Shown here: one piece after another, positions 1 through 64,000 of the stretch
How the letters are laid out: every line of letters starts with the position of its first letter
Position numbering within the stretch: the stretch's first letter is position 1
NCBI GenBank assembly: GCA_919901555.1
Contig: CAKKPG010000044.1
Coordinates: 1-64,000, forward strand
DNA: 64,000 nucleotides
Direction: 5' to 3'
Source of the DNA: Nitrospiria bacterium
GTDB lineage: Bacteria > Nitrospirota > UBA9217
Notes under the pieces: model-generated
Told to the model about the DNA's origin: nothing
The model's database searches: none
The model's input: only the letters and a program-made list of their open reading frames with translations
Made by a program: the position numbers and the translations under genes

Positions 1-1
1 T

Positions 2-52
2 CTCCAGAAGCTCGGTTACGATGCAAAGGTGGAGCTGCACGCAGCCAAGTGA
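2..52 (+). CDS. 3' end of a CDS truncated by the window edge (…LQKLGYDAKVELHAAK*)
   Basis: Open frame from base 2 to the TGA at 50-52; family not recognisable. Confidence 0.3.
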   Translation, partial: LQKLGYDAKVELHAAK

Positions 53-255
53 ACGTTTTCAACGGCTGAGGCAACCCTCGTTGTGACTGCGGAAATCCAC
101 AAGACGAATATGGATTTCTTCATCGCCCGTAATGATTTTTTCCTTACCGCGCCAGGCATCCCCGATGGAACAATTCGGGGACAGGCTCCGGCACGAAGAA
201 GGTCAAGGAGCTCTACATTATTAAAATGCAGACTCTAACTACATAATCACTGGTT

Positions 256-1041
256 ATGTCAAAGAATGAGAAGGACATGATTTCTGCAAGCCATATTGTT
301 TTGGACAAGTCTTATCTTCAAGGCTGCACAAGCCTGAACCTTGAAGAAATGTCGAGGCAACATCGGCTGATCTTATGTGCTGAGACTTTCCACGAAGTTG
401 TATCAAGCCCTGACGACGAAATGAAAAGCTGTATGAAGAAGCTGCTTGCCTACACGACCTCAGTGGACCTGCTCGACCACCACGGTACGCTGCTGAAATA
501 TGAAATCGAGAACCGACAACCGTGCAAGCCCCTTTCAGCTCATATCTTGCCACTAACCCTGAATCCAGAATGGAATCACACGATTTCCGAGCCTCAAAGT
601 GAAACCATCACCGATTTTCATAACCACTGGGAAGTTGACAGCCCCAAAGCATTTGATGAGATAGTGCTGGAAATTATTGGTACCTGCGGTCGGATCACAC
701 CGGAGCAGGTTGCGTCGGATAGGGAGATGGTGTTGAAGACATACGGCCATTTACGAGCCTCAGAACGCCTGCCGCTGCCGAGTCACCTTAATGAAGACTG
801 GGCCATCTATAGACGTCTCCAAGTGGAACTTATCGCCGCCCACGAATACATGTACAGTTTTCAAGATGGTCAGTTCTGCATACGCAAAGACCGGAAGGCT
901 CATAATCAAATCGATTTCAGGGTCCTCATCGCAGCTTGTCTTGCAGGTGGTATTGCAACGCGAGATAATTTAATCAGGAGATATTTCGAAATCCTGTGTC
1001 CTGGAGGGACTCTTTATTGGATAGAAGGACATAGACCATAA
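256..1041 (+). CDS. Hypothetical protein, possibly PIN-like at its N-terminus
   Basis: 261-aa ORF; N-terminal 'HIVLDKSYLQG...LILCAETFHEVVSS' has a PIN-like D...E spacing (weak). Confidence 0.65.
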   Translation: MSKNEKDMISASHIVLDKSYLQGCTSLNLEEMSRQHRLILCAETFHEVVSSPDDEMKSCMKKLLAYTTSVDLLDHHGTLLKYEIENRQPCKPLSAHILPLTLNPEWNHTISEPQSETITDFHNHWEVDSPKAFDEIVLEIIGTCGRITPEQVASDREMVLKTYGHLRASERLPLPSHLNEDWAIYRRLQVELIAAHEYMYSFQDGQFCIRKDRKAHNQIDFRVLIAACLAGGIATRDNLIRRYFEILCPGGTLYWIEGHRP

Positions 1042-1119
1042 CCACGGCCTGCAGCGGATCGCCGGAGGCTCCTGCTGGAGCCGAATGCTAAACAGAAATT
1101 TAATTCATAAAGCAATACT

Positions 1120-1917
1120 ATGAGCTATCGATTTAACATTAAAAAACGTGTATATGAAAATGACGCGCTTATCGCTTTTATAGACCTTCTCGGCACACGT
1201 AAACTTTATCAAAGCACACTGGCAGAAGATCAGGCAAATAAGGTGTTAAATGTTCTTTTAGGTGAGTTCGACATTAAGTTTTCGGAATATTTTTCATCGG
1301 AAGAGATAAAGGAGAACTTCGATGTCAGTATTTTTGCTGACTCCATAGCAATTTCAGAAAGAGTCAGTACTTCGAAGATCATCGAAAGATTCTTGGATTT
1401 TTTGCTTGCTTACCAGGAAGACCTTCTTGTAAATTATAATTCTCCAAGTCGGGCAATACTCATTAAAGACTCTTTCTTTTCATTCAAAATGACGGATGCG
1501 AGTGCAGAAAGTATTCTTGGATCTCCTTACACTACTATAAGTCTTTGTGGCGGGAAAGGCATCAGATTTGCGCATGACTGTCTTGAAGGATTACCAATCG
1601 GTGTTTATGTAACAGACATTATCAAAAAAGACTTAAATGCTGAACAACAAGCTAGAATTATTCCAGTACAGGGTGAAGAACTTTCTTTTATCAAGAAAAA
1701 AACTACTATCATGCCCTATGTGCCTTACAACACTCTTGCTCTCATATCTGCGGACAGTAAAACTATATCAGAATCTCTAAAAGCATGTTTTCCTGACAAA
1801 GATGCTTTCGAAAAAATGACGCCATGGATATTGGTTCATCTGGGAAAGGAAAATGAAATAATCAGGTCTAACAAATCGCTCAAGGGGGACGCGGCAAAAA
1901 GCCATCGCGCCCCTTAG
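1120..1917 (+). CDS. Hypothetical protein with possible nucleotidyl-cyclase-like fold
   Basis: 265-aa ORF; 'ALIAFIDLLGTRKLY' and later 'SIFADSIAIS' resemble cyclase-fold beta strands (inference). Confidence 0.7.
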   Translation: MSYRFNIKKRVYENDALIAFIDLLGTRKLYQSTLAEDQANKVLNVLLGEFDIKFSEYFSSEEIKENFDVSIFADSIAISERVSTSKIIERFLDFLLAYQEDLLVNYNSPSRAILIKDSFFSFKMTDASAESILGSPYTTISLCGGKGIRFAHDCLEGLPIGVYVTDIIKKDLNAEQQARIIPVQGEELSFIKKKTTIMPYVPYNTLALISADSKTISESLKACFPDKDAFEKMTPWILVHLGKENEIIRSNKSLKGDAAKSHRAP

Positions 1918-2217
1918 CTTCGTGTTAACATTATGATTCTCGCGTGCGTTTCAATGACATCCGACCTCGGTTTTCAATAGTCTTGTTGGTCCCGGCCTGT
2001 CTGCGTGCGGACACGCACAGGCAGGCTTGTCCGGGTTAGGCAAATGGCGCCTGGTAAGACGGCGTCGGTCTAACGGTCGATTCAATCAGGATGATGAACA
2101 AGCGCAGAAAACATCAGGATATCGGGGATGGATGAACAAGAATTAATCAAAAGAAGAGAAAACGTCCATCGGCTCCAAAAGAGGGGTTGACGTAATTGAG
2201 ACGGGGGGTTGATAACC

Positions 2218-2631
2218 ATGAGAAAAATATGGATGCAGGCCCCTCACACAGGCGGGGTTAAAATTTCTCCCGCTGCGCAGGAAGCTGTGCGGCAACGCAT
2301 CATCGCTCATGCGAAAAAGCATCACGCGGGCAAGTTCACGCGCATCGACGTCAGGTTCAGAGGGGCGATGTGCTATATCGACGCGTACAAGGAGCCGGAG
2401 AATGTCCCGAAGCGGATCCCGGCAGGTTTCGGTGAAACCCGCGAGGAATTCATCGAACGGCTGCGAAACACGCCGACGCACCTCGTCCGGCTGCGACACT
2501 TCGGCATCGATCGGTGGAGCGTCGCGTTCTTCACCTACAGCAACGAGCGCTATGAGCCGTGCTGCTTTCCGAACGGCGAGTGGTTCGGTACGCCCGAGCA
2601 GGCCTTCGAGCTCGGCGCGGTGTATTTGTGA
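2218..2631 (+). CDS. Conserved hypothetical protein
   Basis: ORF; ATG at 2218 inside the listed 2209 ORF; 'RFRGAMCYIDAY...NTPTHLVRLRHFGIDRWSVAFFTYSNERYEPC' reads as a conserved small-protein family. Confidence 0.75.
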   Translation: MRKIWMQAPHTGGVKISPAAQEAVRQRIIAHAKKHHAGKFTRIDVRFRGAMCYIDAYKEPENVPKRIPAGFGETREEFIERLRNTPTHLVRLRHFGIDRWSVAFFTYSNERYEPCCFPNGEWFGTPEQAFELGAVYL

Positions 2632-2703
2632 CAGTCTGCGTGGCCCCGGGGACGTATACCTTGGGTTTTCTAAAAAAAAACAAAGGAAGCATATCCGGCA
2701 ACT

Positions 2704-3186
2704 ATGGGAAGGTATTGCGTAATCTGTGGTCTTGAACGCCCTAACGAAGCTTTCAGCGGACGGGGGCATGGAATCGGAATCTGCAAGAAATGCGACAAGA
2801 TGCCGAAATCGGCCCGGCAGCGCATCATGGATGAAGACTTCCTGGCGCAGGCGTTGGAGCAGAAGAATATCTCGGAAAAGAACGTGGCATACTTCAACGA
2901 GATGCGCCTGCGCTATCCCGATTCGCTTGGAGAAAGGGCCGCGGTCATGGCGGAACTCGGTTCGGTCCATCCGCGGAAAAGGAAACGCTATGGCTTCCTT
3001 TATCACAACAGACGGGAACTTTTTGACCGGATGGTCCGGCTGAACATGATTGACGAACGAATGACGCCGGAAATGGAAGACGCGGAAGAAGAGCTGATCA
3101 TGGGGAAAAATATGCGCCAAAAGGAACGATCGGAAATTATGGAATCCCGCGGTGATGGTCACAAAGAAGATATCAGCACTCTTTAG
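2704..3186 (+). CDS. Hypothetical zinc-ribbon-like protein
   Basis: 160-aa ORF with CxxC (CVIC, CKKC) pairs near the N-terminus. Confidence 0.65.
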   Translation: MGRYCVICGLERPNEAFSGRGHGIGICKKCDKMPKSARQRIMDEDFLAQALEQKNISEKNVAYFNEMRLRYPDSLGERAAVMAELGSVHPRKRKRYGFLYHNRRELFDRMVRLNMIDERMTPEMEDAEEELIMGKNMRQKERSEIMESRGDGHKEDISTL

Positions 3187-3216
3187 TTTTATCCGGGCAC
3201 TCTATGCCGCTTTTTG

Positions 3217-3867
3217 TTATCCGCTCCGCTTTGCCGGTCCGGAAGCAATAATGTCATGCAAAAAGTCCTCCACACCGAAGCCTTCTTGATGACGCAGATT
3301 GTAATCGATTGATACATCGGCGTATCGCTGGTAGAGCGTTTCCCGTGAACGGAGAAGGTCGGGATAGCAGCGCGCCAACGCCTGCTCGTTCGTCTCCCCG
3401 GGAGCTTTGCGGAACAGCCCTCTCCACAACACCGGACGCGGCTTCGCAATATATTGTTTCAGCATCTGCGCCTGGACTTCCGACGGAACCGGGAAATACA
3501 CAAAGGTTGTTAATCTGCGGAGATCGCTTACGATGTCGTCTCCCGCATAAATAACGCTGCCCGTTGTATCCACAACGACGTTCTCGCCGGGACCATCGCC
3601 ATTTTTCTCGAGATGCTCGATTATTTCAGTGACAACCTGTCTTTCACAGACCAGGTACTGAGATTCACGGCTTGTATAATTTTTCTCGTAAGGAAATCCC
3701 ATCCACTCGCCGAGGCCCATTGTTGTTCCATCCTGTTTTCTGAGCTCATGAGAAAGCCTCGATGCGATCATCTCGTCACAGCAGAAACGCTTGAAGCCAT
3801 GATCGGACAGTTTCTTGGACCAAAGGGATTTTCCCGAACCCGACATGCCTATCAATGAGATGCGCAT
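3217..3867 (-). CDS. P-loop kinase-like protein (shikimate/adenylate kinase-like fold)
   Basis: Walker A 'MRISLIGMSGSGKSLWSKKL'. The listed ORF starts at 3942, but that extension is translated from an intergenic repeat; ATG at 3867. Confidence 0.8.
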   Translation of the reverse strand: MRISLIGMSGSGKSLWSKKLSDHGFKRFCCDEMIASRLSHELRKQDGTTMGLGEWMGFPYEKNYTSRESQYLVCERQVVTEIIEHLEKNGDGPGENVVVDTTGSVIYAGDDIVSDLRRLTTFVYFPVPSEVQAQMLKQYIAKPRPVLWRGLFRKAPGETNEQALARCYPDLLRSRETLYQRYADVSIDYNLRHQEGFGVEDFLHDIIASGPAKRSG

Positions 3868-3896
3868 AGTTAAAAACCTTTCACCACGAAGACACA

Positions 3897-4041
3897 AAGG
3901 CACGAAGTCTGATGAATGCAAAATGCAGAGTGCAAAATGCAAAAGTCAAAGTGAAGGAATATAAATCATGGCCTGGGGCCATACCGCAATTTTACAATTT
4001 GCATTTTACAATTTGACTTTTGCATTGTCTTTTTCGTGCCT
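3897..4041. repeat. 145-bp intergenic repeat, copy 1
   Basis: One mismatch in 145 bp against 62353-62497 by eye; internal inverted arms AATGCAAAAGTCAAA / TTTGACTTTTGCATT. Confidence 0.9.
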
Positions 4042-5237
4042 CACTTGTTGTTCTTATTTGCAAAAACAATGGTGCGGGTGCGAATGACGCCTTCATGGGT
4101 CGCTATTTCCTTGACCACGCTCTCGGGGACCGGCGACCCCAAGTCGATGATGTTATAGCCGACGGCGCCGTTGCTGGCGTTCAAGTAGCTGGAGATGTTG
4201 ATGCCGTGGGCGCCGATCTTCTGGGAGGCGAAGCCGATCATGCCGGGGACGTCGCGATTGATCATGATCAGGCGCGTATGGACGTCATCGGAAGGAACGG
4301 ACTCGACGGTCGGGAAATTGACGCTGTTCGTGACCGTGCCGTATTCAAGATAGTCTTTGAGCTCCTGCACCGCCATGGAGGCGCACAGCTCTTCGGACTC
4401 TTCGGTGCTGGCCCCGAGATGGGGCGAGACGATGACCTTCGGATTGCTCAGCATCGCGGCCGCGGGAAAGTCGGCAACGTAGCCGGCCAGCCGGCCGCTG
4501 TCCAGCGCATCAAGCACGGCGGCCTGATCAACCAGGGAACCCCGCGCATAATTGACCAGGATGGCGCCCTGGGGCAGCAGTTTTAACGCATCGGCATTTA
4601 TGAAATGCCGCAGCTTTTCGTTGAAGGGCATATGGAGGGTCAGGACATTTACCTGTCTCACGACGTCTTTCCAGCTCTTTGCAAGCGACACCTCGGGCGA
4701 AAGCTGATGGATGTTCTCCAGGGCAGGGGAGGGATCAAACCCCATGACCCGCATCTGCCGCTGTATCCCCCCGTTCGCAACGCGCACCCCGATCTTGCCG
4801 AGCCCCAGCACGCCCAGGGTCTTGCCGGCCAGTTCGAATCCGCGAAAGGCAGCTTTTTTCGCCTCGACCTGTTCGGTAATTTCTTTATCACTTAACCCGG
4901 CCAGGTCCCGGCAGAAGTTTATCGCACGATGGATATTGCGGGCGCTGATCCCCAGCATGACAAAGACAAGCTCCGCCACTGCATTGGCATTGGCCCCGGG
5001 AGCATTGAAAACGCAGATACCCTTCGTTGTCGCCTTTTCCACCGTAATATTGTTGACTCCCGCGCCGGCCCGGGCGACCGCCAAAAGCGACGGGTAGCTG
5101 TCGGTATCAACCTGGGCGCTGCGGACCAGAATTCCCCCCGGGTCCTTTTCCTCGGCGCTTACCGTGTACTCGGGTCCCAACAGCGCAAGCCCTTCGGGGT
5201 CGATATTATTGAGCTTCTTGATGCGAAACCGCGGCAT
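4041..5237 (-). CDS. serA: D-3-phosphoglycerate dehydrogenase with C-terminal ACT domain
   Basis: 398 aa; NAD-binding 'LGVLGLGKIGVRVAN', 'VNYARGSLVDQAAVLDAL', ACT-like 'NRDVPGMIGFASQKIGAHGINISS'. Confidence 0.93.
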   Translation of the reverse strand: MPRFRIKKLNNIDPEGLALLGPEYTVSAEEKDPGGILVRSAQVDTDSYPSLLAVARAGAGVNNITVEKATTKGICVFNAPGANANAVAELVFVMLGISARNIHRAINFCRDLAGLSDKEITEQVEAKKAAFRGFELAGKTLGVLGLGKIGVRVANGGIQRQMRVMGFDPSPALENIHQLSPEVSLAKSWKDVVRQVNVLTLHMPFNEKLRHFINADALKLLPQGAILVNYARGSLVDQAAVLDALDSGRLAGYVADFPAAAMLSNPKVIVSPHLGASTEESEELCASMAVQELKDYLEYGTVTNSVNFPTVESVPSDDVHTRLIMINRDVPGMIGFASQKIGAHGINISSYLNASNGAVGYNIIDLGSPVPESVVKEIATHEGVIRTRTIVFANKNNK

Positions 5238-5530
5238 AGTGTTCTCCTCGCTATTCCGGAATTATTTCCTGCGAATAAACAATAACGTTAGAAGCAGCCC
5301 ATCGAACGGAAGAATAATAGCACGGATTTGCCGGTACATCAATTGATTTTTCCTCTCCGGGCGTGCGGCCGTCGAAATCGCCGGCATCGGTCCGCGTTGC
5401 CCCGGGACGGTCGCGTGTCCTGTTTTTTCTATAAACCCTGTTTACAATCGTCCCCGAATTCTGTTACACTGCGGGAGCAGTACGATAAAAGGACAAGGGC
5501 AGGTCTACCATCTATGCATCAGGCGGAGAT

Positions 5531-5776
5531 ATGACTGACAAACAATCGAACGATCCTCTTCACGGCGTGACCCTGGAAATGATCCTTACCCGGCTGGTGG
5601 AACATTACGGCTGGGAGAAAATGGGAACGTTCATCACGATCAGGTGTTTTAATAATGACCCAAGCATCAAGTCCAGCCTGCAATTTCTGAGAAGGACCCC
5701 CTGGGCGAGGAAGAAAGTTGAAGAGCTGTATCTGCGGTACAACAGGGAAACCTCGAAACAGGCCCGGCCCCGATGA
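5531..5776 (+). CDS. VF530/DUF2132-family DNA-binding protein
   Basis: '[60 protein letters not shown]'. Confidence 0.88.
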
Positions 5777-5801
5777 GAAAGAATGAGCGGAAGTGGAAAA
5801 G

Positions 5802-5835
5802 AAAAAAGCAGGCTCCGGTTTCCCGGGGCCTGCTT
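5802..5835 (-). terminator. Rho-independent terminator downstream of the cold-shock gene
   Basis: Minus strand AAGCAGGCCCCGG..CCGGAGCCTGCTT hairpin followed by TTTTTTC. Confidence 0.8.
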
Positions 5836-5864
5836 CAATAGGGCTTGCTTTGGCTTATGAGGGC

Positions 5865-6065
5865 TTAGAGCTTTACAACGTTGGCTGCCTTGGGGCCTTT
5901 GGGTGAGTCGACAACGTCGAACTGCACTTGCTGACCTTCAGCCAGCGATTTGAAGCCGCTGTCCTGGATGTCTCCGAAATGCACGAAGACATCGCCGCCT
6001 TTTTCGCGGGTAATGAATCCAAAACCCTTGGAATCATTGAACCACTTAACGGTACCGGTTTCCAC
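5865..6065 (-). CDS. Cold-shock protein (CspA family)
   Basis: '[32 protein letters not shown]' with RNP motifs; GTG start at 6065 preceded by AAGGAGG. Confidence 0.95.
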
Positions 6066-6261
6066 TGATGAGCTACCTCCTTCTTGTGAATTGAAGCTGA
6101 CGGAAATGTGCAACAAAAAGACCGCAAGACGAAGAGTCCTTGCAGTCTTGCCTACAAAAACTTCCGGAACTTCTGGGGTGCATTATGGCACGATAGGGTC
6201 CCTGTGTCAAGCTTTATTTACTTAATTTTTGTGATTCCCCGGGTCAGTATCCTTTTTTTCC

Positions 6262-6325
6262 TGACCGGGCGTCGGAATTGTAGAGGTTGTTCTGCAAGAG
6301 GTCCCCTGCGCCGGTATGGATTGGC
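6262..6325 (-). pseudogene. Remnant of a CAP/SCP-domain gene
   Basis: 'PIHTGAGDLLQNNLYNS' matches 'VIYTGGENILQNNLYNS' of the intact CAP gene at 34611-35252; 21-nt exact identity 6274-6294 = 34803-34823. Confidence 0.7.
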
Positions 6326-6512
6326 CGCGGGCGCTTTGCGAGATTAACGGCCGAAATTCGCGGAAAACCATTTGACAAGAAAAGGGTTCTTCTATACAGT
6401 ACGGCTATAGTATCAATCCCGATCACAAGAGGTCTGTGCGGCACCGAACATCATTGGTTTACATACCAGCCTATTCTGTACTACGTTACGAAAACGCTGA
6501 GGGGGGCAGATC

Positions 6513-9500
6513 ATGAACCTTTTTTCCCGCTTTATCAGTTCTGGTGTAAAAGTGCTTTCAAGGCTCTTCGGTACGGTGTCCTGGTCTCCTCCTCCGTGGA
6601 TGGCTTTCCTCAAGAACTTCTCTTCCAATATCAAGCATATCAAAGACATTATCTCTCGCCTTGTTCATACCGCGCGTTCCTTGGTCGACAAATATCTGAA
6701 AAAAATCATGAAACGAACGGCCATCGTCGTGCCGGCGGTTCTGGTGACCCTCACCCTCGTCGTCTTCTACGCGGTGGGTCGGTCCGGCGTGATCGAGGTC
6801 ACCGGCACCCAGCCCGGGCTTACGAAGCTCGAGGACGTTTTGAAGCCGGACCCGGTCCATATTCGCTTCAACGGTTCCGCCGCGCGGCTTGACCTGGTCG
6901 GGAAGGTCGTCACAAAAGGGATCACCATCTTGCCGGCCATCGAGGGCGATTGGAAGTGGGTCAGGGACGACCATCTCCTGTTCGTGCCGAAGGCGGACTG
7001 GGCAGTGGGCGAGAAGTATACGGTCAAGATGGACCGCTCCCTGTTCCCGGACCATGTGAAGCTCTCCACGTATACTTACACGTTCAAGACGCCGCCTTTC
7101 AACGCAGAGCTTACGACCGCCGAGTTCTATCAAGACCCCGAAGACCCGAAGATCAGGAAGGTCCTCGCCACGGTGAAGTTCACCCATCCCGTGGACGCGG
7201 CCTCGTTCGAGAAGCGGGTCCGCCTGCGCAGGTCCGACCAGAAAACGGGCTTCCTCGGCATCGGCGCGGAGACCTACCTCTTCACCGTGTCCTACGACAC
7301 GTACAAGGGCGAGGCCTATATCCATTCCAAATCCATGGACATCCCGGAGAAGGACATGGAGATGTTCATTACCATCGATTCAGGCGTCCACGCCGAGCGC
7401 GGCGGGCCCGAGACGGAGCGTGAGCTCAAGCAGGCCGTTACCATATCGGGAAAGTACAACTTCCTCCAGATCGAGTCCGTGGAGCTTACGCTCGTACGGA
7501 ACGAGCGCTACGAGCCCGAGCAGGTGATCGTGGTCCAGACCACAACAGGGGTGCAGGAATCGGAGATCGTCAAGAACCTGACCGTGTACGTCCTTCCCCA
7601 GGATCTGCCGCCGATCCAGGGGCAGGAGGGCGCAAAGAACTTTCGCTGGTCCGATCCCGCGAAGATCGGGCCTGAGGTCCTGGACCTTTCCCAGCGCCTG
7701 AAGCTCACGCCCCTGCCACGGGACCGGGAATACGCAGTGCTGCACAGCTTCAAGTACACGGCCCCTGCCGGCAGGTATCTTTTGATAAAACTGAACAAAG
7801 GCATCCAGGCCTTCGGCGGCTATCTCCTGGCCAAGGAATTCGAGACCATCAGCCGCGTGCCCGAAATTCCGCGGGAGCTCGGCATCATGCACAACGGCGC
7901 GATCCTGAGCCTGAGCGGCGAGAAGAAGCTTTCCGTGTACGCCCGGGACCTCGAGGCCGTGCGGTTCGAGCTCGGCCGTGTGCTGCCCGACGAGATCAAC
8001 CACTTGATGAGCCAGACGAGCGGCGACATCACGAGCCCCTATTTCTCCAATTACCAGTTCAACCAGGACAACATCTCCGAACGCTTCACCGAAATCCGGC
8101 AGCTCCGGCGCGAGGAGCCGGGAAAAACGCAGTATGTCTCCTTTGATTTCTCGCGGTATCTGAAGTCCGATTCGGGCGTGAACCGCGGTCTGTTCTTCTT
8201 CCGCGTCGAGGGTTGGGACCCGGAGAAGAAGCGGCCCACGGGCAAGAGCGACAAGCGCCTGATCCTGATCACCGACCTGGGCGTCCTGGTGAAGGACAAT
8301 GCCGACGGCACCCACGACCTCTTCGTCCAGTCCATCCACAGCGGCCAGCCTGTTTCCGGCGCGCGGGTGGACATCCTGGGCAAGAACGGCGTGTCCGTGT
8401 TCGGCACGACCACGGACGCGGATGGCCGCGCGTCCTTCCCGAAGCTCATTGACTTCGAGCGGGAAAAGGCGCCCACGGTCTATCTCGTCCGGAAGGGGAG
8501 CGATCTGTCGTTCCTGCCCTATGACCGCAGCGAGCGCAGGCTCAACCTGTCGCGCTTCGATGTGGGCGGCGAGGTGACCAGTGGCGAGCCGGGCAGGCTG
8601 AACGCGTACCTTTTCTCCGAACGGGGCATCTACCGGCCCGGCGACGAGTTCCATATCGGCATCATCGTCAAGACCGCGGACTGGAAACAAGGCGTGGCCG
8701 GCGTCCCGCTCGAAGCTGCGGTGACCGACGCGCGCGGACTGGAGGTCAAAAAGCAGAGGTTCAGCCTCCCGGCGACGGGATTCGAGGAGGTCCGGTACCA
8801 GACCGAGGAGACGGCGCCAACGGGAACGTATACGACGAGCGTCTACATCGTGAAGGACAACAAGCGAAGCGCGCTGCTGGGTTCCGCGACCGTGCGCGTT
8901 GAAGAGTTTCTTCCGGACCGTCTGAAGATCGCGACCCGCCTTTCAACGGAGCGGATGGAAGGATGGGTTTCGCCGTCGAGCCTGAAAGGCCTGGTCGTAC
9001 TCAAGAATCTTTACGGCACGCCTGCCGTGAACCACCGGGTCGCGGCGGACATCACCCTGTCGCCGGCCTTTCCGGCGTTCAAGCAGTACAAGGACTACAC
9101 CTTCTTCGATCCGCTCCGGACGGACAAGAGTTTCAACGACAGGCTGCAGGAAACGACGACGAACGAGCAGGGAGAGACCGAGTTCGAGTTCAACCTCGAC
9201 CGGTTCGACAAGGCCACGTACCGCCTCACCTTCCTGGCCGAAGGATACGAACTTGAAGGCGGCAGGGGAGTGAGTTCCGAAAGCTCGGTGCTGGTATCGC
9301 CGCTCTCCTATCTTATCGGGTACAAGCCCGACGGCGATCTGAAGTATATCAACAAGGGCAGCGGCAGGTCCGTGGAACTGATAGCCGTCGATCCCGCCCT
9401 CAAGAAGATATCCGTGTCCGGGCTCAAGGCCCAGATCATCGAGGTCCGCTACGTCTCCGCCCTGACCAGACAGAGCAGCGGCGTATACAAGTACCAGTCG

Positions 9501-12464
9501 GTCAAGAAGGAGATACCCGTGAGCCTCGCGGACCTTGCGATTTCCGCCCAGGGCAGGAAATTCAGCTTGCCCACGGGCAATCCCGGCGACTTTCTGCTGA
9601 TGGTGAAGGATGAAAAGAACGTGGAGCTGAACCGTATCGCCTTCAGCGTCGCGGGCAAGGGGAACCTCACCCGGAGCCTGGAGAAGAACGCGGAGCTCCA
9701 GATCAAGCTCAATAAATCCGATTTTGCTCCGGGCGAAGAGATCGAGATGCACATCCGGGCGCCTTACACCGGGGCCGGGCTCATCACCATCGAGCGCGAC
9801 CGTGTGTACGCCTCCCAATGGTTCAAAACCTCCTCCACCAGCTCGGTCCAGCGCATCCGCGTGCCCGCGAACTTCGAGGGCAACGGCTACGTGAACGTGT
9901 CCTTTGTCCGGGCCATTGACTCGCCGGAGATCTTCATGAGCCCCCTGAGCTACGGCGTGATCCCGTTCTTCGTGAGCCGTGAACGCCGGACCATCGCCAT
10001 CGAGCTCGACACGCCTGACCTGGCCCGGCCCGGAGAACCCTTCCGGATACGCTACAAGGGCAGCAAGCCGGGCAAGGCCGTGATCTTCGCCGTAGATGAG
10101 GGCATACTCCAGGTCGCGCGCTACCAGACGCCGGACCCCCTGTCGCACTTCTTCAAGAAACGTGCGCTGGAGGTGCGCACGGCCCAGATTCTCGACCTTA
10201 TCCTGCCCGAGGCCGCGCTGGTCCGCATGCTTTCTGCACCCGGGGGAGATGAGGACGCACGGGAGGCCATCGGCAAGAACCTGAACCCCTTTAAGCGAAG
10301 GCGCGACAAACCCGTTGTCTACTGGTCCGGCATCGTTGACGTCGACGGGACCTCCCGCGAGCTTACGTACCGCGTGCCCGACTATTTCAACGGCACGCTC
10401 CGCGTCATGGCCGTGGCGGTCTCGCCGGACGCCGTGGGCGCCGGCCAGAAAAAATCCCACATCCGGGGCCATTTTGTGCTCAGTCCGAACGTTCCGACCT
10501 TCGTCGCGCCCGGCGACGAGTTCACCGTGACCGTGAGCGTAGCGAACAACGTGGAAGGCTCGGGCAAGGACGCCCCGGTGAACCTGGAACTGACTACGTC
10601 GGAACACGTCGAAGTGCTCGATAAACCGGCGCAGGTCCTGAAGATCGCCGAGGGCAGGGAGGAGAGCGCGGCCTTTATCATCCGGGCAAAAGCCCTCTTA
10701 GGCTCGGCGCGGTTCACCTTCACTGCCTCTCTTGGAACGAATAAGAGCGCCTATTCCGCCGATGCGAGCATCCGGCCGCCCATGCCGTACGCGACCATTG
10801 TCGAGGGCGGCTCCTTCACGGACGACAAGGCTGTTGTCAAGGTGACGCGTACTATGTATCCTGAGCTGCGCACCCTCGAGGTCTCGGCCTCGCCGCTGCC
10901 GCTCGGCATCGCGCATGGACTCGTTGCGTATTTGAGCAAGTTCCCCTACGCCTGCACGGAACAGCTCGTGAGCCGGACCTTCCCGGCCATTGTACTCAAG
11001 AACCGGCCTGAATTCGGCTTTACGCACAAGAACGCCGCGGAACATCTTGAACAGACCATTCGCGTGCTGCGCGCCCGTCAGAACGCCGAGGGTTCCTTCG
11101 GGTTCTGGGCCGCGAATTCCTACGTCTCGGACTTCCAGAGCGTGTACGCCATGCACTTCCTGACCGAGGCAAAGGAACGCGGTTATGCCGTGCCGCCGGA
11201 GCTGATTACGCGGGGGCTCGCCTATCTCCATGCCCTGGCAAAGGGCGAGAGCGATTCCCTGCACAAGGCACGGACGCGCGCCTACGCCATCTATATCCTG
11301 ACCAGAAACGGCGTAGTAACGACCAATTACGTGACAGCCTTGCGCGAGCAGCTCGATGCTGCAAAGGCCACGAAGAAGTGGAAGAAGGACCTCGCCGGGA
11401 CGTACCTTGCTGCTGCGTACAAGCTGCTCAAACTCGATGATAAGGCCGACAGCTTGATCGGAGATTCGCGCTTCGGCCAGTCCGTCGAGGCGGATTACCG
11501 GTATTTTTATGACGGCCTCGCCCACGATGCGCAGTACCTCTCTGTCCTGGCAAGGCACTTCCCGGACCGGTTCAAGAACATCTCCGGTAAAGAGATACAG
11601 GCCGTCATCAATCCAGTGTCAGGCGGCAGTTACAACACCATCTCGTCGGCCTACGCGATCCTGGCCATGGACGCCTATGCCGGGGCAATCGGCGAAAAAG
11701 CCGCTGCTGATATCAAGATCAAGGAGATCCTCGACAAAGGAACGAAGGACCTCATTGTTTCCAAAGGGCTGTTCCCGAAAGCGGCCTTCTCGGATCAAGC
11801 AAAGAAGGTAAGCATCGAGAGCAAAAGCGACTATCCCACGTTTTACCAGGTGACCCAGGCCGGTTTTGACAAGGCCCTGCCGGACAAGGAAATAAAAAAG
11901 CAACTTGAGATTCAGCGCGAGTATCGGGACCTCAAGGGCAACGTCCTGACGAAGACGGAGCTGGGCTCTGAGATCGAGGTGCATGTGAAGATGCGCTCCG
12001 TGGGCTCGGGCACTTACTATAACGTGGCGATCGTAGACCTTCTGCCCGGCGGGTTCGAGGTGGTGCTGGCGAAGTCCCGCAGGGCTGCAGAACCAGTCCA
12101 GCCGCGCGAAATAGCGATGCGGGAGGGCATGCACGAACGCGAGGAAGGAGAGGGGGAAGGCGAGGGCGAAGTCGGCGAGAGCGCGGCGGAGGAGCATGAA
12201 TCGGAATCGCACTGGGATTCCCCCATCGGCACGGACAAGTCAACGTGGTCCCCCGAGTTCGTCGACATTCGCGAGGACCGGGTCGTGCTCTTCGGCAGCG
12301 TCGGCGATTCGGCCCAGGAGTTCGTGTACCGCATCAAAGCGACGAACAAGGGCAAGTATACCATCCCTCCGGCCTATGCCGAGTCCATGTACGACCGGAG
12401 CGTGCGGGCGCGGACGTTGCCGGGGACAATGATCGTTGAGGAGAAGAAGAAGGAAGAGAAGTAA
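6513..12464 (+). CDS. Alpha-2-macroglobulin family protein, membrane-anchored (A2M-1)
   Basis: 1983 aa; MG-type beta domains, thioester 'KFPYACTEQLVSR', N-terminal TM 'AIVVPAVLVTLTLVVFYAV'; SD-like GGGGGG before ATG 6513. Confidence 0.92.
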   Translation: MNLFSRFISSGVKVLSRLFGTVSWSPPPWMAFLKNFSSNIKHIKDIISRLVHTARSLVDKYLKKIMKRTAIVVPAVLVTLTLVVFYAVGRSGVIEVTGTQPGLTKLEDVLKPDPVHIRFNGSAARLDLVGKVVTKGITILPAIEGDWKWVRDDHLLFVPKADWAVGEKYTVKMDRSLFPDHVKLSTYTYTFKTPPFNAELTTAEFYQDPEDPKIRKVLATVKFTHPVDAASFEKRVRLRRSDQKTGFLGIGAETYLFTVSYDTYKGEAYIHSKSMDIPEKDMEMFITIDSGVHAERGGPETERELKQAVTISGKYNFLQIESVELTLVRNERYEPEQVIVVQTTTGVQESEIVKNLTVYVLPQDLPPIQGQEGAKNFRWSDPAKIGPEVLDLSQRLKLTPLPRDREYAVLHSFKYTAPAGRYLLIKLNKGIQAFGGYLLAKEFETISRVPEIPRELGIMHNGAILSLSGEKKLSVYARDLEAVRFELGRVLPDEINHLMSQTSGDITSPYFSNYQFNQDNISERFTEIRQLRREEPGKTQYVSFDFSRYLKSDSGVNRGLFFFRVEGWDPEKKRPTGKSDKRLILITDLGVLVKDNADGTHDLFVQSIHSGQPVSGARVDILGKNGVSVFGTTTDADGRASFPKLIDFEREKAPTVYLVRKGSDLSFLPYDRSERRLNLSRFDVGGEVTSGEPGRLNAYLFSERGIYRPGDEFHIGIIVKTADWKQGVAGVPLEAAVTDARGLEVKKQRFSLPATGFEEVRYQTEETAPTGTYTTSVYIVKDNKRSALLGSATVRVEEFLPDRLKIATRLSTERMEGWVSPSSLKGLVVLKNLYGTPAVNHRVAADITLSPAFPAFKQYKDYTFFDPLRTDKSFNDRLQETTTNEQGETEFEFNLDRFDKATYRLTFLAEGYELEGGRGVSSESSVLVSPLSYLIGYKPDGDLKYINKGSGRSVELIAVDPALKKISVSGLKAQIIEVRYVSALTRQSSGVYKYQSVKKEIPVSLADLAISAQGRKFSLPTGNPGDFLLMVKDEKNVELNRIAFSVAGKGNLTRSLEKNAELQIKLNKSDFAPGEEIEMHIRAPYTGAGLITIERDRVYASQWFKTSSTSSVQRIRVPANFEGNGYVNVSFVRAIDSPEIFMSPLSYGVIPFFVSRERRTIAIELDTPDLARPGEPFRIRYKGSKPGKAVIFAVDEGILQVARYQTPDPLSHFFKKRALEVRTAQILDLILPEAALVRMLSAPGGDEDAREAIGKNLNPFKRRRDKPVVYWSGIVDVDGTSRELTYRVPDYFNGTLRVMAVAVSPDAVGAGQKKSHIRGHFVLSPNVPTFVAPGDEFTVTVSVANNVEGSGKDAPVNLELTTSEHVEVLDKPAQVLKIAEGREESAAFIIRAKALLGSARFTFTASLGTNKSAYSADASIRPPMPYATIVEGGSFTDDKAVVKVTRTMYPELRTLEVSASPLPLGIAHGLVAYLSKFPYACTEQLVSRTFPAIVLKNRPEFGFTHKNAAEHLEQTIRVLRARQNAEGSFGFWAANSYVSDFQSVYAMHFLTEAKERGYAVPPELITRGLAYLHALAKGESDSLHKARTRAYAIYILTRNGVVTTNYVTALREQLDAAKATKKWKKDLAGTYLAAAYKLLKLDDKADSLIGDSRFGQSVEADYRYFYDGLAHDAQYLSVLARHFPDRFKNISGKEIQAVINPVSGGSYNTISSAYAILAMDAYAGAIGEKAAADIKIKEILDKGTKDLIVSKGLFPKAAFSDQAKKVSIESKSDYPTFYQVTQAGFDKALPDKEIKKQLEIQREYRDLKGNVLTKTELGSEIEVHVKMRSVGSGTYYNVAIVDLLPGGFEVVLAKSRRAAEPVQPREIAMREGMHEREEGEGEGEGEVGESAAEEHESESHWDSPIGTDKSTWSPEFVDIREDRVVLFGSVGDSAQEFVYRIKATNKGKYTIPPAYAESMYDRSVRARTLPGTMIVEEKKKEEK

Positions 12465-12512
12465 GAGGGGAAAGCCGAATTCCTTAAAAAACCGGATCAA
12501 ACAGGAGGTCGC

Positions 12513-12962
12513 ATGAGATCGGAAAAAAACGGTTTTACCTTGATCGAGCTCTTGACCGTGGTGTCGATCATCGGCATTCTTGCCGCAATCGCGCTTCCCC
12601 AGTTTGCCGCCTACCGGCAGAGGGCATACACAACCGAGGGCTACGTTCTCGGCACTGAGGTGCGTCGGGACATCCAGGAGTTCTACGATTATACGGGCCG
12701 TTTTCCAAAGAACAATACAGAGGCAGGCCTGCCCGTGTCAAAGAACCTGAGGGGCAAATTCGTCGAGAGCATATCAGTGCGAAACGGCGTCTTTGATATC
12801 AGCTTCGGCGAAAATTATGGAAGATTCAAAATATTGACTGCGCGTCCGGCGGTGTCGAAGGAAGACCCGGGCGCGCCTGTTTTATGGGTATGGGGCGATG
12901 ATAAATACCCTGATACCTATAGTGCGGTCGGGGAGAACAGAACTTTGGAATGGAAAAAATGA
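12513..12962 (+). CDS. Type IV pilin-like protein
   Basis: 'NGFTLIELLTVVSIIGILAAIALPQFAAYRQRA' prepilin N-terminus; pilin-like C-terminal domain. Confidence 0.93.
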   Translation: MRSEKNGFTLIELLTVVSIIGILAAIALPQFAAYRQRAYTTEGYVLGTEVRRDIQEFYDYTGRFPKNNTEAGLPVSKNLRGKFVESISVRNGVFDISFGENYGRFKILTARPAVSKEDPGAPVLWVWGDDKYPDTYSAVGENRTLEWKK

Positions 12963-13020
12963 TCTCGATGTTCCGTTGCAATGATTTTCGCATAACGAAG
13001 CGGCGTGGGAGCTGAATACC

Positions 13021-13506
13021 ATGACATTCAGGCGCATTTTAGGATTCTTTTTCACTGATTTCCTGGTTACAACGGTTGTTATCGCAGTAACAGTGGCCAT
13101 ATTTGCGTCCACGATCGCACATACCATGAAGGTGGTAACGACAACTACGGCCGTGTGCGAAGTAATGAATAATTACAGGGCAGACATGTCGGCTTACTAT
13201 GCGCTGCGGGGGGACTGGCCGAGTAACATGGAAGAGTTGCACGCGCTGTTCCCGAACGAGTCACAGCGGACGAACGCCAACTTCGCTAAAAACATCCAGA
13301 TCATTGGCGGGGCGATAGACATACCCTTGCAGCGGCAATTGAGCGGAAAGACCCTTACCCTGCATCCTGCTACGCTTATCGACGACCCCACAGGTCCGGT
13401 CAAATGGGTGGCGGGCGCAGGCAACAGGCCGGATGGATGGTCGATAATCGGAGAAGACCATACCACGGTTGAAAAGGAATATGTCCTGAATTTACTTTCA
13501 CTCTGA
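13021..13506 (+). CDS. Pilin-like paralog lacking the canonical FTLIEL motif
   Basis: Hydrophobic N-terminus 'FFFTDFLVTTVVIAVTVAIFAST'; C-terminal 'GGAIDIPLQRQLSGKTLTLHPATLIDDPTGPVKWVAG' parallels the flanking pilins. Confidence 0.75.
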   Translation: MTFRRILGFFFTDFLVTTVVIAVTVAIFASTIAHTMKVVTTTTAVCEVMNNYRADMSAYYALRGDWPSNMEELHALFPNESQRTNANFAKNIQIIGGAIDIPLQRQLSGKTLTLHPATLIDDPTGPVKWVAGAGNRPDGWSIIGEDHTTVEKEYVLNLLSL

Positions 13507-13524
13507 GGGACGGGAGGCGATGAA

Positions 13525-14538
13525 ATGCGCTATATAAAAACAGATCACGCGAACCTGTTGTTCCGCCAGCTTGCGGCCATGACGGCCTCAGGCATGACGA
13601 TGGTCGAAGCCATAACAGTGCTCGCTGAGGAAGGGGAGGGATCGCCTGTCAGCGGAGTCGTCTCCGCAATCCGGAAGGAAATCGAAAGGGGAACTTCTCC
13701 GGGCGAGGCAATCATCAAATACATCCCTCAATTACGGGGCCTGTCGCCCGGTGTCTTCAGTCAGGGACTCGGGACCATTTCTCAGGTCCTTCGCCAAATG
13801 GCGGAATTCAGCGAAAAAAGGGCCGTGCTCAGGCGGTTCATGGTCCTCAGCATGGTCTATCCCGCATTCCTGATCACGGTCCTGTTCGGCGTCCTTACCC
13901 TGCTGATGATCGTCGTCATCCCCATGTTCTCGTCCATGTATGCGGAGATCGGCGGCGTCCTTCCTCTTCCGACTCGCATCGTCATGGCTCTGAGCCGGCA
14001 CTTCTGGGTCTTTGGATGGATCATTCCGGCGGGGATCGTCGCCATTATCGTGATAGCCCAACGAAAAAGAATATGGCTGCATGCGCTTGCCGACAGGATA
14101 CCGGCGCTCAGGACGCTCAACCGGAAGATCGCCGCGGCTGAATTTCTAAGGAACCTCTCCGCCACGGCGACCATGAACATCGCGCCGCGCGAGGCCTGGC
14201 AGCATGCGGCCGCGGTCAGCAACGAATTTTATGCGTCAACGCTGAGGGATCACGCCGCCCGTGCCGACAATATTTCGCATCTCATCGACTCTCTCGGACA
14301 AACGGGCCTCATTCCGCCTATCGTGCGCCATGCGGTGCGCGCAGGGGAGAGAAGCGGGACCATTGCCACGGCCTTTCAGGAAATCGCGGCATACATGGAG
14401 CAGGACGCGGAAAAAACCTACAATCGCTATCTCGTGTTCCTGCACCCGGTCATGATAATACTGCTCGGCATCATCGTGGGTTTTTGTATCATCGCGCTCT
14501 ATATGCCTATATTCCAGTTGGGGTCCGTCGCTTCCTAA
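13525..14538 (+). CDS. Type II secretion/type IV pilus inner-membrane platform protein (GspF/PilC-like)
   Basis: 337 aa with two T2SSF-like halves, e.g. 'FRQLAAMTASGMTMVEAI' and 'AVRAGERSGTIATAFQEIAAYMEQDAEKTYNRYLVFLHPVMII'. Confidence 0.9.
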   Translation: MRYIKTDHANLLFRQLAAMTASGMTMVEAITVLAEEGEGSPVSGVVSAIRKEIERGTSPGEAIIKYIPQLRGLSPGVFSQGLGTISQVLRQMAEFSEKRAVLRRFMVLSMVYPAFLITVLFGVLTLLMIVVIPMFSSMYAEIGGVLPLPTRIVMALSRHFWVFGWIIPAGIVAIIVIAQRKRIWLHALADRIPALRTLNRKIAAAEFLRNLSATATMNIAPREAWQHAAAVSNEFYASTLRDHAARADNISHLIDSLGQTGLIPPIVRHAVRAGERSGTIATAFQEIAAYMEQDAEKTYNRYLVFLHPVMIILLGIIVGFCIIALYMPIFQLGSVAS

Positions 14539-14562
14539 ACGTTCTATAATCGGAGAGATGCC

Positions 14563-15045
14563 ATGATAAAATCCTCAAAAGGCTTTACCCTGATAGAGTT
14601 GCTGATCGTCATCTCCATTATCACCATCCTTTCCACCATGGCCCTGCCGTCGTACCAGGACCGGGTGATCAGGACGCAGGTGGCGCAGGCGATCGCCGTG
14701 GCGGAGATCGCCAAGAAGGACGTCGAGGACTATTACCGGGCAAAGGGAAGCCTGCCCCGGAACAACGCCCAGGCAGGATTGCCGGAAGCGAATAGAATTA
14801 TCGGCAACTACGTCAGGAGCGTTAAGGTCATTGACGGCTCCATAAACATCACCTTCGGCAACCGCATCAACAGGAACGCAGCGGATAGAATCCTGACCCT
14901 GCGTCCTGCCATTGTCAAAGACGCCCCGGTTGTGCCTATTGCCTGGGTATGCGGTTATGCCACGGTTCCACAGGGTATGACGGTGACGGCAAAAAACAAC
15001 TCTACGATCGCGGCGCGTCAAGTGCCGATAGATTGCAGGTATTGA
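14563..15045 (+). CDS. Type IV pilin-like protein
   Basis: 'KGFTLIELLIVISIITILSTMALPSYQDRV'; C-terminal domain similar to the pilin at 12513. Confidence 0.93.
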   Translation: MIKSSKGFTLIELLIVISIITILSTMALPSYQDRVIRTQVAQAIAVAEIAKKDVEDYYRAKGSLPRNNAQAGLPEANRIIGNYVRSVKVIDGSINITFGNRINRNAADRILTLRPAIVKDAPVVPIAWVCGYATVPQGMTVTAKNNSTIAARQVPIDCRY

Positions 15046-15143
15046 TGAATAAGGTTCTTTCTGAAAAGGCGTGTAAGACGGCAACAAAGGGAACAGCGGG
15101 AAAGTCGGCGTAATCCTGGGCTGGGTTCCGTCTCCAGATTTCG

Positions 15144-15341
15144 GTAGTGTCAAAATTTCTATGAAAAAGAGAGGGGAATACATGAAACAGAATCTCCAGA
15201 ACGTCAAGAGAAATCAAGAAAAAAACCCCTCCCAACCCCCCTTTGTAAAAGGGGGGCGAGGGGGGATTTAAGAACCGGCTTGTAAGATAAGGATTTTCTC
15301 AGCGTTCTCGGCGATCTCGGCGGTAAAACTTTTGACACTAC
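15144..15341. repeat. MITE-like 198-bp element with 12-bp terminal inverted repeats
   Basis: GTAGTGTCAAAA at 15144-15155 and TTTTGACACTAC at 15330-15341; contains the palindromic CCCCTCCCAACCCCCCTTTGTAAAAGGGGGGCGAGGGGGG segment. Confidence 0.6.
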
Positions 15342-15366
15342 GCTTTCCGTGCCAGGGAGGATGCAC

Positions 15367-18300
15367 ATGAATGTGGATCGTCTATTACATTACCGAAGGC
15401 TCAGCGTCCTGCGTTCTCTTGTTTCTTTCCTTCTTTTCTTCTCGTGCGGTTTCTTCGCTGACGACCTGCATGCCGCGCCATCGTCCTCTCCCGCCGTTTT
15501 GAGCAAAACCGATCTTCCCGCCCGGGGCCGCCAGGAATCTATTCTCACGATCAGGTCGTTCGGCAGGTATGCCGTTACCGCCAAGAGCGACCAGGGGACG
15601 GGGCTGCAGCTCATTGACCGCATGGCGGGACCGGGGACGATATCAGGGGCCGCAGGTGAGCGGGACGGCAGGCTCGATCTCTTCCTGGAGCGGGGCGACT
15701 ACAAGATCATCACCTCTGGCCATGACAAGGCTTCCGGGAGCGTTCACCTGGAAGCGCATTCTTTTCCGGAAAAGAACGCACCGCAGCCGCCATTGCTCGT
15801 CGAATACAAGCTGACCGAGACCGAGCTCAACGATTTCGAGCAGGCGTCTTACTGGCTCGAAATCAGGGAGCGCAAACGCGTCGTCCTGGAAGCAGCGGGA
15901 CGAAACCTTGCTGATCTGCGCTTATGGAAAGACGGCGCGTGGCTGGTCGATGCAACGCCGGTCATCACTACGGTGCAGCCGAAAACAGGCCAGCCCTTGC
16001 GGGTCTGCCGATTTACAGTCGATCTTGAACCGGGCCTGTATCTTCTCTCTGCGTACGGCGGCAGTGCCCTGCCCTGGGCCGAGGACAGCGGCCTTCATCC
16101 CTTCTATCTTCGCTCCGGTATTCCCCAACTGGGTTCGGTGACCCGGAAACGTCTCTTGATCAGCCCCTTCGGAACGGATCGCTTCATTGTTCCTGGATCG
16201 AGCACGTATTTCAGGATCGAACTGGCGGAAGCGCGCGAAATGTCCCTTCAGGCCGGATGGACCAACGGGAGCGATCCGTTCAGCAACAACGGGCCAGTGC
16301 AGAACATTCAGAAGAACTCATCGCCTCCCGTGGCCGAGATGCTGACGGGGGGAAGCAAAAGCGCGACGCATATCGTCACGCTCAGCGGCGAGGCCGGCAC
16401 GCCCTATGTGTTTCAACATTTCGAATCGAATTACCGCTATTCCTTTCAAGGGACCGGTGAGTACTGGATATCGAGCGTCCACTCGGGCCATCCGCAGGAC
16501 TCTGTGGACGCGACCGCGGTCCTGGTATCAGGCAGCGACACGTACCGGACCCGACCGCTGTTCGAGCAGACGATCGAGCTGGACCAGGCAACGGGATATT
16601 CACGCCGTGCAAATCTTCTCGACACGCTTACGCTTTTTCTCAAGATTAACGCGAAAGGCTCTTACCAGATCTTGTCACAGGGCGCTACCGCCCGTTTTCT
16701 CATCGAACCGTTTCTCTTGTCACAGCCCCGGGATTATGCGCAGCCCAAAGCGCGGCCGGACGGCTCCACGTGGGACCTCGATGCCGGCTACTATGTGCTG
16801 ACCATCCAGCCCGAGAAGAAGGGGATCATGGATTTGATCATCCGCCCCGCTTCCTGGTTAAGCTGGGTGTGGGGAAAACTCGACTTGAATAAGGGGAAAA
16901 CCGCATTGCCGGTCCGGGCGGCCGTCCGTTTCCCCCGGGTCCCCCTGAATCGCGATCTGTGGTACTCCGTGCACCTGAACCATCAGCCTGAAGTCAAAAC
17001 AGGGCTTGTGGTCCGCTCCCTGCCTCTGAACCTGATCGATCCGCTGCCCGTCACACAGCTGCCTGATGAATTGATGACCGTTCCGTTCGAGGTCTCCGAG
17101 GAAGGCACGCTCCGGGCAGAGACAGAAGACGGCTCGCTCATGGACCTTTCCGTGGACAACGGGCCGTGGCAAAAGACGTGCAGCGTGGGAGCAGGCAGAC
17201 ACTCCGTTTCCTTACGATCAGCTGCAAAGGGCACGATCAACTATTCGCTCGCCCTGGAACCGCGCAGGCTCAGCACCGGGACCCCGCTGCCGGCCCTTTC
17301 GCAAGCTGCGCTAGACAGCCTTCCAAAATTTCCGGTCCTGACGGACAGCAAGCCTCTCTATTTTGACCTGGACCGCAATTCTTCATCGACTTTCAACCTC
17401 CGGGCCGACAAATCTGAACTGTATCAGATCCAGTCCACAGGGCTCCTGGCCACGGACGGCAATCTTCGCAGCAGGACCACGCCGCGCTTCGTGCGGGAAT
17501 CGCAGAACGGTAAAGGCAGGAACTTCTTCATGCGGCAGTACCTGCATGAGGGCGATTACCAGATCACTGTTGCGAGCAATGGGCAGTCAAGAGGGCATCT
17601 CGGCCTGACCATGGAGAAAAGCGGTTTGATCCAGGCAGGTTTTCTCACGAACCGCACGCCTGCGCGCCTCTCGCTGGCATCAGGAAAAGCCGCCGCCTAT
17701 CAATTCATCATCACCAAACCGGGTGAATACCGGCTGCGGGCCTTCGGTCTCGGAAGGACGCTCAAATGCCGGCTGGAAGACAAGGACGGCTGGCCGGTTG
17801 TGACTCCCAACAGCAATGCCGATATCACGCGCGCATTTGATAAAGGCAGGTACCGGTTGATCATCCTGCCGGAAAGCACGGACGTCAGGATCGTGACCGT
17901 GATCGAACCAATACAGCGACCGCGGCGATTCAAGGGACACGGCCCCCACCAATTGCCGTTGGCCGTTACCGTGGACCATACCTGGATGGAGCCTGGATCA
18001 GGAAAAGCGCGCCGGCCCGACCAGTGGAAATTCGAACTGCCTGCGGACGGCGATGTCTCGATAGAGCTTAGCGGAGAGATGCAGGCCGATCTTCTCAGAG
18101 TCAATCCAGACGGCACGTCGAAACGCGCTGCCTTCATCCCGCCTGCACGGGGATGGCAAGGCAGGCTGCAGGCGGGTTCGTACCGCATCGACGCGGCCTC
18201 AGTGCGCATCAACAACCAGGCTGTCTACCGCGTGGCTGTCCGGCCTCTTCCCCTGATGGCCGGGCTGAGCCGCGAGGTCAGCACGCCGTCCGTCCTTCCT

Positions 18301-20808
18301 GTTGCGATCGGCCAGACGGGTTTGGTGGAATTGTCGTCTTTCGGCGGCGTTGACGTGAAGGCGCGGTTGACGACCGAAGACGGGGCCTTGATCGCTGAAA
18401 ACGACGACCGGCCCGATGACTGGAATTTCCATATCGCTGCGGCGCTGAAACCGGGAAATTATCGGTTATATGTCGAACCCGTCGGGTCCGGCCAGGGCGC
18501 CTGTAGCGTATCGGTCAGAGTCCCTAAAGAAGTGGAGAATAAAGCGCTCCTCCTGCCGACGAATACGAAGATAAAGCTCACGGATTCGGTCCAGCTTTTC
18601 CCGCTCACCCTGCCTGCCAAGGGAGAGCTGCTGATGCTGTCCGCACGGGCGCCGGAAAATGTCGGATTGGCGATCGAAGTCGCAGAGCAGGGCGGCTGGA
18701 AAACCATCGGATCGACATCAGGGCGCTTCGCCCATCTCGAAGCGCCCCTTCGCGAGCCCCTTGCACGACCGTCGAATGTCGCGTATCGCCTGCGCCTCTG
18801 GTCCATGGACCGGCGAGATACGGTTGTTGAACTCTCCGCGCTGTTCGTTTCTCCGCCTCAGTTCACCGAAGGGGACCTGAAAAAAGGCATCGACCTGTCT
18901 CTTGCCGGAGGGGCAGGATCATCCATTGCAGCCGCTGCAGTTCGGATTGAACGCGGCGGTTTGCTTCGCATACCTGAAGAATACCGGCGCCTGCGCTGGT
19001 CAGCAGATGCGCTCCGCCCATGCGAACGGCCGGAAAGCTTTCTGCCCGTTCAAGCAGGCTTTGTCTGGATCACAGAAGAAACAGCGCCGCGCAGCTCGGC
19101 GCCCGCTGTCCGGGCGGAGCGAGCGGGCCTGGGACCAGGCGAGGACAAGGCCATCCAGATCAGGATGCTCGGCCGGGAAAAGGTGCTGTGCGATCTTTCC
19201 TACGACGGGCGAGGTCCTGTTCTTCTCATTGCTTCATCGCGCATCGGACGGCCTGCTGTCGAGCTGATCGAGGGCAGCAGTGAAGCAGTAAATATCGACC
19301 GGCTTGTCGTGGGAAAGCACGGCTCTCTCAGCGTGGCGCTCCATCCGAAAAATCCTACTGCACGGCTCTGGCCGGCCTCTTCTGCTGAAGAACCCTTTGA
19401 AGTACGGCTTATGCAGATAGGGTTTCCTGCGCCGGAACCCGTTTCCGGCAAAGAAGGTCTGAACGGCGCGATCGAGGGAAAGAAGGCGCGAAGGTATGAA
19501 CTTTCGAAAGGCAAAAAACGCATACGGCTTTCTCTGGGAGAAGGCCTTGTTGCGGCGCTGCTGAAGGGCGATGCCGTCGCGAGCGTTCATTGGGCTGAAG
19601 GTAATTCATTTACGGAAACCCTCGAAACAGATGCCGACCGCCTGCTTCTGCTTCACACGCGGGATGGTGAGGACCATTATGCGATCGAATACGCTTCCCT
19701 GACAAAGGACTTATTCACTCGCTCTCTTGCGATCGGTGAGCCTTTTGAGCGGGTCATGCAGGACTCAGGAAGAATGCGAATGTCCATTGCCGCGGGAAAA
19801 ATACCCGGAGACAGCCGCAGGTCCCTGCATGTCAGGGGTGGCAAGAACGCGGTCTTTACGGACAATGCCGGCAAGGTCGTCGCTGGCAATGATATGGTGA
19901 TCGGAGAACAGGGCGGCGTGCTGGTTGTCGAGCATGGACCGGGCGTACTGCTGTCCTGGCTGGACAGGCCGGGAGAGGAGGCTGCCGATCTCTGGGCTAC
20001 AAGCGAGAAGCCCGAAAGGACGTCTGTAACGCTGCCTGCCCTGCTTTCTCTGGACGGCAGAATGCACGCTTACAAGATCGACACGGCCAAACCCGTCATG
20101 CTTCACGTGCGCAGCGCCACGCCCCTGGCAACGTACCTGGACCGCGGCGAGAAGCCGCCTGATGTCGAGGTCTATTCCCAGGGAGTCACGCTCGACGCCT
20201 ATCTGCCCAAGGGAGCCGCGGAGCTGCGGCTGCGGGCCCTTGCAGGAGGCAGCATGTCGGGACAGGTTGCTCTTTCCAGTTCCCCCGTCATTCCCACGGA
20301 CGAAGGCCTGGGGCCCGAGGTGCTGCTGGCGCCCGGCGCAGCGAGGCTGTTCTCTTTCACCGTCCAACAGGAAGGCGTGATCGGCGCCGGCGTGAAAGCT
20401 GATTCCGACAGCATTGACATGGAGATCCTAAATAGTGCCGGCGCGGTCATGAGCAAGGGCGTGGCCCAGATGCTCCGCCTGAAGCCGGGCGTTTACTTGA
20501 TGAAACTGCACGCCCCTGATGCCGCAGCGCCCGTAAAAGCACGGCCTGCGCTCGTGGGCCTCAGGATGCCGGATACAGGACCGCCGCCGGAGGAGATCAG
20601 GAAATATCTGTCTCCTGATACGGAAATGCCTTCTGCTTATTCGAGCCGCAGGAGCAGTGTCCCGCAGGACAGGGTTTACGAAAGCCCGGGCGAACCCGCG
20701 TATGACAGCCCGGCGCCTGCGCCGGAACCGGAGAACGGCGAAGGCATGAATGAGGGTGCTGAGCAGATGACCGAGCCGGGAAGCGGTGAAGGGGAAGAAG
20801 TTCAATGA
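15367..20808 (+). CDS. Giant secreted hypothetical protein of repeated beta-sandwich-like segments
   Basis: ~1813 aa; hydrophobic N-terminal signal; recurring 'PGxYxL'/'GDYxI' strands as in PPC-like domains; ATG 15367 has an AGGGAGG SD. Confidence 0.8.
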   Translation: MNVDRLLHYRRLSVLRSLVSFLLFFSCGFFADDLHAAPSSSPAVLSKTDLPARGRQESILTIRSFGRYAVTAKSDQGTGLQLIDRMAGPGTISGAAGERDGRLDLFLERGDYKIITSGHDKASGSVHLEAHSFPEKNAPQPPLLVEYKLTETELNDFEQASYWLEIRERKRVVLEAAGRNLADLRLWKDGAWLVDATPVITTVQPKTGQPLRVCRFTVDLEPGLYLLSAYGGSALPWAEDSGLHPFYLRSGIPQLGSVTRKRLLISPFGTDRFIVPGSSTYFRIELAEAREMSLQAGWTNGSDPFSNNGPVQNIQKNSSPPVAEMLTGGSKSATHIVTLSGEAGTPYVFQHFESNYRYSFQGTGEYWISSVHSGHPQDSVDATAVLVSGSDTYRTRPLFEQTIELDQATGYSRRANLLDTLTLFLKINAKGSYQILSQGATARFLIEPFLLSQPRDYAQPKARPDGSTWDLDAGYYVLTIQPEKKGIMDLIIRPASWLSWVWGKLDLNKGKTALPVRAAVRFPRVPLNRDLWYSVHLNHQPEVKTGLVVRSLPLNLIDPLPVTQLPDELMTVPFEVSEEGTLRAETEDGSLMDLSVDNGPWQKTCSVGAGRHSVSLRSAAKGTINYSLALEPRRLSTGTPLPALSQAALDSLPKFPVLTDSKPLYFDLDRNSSSTFNLRADKSELYQIQSTGLLATDGNLRSRTTPRFVRESQNGKGRNFFMRQYLHEGDYQITVASNGQSRGHLGLTMEKSGLIQAGFLTNRTPARLSLASGKAAAYQFIITKPGEYRLRAFGLGRTLKCRLEDKDGWPVVTPNSNADITRAFDKGRYRLIILPESTDVRIVTVIEPIQRPRRFKGHGPHQLPLAVTVDHTWMEPGSGKARRPDQWKFELPADGDVSIELSGEMQADLLRVNPDGTSKRAAFIPPARGWQGRLQAGSYRIDAASVRINNQAVYRVAVRPLPLMAGLSREVSTPSVLPVAIGQTGLVELSSFGGVDVKARLTTEDGALIAENDDRPDDWNFHIAAALKPGNYRLYVEPVGSGQGACSVSVRVPKEVENKALLLPTNTKIKLTDSVQLFPLTLPAKGELLMLSARAPENVGLAIEVAEQGGWKTIGSTSGRFAHLEAPLREPLARPSNVAYRLRLWSMDRRDTVVELSALFVSPPQFTEGDLKKGIDLSLAGGAGSSIAAAAVRIERGGLLRIPEEYRRLRWSADALRPCERPESFLPVQAGFVWITEETAPRSSAPAVRAERAGLGPGEDKAIQIRMLGREKVLCDLSYDGRGPVLLIASSRIGRPAVELIEGSSEAVNIDRLVVGKHGSLSVALHPKNPTARLWPASSAEEPFEVRLMQIGFPAPEPVSGKEGLNGAIEGKKARRYELSKGKKRIRLSLGEGLVAALLKGDAVASVHWAEGNSFTETLETDADRLLLLHTRDGEDHYAIEYASLTKDLFTRSLAIGEPFERVMQDSGRMRMSIAAGKIPGDSRRSLHVRGGKNAVFTDNAGKVVAGNDMVIGEQGGVLVVEHGPGVLLSWLDRPGEEAADLWATSEKPERTSVTLPALLSLDGRMHAYKIDTAKPVMLHVRSATPLATYLDRGEKPPDVEVYSQGVTLDAYLPKGAAELRLRALAGGSMSGQVALSSSPVIPTDEGLGPEVLLAPGAARLFSFTVQQEGVIGAGVKADSDSIDMEILNSAGAVMSKGVAQMLRLKPGVYLMKLHAPDAAAPVKARPALVGLRMPDTGPPPEEIRKYLSPDTEMPSAYSSRRSSVPQDRVYESPGEPAYDSPAPAPEPENGEGMNEGAEQMTEPGSGEGEEVQ

Positions 20809-20841
20809 AATAAGAGCGGAGTAAAATAAATCGGTCAACTC

Positions 20842-20925
20842 GTCATTGCGAGCGAAGCGAAGCAATCTCGTTCTTAATACGGCCGTGAAAGATTGAGATC
20901 ACCGCGTCGCTCCTCGCAATAACGG
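20842..20925. repeat. Palindromic intergenic repeat (GTCATTGCGAGCGAAGCGAAGCAATCTC…GAGATCACCGCGTCGCTCCTCGCAATAACG)
   Basis: Imperfect inverted repeat read directly; resembles a family widespread in environmental bacteria. Confidence 0.7.
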
Positions 20926-20988
20926 CCGATGGTATTTTTTCAAATCTGCCATCATTATCGACATAAGGATTTCCCAAGGAGAGCAACC

Positions 20989-23900
20989 ATGCCTAACGGT
21001 CTTTCAGGAACGCTTCTGTCTCTGCTGATTCTCGCCGCGCCCGTTGTCGCCCACGCTGAATCCCGGCAGACAGCAACGAATATCCGGCCAGAATTTGCTT
21101 CGGAGACCACGGTGATCCCCGAACATTTTCTCCGGCGTTGGGACCCGGTCACGATTTTCTTTTCCCGCGAACGGGGACGGAAGGAAGGCGGTCCTGAAGA
21201 CCATCCCAAAAAATACGTTACCGTGGACACGGACCATCCGGGTGCGTATCGCTGGATCGACGGCAGGACGCTCCAGTTCCAGCCCTCCGAGCCCTGGCCG
21301 TCGCTGTCGCGCTTCATCTGGACCGTGGACAAAAAGAGCACGGCGCTCTTCACCCTGATGGAAGCGCCGGTCTCCACGGAACCGTCCGACAGAGCGGAGG
21401 GACTGGAACAGGTGAAGAGCATCACGCTGACCTTTGCGGAGCCGCTCGATCCGAAGGCCCTGGCAAACATGGTATCGCTCGAATTGCGGCCCTTGCCCGG
21501 CGTAGGGTCCGATAAATCCCGATGGCTCACCAAGAATGACTTCACCTTCAAGGAGATCGAGCGGCGGTCGCGCACGGACAGAGCCTCGTACGTGCTGATT
21601 CTCAAGGAACCGATTCGCCCCGGGATCAGGACGATCGTGCGCATGCGCCTTGCGCTGGATGACAAGGAAACGGAATCGTTCCGGGAGTTTTCTTTCGCCA
21701 CTGCCGAGCCCTTTCGGGCCGTGGCCATGGGAGCGAGGGGGAGAAGATATCCTGTTACGCCCGAAGGCTCGCATTATACGCGGGAGCAGGCCATTCGCGG
21801 CGAATCTTCGGACCGGAGCATTGTGGTCGATTTTTCCTCAACGCCGGATTTGGATGCGGACGCACTGACGGTGACGGGAAGAAACCTCGTCAGGTTTACG
21901 CCTGCCGTAGCAAAGCTGGTGTACCGGCTCGAAGGAAGCCAACTGGTCGTCACGGGTGACTTTGCCCGTGATACACTATACAAAGTGTCGCTTTCGCCGG
22001 TTGCGGTCAGGGACCAGCGGGGAAAAAATCTTGAGATGAAGGGTGCGAGCGAGGTGTACGTATATTTTCCCCGCAGCCAAAGCTATGTCCGTATCAGAAC
22101 GGGACAGGGTATCGCCGAACGGCTCGGTAAGCAGATGATCCCCGTGGAAGGCAGAGGGGAAGAGCGCGTGGACCTGCGCATATATCCCATACCGTCGCTC
22201 GACCGGTCGTTCTGGCCATTTACGGGCCAGCCGCTCGAAACAGACGACGGTCGTCGCCCGCCCGGACCCGGTGAAGAGCCTGAACCTTTTACCGCGCCCG
22301 ATCAATCGCCCGGAGCAGCCGAACTGCTCCGCCAGATTTTCACGCTGGGCTCGCCGCCCGTATCGGCGCTCGTTTCGCTGCCGCTTAAAAAGGAAGGCGG
22401 TTCGGCGTCTTTCGGTCTTGATCTCACGCCGCACTTGGCAAAGCTTTCGGGAAAGGAACGGTCAGGTGCATATCTGATCGGCCTGCGCGATGTCGCAGCA
22501 GGAAGCAGGCGTTCGTGGATGCGGTTGCAGGTCACGGACCTGTCGCTCACGACGATCGAGGAGCCCGATGCGGTCAAATATATCGTCACGTCGCTTCAAT
22601 CGGCTCAGCCTGTTTCCAAGGCCCGAGTGCGCGTCGAAGGGACCCTGTACGATCACGGCAAAACAACATGGACGACCCTGGCAGACGGGACCACTGACGG
22701 TGACGGCATATTCCGCTGGCGCGCTCCGGGCCGCGACACGTCCCGCGAGCAAAGGTCCGTGCGACGTATCGTGGTGGAGAAGGACAAGGATATGCTCGTC
22801 CTCGATCCTGCAAATCCGCCGGATATGTATTACGACAACCAATGGTCCGTCGACCGGTCGCTCTGGCTCCAATGGACCCAGGAATCGCTTGCCGGCCGGG
22901 GGCCGCAGCCGCAGATAATGAGCCATATCTTCACGGACCGGCCCGTGTACCGTCCGGAAGAAGAAGTCCATATCAAAGGGTATCTTCGCAAACGGGATAA
23001 AGGACGTCTGCAGCCGGTCAAGACAACGGGTTGGCTGATCGTCGAAGGACCGGGTGATGTTTCCTGGAAATATCCCGTGGCCATGACCGACCTGGGCAGC
23101 TTCTACCATGACTTTTCGGAACAAGACCTTCCCACGGGAACGTACTCGGCCCATCTGGAAAACCAGGACCGCACGGAAAGCTACGGCCGGGTCACCTTCC
23201 AGATGGAGGCCTACCGGCTCCCGCTGTTTGAGGTGAACCTGCACGCGCCGGACCAGATTTCGCTGGATAAGGAATTCGAAGTCAAACTCGCTGCCACCTA
23301 TTACGCAGGCGGCAATGTCGGGGGCCAGCCCGTGGAATGGCGCGTAACGCAGTACCCCCTGGCATGGACGCCCAAGAAGCGGGAGGGGTTCCTCTATTCA
23401 TCGGACGGACGTTTTTCGCGGACCGAACGGTTCCAGGCGTCGCCCCGTTTAGAGAAGCAGGACACGACGGACGAGAACGGTTCCGCTTCGATCCTGCTGA
23501 ATCCCGCGCTGGAGCTGACGGCGCAGCCGCGGACCTACGTGGTCGAGGCAACGGTCACGGGAGCGGACGACCAGACGGTGACGGCCTCGAAGTCGGTCTC
23601 GGCGCTGCCTGCATTTGTGCTCGGCATGAAGGTCCCGCGCTATATCGAGCGGGCAAAGGAGATCACGCCGGAAATCATCGTCGTGGGTCCGGATGACACA
23701 CTGCTGGCGGGCAAGGAAGTGACGGTGCGGCTTCTGCGGCGGGAATGGCACTCGGCGCTCAAGGCCAGCGATTTTTCCGATGGCGTGGCCCGCTACGTGA
23801 CCGACGTGGTTGATGAAAAAGTTTCCGAAAGGACGGTCAAGAGCGCGGCGGCGCCGGTGAAGGTGACGTTTCCGGTCACCCGCGCCGGCGTATATGTCGT

Positions 23901-26802
23901 CGAACTGGAGGCCCACGACAAGCTGGACCGCGCGCAGGTCGTGCGCGTCGATCTCTACGCGGGCGGGGATCAGCGTGTGGCCTGGCCCAAGCCTGTTACG
24001 CGCGTATTCACCGTGACCCCGGACAAGGCAAAATACGATCCCGGCATGACTGCGTCGATCGTTCTGCAGAGCCCGTTCCAGAAGGCCCGGGCCGTTGCCG
24101 TCGTTGAAACGCCTGACGGCAACAAGTATCACTGGATCGACGTAGAAGGAGGCACGGCGGTCTTCAACATTGCGATCCAGAGCAATTACGCGCCGCGTTT
24201 GCCTGTTCATTTCATCCTGATGCGCGGCCGGTTGCCCGGCACCGGACCCGCTCCGGGAAGCGGCATGGATGCGGGCAAGCCGGAAACCATGGCTGCCACG
24301 GCCTGGCTCGACGTCAATCCTCTGGCGCACCAGGCGAAGGTGGAGCTCGAATATCCTCCCGTGGCCCGTCCGGGAGAAAAAATTAGGGTTGCCATCTCGC
24401 TCAAAGATCCTTCCGGCAAACCTCTCTCCGGAGAGGTCACGCTCTGGCTCGTCGACCAGGCCGTTCTGTCCTTGGGCAAGGAACAGCGTCTCGATCCCGT
24501 GCCTGATTTTATCAGGCAGGTCCATTCCTTCATCAAGGTCCACGATTCGCGAAACCTGGCCTTCGGCAGCCTGCCTTTTGCGGAGAACCCCGGCGGCGAC
24601 GAGGGCAAAGAAGAGGAGTCACTGCTCGAAAAGGTCACGGTGCGGAAGAATTTCAAGACCGTGCCGTACTATAATCCTCTCATCACCGTGGGTCCCGACG
24701 GAAAGGCGGTCGTGGAAATCACGCTCTCCGACGATTTGACGAACTTCAAGCTGCGCGCCAAGGCAGCGTCCGGATCCGAGCGTTTCGGCTTCGCCGTGGG
24801 GCACCTATCAGTGAGATTGCCGCTCATCGTGCAGCCGGCCCTGCCGCGGTTCGTGCGGCCCGGCGACGTTTTTACGGCAGCGGCCATCAGCAGGATTGTG
24901 GAAGGAAAGGATGGTCCGGGTGAAGCGGAGTATAAGGCGCAGGGAGCGAAGATCAACGGTCCCGCGAAACAGCAGTTGCAATGGACCGGGAGCAAACCGC
25001 TGCGCATAGAATTTCCCGTGGTAGTGGCTTCCCCTGCCTATACCGCGGAAGGCAAACCATCGGTCCAGAACGTAACGTTCACCGTCGGCGTGCGCAGGAA
25101 TTCGGACAATGCAAAGGACGCCTTCGAGGTCAAGCTGCCGATCCGCGAGGACCGGGGCCGGGTATCGAAACGGACGCTCACGGAACTGAAGCCTGCGGAG
25201 CCGCTCGTCATCGAGGCTCTGAAGGAAACGGCGCGTCCGGGCACGCTCACGCGCTCGGTGCTCGTCTCCGATCAGCCGGGCCTCATAAAGATGGCGGCAG
25301 GTCTCGATTTCTTTATGCATTATCCCTACGGGTGCACTGAGCAGCAGCTCAGCCGAGCCCGCGTGTATATGGCCTTGCGGAAATTCCGGTCGCTGCTGAA
25401 ACAGGAAGGTTCGGACAAGGACATGAAACGGACCGTAAACGAGGTCCTGAGCCTAATCCCGACGGTGATCGATGGGAACGGCCAGGTCGCGTTCTGGCCG
25501 GGGTCCCGGGGGTATGTCAGCCTGACGGCCTGGACCGTGCAGTTCCTGGTGGAAGCAAAAGAGGCAGGCTTCACGATCGATGAAAAGATTCTCACGCAGC
25601 TTACGAGCGCCCTTGAGCGGGCCTTGCGCTCCGACTACAGCCAGTTCATAGACGGAGAGTCCTTTGCCGAGCGGGTATGGGCGCTCCTCTCCCTGACCCG
25701 TGCGGGCAAATACAACTCAGCCTATGCTGCCGAGTTGGCGAGAAAGGCGCAGTACCTGAACCTCGAAAGCATTGCCGCGGTCCTCTATTCCTTCGCCCTT
25801 GCCAAACAGAACTCGTCCACGGCAGAGCAGCTCGAAAAGGCGCTCTGGGACGGCATTGTGGTGCGCCTGTACCAGGGCCGTGAAATGTACGGAGGCTTGC
25901 AGAAAGAAATAACGACGCGGAACAATCTGATCCTCCCGACCGAAACGCGCACCATAGCGCAGATGACCCGGGCTGTTGCGCGCTACGATGCGAAGAACCC
26001 GCGGCTTCCGCTGCTCGTCGATTCCCTCGTAACGCTCGGGCGGGACGACGGATGGGGGACCACGAACGCGAATGCGGAGGCGCTCCTGGCCTTGTCGGAA
26101 ATGCTCAAACCGCCCTATTCAGGCGCCAAAGCGGCCCAAGTCCGTGTCACGCTTGACGGAAAAGAGCAGACGATACGCCTGGGACCGGACCTTCCGCTGG
26201 GCTTTGTTTCAGGAACCGGCCCCGGGGCAGGGGAAGCGCTTCTTCAAAGCAAGGCAGGCCCGAGGCCTGTGGCCGTGCGCGTGGACACGTCCTATGTGCC
26301 TGCAGAAGACGGCAGCAAGGTAACTGCCCAGAGCAGCGGGTTCGTGGTGACCCGGGAACTGCTCCTGATAAAGAAAGATGGGCCTCCCGTAAAAATCCCC
26401 TTGACCGAAGCAGGCACGACGCAGACCTTCGCAGCGGGCGACATCGTGGAAGAACACGTGCAGGTCGTGAATCCCAAGGAACGCCACTACGTGGCCGTGA
26501 CTGTGCCGCTGGCGGCTGGCATGGAGCCGCTCAACCCGAAGCTCCAGACCGCGCCGCCCGAAGCCGCGCCTGCAGGAAAGATGACGCTCAACCCGACCTA
26601 TGAAGCCTATCAGGACGATCAGGCCGCATTCTATTACAGCGTGCTGCCCGCAGGGACCTATGATTTCTATTTCAGGACCAGGGCAACGGTAAGCGGTTCA
26701 TTCATCCAGCCGGCGGCCAAGGCGGAGATGATGTACGACGCAGCGATTTTCGGGATGTCGAATGGGGCGAAGATAGTCATTAGTGGAAAGGCGGGGGAGT
26801 AA
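20989..26802 (+). CDS. Alpha-2-macroglobulin family protein, secreted (A2M-2)
   Basis: Thioester 'FMHYPYGCTEQQLSRARV'; signal peptide 'LLSLLILAAPVVAHAES'; ATG 20989 preceded by AAGGAGAG. Confidence 0.93.
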   Translation: MPNGLSGTLLSLLILAAPVVAHAESRQTATNIRPEFASETTVIPEHFLRRWDPVTIFFSRERGRKEGGPEDHPKKYVTVDTDHPGAYRWIDGRTLQFQPSEPWPSLSRFIWTVDKKSTALFTLMEAPVSTEPSDRAEGLEQVKSITLTFAEPLDPKALANMVSLELRPLPGVGSDKSRWLTKNDFTFKEIERRSRTDRASYVLILKEPIRPGIRTIVRMRLALDDKETESFREFSFATAEPFRAVAMGARGRRYPVTPEGSHYTREQAIRGESSDRSIVVDFSSTPDLDADALTVTGRNLVRFTPAVAKLVYRLEGSQLVVTGDFARDTLYKVSLSPVAVRDQRGKNLEMKGASEVYVYFPRSQSYVRIRTGQGIAERLGKQMIPVEGRGEERVDLRIYPIPSLDRSFWPFTGQPLETDDGRRPPGPGEEPEPFTAPDQSPGAAELLRQIFTLGSPPVSALVSLPLKKEGGSASFGLDLTPHLAKLSGKERSGAYLIGLRDVAAGSRRSWMRLQVTDLSLTTIEEPDAVKYIVTSLQSAQPVSKARVRVEGTLYDHGKTTWTTLADGTTDGDGIFRWRAPGRDTSREQRSVRRIVVEKDKDMLVLDPANPPDMYYDNQWSVDRSLWLQWTQESLAGRGPQPQIMSHIFTDRPVYRPEEEVHIKGYLRKRDKGRLQPVKTTGWLIVEGPGDVSWKYPVAMTDLGSFYHDFSEQDLPTGTYSAHLENQDRTESYGRVTFQMEAYRLPLFEVNLHAPDQISLDKEFEVKLAATYYAGGNVGGQPVEWRVTQYPLAWTPKKREGFLYSSDGRFSRTERFQASPRLEKQDTTDENGSASILLNPALELTAQPRTYVVEATVTGADDQTVTASKSVSALPAFVLGMKVPRYIERAKEITPEIIVVGPDDTLLAGKEVTVRLLRREWHSALKASDFSDGVARYVTDVVDEKVSERTVKSAAAPVKVTFPVTRAGVYVVELEAHDKLDRAQVVRVDLYAGGDQRVAWPKPVTRVFTVTPDKAKYDPGMTASIVLQSPFQKARAVAVVETPDGNKYHWIDVEGGTAVFNIAIQSNYAPRLPVHFILMRGRLPGTGPAPGSGMDAGKPETMAATAWLDVNPLAHQAKVELEYPPVARPGEKIRVAISLKDPSGKPLSGEVTLWLVDQAVLSLGKEQRLDPVPDFIRQVHSFIKVHDSRNLAFGSLPFAENPGGDEGKEEESLLEKVTVRKNFKTVPYYNPLITVGPDGKAVVEITLSDDLTNFKLRAKAASGSERFGFAVGHLSVRLPLIVQPALPRFVRPGDVFTAAAISRIVEGKDGPGEAEYKAQGAKINGPAKQQLQWTGSKPLRIEFPVVVASPAYTAEGKPSVQNVTFTVGVRRNSDNAKDAFEVKLPIREDRGRVSKRTLTELKPAEPLVIEALKETARPGTLTRSVLVSDQPGLIKMAAGLDFFMHYPYGCTEQQLSRARVYMALRKFRSLLKQEGSDKDMKRTVNEVLSLIPTVIDGNGQVAFWPGSRGYVSLTAWTVQFLVEAKEAGFTIDEKILTQLTSALERALRSDYSQFIDGESFAERVWALLSLTRAGKYNSAYAAELARKAQYLNLESIAAVLYSFALAKQNSSTAEQLEKALWDGIVVRLYQGREMYGGLQKEITTRNNLILPTETRTIAQMTRAVARYDAKNPRLPLLVDSLVTLGRDDGWGTTNANAEALLALSEMLKPPYSGAKAAQVRVTLDGKEQTIRLGPDLPLGFVSGTGPGAGEALLQSKAGPRPVAVRVDTSYVPAEDGSKVTAQSSGFVVTRELLLIKKDGPPVKIPLTEAGTTQTFAAGDIVEEHVQVVNPKERHYVAVTVPLAAGMEPLNPKLQTAPPEAAPAGKMTLNPTYEAYQDDQAAFYYSVLPAGTYDFYFRTRATVSGSFIQPAAKAEMMYDAAIFGMSNGAKIVISGKAGE

Positions 26803-26834
26803 GAGTAAATTCTCACTTCTGATGGATTACCTGT

Positions 26835-27494
26835 ATGAATAAAGAAATAGAACCTCTTATCCCGAAACACGGCGGATACCGCAAGCTGAAGAGCTTTCAG
26901 CTCGCACAGCTTGTCTATGACGTAACGGTCCGGTTTTGCGGCCTGTACATAGACAAGCGCAGTCGCACGCACGATCAGATGGTGCAGGCGGCGAGGAGCG
27001 GAGTGCAGAATATAGCCGAGGGCAGCCAGGCGTCGGGGACCTCCAAAAAAACGGAACTCAAACTGACCAATGTGGCGAGGGCGAGTCTCGAGGAGTTGCG
27101 TCTCGACTATCAGGACTTCCTGCGCCAGCGGGAATTGCCCGAATTGTCTCCGGATCACCCGGCGCTGGTGCGCTTTAAGGCGAAGCGATGTTCATCGCTC
27201 GAGGACCTGCGCGCCTGGGTGGAGGAAGAAAAAGAAAAGCACTGGGACAAACACGGACGGACACGGACTGCCACGGAGGGGTCAAGAAAAAATCGGTCGT
27301 CCGTGTCGGTTGGTGATGGTCTGTGTCAGTCCGTGTCAGACTCTATGCTGGTCGCCAATGCAGCGCTTTCTCTGCTGAACCTTTGCTGTTATTTGCTTGA
27401 CCGCCAGCTTTCTGCTCAGGCAAAGGCTTTTGAAACCGAAGGCGGTTTCACTGAGCGGTTGTACCGGGTCCGGAGCGCGAAGCGAAAAAACTGA
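26835..27494 (+). CDS. Four-helix-bundle (23S rRNA IVS-like) protein with an inserted repeat
   Basis: 'MVQAARSGVQNIAEGSQASGTSKKTELKLTNVARASLEELRLDYQDFLRQR' and 'EGGFTERLYRVR'. Confidence 0.85.
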   Translation: MNKEIEPLIPKHGGYRKLKSFQLAQLVYDVTVRFCGLYIDKRSRTHDQMVQAARSGVQNIAEGSQASGTSKKTELKLTNVARASLEELRLDYQDFLRQRELPELSPDHPALVRFKAKRCSSLEDLRAWVEEEKEKHWDKHGRTRTATEGSRKNRSSVSVGDGLCQSVSDSMLVANAALSLLNLCCYLLDRQLSAQAKAFETEGGFTERLYRVRSAKRKN

Positions 27495-27499
27495 AAAAA

Positions 27500-29923
27500 A
27501 TGACGAACCCATCACTTCCTTGTCATGCTGTTCGGCGGTGGCGTCTTGGAATGGCGACCTTTGCAGGAATATTTTTTCTTGCCGCGCTGCTCCTGCTCAC
27601 CGGTATTGCCTACCACCGCGCGGAGTTTTTTTCACCGGACCCCACCTATTTCCTGCGCGACCGGCACGGCAGGTTTCTAGGAGAGATCGGCGCGCCGCCT
27701 GAGGGTGAGTACGGCTATTGGGATTTGGAAGCGTTGCCCCCGCGCGTTATGGCGGCAACGCTTGCCGTGGAAGACCGCAGGTTCTGGAGCCATTCCGGCG
27801 TCGATGCCCTTGCAATTGCCAGGGCATTGTACCAGAACGCCATTCACCTGAAACGTTCTTCCGGCGCGTCCACGATTGCCATGCAGATCAGCCGCATGCA
27901 AAACCCAGGCTCCCGAAGCTATCTCCGGAAGGCCACGGAAGCATTGACAGCGCTCTTCATCACGGCGCGGTACGGCCGCGAGGAAATCCTGAAACACTAT
28001 CTGCGCATCGTCCCTTACGGGAACCGGATTCACGGCATAGCCTATGCCGCGCGCCGCTATTTTGACAAACCGGTCGACGATCTGAGCTGGGCAGAGACCG
28101 CCTTTCTGACCGCGATCCCCCAGGCCCCGAAACGCATGAATCCCTTTACCGGGGAGGGCAAGAAGCGCGCGGCCATCCGGGGAAAACGCGTTCTGGACCT
28201 TCTGTACCGAGACCAGGCGATGAGCCGCGAGGAGTACGAACTGTCATGTCTTCAGATCCAGGACCTTGCTGTCCCGCGGCCGGGCATCAGGCCCGAACAG
28301 GCCATGCATGCCTTGCTGCGCATGGAGCGAATGCTGAAGGGCAAATCAGCGCAGCTTCTGCCGAGGGCTGGCCGCCTTATCGCGACCACGCTCGATCTGG
28401 ATTTGCAAAATGAGATGAGCCACCTCGTGTACCGGACCGTACGGGCATGGGACGCCTCGGGAGCAAGAAACGCGGCAGTCATCATTGTGGACCGAGAAAG
28501 CAACGAGATCCTATCCTGGATCGGGTCCACTGATTATTTCGACGACTCCCATTCCGGAGCGATCGATTACGCGGATGTCCCGCGATCGCCTGGCAGCGCG
28601 CTAAAGCCATTCTTCTACGCCCTCGCCCTGGAATCGCGCGACATAACGCCGTCAACCGTTTTGAACGACCTGCAGAGGGGTCCGGGTGGAATCGTGAACG
28701 CCGATGCTCTGTTCATGGGACCCGTGCTGCCCCGGGTCGCTCTTGCCAATTCCCGCAATGTTCCTGCTGCGGCGCTCCTCGAACAAGTCGGCATTGAAAA
28801 GGGCTATGATTTTTTGCGTACCCTCGGCCTGCACGACGGAGGAGAACCTGCAAGCCGGTACGGCGTGGGCATGTCGATCGGCAACCTCCCGGTGACGCTC
28901 CATAAACTTGTCCGGGCTTATTCCGCGTTCTCCCGGGAAGGCCGCCTTGGCGATCTGGTCTGGTTCGAGGGACAGACGAAAACGGCGCCACGACGCGTTT
29001 TGTCCGCAGATACGAGCAGGCAGATCGCGCTGTTTCTGTCCGATCCGCTGGCGCGCATGCCCGGATTCTCGCGCATGGGCGCGCTCGAATTTCCCTTTCC
29101 CGTGGCAGTCAAAACCGGCACGTCGTCGCGTTTTCGTGATGCATGGGCCGTGGCGTTCTCGGTTCGCTATCTCGTTGGAGTATGGGTGGGAGACCCGGAT
29201 TTTCAGCCCATGAACCACCTGACCGGTTCGAGCTCCGCGGCGGAACTGGTAAAAAGAATATTGATCACCCTTCACGCCGATCAGAGGGCCGGACTGAACG
29301 ACCTGTCCTTTCCTCCTCCCCGGGGCTTCAAGGCAGCCCGCATCTGCGCACTGACCGGCGATCTGGCAACGGACGCCTGCGACCGCGTGCTCCTGGAATG
29401 GTTCAGGCCCACGGAATATCCGGTCGATCACTGCCGGGCCCATGTCCGTATGGCCGTGGACGGCCGGACCGATGGCCCGGCAACGTCCGTAACACCCCGC
29501 GAGTTCATAACCGTGAGGACCTTCGTCGATCTGCCGCCGCAGTACGCCGAGTGGGCCGCAGCAGCCGGACTCAACGCTCCGCCCAAAAGAGCGGATGAAA
29601 ACGCGCGATTCGCATCGGGATCAGAGGAAGCGCTGCTGACACTGCGCGAGAAAGAGATTCGTGTCAGCATCATTTCCCCGGAAAATGGCCTGCGCCTGAT
29701 TCGCGACCCTGAAACGCCCGAAGGCCAGGCCACGCTGGCCTTACGGGCCGTTGTCAATCCCGTCGTTCCGCAACTGGTATGGTATGTGGACGGCAAGCCT
29801 TTTCAGGTTGCGGACTATCCCTACACGGCGCGCCTTACGCTCACTCCCGGAGAACACACGATACAGGCAGCACTATCTGACGCGCCTTTTTCTTCAAGAC
29901 GGGTCACGATTTTCGTCCAGTGA
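27500..29923 (+). CDS. pbpC: Penicillin-binding protein 1C (transglycosylase/transpeptidase)
   Basis: GT51 'VEDRRFWSHSGVD...GASTIAMQISRM', TP 'PRSPGSALKPFFYALALES', 'AVKTGTSSRFRDAWAV'. Confidence 0.93.
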   Translation: MTNPSLPCHAVRRWRLGMATFAGIFFLAALLLLTGIAYHRAEFFSPDPTYFLRDRHGRFLGEIGAPPEGEYGYWDLEALPPRVMAATLAVEDRRFWSHSGVDALAIARALYQNAIHLKRSSGASTIAMQISRMQNPGSRSYLRKATEALTALFITARYGREEILKHYLRIVPYGNRIHGIAYAARRYFDKPVDDLSWAETAFLTAIPQAPKRMNPFTGEGKKRAAIRGKRVLDLLYRDQAMSREEYELSCLQIQDLAVPRPGIRPEQAMHALLRMERMLKGKSAQLLPRAGRLIATTLDLDLQNEMSHLVYRTVRAWDASGARNAAVIIVDRESNEILSWIGSTDYFDDSHSGAIDYADVPRSPGSALKPFFYALALESRDITPSTVLNDLQRGPGGIVNADALFMGPVLPRVALANSRNVPAAALLEQVGIEKGYDFLRTLGLHDGGEPASRYGVGMSIGNLPVTLHKLVRAYSAFSREGRLGDLVWFEGQTKTAPRRVLSADTSRQIALFLSDPLARMPGFSRMGALEFPFPVAVKTGTSSRFRDAWAVAFSVRYLVGVWVGDPDFQPMNHLTGSSSAAELVKRILITLHADQRAGLNDLSFPPPRGFKAARICALTGDLATDACDRVLLEWFRPTEYPVDHCRAHVRMAVDGRTDGPATSVTPREFITVRTFVDLPPQYAEWAAAAGLNAPPKRADENARFASGSEEALLTLREKEIRVSIISPENGLRLIRDPETPEGQATLALRAVVNPVVPQLVWYVDGKPFQVADYPYTARLTLTPGEHTIQAALSDAPFSSRRVTIFVQ

Positions 29924-30123
29924 GTGACGGACTTATCGGTCTGAATTTTATTCGTGTTCTGTGACATTGAGCGAATAATTGTCGTAGATTGGTTGCTGTC
30001 TTTAGGTCGGATGAGATCATAAAGGCCGAGGTCACGGTGGAGCGCGTCAGGGCGCGGGGGAGATGGGATAAAGGAAACCAGGGATGGCAACACAATAAAC
30101 CTATGGGTGCTTGAGAGGGCGCG

Positions 30124-31350
30124 ATGACTGACGAGAAGTTGACGACTTCGGGTGAACAAAAAATAAAGCATCCGTGGCTCGCTGTTTTATTATCAAAAAT
30201 ATTTCCCGGCGTTGGGCAGATCTACGGTGGTGCGAAAGCTCGAGGTATATTTTTCATTGCCTTTACCATCGTATTGTTTCTGATCAGTGCGCTTGCTGTC
30301 GTCGGTTTTCTGTTCACAGAGGACGCCGCAACCTCGCGGAGATTATCTGTCATTGCGCTCGCAACGTTTCCCGTCATGCTTGTCCTGAGTATTTACGTTC
30401 TCTTTGATGCGTACAAGATCGCGAAACGCTATAATGCCGAGCATGTTCAAACGGTTGCCGATACCGGACAACGCAAACCCTGGCTTGCCGCATTTCTCTC
30501 TTCCTTATTCCCCGGCATAGGACAATTTTATAACAGGCAGGTGCTTAAGGGGATTGCTTTTATCGCCGTGACTGTAGCTGCTTTTATACTTCAAGCAGTC
30601 TTCGCCCCTCTTTTCATCTTCGTTTTGCTGGTGTATTTGATTGGCATTAAAGATGCCTTTGATTCAGCAGAAGCATTGAATGGCTCCGGCGACCGCTTTT
30701 TCCGCCAGGAAAGAGCCATTGTGCTGCTTATTGTGGTCATATTCAGTCTGCAGGCGATTCCGTTCGCTGAAATCATTAAAGATCATGTCATCAAGGCCTT
30801 TAAAATGCCGTCCGGCTCCATGTATCCTACCTTGAAAATCGGCGACCATTTTCTGATCGGCAAGACGAAATCGTTCCGGGTTTCATTGAAGAGGGGGGAT
30901 GTTGTTGTGTTCCCCTATCCAGTGAACCCCGAAAAGAATTTCGTTAAACGGGTGATAGGACTGGGGGGCGACAAAGTCCAGATCATCAACGGAGAGCTGT
31001 ATATCAATGAACAACTGGTCCAGTTGAAGAAACAGGGCGTACAGGAGGAGGATGACCATCTTTGGTTGAATACTATCGGGCCTCCGACCGTATATGAAGA
31101 ACGAATCGGAGATGCAACATACCGCGTCCAGTACTTGCGAGACAAGTCAACGACCAACGGAGGACCTTGGCTGGTACCGCAGGATGCGGTGTTTGTTATG
31201 GGAGACAACCGTGATAACAGCCAGGACAGCCGTGTATGGGGCCCGGTGCCTCGAAACAGCATTGAGGGGAAAGCTCTGAAAATATACTGGTCATGGGACC
31301 ATGCGGACGCCAGGGTGCGCTGGGAGAGAATTGGTGAGACACTACATTAA
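30124..31350 (+). CDS. lepB: Signal peptidase I with two N-terminal TM2-like repeats
   Basis: 'FKMPSGSMYPTLKIGDHFLIGK', 'NFVKRVIGLGGD', 'VFVMGDNRDNSQDSRVWGPV'; N-terminal 'KHPWLAVLLSKIFPGVGQIYGG' and 'RKPWLAAFLSSLFPGIGQFYNRQ'. Confidence 0.93.
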   Translation: MTDEKLTTSGEQKIKHPWLAVLLSKIFPGVGQIYGGAKARGIFFIAFTIVLFLISALAVVGFLFTEDAATSRRLSVIALATFPVMLVLSIYVLFDAYKIAKRYNAEHVQTVADTGQRKPWLAAFLSSLFPGIGQFYNRQVLKGIAFIAVTVAAFILQAVFAPLFIFVLLVYLIGIKDAFDSAEALNGSGDRFFRQERAIVLLIVVIFSLQAIPFAEIIKDHVIKAFKMPSGSMYPTLKIGDHFLIGKTKSFRVSLKRGDVVVFPYPVNPEKNFVKRVIGLGGDKVQIINGELYINEQLVQLKKQGVQEEDDHLWLNTIGPPTVYEERIGDATYRVQYLRDKSTTNGGPWLVPQDAVFVMGDNRDNSQDSRVWGPVPRNSIEGKALKIYWSWDHADARVRWERIGETLH

Positions 31351-31406
31351 GTAAGAGCAGGCTGAAATGGACGCGGGACGCTGATGTGGAGAAGAAAATA
31401 TATAAC

Positions 31407-32033
31407 GAAATGAGCACATGGTACCTGTTGCCGGGCATGGGGGCGAATCCGGCAATGTATAATTCGCTTCGCCGGGAAGTTGGTTTCGAAATCAACTATA
31501 TCGACTGGCCTGACTATCGCGGCGAAAGGACCTACGCCGAGGTGGCGAGGCGCGTTATCGATGCCTGCGGCATAGAAGACGGCGATATCGCGGGCGGTTC
31601 GTCGCTTGGGGGTATGATAGCCCTTGAAATCGCCAGGCAGCGGAAGCTGTCCGCAGTCGTGCTCCTCGGCAGCGCGACGAGTCCCGGCGAAGTACAGGGG
31701 CTTCTCTCATTGCTGTCTCCGCTTGCGGGATTGACGCCTCTGTCGCTCATACAAATCCTGGCAGGCAAGCATGAGAACATCGTTCCCCGGATGTTCGCCG
31801 AGGCTGATCCGGAATTCGTAAAGTCCATGTGCGTATATCTTCGCTCCTGGCCGGGGAACCGCAATCCCGGCGCGCCGCTTTACCGCATCCACGGCAAAAA
31901 AGACCACGTGATCCCGTGCCCGACAGAAGGCTGCGAGATCGTGCCTGAGGCAGGACACTTGCTGGCCATCACCCATTCCAGGGTATGCGGTGCTTTTTTA
32001 AACAGTGTGAAAATGCGTGATCACCGCGCATGA
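31407..32033 (+). CDS. Alpha/beta hydrolase
   Basis: 'WYLLPGMGANPAMYNSL', nucleophile elbow 'AGGSSLGGMIALEIA'. Confidence 0.8.
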   Translation, partial: EMSTWYLLPGMGANPAMYNSLRREVGFEINYIDWPDYRGERTYAEVARRVIDACGIEDGDIAGGSSLGGMIALEIARQRKLSAVVLLGSATSPGEVQGLLSLLSPLAGLTPLSLIQILAGKHENIVPRMFAEADPEFVKSMCVYLRSWPGNRNPGAPLYRIHGKKDHVIPCPTEGCEIVPEAGHLLAITHSRVCGAFLNSVKMRDHRA

Positions 32034-32158
32034 TTCCATAGCAATGAAGGTCGTGTCACCGTATGAGCAAGATTGTTGAGGAGTTGCATAAAGAGTTTGT
32101 ATTGACTGCCGGACGGTGAATTATAAAAGGCTGTAGAGTGTGGATTGCGGATTGCGGA

Positions 32159-34525
32159 ATGAAAAAGCTGCGGGAGTTCTTTCAGAATCGCTACGTCAAA
32201 CGTACTGGTGTTATCGTTATCACTGTCTTATCTGTAATTATTCTCCTCCGCCTCGTCTCACCGTCTCTCAAGTCCGACGTAAGCTTTTCCCAGGCAATCT
32301 ATGACCGCAACGGGAAGCTGCTTCGCCTGACGCTGTCGAGGGACGAGAAGTATCGGTTATGGCTGCCGTTAAAGGCAATCTCGCCGGTCCTTGTCAATGC
32401 CACGCTCCTGCACGAGGACAAATGGTTCCGGTTCCATCCGGGTGTTAGTCCCCCATCTCTTTTCCGTGCAGTCTGGCATACTTATATCAAGAAAGACAGA
32501 AAGATCGGCGGGTCCACGATCACGATGCAGCTTGCGCGCATCCGTTACGACATCAACTCGCGCACCATCTCCGGCAAGACAAAGCAGATCCTCGCGGCGC
32601 TCAGGCTTGAGCTGCTCTATTCCAAGAACGAGATCCTTGAAGCTTATCTCAACCTCGTGCCTTACGGCCTGAACATCGAAGGCGCGGGCGCGGCAAGCCT
32701 GATCTATTTTCACAAGAACGCCGACAAACTCACCCTCGCCGACGCGCTCACCCTGAGCGTGATCCCCCAGAGTCCTGCACGCCGCATGGGGTCCCGGAGG
32801 GAGGATGGCATCGCAGCGAACCCGAACCTCGAACAGGCCCGTAAAATCCTCTTTGCCAAATGGGTCGCGAAGAACCCGAATGACATGGACCAGAAGTCTC
32901 TTATCGAGCTTCCGGTCCTGCTCAAAAACCCTTTGGACCTGCCGTTCCTTGCGCCCCATTTTGTGAACGAGGCGCTCCGTATCGAGCCCTTTGACTCCTT
33001 GCTCCACACCACCCTGGACCGCTCGCTCCAGAAACTCATCGAGCGTCACAGCAGCGCATATATTGCGTCAAAACGGCAGGTGGGGATCAGGAACGTTGCG
33101 GTGCTGCTTGCTGATCACCGTACCATGGAGGTGAAGGCCCTGCTCGGGTCCGTTGATTTCTTCAATGCCGCGATCGAGGGACAGGTGAACGGCACGCGGG
33201 CGAAGCGCTCGCCGGGCTCTGCGCTCAAGCCCTTCATCTACGGACTCGGCATCGACCAGGGCATCATCCATCCTCTCACGATGCTCAAGGACGCGCCCAT
33301 GAGCTTCGGCTCTTACAACCCGGAGAACTTCGACAACGACTTCGTCGGGCCGATCAAGGCCCGGGACGCCCTCGTCAAGAGCAGGAACGTTCCGGCAGTG
33401 GAGATCGTATCGAAGCTTACTGCGCCCGGGCTGCACGGGTTTCTCCTGAAGGCGGGGATAACGCGGATGCGGGAGGAGGCCTTTTACGGCATGTCCCTCG
33501 CCCTGGGAAGCGCCGAGGTCTCTATGGAAGAGCTGGTGCAGCTCTATGCCATGCTCCCGAATGACGGCATGCTGAAGCCGCTGCGGTATCTGAAGACCCG
33601 GTCAAAGGAGGAGGGGTTGCGACTCCTGAGCAGGGAAGCGAGCTTCCTGGTGCTCGACATGCTGGCCGCCAATCCCCATCCCTCTCAGGGATTTCGCTCC
33701 GACTGGGTCCGGGACAGTCTTCCTGTTTCGTGGAAGACCGGCACGTCCTTCGGGTTCCGCGATGCCTGGTCCGTGGGCATTGTCGGTCCTTACGCGCTTG
33801 CCGTGTGGATCGGGAACTTCGACGGACAGGGAAATCCGGCGTTCATCGGGAGAGAGGCCGCAGCGCCGCTGTTTTTCGAGATCATCGACTCGCTCAAGTC
33901 CCAGGACCCGGAGGTCCGGCTGTACCAGGGGAAGGGGCCCGCTGACCTGAATATCAGGAAGACGGAGGTTTGCGCATTGTCGGGGCGCATACCCGGTCCC
34001 GCGTGCGACCATAGGGCGGCCACCTGGTTCATCCCCGGCAGGTCGCCCATCGAGACCTGCGAGATCCACCGCAGGATCTCCGTTCGTACAAGGACCGGAC
34101 TTCGCGCCTGCGTCGAAGGCGCGCCCGGGACCCGGTCCGCGGTTTACGAGTTCTGGTCATCGGACATGCTCGCCATCTTCCGGCAGGCGGGGATTCCGCG
34201 CCGGGCGCCGCCGCCCTATGAGCCGGGCTGCAGGCTGGAAGATACCGCGTCGAAGGGTGCGGGGCCGCGGATCACTTCGCCGCAGCAGGGCGTGACCTAC
34301 AGCCTGCGGGCGCGGTCATTGGACCGGGAACGCATCCCGCTCACGGCAGTGACTGACGCCGACACGCGGACCGTGTACTGGTTCGTGAACGAACGGTTCC
34401 TGGGAACCTCGGCGAGCGGCAAACCCTTCCTGTGGAGGCCGACGTCGGGCAGGTTTATTATCCGTGCAGTGGACGATCAGGGCCGTTCGGACGCGCGGGA
34501 GATCAAGGCCGTAACGGTTGAATAG
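32159..34525 (+). CDS. pbpC: Second penicillin-binding protein 1C-like protein
   Basis: GT51 'LLHEDKWFRFHPGVS...GGSTITMQLARIRYDINSRTISGK', TP 'KRSPGSALKPFIYGLGID', 'SWKTGTSFGFRDAWSVGI'. Confidence 0.92.
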   Translation: MKKLREFFQNRYVKRTGVIVITVLSVIILLRLVSPSLKSDVSFSQAIYDRNGKLLRLTLSRDEKYRLWLPLKAISPVLVNATLLHEDKWFRFHPGVSPPSLFRAVWHTYIKKDRKIGGSTITMQLARIRYDINSRTISGKTKQILAALRLELLYSKNEILEAYLNLVPYGLNIEGAGAASLIYFHKNADKLTLADALTLSVIPQSPARRMGSRREDGIAANPNLEQARKILFAKWVAKNPNDMDQKSLIELPVLLKNPLDLPFLAPHFVNEALRIEPFDSLLHTTLDRSLQKLIERHSSAYIASKRQVGIRNVAVLLADHRTMEVKALLGSVDFFNAAIEGQVNGTRAKRSPGSALKPFIYGLGIDQGIIHPLTMLKDAPMSFGSYNPENFDNDFVGPIKARDALVKSRNVPAVEIVSKLTAPGLHGFLLKAGITRMREEAFYGMSLALGSAEVSMEELVQLYAMLPNDGMLKPLRYLKTRSKEEGLRLLSREASFLVLDMLAANPHPSQGFRSDWVRDSLPVSWKTGTSFGFRDAWSVGIVGPYALAVWIGNFDGQGNPAFIGREAAAPLFFEIIDSLKSQDPEVRLYQGKGPADLNIRKTEVCALSGRIPGPACDHRAATWFIPGRSPIETCEIHRRISVRTRTGLRACVEGAPGTRSAVYEFWSSDMLAIFRQAGIPRRAPPPYEPGCRLEDTASKGAGPRITSPQQGVTYSLRARSLDRERIPLTAVTDADTRTVYWFVNERFLGTSASGKPFLWRPTSGRFIIRAVDDQGRSDAREIKAVTVE

Positions 34526-34610
34526 AATTCCCCGCCCAGGGTGACGGACTGAGCGGAATGAGTTTATGGCAGCTCCGGAGAGGGGGTGAGGCCGGTGCAA
34601 AGGGCGTTCT

Positions 34611-35252
34611 TCAGCAGAAGTTCTGGGTGATGTACACCTTGTCATCAGGCGCAACGACGATGCCGATTCCCTCCCGCCCCCAGTGCGGGGTAAGAATATT
34701 TTTTCTATGCCCCGGGCTGTTCATCCAGCCCTGGACCGCTGTCTCGGCGAGCTCTTCTTCCCTATTCCAGTCATAATAGGCAACGCCGTTGACGGTGGTG
34801 ATGGAATTGTAGAGGTTGTTCTGGAGGATGTTCTCCCCGCCGGTGTAGATGACCCCCTGGCCCCGGACAGCGCAGGTGTAACCTCCCCGCTGATATCGAT
34901 AGGAAAAGCCGTGTCCCTCGGGAGAATCGTGGCTAAAATAGTTTCGCTTTGCCATGTCCCGGCTATGCTCGCGGGCGATGCGGCCGAGCCCGTCGTCCCA
35001 GGCAAGGCGGGAGAGGCCGCGCTTTTGGCGCTCTTTATTGATGAGGGCATGAATGCGCGCTTCCAGATCGGGAATGCGGATTTTTGGCTGCGCCCTTTTT
35101 GCATATTTTCCGTTTCCGGCAACTGCCGATGAATGATCGCTCTGCAAGGGGAGACAGGAAGGCAGGAGCGCAAGCGCGGCGATGACGACCGTCGCGAGTG
35201 CGGCCGCAAGCCGGTGACGGCGCGTGTTCCTGTCGGGAAGCATCCTGGTCAT
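34611..35252 (-). CDS. CAP (SCP/PR-1-like) domain protein
   Basis: 'ALINKERQKRGLSRLAWDDGLGRIAREHSRDMAKRNYFSHDSPEG...GENILQNNLYNS...GWMNSPGHRKNIL'. Confidence 0.93.
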   Translation of the reverse strand: MTRMLPDRNTRRHRLAAALATVVIAALALLPSCLPLQSDHSSAVAGNGKYAKRAQPKIRIPDLEARIHALINKERQKRGLSRLAWDDGLGRIAREHSRDMAKRNYFSHDSPEGHGFSYRYQRGGYTCAVRGQGVIYTGGENILQNNLYNSITTVNGVAYYDWNREEELAETAVQGWMNSPGHRKNILTPHWGREGIGIVVAPDDKVYITQNFC

Positions 35253-35911
35253 TTCAGCTCTTCTATCATCCCGTGCTTCATCCTGAACTTTCTCGATGCC
35301 CGCTTGGCAAGGTCCGTATTATGCGTCACCATGATGATGGTCACCTTGCGCTCGCGATTGGCCGTTTCGAAAAAGTCCATGACTGCCGTTTCCGTTTCCT
35401 CGTCCAGGTCTCCCGTGGGTTCGTCGGCAAGGATGATTTTCGGGGAATTGATGAAGGCCCGGGCAATGGCCACCCGCTGCTGCTCGCCGCCGGAGAGCTC
35501 CGCGGGATAGCGCTCCGCCTTTCCTCCGAGCCCCACGAGCTCGAGCAGGATGAGGGCGTCCGCCGGCGTGCCTTTTCCTCCGAAGGCCGTGGGAAGGAGC
35601 ACGTTTTCGCCGGCGGTCAGGGTGGGAAGGAGGCTTGAGAACTGATAGACAAAGGCCAGTTTCTCGTTCCGCAGTGCAGCCAGTTCCCGGTCGCTACGGT
35701 CCCAGATGTTCTCGCCGTCTATAAGGACGGCGCCCGCGTCCGGCCTCGTGAGGCCGCCGATGATGCTCAAGAGCGTACTCTTGCCGCTGCCGGAATGGCC
35801 GACGATGGACGCAAATTCTCCATCGTGGAGCGTAAACGCCGCGTTCTGCACGGCCTTTACCTCCTGACCCGATGAGCAATATGCCTTGGTCAACCCTTTC
35901 AGTTCGATCAT
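35249..35911 (-). CDS. ABC transporter ATP-binding protein
   Basis: Walker A 'GHSGSGKSTLL', 'LSGGEQQRVAIARAFINSPKIILADEPTGDLD'; ATG at 35911. Confidence 0.95.
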   Translation of the reverse strand: MIELKGLTKAYCSSGQEVKAVQNAAFTLHDGEFASIVGHSGSGKSTLLSIIGGLTRPDAGAVLIDGENIWDRSDRELAALRNEKLAFVYQFSSLLPTLTAGENVLLPTAFGGKGTPADALILLELVGLGGKAERYPAELSGGEQQRVAIARAFINSPKIILADEPTGDLDEETETAVMDFFETANRERKVTIIMVTHNTDLAKRASRKFRMKHGMIEELK

Positions 35912-36312
35912 GAGCTGCGGGCCTTTGTCCTTTTTCTGATAAGATGGACCGTCGCGATAATCATAATAACGGCAGTCAGCACGGCCACGAACCTCACGGC
36001 AGGCACGGTGCCGTAGTTGCAGGGCATCTTTGCGCTCCGGCAGTAGCCGTAGATGTTTGGCGCAACATAAGCCGCTGAGGAAAGTAAAAAGGCCGTGACG
36101 GCCGCGATAAGAGGCGCGGCAGCGTGACGAAAGACGAATGCTCCCGCGCCGGCCACGATGAGCAAGGCGCCCACGATGTATTCCGCCCGCGCCGTGTCGG
36201 AGCAGTGCATGGGCTGATACCCCGCGTATTCGCATACGGGCAGGATGAAGCGGGGAATCATAAGGAGCAGAGCGCCGCTTATCAGCGAGACGACACCCAC
36301 GGTCTTCTTCAT
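35908..36312 (-). CDS. DUF4418-like membrane protein
   Basis: Four hydrophobic helices; 'GYQPMHCSDTARAEYIVGALLIVAGAG'. Confidence 0.75.
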   Translation of the reverse strand: MKKTVGVVSLISGALLLMIPRFILPVCEYAGYQPMHCSDTARAEYIVGALLIVAGAGAFVFRHAAAPLIAAVTAFLLSSAAYVAPNIYGYCRSAKMPCNYGTVPAVRFVAVLTAVIMIIATVHLIRKRTKARSS

Positions 36313-36758
36313 TTCAGCGCCTTCATGGCGTTGTCCAGGTCAAGGGGCGCGCCGAACTTTTCGGCCTCGTTCTTATTTCTGAATGCGGCGATATTCCAGC
36401 CCATGGGTGAGGTGAAGTGCTTTGCCGAGGAAACGTACCATGCCTTCGCCCCATTGATCCACTCGTTGGATTTGAAGTCCTTGACCTGCGCGTTTTCGAG
36501 CCTCATTTTTTTTGTTTTCATGTGGATGAGCATGTCGCCGATGTCGCAGAAGGAGAGCGTCATGTCCTTCTGCACGATCTTTGCGGAGAAGGGAGACTTT
36601 TCGTCCACCATCATTCCGCATTCAGCGCATTTGTTCATCTGCGCCGGAAGCAGGGAAGAAAAGGACAGCAGGAGCACAAGCGTGATAATCACCGTACGAG
36701 TTCTGATCTTCATAGCAATCCTCCTTATCTGATTTTTTTCGTCCATCAGCCCTTTCAT
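36309..36758 (-). CDS. NosL-family lipoprotein-like copper-binding protein
   Basis: 'CAECGMMVDEKSPFSAKIVQKDMTLSFCDIGDMLIHM'. Confidence 0.85.
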   Translation of the reverse strand: MKGLMDEKNQIRRIAMKIRTRTVIITLVLLLSFSSLLPAQMNKCAECGMMVDEKSPFSAKIVQKDMTLSFCDIGDMLIHMKTKKMRLENAQVKDFKSNEWINGAKAWYVSSAKHFTSPMGWNIAAFRNKNEAEKFGAPLDLDNAMKALK

Positions 36759-37951
36759 TCTCCCCCTCTGATCGCCTCATAGGGGTCGCGTTTAAATGCA
36801 GTGCTCACCGGAAGGAGCGCCGCCAGCAGACCGGTGAGAATGGACAGGATGAGCGCGCCGGCGATAAGCATCATCAGGTCCTGCAGGGGAGGGAAGAGGT
36901 AGGGCAGCTTGAGATAGTGGAGCATCAGGCCCTTGAATGCCAGGAGCAGCGCGAACCCGAATGCCGTGCCGCCCGCGCCGCCGGCCGCGGAGAGCACCGA
37001 GGCCTCCAGGAGAATCAGGACCGAGACATGGGTCCTGTTGGCGCCCATGGCGCGAAGCAGGCCGAGTTCCCTGCGCCGTTCGTTCACGATCATGGAGAAG
37101 GCGAATGCCATGATGAGGAGCACGATGAGCCAGAGGACGACGCTGATGCCGAATACGGCGTGCCTGAGGCCGGAGAGCTGCTTCCGCACCGTGCTGACGA
37201 CGGTGTCGGCGATGATCGCCTTCACCCCCGGGATGTCGTGCTCAAGCCTGATGGCGACCCGTTCAGGCGAGGTATCATCACGCACCCGCACGAGCACCGC
37301 CGATATCTTGTTTCTTCCAATATCTATGGGCTCGACGGCCATGGTCTTCGACGTTTCCGCCATGCGGTAGGCGTCGTCCATGCTCATGAACACCGCGCGG
37401 TCGAAGAAGTCCATGCCTGTGGGCTCCATGGCGCCCGCGATGGTAAAGTCCGTTCCGAAAAAGGGGATGCCGTCGCCCGGTGCGGCGGGGACCTCTCTGC
37501 CCACGATGACTTCCCTTGCCGAGAGCCTTCTGTTCAGGCGCTGTTCGAGCCAGGGCTTCACGGTAAAGTCCGATTCGGGGTCAAAGCCGATAAGGAATAC
37601 GTCCACGTTGTAACAGCAGGTAAATGCCGCGGGCTTGATGAAAAGCTGGGGAGATGCGTTCCTCACCCCCTCCACCTGCCGCACCCTGTTGAGGATGGCC
37701 AGGTCCATGAGAAAGTGGGTGGGCTCGCCCGAGAGGAGCGCCGTTTTTGCCTTTGATTCCGCGTGTTGGGGCACTACCAGGATATCGGCGCCGAGACGCT
37801 GGGCGCCGATGGTGATGGCGTTGTCAACGCTCTTGAGTGCGAGGGTTGCCGTAAAGAGGGTGCATGATACGACTGCCACGATGGCGAGGAGCAGCCAGGA
37901 CCGTGTAAGGTTTCGCCGCAGATTTTTGAGCGCCACGGATGGGATGTTCAT
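36755..37951 (-). CDS. FtsX-like ABC transporter permease
   Basis: MacB/FtsX layout; 'VNERRRELGLLRAMGANRTHV', C-terminal TM helices. Confidence 0.92.
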   Translation of the reverse strand: MNIPSVALKNLRRNLTRSWLLLAIVAVVSCTLFTATLALKSVDNAITIGAQRLGADILVVPQHAESKAKTALLSGEPTHFLMDLAILNRVRQVEGVRNASPQLFIKPAAFTCCYNVDVFLIGFDPESDFTVKPWLEQRLNRRLSAREVIVGREVPAAPGDGIPFFGTDFTIAGAMEPTGMDFFDRAVFMSMDDAYRMAETSKTMAVEPIDIGRNKISAVLVRVRDDTSPERVAIRLEHDIPGVKAIIADTVVSTVRKQLSGLRHAVFGISVVLWLIVLLIMAFAFSMIVNERRRELGLLRAMGANRTHVSVLILLEASVLSAAGGAGGTAFGFALLLAFKGLMLHYLKLPYLFPPLQDLMMLIAGALILSILTGLLAALLPVSTAFKRDPYEAIRGGE

Positions 37952-38073
37952 CAGCGAGGTTCCCTTGGAGGTCGGCCGGGGCCGGACTGCGGGTGACGAG
38001 ACGGTTGTTCCTGGGTGCGAAATGCGGCCGCCCCGCCCTGGACGGGCGAGGCCGAATCAGCGAGAGCGAAGAT

Positions 38074-38268
38074 CTATCCCAGTTTTTTCACTTTGCCCGA
38101 GCGGAGGCACCGCGTACACACGTGCAGGCGCACGTGGGCGCCATGGGCGCCTATCGCCTTGACGCGCTGCAGGTTCGGTTTGGAGACTTTCTTGGTTTTA
38201 TTGTTGGCATGGCTCACCTTGTTCCCGCTGAGCGCGCCTTTGCCGCAGATTGCACATGTTCCAGCCAC
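38074..38268 (-). CDS. rpmB: 50S ribosomal protein L28
   Basis: '[37 protein letters not shown]...[15 protein letters not shown]'; GTG start at 38268. Confidence 0.96.
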
Positions 38269-38437
38269 GTTGTAACCCTCCGAAAAAGAAAAATAATTGA
38301 TTAAAAAGCAGGCGTATGCTACCATAAGGCAATAGTGTTTGCAAGGGAAAAAAACCATTTCACCACAAAGACAAGAAGGCGCTAAAAATCAAAAATTGAA
38401 ATGTTTACTCTTCGTGCCTTAGTGGTTAAAAGAAAAC

Positions 38438-40885
38438 ATGGACGACCTCAAAACCATCTTTGAAAGAATCAGAAAACCCCTTGCCTTTGCGGCGCGGGAC
38501 GATTTTGCCCATGTAAAGAGCCTGACCGGTCTGGAGTCCTTCATCCACGCCCAGGTGAAAGAATTGAAGCAGGTCTCCGGGCATCACGACGGCCTCGCTC
38601 ATCTGGAGAAGGTCTTTTCCGGGTTCGACGGCCTCACGCCCGACAAGAAACGGGAACGCATTCTCACGGCAATGGAGCTGATCGCCGCCTTCGAGCATTC
38701 ACGCCGCGGGTTGCCGGAGAAAACAACCGCGCCCGCGGCCGCGACCGGTGCGCCGGCGCCTCTCCAGACCGCGAACGTGCGGCTCGACACGCCCATCCAG
38801 TACTGCAAAGGCATCGGTCCCAAACGGGCGGAGCTGCTCAAGAAACTGGGCATCGCCATCGTTGAAGACGCCCTGACGTACCTTCCCTGGCGCTATGAGG
38901 ACCGGGGGAACCTCAAAAAAATTTCGCGCCTCTCCTACGGCGCCTTTGAGACCATATCAGGCGAGGTGGTGTCCGCGGAGGTCGTTTCGACCAAACGGCA
39001 GCGGGTGAAGGTCTTCGAGCTTGTTGTCACGGACAAGAGCGGCATCCTCATCGGCTCCTGGTTTAACCAGCCTTTCATGAAAAAGGCGTTCAGGCCGGGC
39101 CAGAAGGTCATCCTTTCCGGCGTGGTGAAGGCCAATCCCTACAAGGGCGGCCTGCCGCAGATGGACAACCCCGAGTATGAGATCATGGACGAAGGCGAGC
39201 CGGACGGCCTCCTGATCCATACCGGCAGGACCGTGCCCATTTATCGCGCTACAGCAGGACTCTCGGTACGCTATCTCCGAACAATGATGAAAAGCATCAT
39301 CGATTCCTGCTCCGCGGCGATTCCGGAATCCCTTCCCGACCATCTGATCAAAAAATATTCCCTCATGCCCGCAGCCGACGCCCTGGCGGAGGTCCACTTT
39401 CCCACCGGGGAAAAGAACATCGACGTCCTGAACCGCGGGACGAGCGCCGCACACCGCAGGCTGAGCTTCGAGGAGCTCTTTGCCCTGGAACTGGGCCTCG
39501 CACTCAGGAAAAAGGGCGTGACCGTCGAGAAAAAAGGAATAGCCTTTGCCTCCGGAGGGAAGCTTGAAGCGGCGCTCCGGAAGAGCCTGCCCTATACGCT
39601 GACCGCGGCCCAGGAGCGGGTCATCAACGAGATCAAGAAGGACATGGCAACGGAAAGTCCCATGAACCGCCTCGTCCAGGGCGACGTGGGGTGCGGCAAG
39701 ACCGTGGTGGCCCTTGTTGCGTCGCTCCTTGCCGTGGAGAACGGATACGAGGCCTGCATCATGGCGCCCACGGAGATCCTCGCGGAACAGCATTATCGGA
39801 ACATCACTTCCCTGGCCCGGCCCCTCGGCGTCTCCGTGAGGCTTCTTACCGGACGCCGGAAGAAAAAGAAGGAAAAAGAGACGCTGCTTTCCGAGATCGC
39901 CTCGGGCGCCGCGCAGATCGTTATCGGGACCCACGCCCTCATCGAAGAAGACGTCGGATTCCATCGCCTCGGCCTCGCCATCATTGACGAACAGCACCGC
40001 TTCGGCGTCATGCAGCGCTCGACCCTCAAGTCCAAAGGGCTGGAGCCCGACGTGCTCGTCATGACGGCAACGCCAATTCCCCGCACGCTGGCGCTTACGG
40101 TGTACGGCGACCTCGACGTCTCGGTCATCGACGAGATGCCGCCGGGCAGAGCACCCGTCGTCACGAAGCTGTATTTTGAATCACGTCGCAGGGAAGCCTA
40201 TCAATTTATCGAGAGCGAACTCACCAAGGACAGGCAGGCCTATGTGGTCTATCCCCTGGTGGAAGAGACGGAGAAGAGCGACCTCAAGGCCGCCGTGGAA
40301 ATGGCCGCCCATCTTCAGCAGGACATCTTTCCCCGCCGGAAGGTCGGCCTGTTGCACGGACGGATGAAGGGAGAAGAGAAAGAGGCGGTGATGTCCGCCT
40401 TTCAATCGGGGAGCACGAACATCCTGGTCTCCACCACGGTGATCGAAGTCGGCGTCGATGTGCCCAACGCCACGGTCATGGTCATCGAACATCCCGAGCG
40501 CTTCGGCCTGGCGCAGCTCCATCAGCTCCGCGGCAGGGTGGGGCGGGGGGCCCACCAGTCCTATTGTATCCTGATGGGGCCGAGGATGTTCGCCCCAGAG
40601 GCCAGGGAGCGCTTGAACGCCTTCGCGCGCACCAATGACGGGTTCAGGATCGCCGAGGAAGACCTCCGTTTGCGCGGGCCGGGAGAGTTTTTCGGGACCC
40701 GCCAGTCCGGCCTGCCGGACCTGCGCGCGGCGAACATCATCCGCGACGCGGACCTGCTGGAAAAGGCGAGGAGCGAGGCCTTTGAGATGGTCAAGAATGA
40801 CCCTGAGCTGACGCAGTATCCCCATCTCAGGGAACTTCTCAGGAGGAAATGGCAGGGGAGGCTGGGACTCATAACCGTGAGTTGA
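38438..40885 (+). CDS. recG: ATP-dependent DNA helicase RecG
   Basis: 'RLVQGDVGCGKTVVALVASLLAVENGYEACIMAPTEILAEQHY', 'IIDEQHRFGVMQR', 'VSTTVIEVGVDVPNATVMVIEHPERFGLAQLHQLRGRVGRG'. Confidence 0.97.
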   Translation: MDDLKTIFERIRKPLAFAARDDFAHVKSLTGLESFIHAQVKELKQVSGHHDGLAHLEKVFSGFDGLTPDKKRERILTAMELIAAFEHSRRGLPEKTTAPAAATGAPAPLQTANVRLDTPIQYCKGIGPKRAELLKKLGIAIVEDALTYLPWRYEDRGNLKKISRLSYGAFETISGEVVSAEVVSTKRQRVKVFELVVTDKSGILIGSWFNQPFMKKAFRPGQKVILSGVVKANPYKGGLPQMDNPEYEIMDEGEPDGLLIHTGRTVPIYRATAGLSVRYLRTMMKSIIDSCSAAIPESLPDHLIKKYSLMPAADALAEVHFPTGEKNIDVLNRGTSAAHRRLSFEELFALELGLALRKKGVTVEKKGIAFASGGKLEAALRKSLPYTLTAAQERVINEIKKDMATESPMNRLVQGDVGCGKTVVALVASLLAVENGYEACIMAPTEILAEQHYRNITSLARPLGVSVRLLTGRRKKKKEKETLLSEIASGAAQIVIGTHALIEEDVGFHRLGLAIIDEQHRFGVMQRSTLKSKGLEPDVLVMTATPIPRTLALTVYGDLDVSVIDEMPPGRAPVVTKLYFESRRREAYQFIESELTKDRQAYVVYPLVEETEKSDLKAAVEMAAHLQQDIFPRRKVGLLHGRMKGEEKEAVMSAFQSGSTNILVSTTVIEVGVDVPNATVMVIEHPERFGLAQLHQLRGRVGRGAHQSYCILMGPRMFAPEARERLNAFARTNDGFRIAEEDLRLRGPGEFFGTRQSGLPDLRAANIIRDADLLEKARSEAFEMVKNDPELTQYPHLRELLRRKWQGRLGLITVS

Positions 40886-41025
40886 TATTTGCAGGGTAAT
40901 CTGATAAAGTAGTTTTACAGGGGGCAAGAGCCGGGGTCAAGGGTCAAGGAGCGCAGAACGAACCGATCTTATCTTTGTCCCCGACCCATGCCGCCCGACC
41001 CCGGATTCCATCAATGAGGTAACCC

Positions 41026-41394
41026 ATGACCGTCTTCGACACGATACTCATCAATCTTCACAAGGGTTTCGAAAAATTCAAGTACGGGGCCTCCATCTTC
41101 TCCGAACGGGCGAAGGTGGAAGTGGGCATCGTACGCATACGGCTCCGCATGGACAGTATCACGGCGAGGCTCAGCGAGCTCCACCGGACCATCGGCGCAA
41201 AGGTGGTCGAGCTCAAGCGCAAGGCCGCGCTCCCCAAGACCGTGGAGCAGCTCCTGGAGAACGACGAGATATCCATGGCCCTCGAGGAGCTCGCAAAACG
41301 CGAGAAAGAGCTCGAGGAATTGAACGCCCAGCTGGCGGGTGAGCGCGCCGCCTATAAAGCCGACCTGATGGAGTCCGGGGAGGACGGCATATGA
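41026..41394 (+). CDS. Small coiled-coil hypothetical protein
   Basis: 122 aa, charged heptad-rich C-terminus; overlaps the following gene by ATGA. Confidence 0.7.
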   Translation: MTVFDTILINLHKGFEKFKYGASIFSERAKVEVGIVRIRLRMDSITARLSELHRTIGAKVVELKRKAALPKTVEQLLENDEISMALEELAKREKELEELNAQLAGERAAYKADLMESGEDGI

Positions 41395-42218
41395 TGAACG
41401 TCTTCTTCTTTGCCTTCGGCCTCATCGTGGGGAGCTTCCTCAACGTCTGCATCGTGCGTCTGCCGCGGGGCCGGTCCATTGTCACCCCTCCTTCCCACTG
41501 TGTCCGGTGCAGAGAACGGATCAAGTGGTACGACAACATCCCCCTCATCAGCTTCCTCATCCTTCGCGGCCGGTGCAGGAGCTGCGGCGAGCCCATTTCC
41601 TGGAGATATCCCTTCGTAGAGCTCGCGAACGGCCTGTTCTACCTGTGGATACTCAGGGAGTTCGGGTTCGGCGGCGAGGCATTCCTAATCATGGCGCTTT
41701 GCTCTTCGTTGATGGTCATCACGTTCATAGACCTGGACCATCAGATCATCCCCGACGTGATCACGCTTCCCGGGATGCTCATGGGGCTTACCCTTGCGCC
41801 GTTCTTCCTGTACGCGCTTTCCGAGCCCCTCCCCTTTTCTCTCGGCAGCCTGCTGCCCCACGCAGGGCCGTACCTTACGGGGTTTTTCAATTCCTTCCTC
41901 GGGCTGGTCATCGGCGGGGCGCCGCTCCTGACCATCGGGTGGCTCTGGGAGAAGCTGCGAAAAGTGGAGGCCATGGGCGGCGGTGACGTGAAACTCATGG
42001 GCCTGGTGGGGAGCTTCATCGGCTGGAAAGGGGCGCTCCTTACCATCATGCTCGGCGCCCTGCTCGGGTCAATCGTGGGGGTCGCGCTCATCGTGCTCAG
42101 GAAACACCAGGCGGACAAGGTCATTCCTTTCGGCCCCTTTCTGGCCCTCGGGGCGGTGGCCGCCGTATTTTACGGGCATGATATCATCTCATGGTATCTG
42201 GGCCTCATCCGCCTATGA
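41391..42218 (+). CDS. pilD: Prepilin peptidase (A24 family)
   Basis: 'GSFLNVCIVRLPRGRSIVTPPSHCVRC..IKWYDNIPLISFLILRGRCRSC', 'FIDLDHQIIPDVITLPG', 'MGGGDVKLMGLVGSFIGWKGALL'. Confidence 0.95.
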   Translation: MMNVFFFAFGLIVGSFLNVCIVRLPRGRSIVTPPSHCVRCRERIKWYDNIPLISFLILRGRCRSCGEPISWRYPFVELANGLFYLWILREFGFGGEAFLIMALCSSLMVITFIDLDHQIIPDVITLPGMLMGLTLAPFFLYALSEPLPFSLGSLLPHAGPYLTGFFNSFLGLVIGGAPLLTIGWLWEKLRKVEAMGGGDVKLMGLVGSFIGWKGALLTIMLGALLGSIVGVALIVLRKHQADKVIPFGPFLALGAVAAVFYGHDIISWYLGLIRL

Positions 42219-43474
42219 CCCAGCGCGATCTTCTTATACTCTTCTCGGGCCTGTTCATCGTCGTCCTCGGCGTCGTTGCCGTCTTGAGCACGGTGCGCCG
42301 CTATCGCCGCGCACTGGGCCTGAAAGGAGAGGACCGTGAGAAGACGCCCGATGTGAGTTTCATCATCAACGCCTTCCAGGACGTTACGCGCCAGCTCAAG
42401 GAGAAGGAAAAAGAGCTGGAGCGCCTCAGGGCGCTTGCGGAGCAGCGGGCTGAAAATGTCGAGAGCTATACCCAGAACATCCTCCAGTGCGTGACGAGCG
42501 GAGTGATCACCTTTGACCGGAACGGGTTCGCCGCCACGGCGAACCGATCCGCCGAAGAGATCCTCGGGACGGAACCGCACCACATCCTCGGGAAGACCTG
42601 CGACGATATCTTCGGCGACGGCCACATCTGCCGCCTCATCAGCGAGACCCTCGGCAGCGGGCATCCCTCGCGGAGGATGGAGACGTCGCTGGACCGCCGC
42701 GGTGAACACATCTGGCTCGGGTTCAACACCGCGCTCCTGACGGACCGCCGGGGGGCGGCGCTGGGAGTCATCCTTTCGTTCTCGGACCTCACCGAGGTAA
42801 AGCGCCTGCAGGAGCAGATGGAGCTGAATGAGCGCCTGACCGCCCTGGGCGAGATGTCCGCGGGCATCGCCCACGAGCTCAGAAACCCCATGGCCGTGAT
42901 CAGCGGATATCTCAGCCTGCTTTCAAAAAAGCAGAACAGTGCGAACCAGGGGATCATCAACAGCATTGCCGCCGAGATCGACGGCATGAACCGGATCATC
43001 GGCGACCTCCTGACCTTTGCGCGGCCCGCATCGCTCAACCGGGTCACGGTCAATCTCAAAGAGATGCTCGGAGGATGTGTGTCGACCCTGCTCCAGGCCA
43101 AGGGTCGGGAAGCGCGCATCACGGCAATCGTCAGCCTGGCGGACGTGGAAGCGTCCCTTGACGAGGTGCTCATGCGCCAGGCCTTTTCGAACCTGCTCCA
43201 GAATGCGGCAGAGGCGATGCCCGACGGAGGAACGCTTTCCGTAGAAGCGCACGACGGAAAAGAGGCCGCCATTGTGGTCCGCGATACCGGCGTCGGCATC
43301 CCCGCCGATATAATAAAAAAAATTTTCCTTCCCTTCTTCACGACCAAGGACAAAGGAGTGGGCATGGGCCTTGCGCTCACGCACAAGATCATCACGTCCC
43401 ACGGAGGGCGGATCGACGTGGAGAGCCGGGAGGGGATGGGGACGACGTTTACGGTGACGCTGCCGAAAGGATAG
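42215..43474 (+). CDS. PAS-containing sensor histidine kinase (NtrB/PilS-like)
   Basis: H-box 'MSAGIAHELRNPMAVISGYLSLL', 'VRDTGVGIPADIIKKIFLPFFTTKDKGVGMGLALTHKI'; ATG 42215 overlaps pilD stop. Confidence 0.93.
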   Translation: MTQRDLLILFSGLFIVVLGVVAVLSTVRRYRRALGLKGEDREKTPDVSFIINAFQDVTRQLKEKEKELERLRALAEQRAENVESYTQNILQCVTSGVITFDRNGFAATANRSAEEILGTEPHHILGKTCDDIFGDGHICRLISETLGSGHPSRRMETSLDRRGEHIWLGFNTALLTDRRGAALGVILSFSDLTEVKRLQEQMELNERLTALGEMSAGIAHELRNPMAVISGYLSLLSKKQNSANQGIINSIAAEIDGMNRIIGDLLTFARPASLNRVTVNLKEMLGGCVSTLLQAKGREARITAIVSLADVEASLDEVLMRQAFSNLLQNAAEAMPDGGTLSVEAHDGKEAAIVVRDTGVGIPADIIKKIFLPFFTTKDKGVGMGLALTHKIITSHGGRIDVESREGMGTTFTVTLPKG

Positions 43475-43545
43475 GGAAATCCCAAACAATATCAAATGAG
43501 CCAAACTCAAAATTGATGGTTTCGTAATAAGTCATTTTTTAACCG

Positions 43546-43615
43546 CAGAGACGCGGAGGCACGGAGAAAACTCATAAATTTTAATACGTTCTTCTCAGCG
43601 CCTCAGCGGTGGATT
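43546..43615. repeat. Inverted intergenic repeat of the 'accgcagagacgcggaggc…gcgcctcagcggt' type
   Basis: AACCGCAGAGACGCGGAGGCACGGAG … CTCAGCGCCTCAGCGGTGG. Confidence 0.55.
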
Positions 43616-43725
43616 TTTAGTTTTTACGACTTCATCAAAATTAAGAAGCCATATGGCCTGGAAGATTGGCAGTTGTTTGAGATTTGGGGTTTTAGGCGAA
43701 CGAAACCAGCGAAGGGACATCAGGT

Positions 43726-44841
43726 ATGAGCAAAATATTTGAATCAACGAAAATCAGCAATATGGCGCTGCGCAACCGTCTCGTCCGTTCCGCGACGTGG
43801 GAAGGGATGTGCGATCCCGACGGCAGGCCGACGCGGAAGCTGGCCGACTGTTACCGGGCCCTGGCCAGGGGCGGGGCGGGCCTCATCATCACCGGCTATG
43901 CTTTCGTCCTTCCCGACGGCAGGCAATCACCGTGCATGATCGGCATCCATACCGACGACTTTGCCTCCGACATGAAGATGGTCGTGGACGCCGTCCATGC
44001 CGGGGGAGGCGCGATCTGCATGCAACTCGTCCACACCGGGGGCCAGACCACGAGCAAGATCATCGGCCGCCGGCCGCTGGCGCCGTCGGCAATCAAGGTC
44101 GACCAGTTCTTCGACACGCCCGCGGAGATGACGAAGCGGGACATCGACGAGGTCGTCGCCGCCTTCGGTGCGGCTGCAAAACGCGCCAAAGAATACGGTT
44201 TCGACGCGGTCCAGCTCCACGCGGCCCACGGGTATCTGATCAACGAGTTCCTCTCGCCGCTCACGAACCGGCGCGCCGACGAGTACGGCGGAAGCATCGA
44301 GAACCGGTGCCGGTTCCTCCGGGAAGTCTACCAGCGCGTGCGCTCGGCGGCGGGCAGGGACTTTCCCGTCATGGTGAAGCTGAATGGTTCCGATAATCTT
44401 GATAACGGACTTGCGCTCGAGGACGCGGTTTATGCGGCAAAGACGCTCGACAAAGAGGGGGTGGACGCCATCGAGGTGAGCGGCGGCACACCTGCTTCGG
44501 GCGCCCTGGGCCCGGTCCGGGTAAAGATCGATCGTCCGGAGCAGGAGGCCTACAACCTGCCATTGGCAAAGGAGATCAAGAAGGCCGTTAAATGCCCCGT
44601 GATGGTGGTCGGCGGTTTCAGGAGCTACGACATCGCGGAAGGCGCGGTCCGGCGCAGGGATGCTGATTATATTTCACTCGCCCGGCCCTTCATCCGCGAG
44701 CCGGACCTACCCAGGCGCTGGCAATCGGGCGACCATGCGAAAGCCGCCTGCATCTCCTGCAACGGCTGCTTCAAGGCGGGCATCCGGGGAGGCATCTACT
44801 GCGTGCAGGATGAGAAGGAGAAGAAGGGAAAAGGCGTGTAA
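43726..44841 (+). CDS. NADH:flavin oxidoreductase (old yellow enzyme family)
   Basis: 'MALRNRLVRSATWEGMCDPDG', 'GFDAVQLHAAHGYLINEFLSPLTNRRADEYGGSIENRCRFLREV'. Confidence 0.93.
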   Translation: MSKIFESTKISNMALRNRLVRSATWEGMCDPDGRPTRKLADCYRALARGGAGLIITGYAFVLPDGRQSPCMIGIHTDDFASDMKMVVDAVHAGGGAICMQLVHTGGQTTSKIIGRRPLAPSAIKVDQFFDTPAEMTKRDIDEVVAAFGAAAKRAKEYGFDAVQLHAAHGYLINEFLSPLTNRRADEYGGSIENRCRFLREVYQRVRSAAGRDFPVMVKLNGSDNLDNGLALEDAVYAAKTLDKEGVDAIEVSGGTPASGALGPVRVKIDRPEQEAYNLPLAKEIKKAVKCPVMVVGGFRSYDIAEGAVRRRDADYISLARPFIREPDLPRRWQSGDHAKAACISCNGCFKAGIRGGIYCVQDEKEKKGKGV

Positions 44842-44917
44842 TGGCACATTACCTGTTGCGGAATAGTTTTGCCTTCGTGAAAATTCTCCGCGTTGTCTGC
44901 GGTGAAAAGGGGTTGCG

Positions 44918-46297
44918 ATGGACACGATCCTCGTAATCGAAGACAAAGACAGCATGCTCGCCATGCTTAAGCAGACCCTGGAGACGGAAGGATACCAGGT
45001 GGTCACGGCCAAGGACGGCGCTGAAGGGATCAAGCGGCTCTCGGACGAACGCATCGGCCTGGTGCTCACGGACCTCAAGCTCCCGAAGAAGGACGGCTTC
45101 GAGGTGCTCAGGGCCGTCAAAGCCGACAGTCCGCTTCTGCCGGTCATCGTCATGACGGCCTTCGGCACCATCGAGCTCGCGGTCAAGGCGGTCAAAGAAG
45201 GGGCTTACGACTTCCTGACCAAGCCCTTTGATATGGAGCACCTCCTTGTCCTCATGAAGCGGGCCCTTGATGCTTCGCGCGTTGCAACGGAAAATATACT
45301 TCTCAAGGAAGAGTTCGCCGACAAGCTTGGTTTCCCGAAGATCATAGGAAAGAGCAGCCAACTGCAGGAGATCACCGCCAACATCCAGAAGGTCGCGCCG
45401 ACGAATGCCACCGTGCTCATCCACGGCGAGAGCGGAACGGGCAAGGAACTCTTCGCCCGGGCCATTCATTTCCTCAGTCTCCGCAAGGACGCGCCGTTCG
45501 TCGCCATCAACTCCGCCGCCATCCCCCGCGAACTCCTGGAGAGCGAACTCTTCGGCTACGAGCGCGGCGCTTTCACGGGCGCCGACGCGAGAAAGCTCGG
45601 CAGGCTCGAACTGGCGGACAAGGGCACGGTGTTTCTTGACGAGATCGGCGACATGGACATGGCGCTCCAGGCAAAGCTTCTGCGCGTGCTCCAGGAGCAG
45701 GTGATCGAGCGCGTGGGCGGGAACAAGCCCATCAAGATCGACGTGCGCGTCGTCGCGGCCACGAACAAGGACATCACCAAGGCCGTTGAGGCGAAGCTGT
45801 TCCGGGAGGACCTCTTCTACCGGCTGAACGTCTTCCCCATCACCATCCCGCCGCTCCGGGAACGAAGGGACGACGTTCCGGCGCTTGCCCTTCATTTTCT
45901 GAACAAGTACAGCGCCGAGGTAAGAAAAGGGCCGCTCACGATCGCCGAGGACACCATGGATATCCTGATGAAATGTCCGTGGAAAGGAAACATCCGGGAG
46001 CTGGAGAACGTGATGGAGCGCGCCGTCATCTACGCCGACGGCGGCGCCATCCGGCCGGAGCACCTCGGCATCAGCGAGTCGAGCATCCTCGACGCCCTCG
46101 CCGAGCACGTGCCCATGGACGGCCCGCTCCATTGCGTTGCCGAGGCCGCCCAGCGCATTGCCGAGTCCCGCCGTATCAGGCAGGTGCTCAAGCAAACCAA
46201 CGGCAACAAGTCCCGAGCAGCGGAAATTCTCCAGGTGAGCTACAAGACGCTCCTGACGAAGATCAAGGATTATCAATTGGAGGAGAAGGGGGAGTAG
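44918..46297 (+). CDS. Sigma-54-dependent response regulator (NtrC family)
   Basis: Receiver 'LVLTDLKLPKKDGFEVL', AAA+ 'GESGTGKELFARAIH', 'ELFGYERGAFTGADARKLG', C-terminal Fis-type HTH. Confidence 0.95.
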   Translation: MDTILVIEDKDSMLAMLKQTLETEGYQVVTAKDGAEGIKRLSDERIGLVLTDLKLPKKDGFEVLRAVKADSPLLPVIVMTAFGTIELAVKAVKEGAYDFLTKPFDMEHLLVLMKRALDASRVATENILLKEEFADKLGFPKIIGKSSQLQEITANIQKVAPTNATVLIHGESGTGKELFARAIHFLSLRKDAPFVAINSAAIPRELLESELFGYERGAFTGADARKLGRLELADKGTVFLDEIGDMDMALQAKLLRVLQEQVIERVGGNKPIKIDVRVVAATNKDITKAVEAKLFREDLFYRLNVFPITIPPLRERRDDVPALALHFLNKYSAEVRKGPLTIAEDTMDILMKCPWKGNIRELENVMERAVIYADGGAIRPEHLGISESSILDALAEHVPMDGPLHCVAEAAQRIAESRRIRQVLKQTNGNKSRAAEILQVSYKTLLTKIKDYQLEEKGE

Positions 46298-46324
46298 AGG
46301 GATGCCTAACCCGGACAAGCCGGA

Positions 46325-46365
46325 ATTGTAAAATGCAAATTGTAAATTGAAAATTGCAAAATTGT
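46325..46365. repeat. Partial copy of the 145-bp repeat family
   Basis: 'attgtaaaatgcaaattgtaaattg' matches the central arm of copies 1-3. Confidence 0.5.
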
Positions 46366-46429
46366 GGTAAAAATCAAGACATTGAAGAAGTATTCTTCCC
46401 ATTTTGAGAAGAATTTGATTTGTAACTGA

Positions 46430-46735
46430 CTAAAGGATGTCGTACAGGTTGCGAGAGCCATGGAGCACGCGGTGAATCTCGACCGTGCTCCCACGAATAA
46501 TGTAGAAGACGAGATATGAATCAATGACCATGACGTGATAGCCGAGGCGCTTAAGATCCTCCTGTCTGGGAACTCTGCCGATGCGCGGGTTTGAGGACAA
46601 TATTCTTATGCGTTCGTCGACGGAATCAAGAAATGACGCGGCTTTGGACCGATTGTCGGCAGCGATCCAGTCGAAGATAGACAGGAGATCATCGATTGCA
46701 ACAGGCAGGTAGCGGATGGCAAAGTTATCCGCCAT
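46430..46735 (-). CDS. ParE/RelE-family toxin
   Basis: 'YLPVAIDDLLSIFDWIAADNRSKAASFLDSVDERIRILSSNPRIGR...YHVMVIDSYLVFYIIRGSTVEIHRVLHGSRNL'. Confidence 0.92.
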   Translation of the reverse strand: MADNFAIRYLPVAIDDLLSIFDWIAADNRSKAASFLDSVDERIRILSSNPRIGRVPRQEDLKRLGYHVMVIDSYLVFYIIRGSTVEIHRVLHGSRNLYDIL

Positions 46736-46994
46736 GGAGCCTCTGCCGGAGCTTCTTCATCACCTGGGCATGGGTAAGGCCCTTTGCGCCTGCCGCGGAC
46801 TGGGCCTGGGCCACCGCGAGTTTTTCGAACAGCTCGGCCCGCGCTTTGAGCCGCTCGTAATGGCCGATGCTCATAACGGCCAGGTCGCCTTCGCCGTTTT
46901 TGGTGAGATACACCGGTTCGTCCCGCTCGTGACACAAGGACTCGATGTCTTTTGTTTTGTTTCGTAAACTCGATATGGATTTGATGATGGGCAT
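46725..46994 (-). CDS. Phd/YefM-family antitoxin
   Basis: 'PIIKSISSLRNKTKDIESLCHERDEPVYLTKNGEGDLAVMSIGHYERL'; overlaps the toxin start by 11 bp. Confidence 0.92.
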   Translation of the reverse strand: MPIIKSISSLRNKTKDIESLCHERDEPVYLTKNGEGDLAVMSIGHYERLKARAELFEKLAVAQAQSAAGAKGLTHAQVMKKLRQRLHGG

Positions 46995-47102
46995 CGTTCA
47001 CCTCGTTTTGGCGCGTTGTGCTGAAATTATGCTATCACCTAATTATGATAAAATCAAGTACAAATTTATAACAAATTTTGAAGCCTGCCAGGTTGTAAGC
47101 AG

Positions 47103-47178
47103 GGCCCGCGCCGCCGAGGTCCTTTGGGTAAGCAACATGACGCCCCTCACGAAGATCAAGGATTATCAGTTGGAGTAG
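47103..47178 (+). pseudogene. Degenerate duplicate of the 3' end of the NtrC-family response regulator
   Basis: 'SRARAAEVLWVSNMTPLTKIKDYQLE*' vs 'KSRAAEILQVSYKTLLTKIKDYQLEEKGE*' at the end of 44918-46297. Confidence 0.8.
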
Positions 47179-47258
47179 TGGGCGGGCCACGATTCGGCAG
47201 GAAAGAATTACAGGCAACGATCATACCATCTTGGTATTTCGGATTAGATGAGGCTCGT

Positions 47259-50200
47259 ATGTCGGCTGAAAAAAAATACTGGCAGATAAACACAGAGAAG
47301 TTTGCAAAAGAGATCAGGGAAGCCGCGCACAAAGCGACCACGGAAGAAGATTTAAAAATGAGCGTGGAACCCCTTCTGCAGAACGTATTTACGCAGATGG
47401 GGGTGGATGTCGATATTGTACAATATGAAAAAACCGCTGCTACCAGGTTCAGAGGAAAGGCCGACGCTGTTTATGGTTATGTTACGATAGAATATAAAAT
47501 CCCCGGCAAGTTGTCGGGAAAGGCAAATGCGCAGAAGGTCTCGGAGCAGCTACAACGGTACTTAAGCGAACAGGCGAAGGCAGTCGGCCAACAAGCGGAA
47601 GACTTTTTGGAGAAGGCCGTTGGAATTGCCTTAGACGGCGAGCAGATACTCTTCGTCAGGTTTACCAAAGTTGCTGTACTGCTTCAGACGCCTGTGCCGA
47701 TCGAAGACACACAACAGCTTCTCATTCCGGAAATCGGGGCTGAACGCGGCTTTCAGGTAACCGGGCCGTTTCCTGTCAGTTCCTCCAGCATCAGCAACCT
47801 TTTGATATTCATCCGCGCTTCCGCCCGGCGGCCTCTCACCGCGAAAGATCTCGCCTCGGTATTTTCCCCCGCCTGCGAAGTTGCGAGACAGGCAGTCTCA
47901 GAACTGTATTCCGAAGTTATACGGGCGCAACGGAGACACGCGCCGTCTAAGGTCAAGACCTTCTTCACGGAGTGGGACAGGATTTTCGGAGTGGTGTACG
48001 GCCAGGAGCTTGGAAAAGCGGAGGTTTCGGCGGAGGAGACCGCCGGATTATATGCAATCCCCGCAGGCGCCAAGCTTAAGCCGCTGCTTTTTGCGATCCA
48101 TACCTATTACGCCTTCCTCATGAAAGCCATCGCCATCGAGCTTGTTGCGCTCCAGCGGGAAAGCAGGGTGGAATCATTCGTCAAAGGGCTGGGCGCGGTG
48201 GATGACAAGGAGTTATTGCGTAAGCTCACCTACCTGGAAAGCGGCGCGGATTTTATCGACCGGGGCATCGTCAATTTTCTGGAGGCTGATTTCTTCTCAT
48301 GGTATCTCGATGAATGGAAACCCGAGGTTGCGAACGTATTCCGCGCTATTGTACGGGCGCTCTCGGAATTCGAGCCCGCAACGCCGATCCTCGAACCGGA
48401 ATGGACAAGGGACCTCTTACAGAAGTTATATGAAGTGATAGTCCCCACAAAATTGCGGCATGATCTCGGCGAGTATTACACCCCGGACTGGCTCGCAGGA
48501 TATGTGGTTGACAAGAGTGGATATACCGGCGAGGTCGGAAAGCGTTTCCTTGATCCCTCCTGCGGTTCAGGAACGTTTCTCGTACAGGCCATCAACCGGG
48601 CAATGAAGCAGGGCGAGGGGCAAAAGAAACTTCAACCGAAAGAACTTGCGGACCACATTCTGACGAACATCGTCGGGTTCGATTTGAACCCCCTTGCGGT
48701 CCTGGCTTCGCGGACCAATTATCTGATTGCATTTTCCAGACTCATCCCCGCTATACGACCGATCACCATCCCTGTCTATCTGTGCGATTCCATAGTGAGG
48801 CCGGAAAGCTTCACGAAGGAAGGGGAGCTTCCCCTGGAAGACACCATCGTGTTCACGACGACGAAGGGCAATTATATTTTCCCCGTCTTCATGCGGGAGA
48901 AGAATCAGATCGATAAATTTACTGCAAAGATGGACGTGGCCCTGCGCAGCAAGATAGAGCCTGAAAAGTTTGAGAAGCAGATCAAAACAGAATTCCGCAC
49001 GAATCCGAAAGACACTTCGCTCCTTTCTGCTGTTTACCGGCACATCAAAACCCTGGACGATAATGGCGAGAATGGCATCTGGGCGCGCTATATCAAGAAT
49101 GCCTTTGCCCCTGAGTATCTTGGAAAGTTTGATTTCGTCGTCGGGAATCCGCCATGGATCCGGTGGGGCTTCCTGTCTGACGAGTATCGTGAAAGAACAT
49201 TGAAACTTTGGCACGGATACGGCCTTTTCTCTTTGTCGGGACACGAAACACGGCTCGGTGGGGGTGAAAAGGATTTTTCTATGCTTTTTACCTACGCCTG
49301 CGCTGATAAATATCTGAATGACGATGGTGTGCTCGGGTTTGTAATCACTATTGAGGTTTTTAAGTCTAAAGGCGCGGGCGAAGGGTTCAGGCAGTTTGAG
49401 CTTCCGAAGCTAAAGGACAAGAATATACCGCTTAAAGTGCTTGGTATGGAAGACATGGTTGAACTCAAGCCTTTTCAGGCAGCCAATAAGACATCAATAT
49501 TCTTTCTGCAGAAAGGAAAGAAGACAACCTATCCGGTACCGATTATCGAGTGGAAGCGAAAAGAGGGTATCGGTCGTATTTTGCCGGAGTGGGGCATGGC
49601 TGAAGTGTTGGCAAAGAGCGAGAGAATTAAGATGAAGGCCATGCCTAATAATCCAGACAAGCCGCTGTCATCATGGCAGACCGCCCCAAGCGCGGAGATG
49701 AAAAGCTACACAAAATTGAAGGGAACGAATCCGTATCGAGCATATCGCGGTGCAAGCACTGAACCATACGGCATCTTCTGGCTGAACGTGAAAGAGACAA
49801 GACCAGATGGCAATCTCGTCATCGAAAACATGTACGATCGAGGAAAGCGGGAGATTAAATCGGTTCGCACCGCGATCGAGCCCGATCTCATATACCCCGC
49901 AGTGAGCGGCGGTGATATTATTCGGTTCGGAACCAAATCTCATTTTAATGTCTTGATCTCGCAGGACCCGAGCACGCGAGAGCCCTTTGAAGAGGACTGG
50001 ATGCTTGAAAACGTTCCGTTAACCTACGCGTATTTAAAACAGTTCAAAGACGATCTGCTATCCAGGAAATCACGTGTTATGAAAGAGTTAGCAGCAAGTA
50101 CGGAATTTTATGCCATGTACGGGATCGGCGAGTACACTTTTGCAAAGTATCGCGTGGTTTGGAAACGAATGGCATCACGGATTGACGCTGTCGTCCTCTC

Positions 50201-50543
50201 CAGCATTAAGACGGACTATGGGATGAAGAAAATTATATCGTCAGACACCACCGCGCTTTTTGCGGTTGGCGATAAAGATGAAGCACACTATTTGTGTGCG
50301 CTTTTGAACTCAAATCTGGTGGACAGTTACATCAAAAGCTTTTCAGAAGCAGGGAGGGGATTCGGCGCGCCCTCGGTAATGAATAATCTTGCAATTCCGA
50401 AGTTCAAGGCGGATAATAAAATTCACAGGAAGTTGGCCGAATTGTCGGAAGAGGCGCATGGCCTTGTACAAAAAGAAAAGTCTGCACAGGATATTGAGAG
50501 TCAAATAAACGAGTTGGTGAGAAAGCTATGGAATATAGAGTAA
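47259..50543 (+). CDS. Single-chain restriction enzyme/N6-adenine methyltransferase (type IIG / Eco57I-like)
   Basis: PD-(D/E)XK-like 'GKADAVYGYVTIEYKIP'; motif I 'FLDPSCGSGTFLVQA', motif IV 'VVGNPPWIRWG'. True ATG at 47259; the listed extension reads through the response-regulator remnant. Confidence 0.9.
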   Translation: MSAEKKYWQINTEKFAKEIREAAHKATTEEDLKMSVEPLLQNVFTQMGVDVDIVQYEKTAATRFRGKADAVYGYVTIEYKIPGKLSGKANAQKVSEQLQRYLSEQAKAVGQQAEDFLEKAVGIALDGEQILFVRFTKVAVLLQTPVPIEDTQQLLIPEIGAERGFQVTGPFPVSSSSISNLLIFIRASARRPLTAKDLASVFSPACEVARQAVSELYSEVIRAQRRHAPSKVKTFFTEWDRIFGVVYGQELGKAEVSAEETAGLYAIPAGAKLKPLLFAIHTYYAFLMKAIAIELVALQRESRVESFVKGLGAVDDKELLRKLTYLESGADFIDRGIVNFLEADFFSWYLDEWKPEVANVFRAIVRALSEFEPATPILEPEWTRDLLQKLYEVIVPTKLRHDLGEYYTPDWLAGYVVDKSGYTGEVGKRFLDPSCGSGTFLVQAINRAMKQGEGQKKLQPKELADHILTNIVGFDLNPLAVLASRTNYLIAFSRLIPAIRPITIPVYLCDSIVRPESFTKEGELPLEDTIVFTTTKGNYIFPVFMREKNQIDKFTAKMDVALRSKIEPEKFEKQIKTEFRTNPKDTSLLSAVYRHIKTLDDNGENGIWARYIKNAFAPEYLGKFDFVVGNPPWIRWGFLSDEYRERTLKLWHGYGLFSLSGHETRLGGGEKDFSMLFTYACADKYLNDDGVLGFVITIEVFKSKGAGEGFRQFELPKLKDKNIPLKVLGMEDMVELKPFQAANKTSIFFLQKGKKTTYPVPIIEWKRKEGIGRILPEWGMAEVLAKSERIKMKAMPNNPDKPLSSWQTAPSAEMKSYTKLKGTNPYRAYRGASTEPYGIFWLNVKETRPDGNLVIENMYDRGKREIKSVRTAIEPDLIYPAVSGGDIIRFGTKSHFNVLISQDPSTREPFEEDWMLENVPLTYAYLKQFKDDLLSRKSRVMKELAASTEFYAMYGIGEYTFAKYRVVWKRMASRIDAVVLSSIKTDYGMKKIISSDTTALFAVGDKDEAHYLCALLNSNLVDSYIKSFSEAGRGFGAPSVMNNLAIPKFKADNKIHRKLAELSEEAHGLVQKEKSAQDIESQINELVRKLWNIE

Positions 50544-51382
50544 TACTGCCATTGGACCCAAATTACCCGCGTAAGGCCAGGGAGCGTCTGGGAAGCACGG
50601 CCCCGACGCTCTATTATCACGGGAATATTGGTCTCCTCGAGCGCCTCACTATGTCGGTGCTCTGCTCGGACCAGAGCCACGGCAACGAGCTGTTGGAAAC
50701 GAATCAAATGCTCTTTACTATCCGCGAGTACGATCTCAATTATCTGGGGAGCTGGCATTCAGTGATAGAAACTGAAATCTTCCGCGTGGGTCTGTTCAAG
50801 GGCTACAGCACCAAGATCAGACCATCGAAGCCGCTTAAGCTTGGGCAGAAAACCGTAACCCTGTTTTCAGCGAAGGGATTGGCAAGGGAAAGTTACGAGT
50901 CCTATCTTCTTGACCGGTTCTATCCGCCGCTGCACGAGTTCCCCGAACGGGATGAATATTTCCGTCAGGCCGAAGCAGGCGAACTTCTCATGCTCTCCGT
51001 GTGCGATCCTGAAGATGGAAGGCAGTCAAGAAAAAACATCATGGATCGGAACTGGATGGCCTGCGTGCTCGGAGATGTTGTTTTCATTCCCTATGGACCA
51101 AAGGGAACAAAGACCTTTACCACAGCCAAAAAACTAGTTGAAGCACAGATCCCTGCCTTTACTATAGACCACCCCACCTCCGTTGATCTTCATCAACTCG
51201 GCATCCCTGGTTTCAATCGAAAAACAGTCGGAGCGTTCCTCGAACAGCATGGTGCAATCATGGGTGCTGTCGAGAATAAGCAGAACAATATTGAGCAACC
51301 ATATGAACTCCCCGAAAGTAAACCGTCCGTGGTCAAGGAACCAGCGCAGATGACGATTGGTTTTGGGAAAAAGAACGAATAG
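50528..51382 (+). CDS. DprA/SLOG-like Rossmann protein
   Basis: 'LPLDPNYPRKARERLGSTAPTLYYHGNIGLL' (DprA-like N-terminus) and 'RKNIMDRNWMACVLGDVVFIPYGPKGTKTFTTAKKLVEAQIPAFTID'; overlaps RM gene by 16 bp. Confidence 0.75.
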   Translation: MEYRVILPLDPNYPRKARERLGSTAPTLYYHGNIGLLERLTMSVLCSDQSHGNELLETNQMLFTIREYDLNYLGSWHSVIETEIFRVGLFKGYSTKIRPSKPLKLGQKTVTLFSAKGLARESYESYLLDRFYPPLHEFPERDEYFRQAEAGELLMLSVCDPEDGRQSRKNIMDRNWMACVLGDVVFIPYGPKGTKTFTTAKKLVEAQIPAFTIDHPTSVDLHQLGIPGFNRKTVGAFLEQHGAIMGAVENKQNNIEQPYELPESKPSVVKEPAQMTIGFGKKNE

Positions 51383-51481
51383 GAAAGAACTGGATGCCGC
51401 CCATTTTGCAGTGATAACGATATTGAGCTTAAAGAAGCTACCCTTTCGTACCAGAACGGAGATGATCGCTCGACAAGGACG

Positions 51482-52306
51482 GTGGCAAGAATGCCTAAGC
51501 TGAAAACCAAGTCAGTACCAACGCTAGAGAAATATATTTCACTTATAGAGGAATTGCGAGTTAGCCGCAATGGTCCCCTTTGGTACCGAGGCTGCGGGAA
51601 AGTGAGCCATAAACTCAAACCCTCGCTTTACAGGCACAAAGAGTCCAAAACGATAGAGGACTTCATGCGCTTGGAGAAATTGCTTCTTGCACGCTTCCAG
51701 CAAAGGAGTATTCCGTTTCACTCTCGTTCATTGGCCGACTCATGGGAATGGTTGTTTTTCATGCAGCACTATGGGGTGCCGACTAGACTTCTTGACTGGT
51801 CGGAAAGCCCCTTGATGGCGTTATTCTTCGCTGTCACCCTAGCCAGGCACTCACTCGGCTCACGAGGACGGCCCGTATTTAGCAGCGATGCATCTATCTG
51901 GTTCTTGGACCCCGAACAGTGGAACAAACGCGCTGTTGATCTGAAGAGTTTCACTGGCTCAGTTTTGACTACAGACGATCCCAATGCTGGTGCGTACAAA
52001 CCGATTGGCGACATCAAGGCAATGAAACCGCTCCCGATTGCCATTTATGGGGCGCACAACAGTCAGCGGATCGTCGCTCAGCGAGGCGTGTTTGTCTGTT
52101 TTGGAAAAGATACCCACCCGATGGAAGTGATGTATGAACGTGAAGACTTTCCGGCCGACTGCCTCATGAGGTTGGTGATAAAGAAAGGGAGATTGCCGCA
52201 TATGTACGAAGCGTTGAAGCGACACGGCCTCACCGACTCAGTGGCCTTTCCAGACCTTGACGGTCTATCACGTGAGATTAAACGTGAATATTTATTCGAG
52301 GTGTAA
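51482..52306 (+). CDS. FRG-domain protein
   Basis: 'LWYRGCGKVSHKLKPSLYRH...WEWLFFMQHYGVPTRLLDWSESPLMALFFAV'. Confidence 0.9.
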   Translation: MARMPKLKTKSVPTLEKYISLIEELRVSRNGPLWYRGCGKVSHKLKPSLYRHKESKTIEDFMRLEKLLLARFQQRSIPFHSRSLADSWEWLFFMQHYGVPTRLLDWSESPLMALFFAVTLARHSLGSRGRPVFSSDASIWFLDPEQWNKRAVDLKSFTGSVLTTDDPNAGAYKPIGDIKAMKPLPIAIYGAHNSQRIVAQRGVFVCFGKDTHPMEVMYEREDFPADCLMRLVIKKGRLPHMYEALKRHGLTDSVAFPDLDGLSREIKREYLFEV

Positions 52307-52308
52307 TC

Positions 52309-53415
52309 ATGTTCAAAATCGAGAACCTGCCCTCAAAACCATTACAGTGGTGGATATCACAGAGTACTAAGATCGACATGAATCCCCCTTTTCAGAGACA
52401 GGGCCGCCTATGGTCTCGGGGTGATAAATCATTCCTCGTAGATTCGATACTTAATGAGTACGATATTCCTAAGATATATATAGCTGATTTCACCTACGGG
52501 AATGTAACTCTCAATAAGACGGGGCTCCCATATGCAATTATCGACGGCAAGCAACGGTTAGAGGCGATCTTTGACTTTTACTCTGGCAAAATCCTCCTTG
52601 ACGAAGAGTTCGTCTATCAGCAAAATCCCCGCTTGAAACTGGGTGGGCTTGGTTATTCCGATTTGGCCAAAAACTACCCAGAAGTCGCTGATATTTTCAG
52701 AAATCACCCGTTGTCGGTCGTTCATGTAATCACTGACGAGCAAGGAAGGATTGACGAATTATTTGTCAGGCTCAACCGAAGCAAGCCTCTTACTGGAGCC
52801 GAGATTCGAAACGCCATGTCTGGTCCGTTGACTGAAATCGTCAGACTAATTGCGGGACACGAGTTATTCAAGTTGCGCGTCAAATTTACAACAAAGCGCG
52901 CGCAAGACAAGAATGCTGCTCTGAAACTATTGCTTTTTGAGTTCAATGGCAAGCTCGTAGAGACAAAACGTAACAATTTGGACAGATTTATGAGAAAGGC
53001 CAAGAAGGAATCGAAGGCAACGATCGAATTAGCTAGTCGGAGGGTCATTGATACGCTGGACCGAATGTCCGAGATTTTCTTGCCGGGTGATCCGATGTTG
53101 AGATCGGCAGGTGTTTTCCCTGTTTACTATTGGCTTATCCGCGGAATAGATTCCACAAGTGATCCGTACGTCCGGGAGTTCTTGAACATCTTTGAGAAGG
53201 AAAGAAAGACCAACCGCGAAAAGGGAAACGATCCGTCTCGGGCAGCGAAGGTGGACAGTGAGCTTATGACCTTTGACAGGTTAAATCGCAGCACTGACGA
53301 CGAGCGGAGCCACGTGGAGAGACACAAAATCCTTGAAAAGCGCTTGAAGGACTATTTGCAGGAAGCTGGTAAGTCGAAGACGATACCAAAAAAGAAGGTC
53401 CAGCGTGCGCGATAA
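52309..53415 (+). CDS. DUF262 (ParB/GmrS-like nuclease domain) protein
   Basis: 'WWISQSTKIDMNPPFQRQGRLWSRGDKSFLVDSILNEYDIPKIYI...AIIDGKQRLEAIFDFYSG'; 2-bp gap from FRG gene. Confidence 0.9.
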   Translation: MFKIENLPSKPLQWWISQSTKIDMNPPFQRQGRLWSRGDKSFLVDSILNEYDIPKIYIADFTYGNVTLNKTGLPYAIIDGKQRLEAIFDFYSGKILLDEEFVYQQNPRLKLGGLGYSDLAKNYPEVADIFRNHPLSVVHVITDEQGRIDELFVRLNRSKPLTGAEIRNAMSGPLTEIVRLIAGHELFKLRVKFTTKRAQDKNAALKLLLFEFNGKLVETKRNNLDRFMRKAKKESKATIELASRRVIDTLDRMSEIFLPGDPMLRSAGVFPVYYWLIRGIDSTSDPYVREFLNIFEKERKTNREKGNDPSRAAKVDSELMTFDRLNRSTDDERSHVERHKILEKRLKDYLQEAGKSKTIPKKKVQRAR

Positions 53416-53591
53416 ACCGCACCGCTGACCACCAGCGTTAAGCGCGGAGTAGAGGGTCGCTGCTCGATTCTTGATATAGGTACAGAAAAATGAAAACCGA
53501 GAGACTCAAGTCCTGTATCTTGAATAAGCGTGTCGCACAAAAAATCGAAATAAGATGAATACGTGTTCGTCATGATTGAGGAAGAATTCTT

Positions 53592-54044
53592 ATGCAAACC
53601 AACGTAAAACTTTTTCGAATGTATCAGCTATTATTTTTCTCGTTCATCGTATCTCTCAGTATCATCACCGGCTGCAGCATCCAACTGATAGCCCCCTACG
53701 ATGCCGATACTCAGCGTTCGACGTTTGAATGCGCAAAACTGGTCGATCATTTTTATGGAAAGCTAATGGAAACGGACGAGCCGAGCCGGCAATATGCCAA
53801 ATTCGCCGATCAATACGTCGCCATTGAGTCGGAGTTGAACGCCCTCGTTCTTCGCAACAAGGTGCGAAAGTTAAATGCGGACTCTACGGATATCGCCGGG
53901 CAGATATTGAAGTTCTGGCAAAAATACAAAACGCGGCACAAGAAAGATGACACCTACAGCACCGGCAACGCTGAATTGGATCGTGACCGCTTTGCACGTC
54001 TCTTTGCGTATGCAGTACGGGCCGAAGATGCGAAGCAACCATGA
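53592..54044 (+). CDS. Hypothetical lipoprotein
   Basis: 150 aa; lipobox-like 'SLSIITGCSIQ'. Confidence 0.65.
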   Translation: MQTNVKLFRMYQLLFFSFIVSLSIITGCSIQLIAPYDADTQRSTFECAKLVDHFYGKLMETDEPSRQYAKFADQYVAIESELNALVLRNKVRKLNADSTDIAGQILKFWQKYKTRHKKDDTYSTGNAELDRDRFARLFAYAVRAEDAKQP

Positions 54045-54165
54045 AGAAACATTCATGAACTGCATTCACATGAGAGTATGAAACTCGATCATCGTCATGC
54101 TGCTGTCCATCACCCTCCCCAACCCCTCCCATCGAGGGAGGGGCTACGATATGAGGAGACTGAAT

Positions 54166-54480
54166 ATGTCCTTTAACGCTGAACAGACTGAAAAAGACAT
54201 GCTGGCGTCGGTGCAGGCCGTAATGGGCGGCGAATGGCCCAAGATCAGTGGCGCGATGCAGCAGGTGCTTAAGGATGAGCGCGAAGCTCTTCAGAGGATT
54301 GCCGCTGCGTATGCAGCAGGCAAAATTAATGACGCCGATCTCAAGAGTCAACTCGAAGACGAAAAGGATACGTTTAAAGCTGGCCTCTCAATGGTTCACG
54401 CCGTAAGCACGGCGGCCATACAGAAAGCCGTGAACGCGGCCATAGACACGCTCTGGAAAGCGATTTCGGCTACGATGTAG
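54166..54480 (+). CDS. Small helical hypothetical protein
   Basis: ATG at 54166 within the listed 54097 ORF; the upstream part is a palindromic repeat. Confidence 0.65.
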   Translation: MSFNAEQTEKDMLASVQAVMGGEWPKISGAMQQVLKDEREALQRIAAAYAAGKINDADLKSQLEDEKDTFKAGLSMVHAVSTAAIQKAVNAAIDTLWKAISATM

Positions 54481-54581
54481 GGGTGCGTTTTGAGCGTATG
54501 AATCGAAGTGGTATCTGTTACAGCGTAGCGGAGGATTCCGTTCAGCAGTTTCTGCATTAGGGTGACATGCCCCGGGAGTGA

Positions 54582-56609
<2,028 letters not shown>

Positions 56610-56705
56610 TGAGCCGCGAATTTCCAAAAGTAGGCGCTTCTCAGCGACGGGAAATGCCGCGATAAGAAAACCTTGATTGACCGCGAGTAAAAAGGAGGAG
56701 AACCA

Positions 56706-57203
56706 ATGAAAACCGGAGCAATTCTGATCGTAGCAGCGTTTCTTATGGTCGGCTGTGTCACGCCGCCGCAAACTTCCCGGGAACTCCGCGAAGGGGTCAT
56801 GGCCGGCAGAATGATGACAAAGATGGACCATAAGGATGTGAATAGGCCGGTGAGTGAGGTATTCCAGGACGTCAAGAAAAATGCGGACCAATGTTTCAAC
56901 GTCCGGGTTACGGGCTCGACTCCCGGCACGTACGGTCCGCAGACCCAAAGCTCGACATATCGTTCCCGTTCGAGGATGACCGGCAAAACGAAAGGCGAAA
57001 TGGTCATGCAGATGGAAGCGCGGGCTTCGGGGAAAATGCCGGAAGGCGGCTATTTTGTCCTGCTGGCGGACATGGAGGAAACATCTGCCAACAAGACCCG
57101 TGTGACGGTATACGGCTCTTCGGTGGGGTACGGCGACGTGTTCCAAGCTATTTTTGAATGGGCTCACGGCAAAGATCGGGCTTGCCCCTCGTGGATGCGC
57201 TAA
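56706..57203 (+). CDS. Hypothetical lipoprotein
   Basis: 165 aa; lipobox 'AAFLMVGCVTPP'. Confidence 0.75.
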   Translation: MKTGAILIVAAFLMVGCVTPPQTSRELREGVMAGRMMTKMDHKDVNRPVSEVFQDVKKNADQCFNVRVTGSTPGTYGPQTQSSTYRSRSRMTGKTKGEMVMQMEARASGKMPEGGYFVLLADMEETSANKTRVTVYGSSVGYGDVFQAIFEWAHGKDRACPSWMR

Positions 57204-57214
57204 AAATAAATGTG

Positions 57215-58066
57215 ATGAGACTGGGCTTTCATGTTTCTATCTCCGGCGGTTTTTCCCTTGCCGTTCAGCGCGCCTACGAACTGGGCTGTACGTGCATGCA
57301 GATATTCAGCAGGAACCCGCGCGGCTGGACCGTGAAGCCGCTTGATGCTGCGGATATTGCTGAGTTTAAAACGCTGCGCGAGAAGTGGGATATCGGTCCG
57401 GTGTTCGTGCATACGAACTATCTCATCAACCTCGCGTCATCCAAGCCGGATCTTTACGAAAAATCCATCGAGCAGTTCGTGGTGGATCTTGAACGGACGG
57501 AGCATCTGGGGGCGGAGTATCTTGTCACGCACCTCGGCTCGGCTACCGGGAAGGACCCCGCGTGGATGATCGAGCGGGTGTCCTCCGCGCTGAACATGGC
57601 GATGAAACTGCATGCGCCGAAGGCGACGATCCTGCTCGAAAACACCGCAGGCGAAAAGGGCGATGTCGGCTATGAGCTCGAACAGGTGCGCGACGTCATC
57701 GGCCGGCTTCGCGATTCTTCCCGCATCGGTATCTGCTACGACACCTGCCACGGCTTCGCCGCGGGATATGATATCCGGACGAAAGAAGGGGTGGACTCGC
57801 TCGCGAAGAAAATTGATGATACCGTCGGCCTCGATCGGCTCAAGGGCATGCACCTGAACGACTGTCTGCGGGACTTCAACTCCCGCGTGGACCGCCACTG
57901 GCACATCGGCGAAGGCAAGATCGGCCTCGACGGGTTCAAGGCACTCCTGAACCATCCGAAGTTCAAAGACGTCCCAATGATCATGGAAACGCCGAAGGAG
58001 ACGGAAGAGGACGATCCGAGGAATATGAAGACAGTAAGGTCGCTGATTGCCAAACCGAAAAAATGA
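57215..58066 (+). CDS. nfo: Endonuclease IV (AP endonuclease)
   Basis: 'LGFHVSISGGFSLAVQRAYELGCTCMQIFSRNPRGW', 'ENTAGEKGDVGYELEQV', 'GICYDTCHGFAAGYDIR', 'HLNDC'. Confidence 0.95.
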   Translation: MRLGFHVSISGGFSLAVQRAYELGCTCMQIFSRNPRGWTVKPLDAADIAEFKTLREKWDIGPVFVHTNYLINLASSKPDLYEKSIEQFVVDLERTEHLGAEYLVTHLGSATGKDPAWMIERVSSALNMAMKLHAPKATILLENTAGEKGDVGYELEQVRDVIGRLRDSSRIGICYDTCHGFAAGYDIRTKEGVDSLAKKIDDTVGLDRLKGMHLNDCLRDFNSRVDRHWHIGEGKIGLDGFKALLNHPKFKDVPMIMETPKETEEDDPRNMKTVRSLIAKPKK

Positions 58067-58086
58067 TGCATGGGAGGAATGAACAC

Positions 58087-58548
58087 ATGAAGAAAATATC
58101 CGTGTTTATGCTGATAGGGATTTTCCTGTTTTTAGCCGTTACGAGTTTTGCCTCTAGTCCCGACGACATCCTCGGCGTGTGGTTCAATCAGGAAAAAGAC
58201 GCGAAGATCGAGATTTTCAAGTGCTGGGAGAAGTACTGCGGTAAAGTAGTCTGGCTCAAGGACCCGAACTATCCTGAAGGCTCAAAAGACGGCATTCCGG
58301 GCATGCCGAAGCTGGACCATAACAGTCCCGATCCAGATCTGCGGAAAGCCCCGGTCATCGGCCTCCAGATCGTGCACGACTTTGCCTTTGCCGGCGACAA
58401 CCGCTGGAAGGGCGGTAAAGTGTATGACCCGAAGAACGGCAAGACCTACAGCGGCAAGATGACGCTGGTCTCTCCCAATGAACTGCATCTCCGCGGTTTT
58501 ATCGGCATCTCGCTTATCGGCAGGACGGCGGTCTGGAGCAGGGAGTAA
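58087..58548 (+). CDS. DUF2147-family secreted protein
   Basis: Signal peptide; 'DILGVWFNQEKDAKIEIFKCWEKYCGKVVWLKDPNYP...LRGFIGISLIGRTAVWSRE'. Confidence 0.9.
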   Translation: MKKISVFMLIGIFLFLAVTSFASSPDDILGVWFNQEKDAKIEIFKCWEKYCGKVVWLKDPNYPEGSKDGIPGMPKLDHNSPDPDLRKAPVIGLQIVHDFAFAGDNRWKGGKVYDPKNGKTYSGKMTLVSPNELHLRGFIGISLIGRTAVWSRE

Positions 58549-58562
58549 ATCTCGAAACATCC

Positions 58563-58778
58563 ATGCAGAGCGTCACTATCGCCCTCTTCGACAAGGAATT
58601 CATTCAGACCGGCGTCTTTGAAAAGCGCTTCGCCGACGCGCTCCGCAGGACCTTCGACCTCCGGCCGAATTGCTCCGTTGCTCCGTCGGAAGTTACCCGT
58701 CAGGAGGCGGAGCGGCTGGCCGCTCTTGCAGAAGAGTTCGTAGCCCGCGTGGAAGTTTATCTCCGCGGAAAAAAGTAA
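58563..58778 (+). pseudogene. C-terminal half of a HEPN-domain protein
   Basis: 71 aa 'ALFDKEFIQTGVFEKRFADALRRTFDLR...EAERLAALAEEFVARVEVYL' resembles the HEPN C-terminal half; first helices missing. Confidence 0.6.
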
Positions 58779-58892
58779 ACGATCTTCCATGAAGCGCATG
58801 TCCCCAAGTTTTTTCTTGACATTCCACGGGATTAAAAAGTATTATAAAAAGTCTTATTAATCAATCCATTTCATCTTCCGGAGCCCATCCTT

Positions 58893-59705
58893 ATGAATCT
58901 CATATTTTTTCAAGCGGCTATGGGGGTTTATGTCCTCGCGGCCGCGGGATACATTGCATACTTCATCAAACCTGAGCGGAAGACCGCAGCCGTTGCTTCC
59001 CTCTGGGCGACCTTCGCGGGACTCATCCTCCACGGCGCATACTTTGGACTCCGGTGGGCAGAGTCGGGCCGAATACCGGTGACGAACTTCTTCGAGGCCA
59101 TCAATTTCCTCGGCATGGGCATTGTGCTCGTGTTCCTCGTCATGGAGTTCAGGTTCAAAATCCCCGCTCTTGGCTCGTTCATGCTTCCCCTCGTCGTTCT
59201 CCTCATGATGCCCGCGGCCCTGCTTTCGAGCGGCATCGAGGAACTCAAGCCCATACTCAAGAGCGGCTGGCTGGGCGTGCATACGAGCCTGGCGGTCCTG
59301 GGCGATGCGGCCTTCGCCTTCGCCTTCATCGTCTCCATCATGTACCTCATCCAGGAACATCAGCTCAAGACCAAGCACCTGGGGGCGATCTTCCACCGCT
59401 TGCCGCCGCTGGATGTGATGGATACGCTCGGTTACAAGGCGCTGTCCTTCGGCTGGCCCGTGTTCACCCTCGGCATGCTTACCGGCTCCGTCTGGGCCGA
59501 GAGCGCCTGGGGCTCCTACTGGAGCTGGGACCCCAAGGAGACGTGGTCGCTCATCACCTGGGTCATCTACCTGGTGCTTCTCCATCTCCGGACCATCGGA
59601 TGGAGGGGAAGGAAGATGGCCTATCTCTCCATTGCCGGATTCGTCTTTGTTCTGGTGAGCTTTTTCGTCATCAGCCGGCTGGGCATGGGGAAGCATAGTT
59701 TTTAG
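58893..59705 (+). CDS. ccsA: Cytochrome c biogenesis protein, CcsA/ResC family
   Basis: WWD-type motif 'WGSYWSWDPKETWSLITWVIYLVLLHLR'. Confidence 0.93.
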   Translation: MNLIFFQAAMGVYVLAAAGYIAYFIKPERKTAAVASLWATFAGLILHGAYFGLRWAESGRIPVTNFFEAINFLGMGIVLVFLVMEFRFKIPALGSFMLPLVVLLMMPAALLSSGIEELKPILKSGWLGVHTSLAVLGDAAFAFAFIVSIMYLIQEHQLKTKHLGAIFHRLPPLDVMDTLGYKALSFGWPVFTLGMLTGSVWAESAWGSYWSWDPKETWSLITWVIYLVLLHLRTIGWRGRKMAYLSIAGFVFVLVSFFVISRLGMGKHSF

Positions 59706-59728
59706 GGATGTGCCGAGACGCCAAGATG

Positions 59729-59857
59729 ACAATGCAAAAGTCAAATTTCAAAATGCAAATTGTAAAGTTGCGGTATGGCCTAAGGCCATGATTTTCATTT
59801 TGACTTTTGCATTTTGCACTCTGCATTTTGCATTCATCAGACTTCGTGTCTCCGTGG
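59729..59857. repeat. 145-bp repeat family, copy 3, inverted orientation and slightly shorter
   Basis: 'acaatgcaaaagtcaaat…gcggtatggcc..aggccatgat…tgacttttgcattttgcactctgcattttgcattcatcagacttcgtg' is the reverse complement of copies 1 and 2 with a small deletion. Confidence 0.85.
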
Positions 59858-59897
59858 TAGATTTTGTTATGGCTTGTCAGGCGTAGGTGATTAAAGA

Positions 59898-61220
59898 ATG
59901 GGCATCATTGTAGTCGGTCTCAGCCATAAGACGGCGCCGGTGGATGTGCGGGAAAAGCTCTCATTCCCCGAGGCCACAGTGCCCGACGCCCTCAAGACGC
60001 TCATGGGCTATGAAGGCATCAGGGAAAGCCTCATCCTCTCCACGTGCAACCGCGTCGAGATCTACGCCGCTGTCCAGGACAGCGCACAGGGCGTGGACCA
60101 GATCAAGAAGTTCATCGCCGATTATCACAATCTCTCCCGCGAGGCGCTGGAGCGGTCGCTCTACATTCATACCGACGGCCAGGGCGTGCGTCATGTCTTC
60201 CGCGTGGCGTCGAGTCTGGACTCCATGGTCGTCGGCGAGCCCCAGATCCTGGGCCAGATCAAGGACGCCTTCGACATCTCACTCAAGAGCAAGACGACGA
60301 GCGCGGTCCTGAACAAGCTGATGAAGAAGGCCATTTCCGTGGCCAAGCGCGTGCGGACCGAGACGAAGATCGCCGAAAGCGCCGTGTCCATCAGCTTCGC
60401 CGCCGTGGAGCTGGCGCGCAAGATATTCGGCGACCTCGAGGGCAAGGCCGTAATGCTCCTCGGCGCCGGCGAGATGGCGGAGCTTGCCGCGCGGCACCTC
60501 CTGAACAACGGCGTGAAGACCATCATGGTGGCCAACCGGACCTTCGAACGGGCGGTGGAACTGGCAAAGGAATTCAACGGCAGCGCCGTACGGTTCGAGG
60601 ACTTTCCCTCGGAGATGGTCATGGCGGACATCCTCATCTGCTCCACGGGCGCTTCGCACTATGTGGTGAAGCACGATATCGTGAGCCGCGCCGTCAAGGA
60701 CAGGCGCCATAAACCCATATTCATGATCGACATCTCGGTGCCCCGGAACATCGACCCCGACGTCAACAACATCGACAACGTTTATCTCTACGATATCGAC
60801 AACCTCCAGGGCGTGGTGACGGCCAACGTGCAGGGCCGGCAGAAAGAAGCGGAGAAGGCCGAAGAGATCATCACGCAGGAAGTGGAGACGTACCTCCAGT
60901 GGGAGCGCTCCCTCGACGCCGTGCCGACCATCGTTGACCTCCGGGAAAAGGTGGAGGACATCAGAAAGCGGGAACTGGAGAAGACCCTGTGCCAGATGAA
61001 CGGCATCAGCGACGAGCAGCGAAACGCCGTTGAAGCCCTCTCCACGGCCATTGTGAACAAGATCGTCCACGCGCCCATTGTGGTGCTGAAGCAGGCCGCG
61101 TCGAACCCCGAGAGCGGGGACCTCTGTTCCTTCGCGCGCAAGCTCTTCAACCTCGACAAGGAGCTGAAAAGACACAGCCATGAGAAGGGCTTTGGTTCCG
61201 GGGAAGGGTCTGAGAAATAG
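59898..61220 (+). CDS. hemA: Glutamyl-tRNA reductase
   Basis: 'GLSHKTAPVDVREKLSF', 'LSTCNRVEIYA', 'MVVGEPQILGQIKDAF', 'VMLLGAGEMAELAARHL'. Confidence 0.97.
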   Translation: MGIIVVGLSHKTAPVDVREKLSFPEATVPDALKTLMGYEGIRESLILSTCNRVEIYAAVQDSAQGVDQIKKFIADYHNLSREALERSLYIHTDGQGVRHVFRVASSLDSMVVGEPQILGQIKDAFDISLKSKTTSAVLNKLMKKAISVAKRVRTETKIAESAVSISFAAVELARKIFGDLEGKAVMLLGAGEMAELAARHLLNNGVKTIMVANRTFERAVELAKEFNGSAVRFEDFPSEMVMADILICSTGASHYVVKHDIVSRAVKDRRHKPIFMIDISVPRNIDPDVNNIDNVYLYDIDNLQGVVTANVQGRQKEAEKAEEIITQEVETYLQWERSLDAVPTIVDLREKVEDIRKRELEKTLCQMNGISDEQRNAVEALSTAIVNKIVHAPIVVLKQAASNPESGDLCSFARKLFNLDKELKRHSHEKGFGSGEGSEK

Positions 61221-61233
61221 CGAAAGCAGTTTT

Positions 61234-61327
61234 GCCACGAATTTGCACGAATGAACACGAATTAAGAAATTGAATGCCAAACTGTTTTGCATTTGATTTG
61301 TTCGTGAAAATTCGTGTTCATTCGCGG
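61234..61327. repeat. Inverted 'cacgaatttgcacgaatgaacacgaatt…aattcgtgttcattcgcgg' intergenic repeat
   Basis: Inverted arms AATGAACACGAATT / AATTCGTGTTCATT. Confidence 0.6.
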
Positions 61328-61354
61328 CTGAATAAGATTTTCAAGGAGCTTTCA

Positions 61355-62317
61355 TTGAGAAAAGAGATCAGAATCGGGACCCGCTCCAGCGCGCTGGCGC
61401 TCTGGCAGGCGGAGTGGGTGAAGTCGGAACTGGAAAAAAAATATCCCGGCATGACCGTGTCGCTCACGAAGATCAAGACCACCGGTGACAAGATCCTCGA
61501 TGTCCCTCTGGCCAAGGTCGGCGGCAAGGGTCTGTTCGTGAAAGAGATCGAAGAGGCAATGCTGCGGGGGGAGATCGATATCGCCGTGCACAGCATGAAG
61601 GATGTGCCCACGTTCTTCCCCGACGGACTGCACCTGGGCGCGATCACCAAACGCGAAGACGCGAGGGACGCATTGATCTCGCGGAACAAAGTGAAGTTCA
61701 GCGACCTGCCGAAGGGCGCGAACATCGGCACGAGCAGTCTCCGCCGCCAGGCGCAGATCATGAGCCTGCGGCCTGATTTCGTCATCCACCAGCTCCGGGG
61801 CAACGTGGACACCAGGATCCGGAAGCTCAAAGAAGGACAGTTCGACGCCATTATACTTGCCGCCGCGGGCGTAAAACGGCTGGGGCTGGCGGAGAACGTG
61901 ACCGAATACATCGACCCTGAAATCAGCCTTCCGGCCATCGGCCAGGGAGCGCTCGGCATCGAATGCCGGGTGGACGACCGGGAATTGAACGACCTCATCT
62001 CCTTCTTTAATCATTCCGAAAGCCGGACCTGCGTAACAGGAGAGCGTGCGCTCCTGCGCAGGCTTGAAGGCGGATGCCAGGTCCCCATCGCGTGCCACGG
62101 ACAGATCAAGGACAATAAGCTCCACCTCGTCGGCCTTGTGGGAAGCGTTGACGGAAAACGCATCATCAAGGACTCCCTCTCCGGTCCCCGGTCCGACGCG
62201 GAACGGCTCGGCGTGACCCTGGCGGAGAAGCTCCTCAAGCAGGGCGCGGACGTGATCCTGAGGGAAGTATACGGGCAGAGCCCGGATTACAGCGGAAATA
62301 ATTTGCTGGAAAATTAA
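61355..62317 (+). CDS. hemC: Porphobilinogen deaminase (hydroxymethylbilane synthase)
   Basis: 'EIRIGTRSSALALWQAEWVKSEL', 'GTSSLRRQAQI', 'LRGNVDTRIRKL', 'LEGGCQVPIACHG'; likely TTG start at 61355 because the listed extension lies in a repeat. Confidence 0.95.
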   Translation: MRKEIRIGTRSSALALWQAEWVKSELEKKYPGMTVSLTKIKTTGDKILDVPLAKVGGKGLFVKEIEEAMLRGEIDIAVHSMKDVPTFFPDGLHLGAITKREDARDALISRNKVKFSDLPKGANIGTSSLRRQAQIMSLRPDFVIHQLRGNVDTRIRKLKEGQFDAIILAAAGVKRLGLAENVTEYIDPEISLPAIGQGALGIECRVDDRELNDLISFFNHSESRTCVTGERALLRRLEGGCQVPIACHGQIKDNKLHLVGLVGSVDGKRIIKDSLSGPRSDAERLGVTLAEKLLKQGADVILREVYGQSPDYSGNNLLEN

Positions 62318-62352
62318 CCTGACCCGGACAAGTGGGAACCAAATATGCCACG

Positions 62353-62497
62353 AAGGCACGAAGTCTGATGAATGCAAAATGCAGAGTGCAAAATGCAAAA
62401 GTCAAAATGAAGGAATATAAATCATGGCCTGGGGCCATACCGCAATTTTACAATTTGCATTTTACAATTTGACTTTTGCATTGTCTTTTTCGTGCCT
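62353..62497. repeat. 145-bp intergenic repeat, copy 2
   Basis: One mismatch against 3897-4041. Confidence 0.9.
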
Positions 62498-62632
62498 TAG
62501 AGCCTTCGTGGCTGAATTTTGTTTCCATTTTGTGTAGAATTTGATTCATTTAACTAAATCTGCCGCAAAAACACCAGGGCACAAAGATTTTCTTGGAGTC
62601 TTCGTGCCTTCGTGGCGATTCTTTGTCAGGTT

Positions 62633-64000
62633 ATGACATCATCAATCGGAAAAGTATACCTGATCGGCGCGGGGCCCGGTGATCCGGGGTTGATCACCGT
62701 CAAGGGCCTGGAGTGGGTGAAGAAGGCCGACGTCATCATCTACGACTACCTCGCCAACGAACGGATCCTCGACCACCGCAGGCCCGATGCCGAACTTATC
62801 TACGTGGGCAAGCAGGGGAGCAGACACACCCTTCCGCAGGAGGACATCAACGCCCTCATCATCAGGAAGGCCAAAGAGGGAAGGATCGTAGCGCGCCTGA
62901 AAGGCGGGGACCCCTTTATCTTCGGCCGGGGAGGGGAGGAGGCCGAGGACCTGGTGGACAACGGCATACCCTTCGAGGTCGTCCCCGGCGTGACTGCGGC
63001 AACGGCAGTGCCCACCTATGCGGGCATTCCGCTGACCCACCGCGAGCATACGGCGAGCGTGGCCTTTGTGACGGGCCACGAGGACCCCACGAAACCGGAA
63101 TCAAAAGTGCATTGGGACCGGATCGCAACAGGGATCGGCACCCTCGTGTTCTTCATGGGTATGAAGAACCTCCAGAACATCGTGGACAACCTCGTCTCTC
63201 ACGGCAGGAGCGTTGATACTCCCGTGGCCCTCATTCAATGGGGGACGCGGACGGACCAGAGGGTCGCTACCGGCACGTTGAAGGACATCGTCCAAAAAGT
63301 GAAGGAAGCGCGGCTGGGCCCGCCCGCAATCATCGTCGTGGGCGAGGTGGTGAAGCTGAGGAAAAAATTGAACTGGTACGAGGCCAAGCCGCTCTTCGGC
63401 AAGCGCATCGTGGTCACCCGTTCCCGGGACCAGGCGAGCGTGTTTGTGGAAATGCTCATCGACCGCGGCGCCTCGCCCATCGAGTTTCCGAGCATCGACG
63501 TCGTGCCGCCCACAAGCTGGGCCGAACTGGACAGCGCTCTCGATGTTGTCGAGACCTACCAGTGGGTGATCTTCACCAGCGCCAACGCTGTGCGGTTCTT
63601 CTTCGAGCGGCTTCGAAGCAGGGGCACGGACCTCCGCATCCTGAAGGGCGTGAATATCTGCGCCGTAGGGCCGAAGACCGCCGAGGCGCTTGAGCAGCAT
63701 GGGCTCAAGGCCGACCTCATTCCCGCGGAGTTCAAGGCCGAGGGAGTGCTCGCGGCCCTCGGCGGGGTCCAGGTGAAAGGCCGGCGGTTCCTCATCCCCC
63801 GCGCAAAGGTGGCGCGGGAGATCATCCCGGAGAAGCTCAGGGAACTGGGCGCCGAGGTGACGGTGGCGACGGCCTATGAAAACGTGAGGCCGGCCGCGGA
63901 CGTGGAGCGAGTCAAGAAGCTTTTTACAGAGAAAAAAATATCAGCGGTGACCTTTACGAGCTCGTCCACGGTGCATAATTTTGTTGAAATGCTCGGCCAA
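62633..64000 (+). CDS. cobA/hemD: Uroporphyrinogen-III C-methyltransferase / uroporphyrinogen-III synthase fusion, open at the window end
   Basis: ATG 62633; 'GKVYLIGAGPGDPGLITVKGLEWVKKADVIIYDYL', 'RLKGGDPFIFGRGGEEAEDL', then HemD 'GKRIVVTRSRDQASVFVEMLIDRGA…VIFTSANAVRFFFERL'; 456 codons to the window end. Confidence 0.95.
   Translation, partial: MTSSIGKVYLIGAGPGDPGLITVKGLEWVKKADVIIYDYLANERILDHRRPDAELIYVGKQGSRHTLPQEDINALIIRKAKEGRIVARLKGGDPFIFGRGGEEAEDLVDNGIPFEVVPGVTAATAVPTYAGIPLTHREHTASVAFVTGHEDPTKPESKVHWDRIATGIGTLVFFMGMKNLQNIVDNLVSHGRSVDTPVALIQWGTRTDQRVATGTLKDIVQKVKEARLGPPAIIVVGEVVKLRKKLNWYEAKPLFGKRIVVTRSRDQASVFVEMLIDRGASPIEFPSIDVVPPTSWAELDSALDVVETYQWVIFTSANAVRFFFERLRSRGTDLRILKGVNICAVGPKTAEALEQHGLKADLIPAEFKAEGVLAALGGVQVKGRRFLIPRAKVAREIIPEKLRELGAEVTVATAYENVRPAADVERVKKLFTEKKISAVTFTSSSTVHNFVEMLGQ

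Follow-up and report, generated by a model that had tools for sequence, protein, structure and literature searches.

The founding paper on the bacterial A2M-pbpC pair is reportedly that of Budd et al. 2004. Bacterial alpha-2-macroglobulins (A2Ms) are usually split into two types, and the tie between A2M and PBP1C has so far been drawn from the adjacency of their genes, without a known bridging component. Type I A2Ms occur with PBP1C (PMC4498604, PMC3328433, PMC5764988, PMC10734482), and a role in periplasmic defence and repair has been proposed for this system (PMC4498604, PMC5764988). Type II is represented by the mag operon of Pseudomonas aeruginosa (PMC5764988), which has six genes (MagA-F) and no CXEQ, and in which MagA, MagB and MagF bind MagD (PMC5764988). 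No third gene upstream of A2M-PBP1C was described in the literature that we searched, in which subscription journals were poorly covered. Here we report a gene, termed X, whose product is probably a third and so far overlooked part of the known cell-envelope defence system, as judged from its fixed place before one kind of A2M and from the near-constant PBP1C that follows.

Within the window, the whole 64,000-nucleotide stretch of DNA that we analysed, X is the first and largest gene of a forward-strand module (15367..20808), followed by an A2M (A2M-2, 20989..26802) and, as the third module gene, by a PBP1C-type bifunctional peptidoglycan synthase with Transgly, Transpeptidase and BiPBP_C domains (27500..29923). 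Like the type I system of E. coli (yfhM-pbpC, ECAM/PBP1C), it combines a thioester CXEQ A2M with a subsequent PBP1C on the same strand. A2M-2 matches bMG3, MG2, A2M_BRD, A2M and bMG10 above the Pfam cut-offs, bait and thioester domains included, and carries the thioester motif CTEQ. PBP1C is adjacent, split off only by a 23S_rRNA_IVP-like CDS on the same strand (26835..27494; Pfam 33.5 bits against a cut-off of 33.8), which was found in the genome of the window only and is missing from the other loci. A relative (G298) has a different CDS of 194 aa at this position. In contrast to the module, E. coli has no X, and whereas YfhM has the lipobox LAGC of a lipoprotein, A2M-2 and the X-linked A2Ms in general have no such anchor. 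The A2M and PBP1C of the module also form separate deep-branching clades, the former with an N-terminal region of its own. The likeness to the mag operon lies in a periplasmic A2M with several co-encoded partners, some of which in mag bind and stabilise the A2M (PMC5764988). Unlike mag, the module has PBP1C, usually keeps the thioester (CXEQ is present outside Rhizobium) and has X and PBP1C as the neighbours of A2M instead of MagA/B/C/E/F; X itself falls into no curated Pfam or NCBIfam family over its length. We file the module as a variant of type I A2M-PBP1C, with X added as an undescribed family that has PPC-like repeats.

The X gene is real and intact. Its frame ends at 20808 and opens either with ATG at 15367, giving 1813 aa, or with GTG at 15349, giving 1819 aa; the ATG is preceded by a GGGAGG Shine-Dalgarno sequence and is favoured, and homologs support the reading frame. 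By inspection, the N-terminus (15367..15480, about residues 1-38, ending in LHAAP) is a Sec signal peptide, in agreement with the original prediction of a secreted protein, and the segments quoted there were all recovered in the translation. A motif search for the canonical lipobox [LVI][ASTVI][GAS]C found none in X, nor in nearly all of its homologs; three Rhizobium X proteins have LSGC early in the signal region, which could be a lipobox. X contains seven cysteines. At its other end lies an acidic low-complexity tail (20605..20805), D and E making up 22% of the final 68 residues. The tail had been likened to an acidic stretch in the other macroglobulin of the window, A2M-1, but it is missing from Rhizobium X and several other homologs; since it is not conserved across the family, the likeness looks coincidental, and we rejected the tail as a functional tie to A2M-1.

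A promoter scan around the X region gave no excess over shuffled sequences. A palindromic REP/ERIC-like repeat (CGTCATTGCGAGCGAAGCGAAGCAATCTC...) occupies 20841-20925, between X and A2M-2, and has 14 copies in the genome, with 0 for the reversed control. A second palindrome, around CCCCTTTGTAAAAGGGGGG, was seen at 15228-15270, just upstream of X.

We then compared the loci of X homologs. Twenty-five loci, the window among them, had enough DNA for the gene after X to be read; they represent seven named lineages, and five of them are closely related Rhizobium loci. In all 25 the next gene encodes an A2M and lies on the strand of X. This bears out the linkage to A2M that the original prediction had suggested looking for in orthologs. 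PBP1C comes next after A2M in 18 of the 19 loci with room for it. In the single exception, L069, X and A2M occur with no PBP1C nearby, which suggests that PBP1C may be dispensable for the function of X. Genes beyond the module vary from locus to locus, while X-A2M is fixed. At many junctions the stop codon of X overlaps the start codon of A2M, as ATGA or TGATG. This arrangement, with X before A2M, suggests coupled synthesis and would suit a dedicated chaperone or stabiliser of A2M that keeps the thioester or the bait region from being cleaved too early. Such a role has a precedent in MagB, which MagD needs for its stable maintenance (PMC5764988). Yet some 1800 residues of repeats are very large for it, and the Rhizobium module persists after the loss of the thioester cysteine (PTEQ), so we regard a pure stabiliser as improbable.

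The original prediction placed X between two macroglobulins and suggested that it may be a partner, substrate or scaffold for them. The position is literally correct. However, A2M-1 (6513..12464, forward strand), a thioester A2M of another kind, held by an N-terminal transmembrane anchor, is a neighbour outside the module, separated from X by pilin and T2SS-F genes, and only A2M-2 is linked to X elsewhere. Orthologs of A2M-1 sit in relatives that lack X, together with a PBP1C of their own, and are never used by the X clade, and A2M-1 stands on a separate branch of the A2M tree; we thus rejected a link of X with A2M-1, which is native to this Nitrospirota family and has its own PBP1C. The partnership is strongly supported for A2M-2, with strict linkage and perfect co-occurrence, and is unsupported for A2M-1. 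The genes between A2M-1 and X (12513-15045), three pilin-like and one T2SS-F, make up a small type IV pilus-like cluster that itself lacks an ATPase.

Co-occurrence was examined by running an A2M-2 profile on the same 297 Acidobacteriota and 274 Gammaproteobacteria genomes in which X had been sought, with the two best candidates per genome scored. Among the Acidobacteriota, X-type A2M was found in 12 genomes at 1997-3080 bits, with the rest at <=553 bits, and these were exactly the 12 genomes with X; 163 others had other A2Ms and no X. Likewise, the same 4 Gammaproteobacteria hold both X and X-type A2M, and 50 others have other A2Ms and no X. With both sets pooled, the 16 X genomes are the 16 with X-type A2M, against 213 more that lack X and whose A2Ms are of other kinds. 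That the two sets coincide has naive odds of about 1e-18 for the Acidobacteriota and 1e-5.5 for the Gammaproteobacteria, counting A2M-positive genomes only and ignoring shared ancestry. In the trees, the A2Ms linked to X group in a single clade (100/100), as do the PBP1Cs linked to X (100/100). Neither clade takes in E. coli YfhM/PbpC, A2M-1 with its PBP1C, or the same genome's third A2M/PBP1C pair. Pairwise identities correlate at 0.96 for X-A2M, 0.96 for X-PBP and 0.955 for A2M-PBP (0.955-0.962; Mantel p 0.0002). X, A2M and PBP1C diverge in parallel, and the pairing of X is restricted to the single A2M clade that holds A2M-2.

The A2Ms of this clade have features in common. Top matches of non-X A2Ms to the A2M-2 profile begin at about position 500, indicating from alignment that the N-terminal region of about 500 aa is specific to the X-linked clade. 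A2M-2 itself, with a likely ATG start at 20989 after AAGGAG, is a secreted protein; neither its mature N-terminus nor those of X-linked A2Ms with a confident start carry a lipobox, the sole regex match being IVSC in L069. Every complete X-linked A2M has the thioester motif CTEQ or CAEQ, save those of Rhizobium (PTEQ). Part of the N-terminus (A2M-2 profile residues 51-116) is weakly like an L,D-transpeptidase N-terminal domain (E 0.004), possibly reflecting a shared Ig-like wall-associated domain. Elsewhere in the genome of the window (G000:C91, L083 2-12526), a 4175-aa frame appears to encode a giant macroglobulin-like protein, with a weak bait-region match of 23.1 bits against a cut-off of 22.7.

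As for X itself, it was originally described as built of repeated beta segments, and its internal repeats proved genuine. The G-x-Y-x-[hydrophobic] hairpin motif occurs in 12 copies, whereas 2000 shuffles averaged 0.8 and never exceeded 5. Profile-profile self-comparison (hhalign) of 110-aa segments from a 25-sequence alignment yielded off-diagonal matches of up to 96% probability, while reversed and column-shuffled profiles gave <=7%. The matching pairs (953-1048 with 730-845, 674-749 with 975-1050, 658-738 with 760-836, and 760-833 with 1644-1714) revealed a periodicity of about 85-110 aa. Repeats are clearest in residues 600-1050 and 1560-1720 and weaker in 50-180 and 425-490. The best-supported tandem PPC-like array, about four units at residues ~655-1058 (17329..18540, forward strand), gave hhalign probabilities of 88-96%; the C-terminal all-beta half (residues ~1059-1746; 18541..20604, forward strand) has a PPC-like repeat near 1640-1720 (85-88%). 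Over most of 1060-1550, profile self-comparison detected no repeats, and the structural model there is still all-beta.

AlphaFold2 predicted an all-beta fold for residues 955-1750 (pLDDT 79.6, pTM 0.65). The model of residues 40-1060 is also all-beta but weak (pLDDT 62, pTM 0.33), with residues ~755-1010 mostly at pLDDT >=70; the repeat region 655-1058 mostly reaches ~70-91. In Foldseek searches the best discrete-domain match for both halves was 5iku (probability 1.00), although TM-scores by target were low (0.30-0.38) and the N-terminal model is weak. 5iku is the tandem collagen-binding domain of ColG, a PPC-type beta-sandwich. X resembles the PPC family (PF04151; ColG) in the size of the repeat unit, the DD...G-x-Y hairpin signature and the 5iku match, and differs in having no attached protease and many units in tandem. 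PF04151 scored 17.5 bits on X of the window, below the gathering cut-off of 25.9; among 25 homologs, 9 matched at E<0.1 and one exceeded the cut-off (26.3 vs 25.9 bits, over a partial profile). Hence the tandem PPC-like beta-sandwiches of the original prediction are supported by the repeats, the all-beta models and the ColG match, and less so by formal PPC membership, which is marginal by sequence. The models support X as an all-beta protein of tandem PPC/jelly-roll-like domains. Foldseek also gave long alignments, to chains of C3, C5, A2M and the axoneme, which we discarded for their TM-scores of ~0.1 or less, and X as a degenerate or divergent A2M was rejected (hhalign probability 0.2% against A2M).

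No known enzymatic motif was found in X. Searches of Pfam and NCBIfam returned no curated family above cut-off and none spanning the full length, and no relative was found among the sequences of solved structures in the PDB, even with a 25-member profile. With homologs at 25-79% identity, X appears from these comparisons to be an undescribed family of secreted beta-sandwich repeat proteins. The match to a ColG collagen-binding domain, together with patchy cross-phylum spread and a plasmid location, could point to a secreted or surface adhesin or matrix-binding protein that travels as a passenger of a mobile A2M-PBP1C cassette. We consider this very unlikely. X matched no adhesin in searches of Pfam, NCBIfam and PDB sequences, let alone a characterised one over its full length, X-A2M stays constant while its neighbours change, X, A2M and PBP co-diverge, and PBP1C is an enzyme of the periplasm.

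Few genomes have X, and its spread across phyla is patchy. Homologs occur in MAGs labelled Elusimicrobia, Desulfuromonadales, Nitrospirae, Acidobacteria, Gammaproteobacteria and Proteobacteria, as well as on seven Rhizobium plasmids. By genome, X was found in 2 of 296 Nitrospirota, 12 of 297 Acidobacteriota, 4 of 274 Gammaproteobacteria, 2 of 247 in the phylum of the Desulfuromonadales MAG and 1 of 199 in that of the Elusimicrobia MAG. The Nitrospirota and Elusimicrobia copies are 78% identical; such identity across phyla and the plasmid copies suggest that the whole module moves by horizontal transfer, with mis-binning as the alternative for single MAGs. On a plasmid of Rhizobium sp. C104 (L032 11488-25433), X, A2M and PBP1C are each in pieces, owing either to decay of the module or to sequencing errors.

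The Rhizobium version differs from the others in two proteins, with gene order and spacing unchanged. Its A2M has PTEQ in place of CTEQ and has thus lost the thioester cysteine, and its X has an LprI domain (LprI/DUF1311, PF07007) fused to the N-terminus, at 33-36.5 bits against a cut-off of 22. LprI was found neither in X of the window nor in any non-Rhizobium homolog scanned. The domain was named for lysozyme inhibition, which is disputed (PMC7933661). Salmonella ScwA, an LprI-domain protein, has a role in cell-wall homeostasis and leaves lysozyme resistance unaffected (PMC7933661), so that LprI points to peptidoglycan but proves no inhibition. X could nevertheless be a second inhibitor, its beta-sandwiches binding and blocking peptidoglycan hydrolases or lysozyme-like enzymes while A2M deals with proteases and PBP1C with repair, the three proteins working in parallel with no complex. 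Besides the LprI domain of Rhizobium X, the operon shared with a peptidoglycan synthase and the altered levels of the murein lytic transglycosylase MltD caused by an LprI-domain protein (PMC7933661) are consistent with this. On the other side, most X proteins have no LprI, ScwA gained no lysozyme resistance from its own (PMC7933661), and X follows its A2M clade perfectly even where PBP1C is missing (L069), which argues for A2M as the partner of X. Inhibition of peptidoglycan hydrolases is thus an unlikely explanation; it ranks before the pure stabiliser, and the adhesin comes last.

More likely than not, and ahead of all the alternatives, X is a periplasmic docking or scaffold subunit of the anchor-less A2M within an X-A2M-PBP1C module. 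Since the X-linked A2Ms have no lipid anchor and have about 500 N-terminal residues of their own, the most economical interpretation has X take on the docking of the trap. While the linkage is observed, we infer the physical complex of X with A2M and the mechanism. X would be stoichiometric and would bind A2M probably through this N-terminal region, and its beta-sandwiches, of a carbohydrate- or protein-binding type, would hold the protease trap at peptidoglycan, near membrane-bound PBP1C. In line with the defence-and-repair hypothesis for A2M-PBP1C (PMC4498604, PMC3328433), A2M would catch proteases that enter through a breached outer membrane and PBP1C would mend the peptidoglycan, while X would hold the two in one place. 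The assembly of X on A2M could be likened to that of MagA, MagB and MagF on the type II A2M MagD. Against docking by X counts the absence of a membrane anchor from X, and the support from Rhizobium is lessened by the confinement of LprI to that genus. With LprI present on X and no thioester cysteine left in the A2M, the Rhizobium module may serve chiefly to protect against damage to peptidoglycan, or it may trap proteases without a covalent bond. More tentatively, and at somewhat less than an even chance, X-A2M-PBP1C may constitute a third bacterial macroglobulin class, in which a giant repeat protein and an A2M without an anchor form an obligate complex in the periplasm. This complex would spread horizontally and link the trapping of proteases to the repair of peptidoglycan, and in Rhizobium it would have been re-purposed with LprI and without the thioester.

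Strictly linked and co-diverging, X is a candidate bridge between A2M and PBP1C. It makes a joint function of the two testable, by pull-down and by deletion in culturable Rhizobium, whose version of the module, with the thioester lost and LprI gained, amounts to a natural experiment in which the essential part of the function can be told from the rest.
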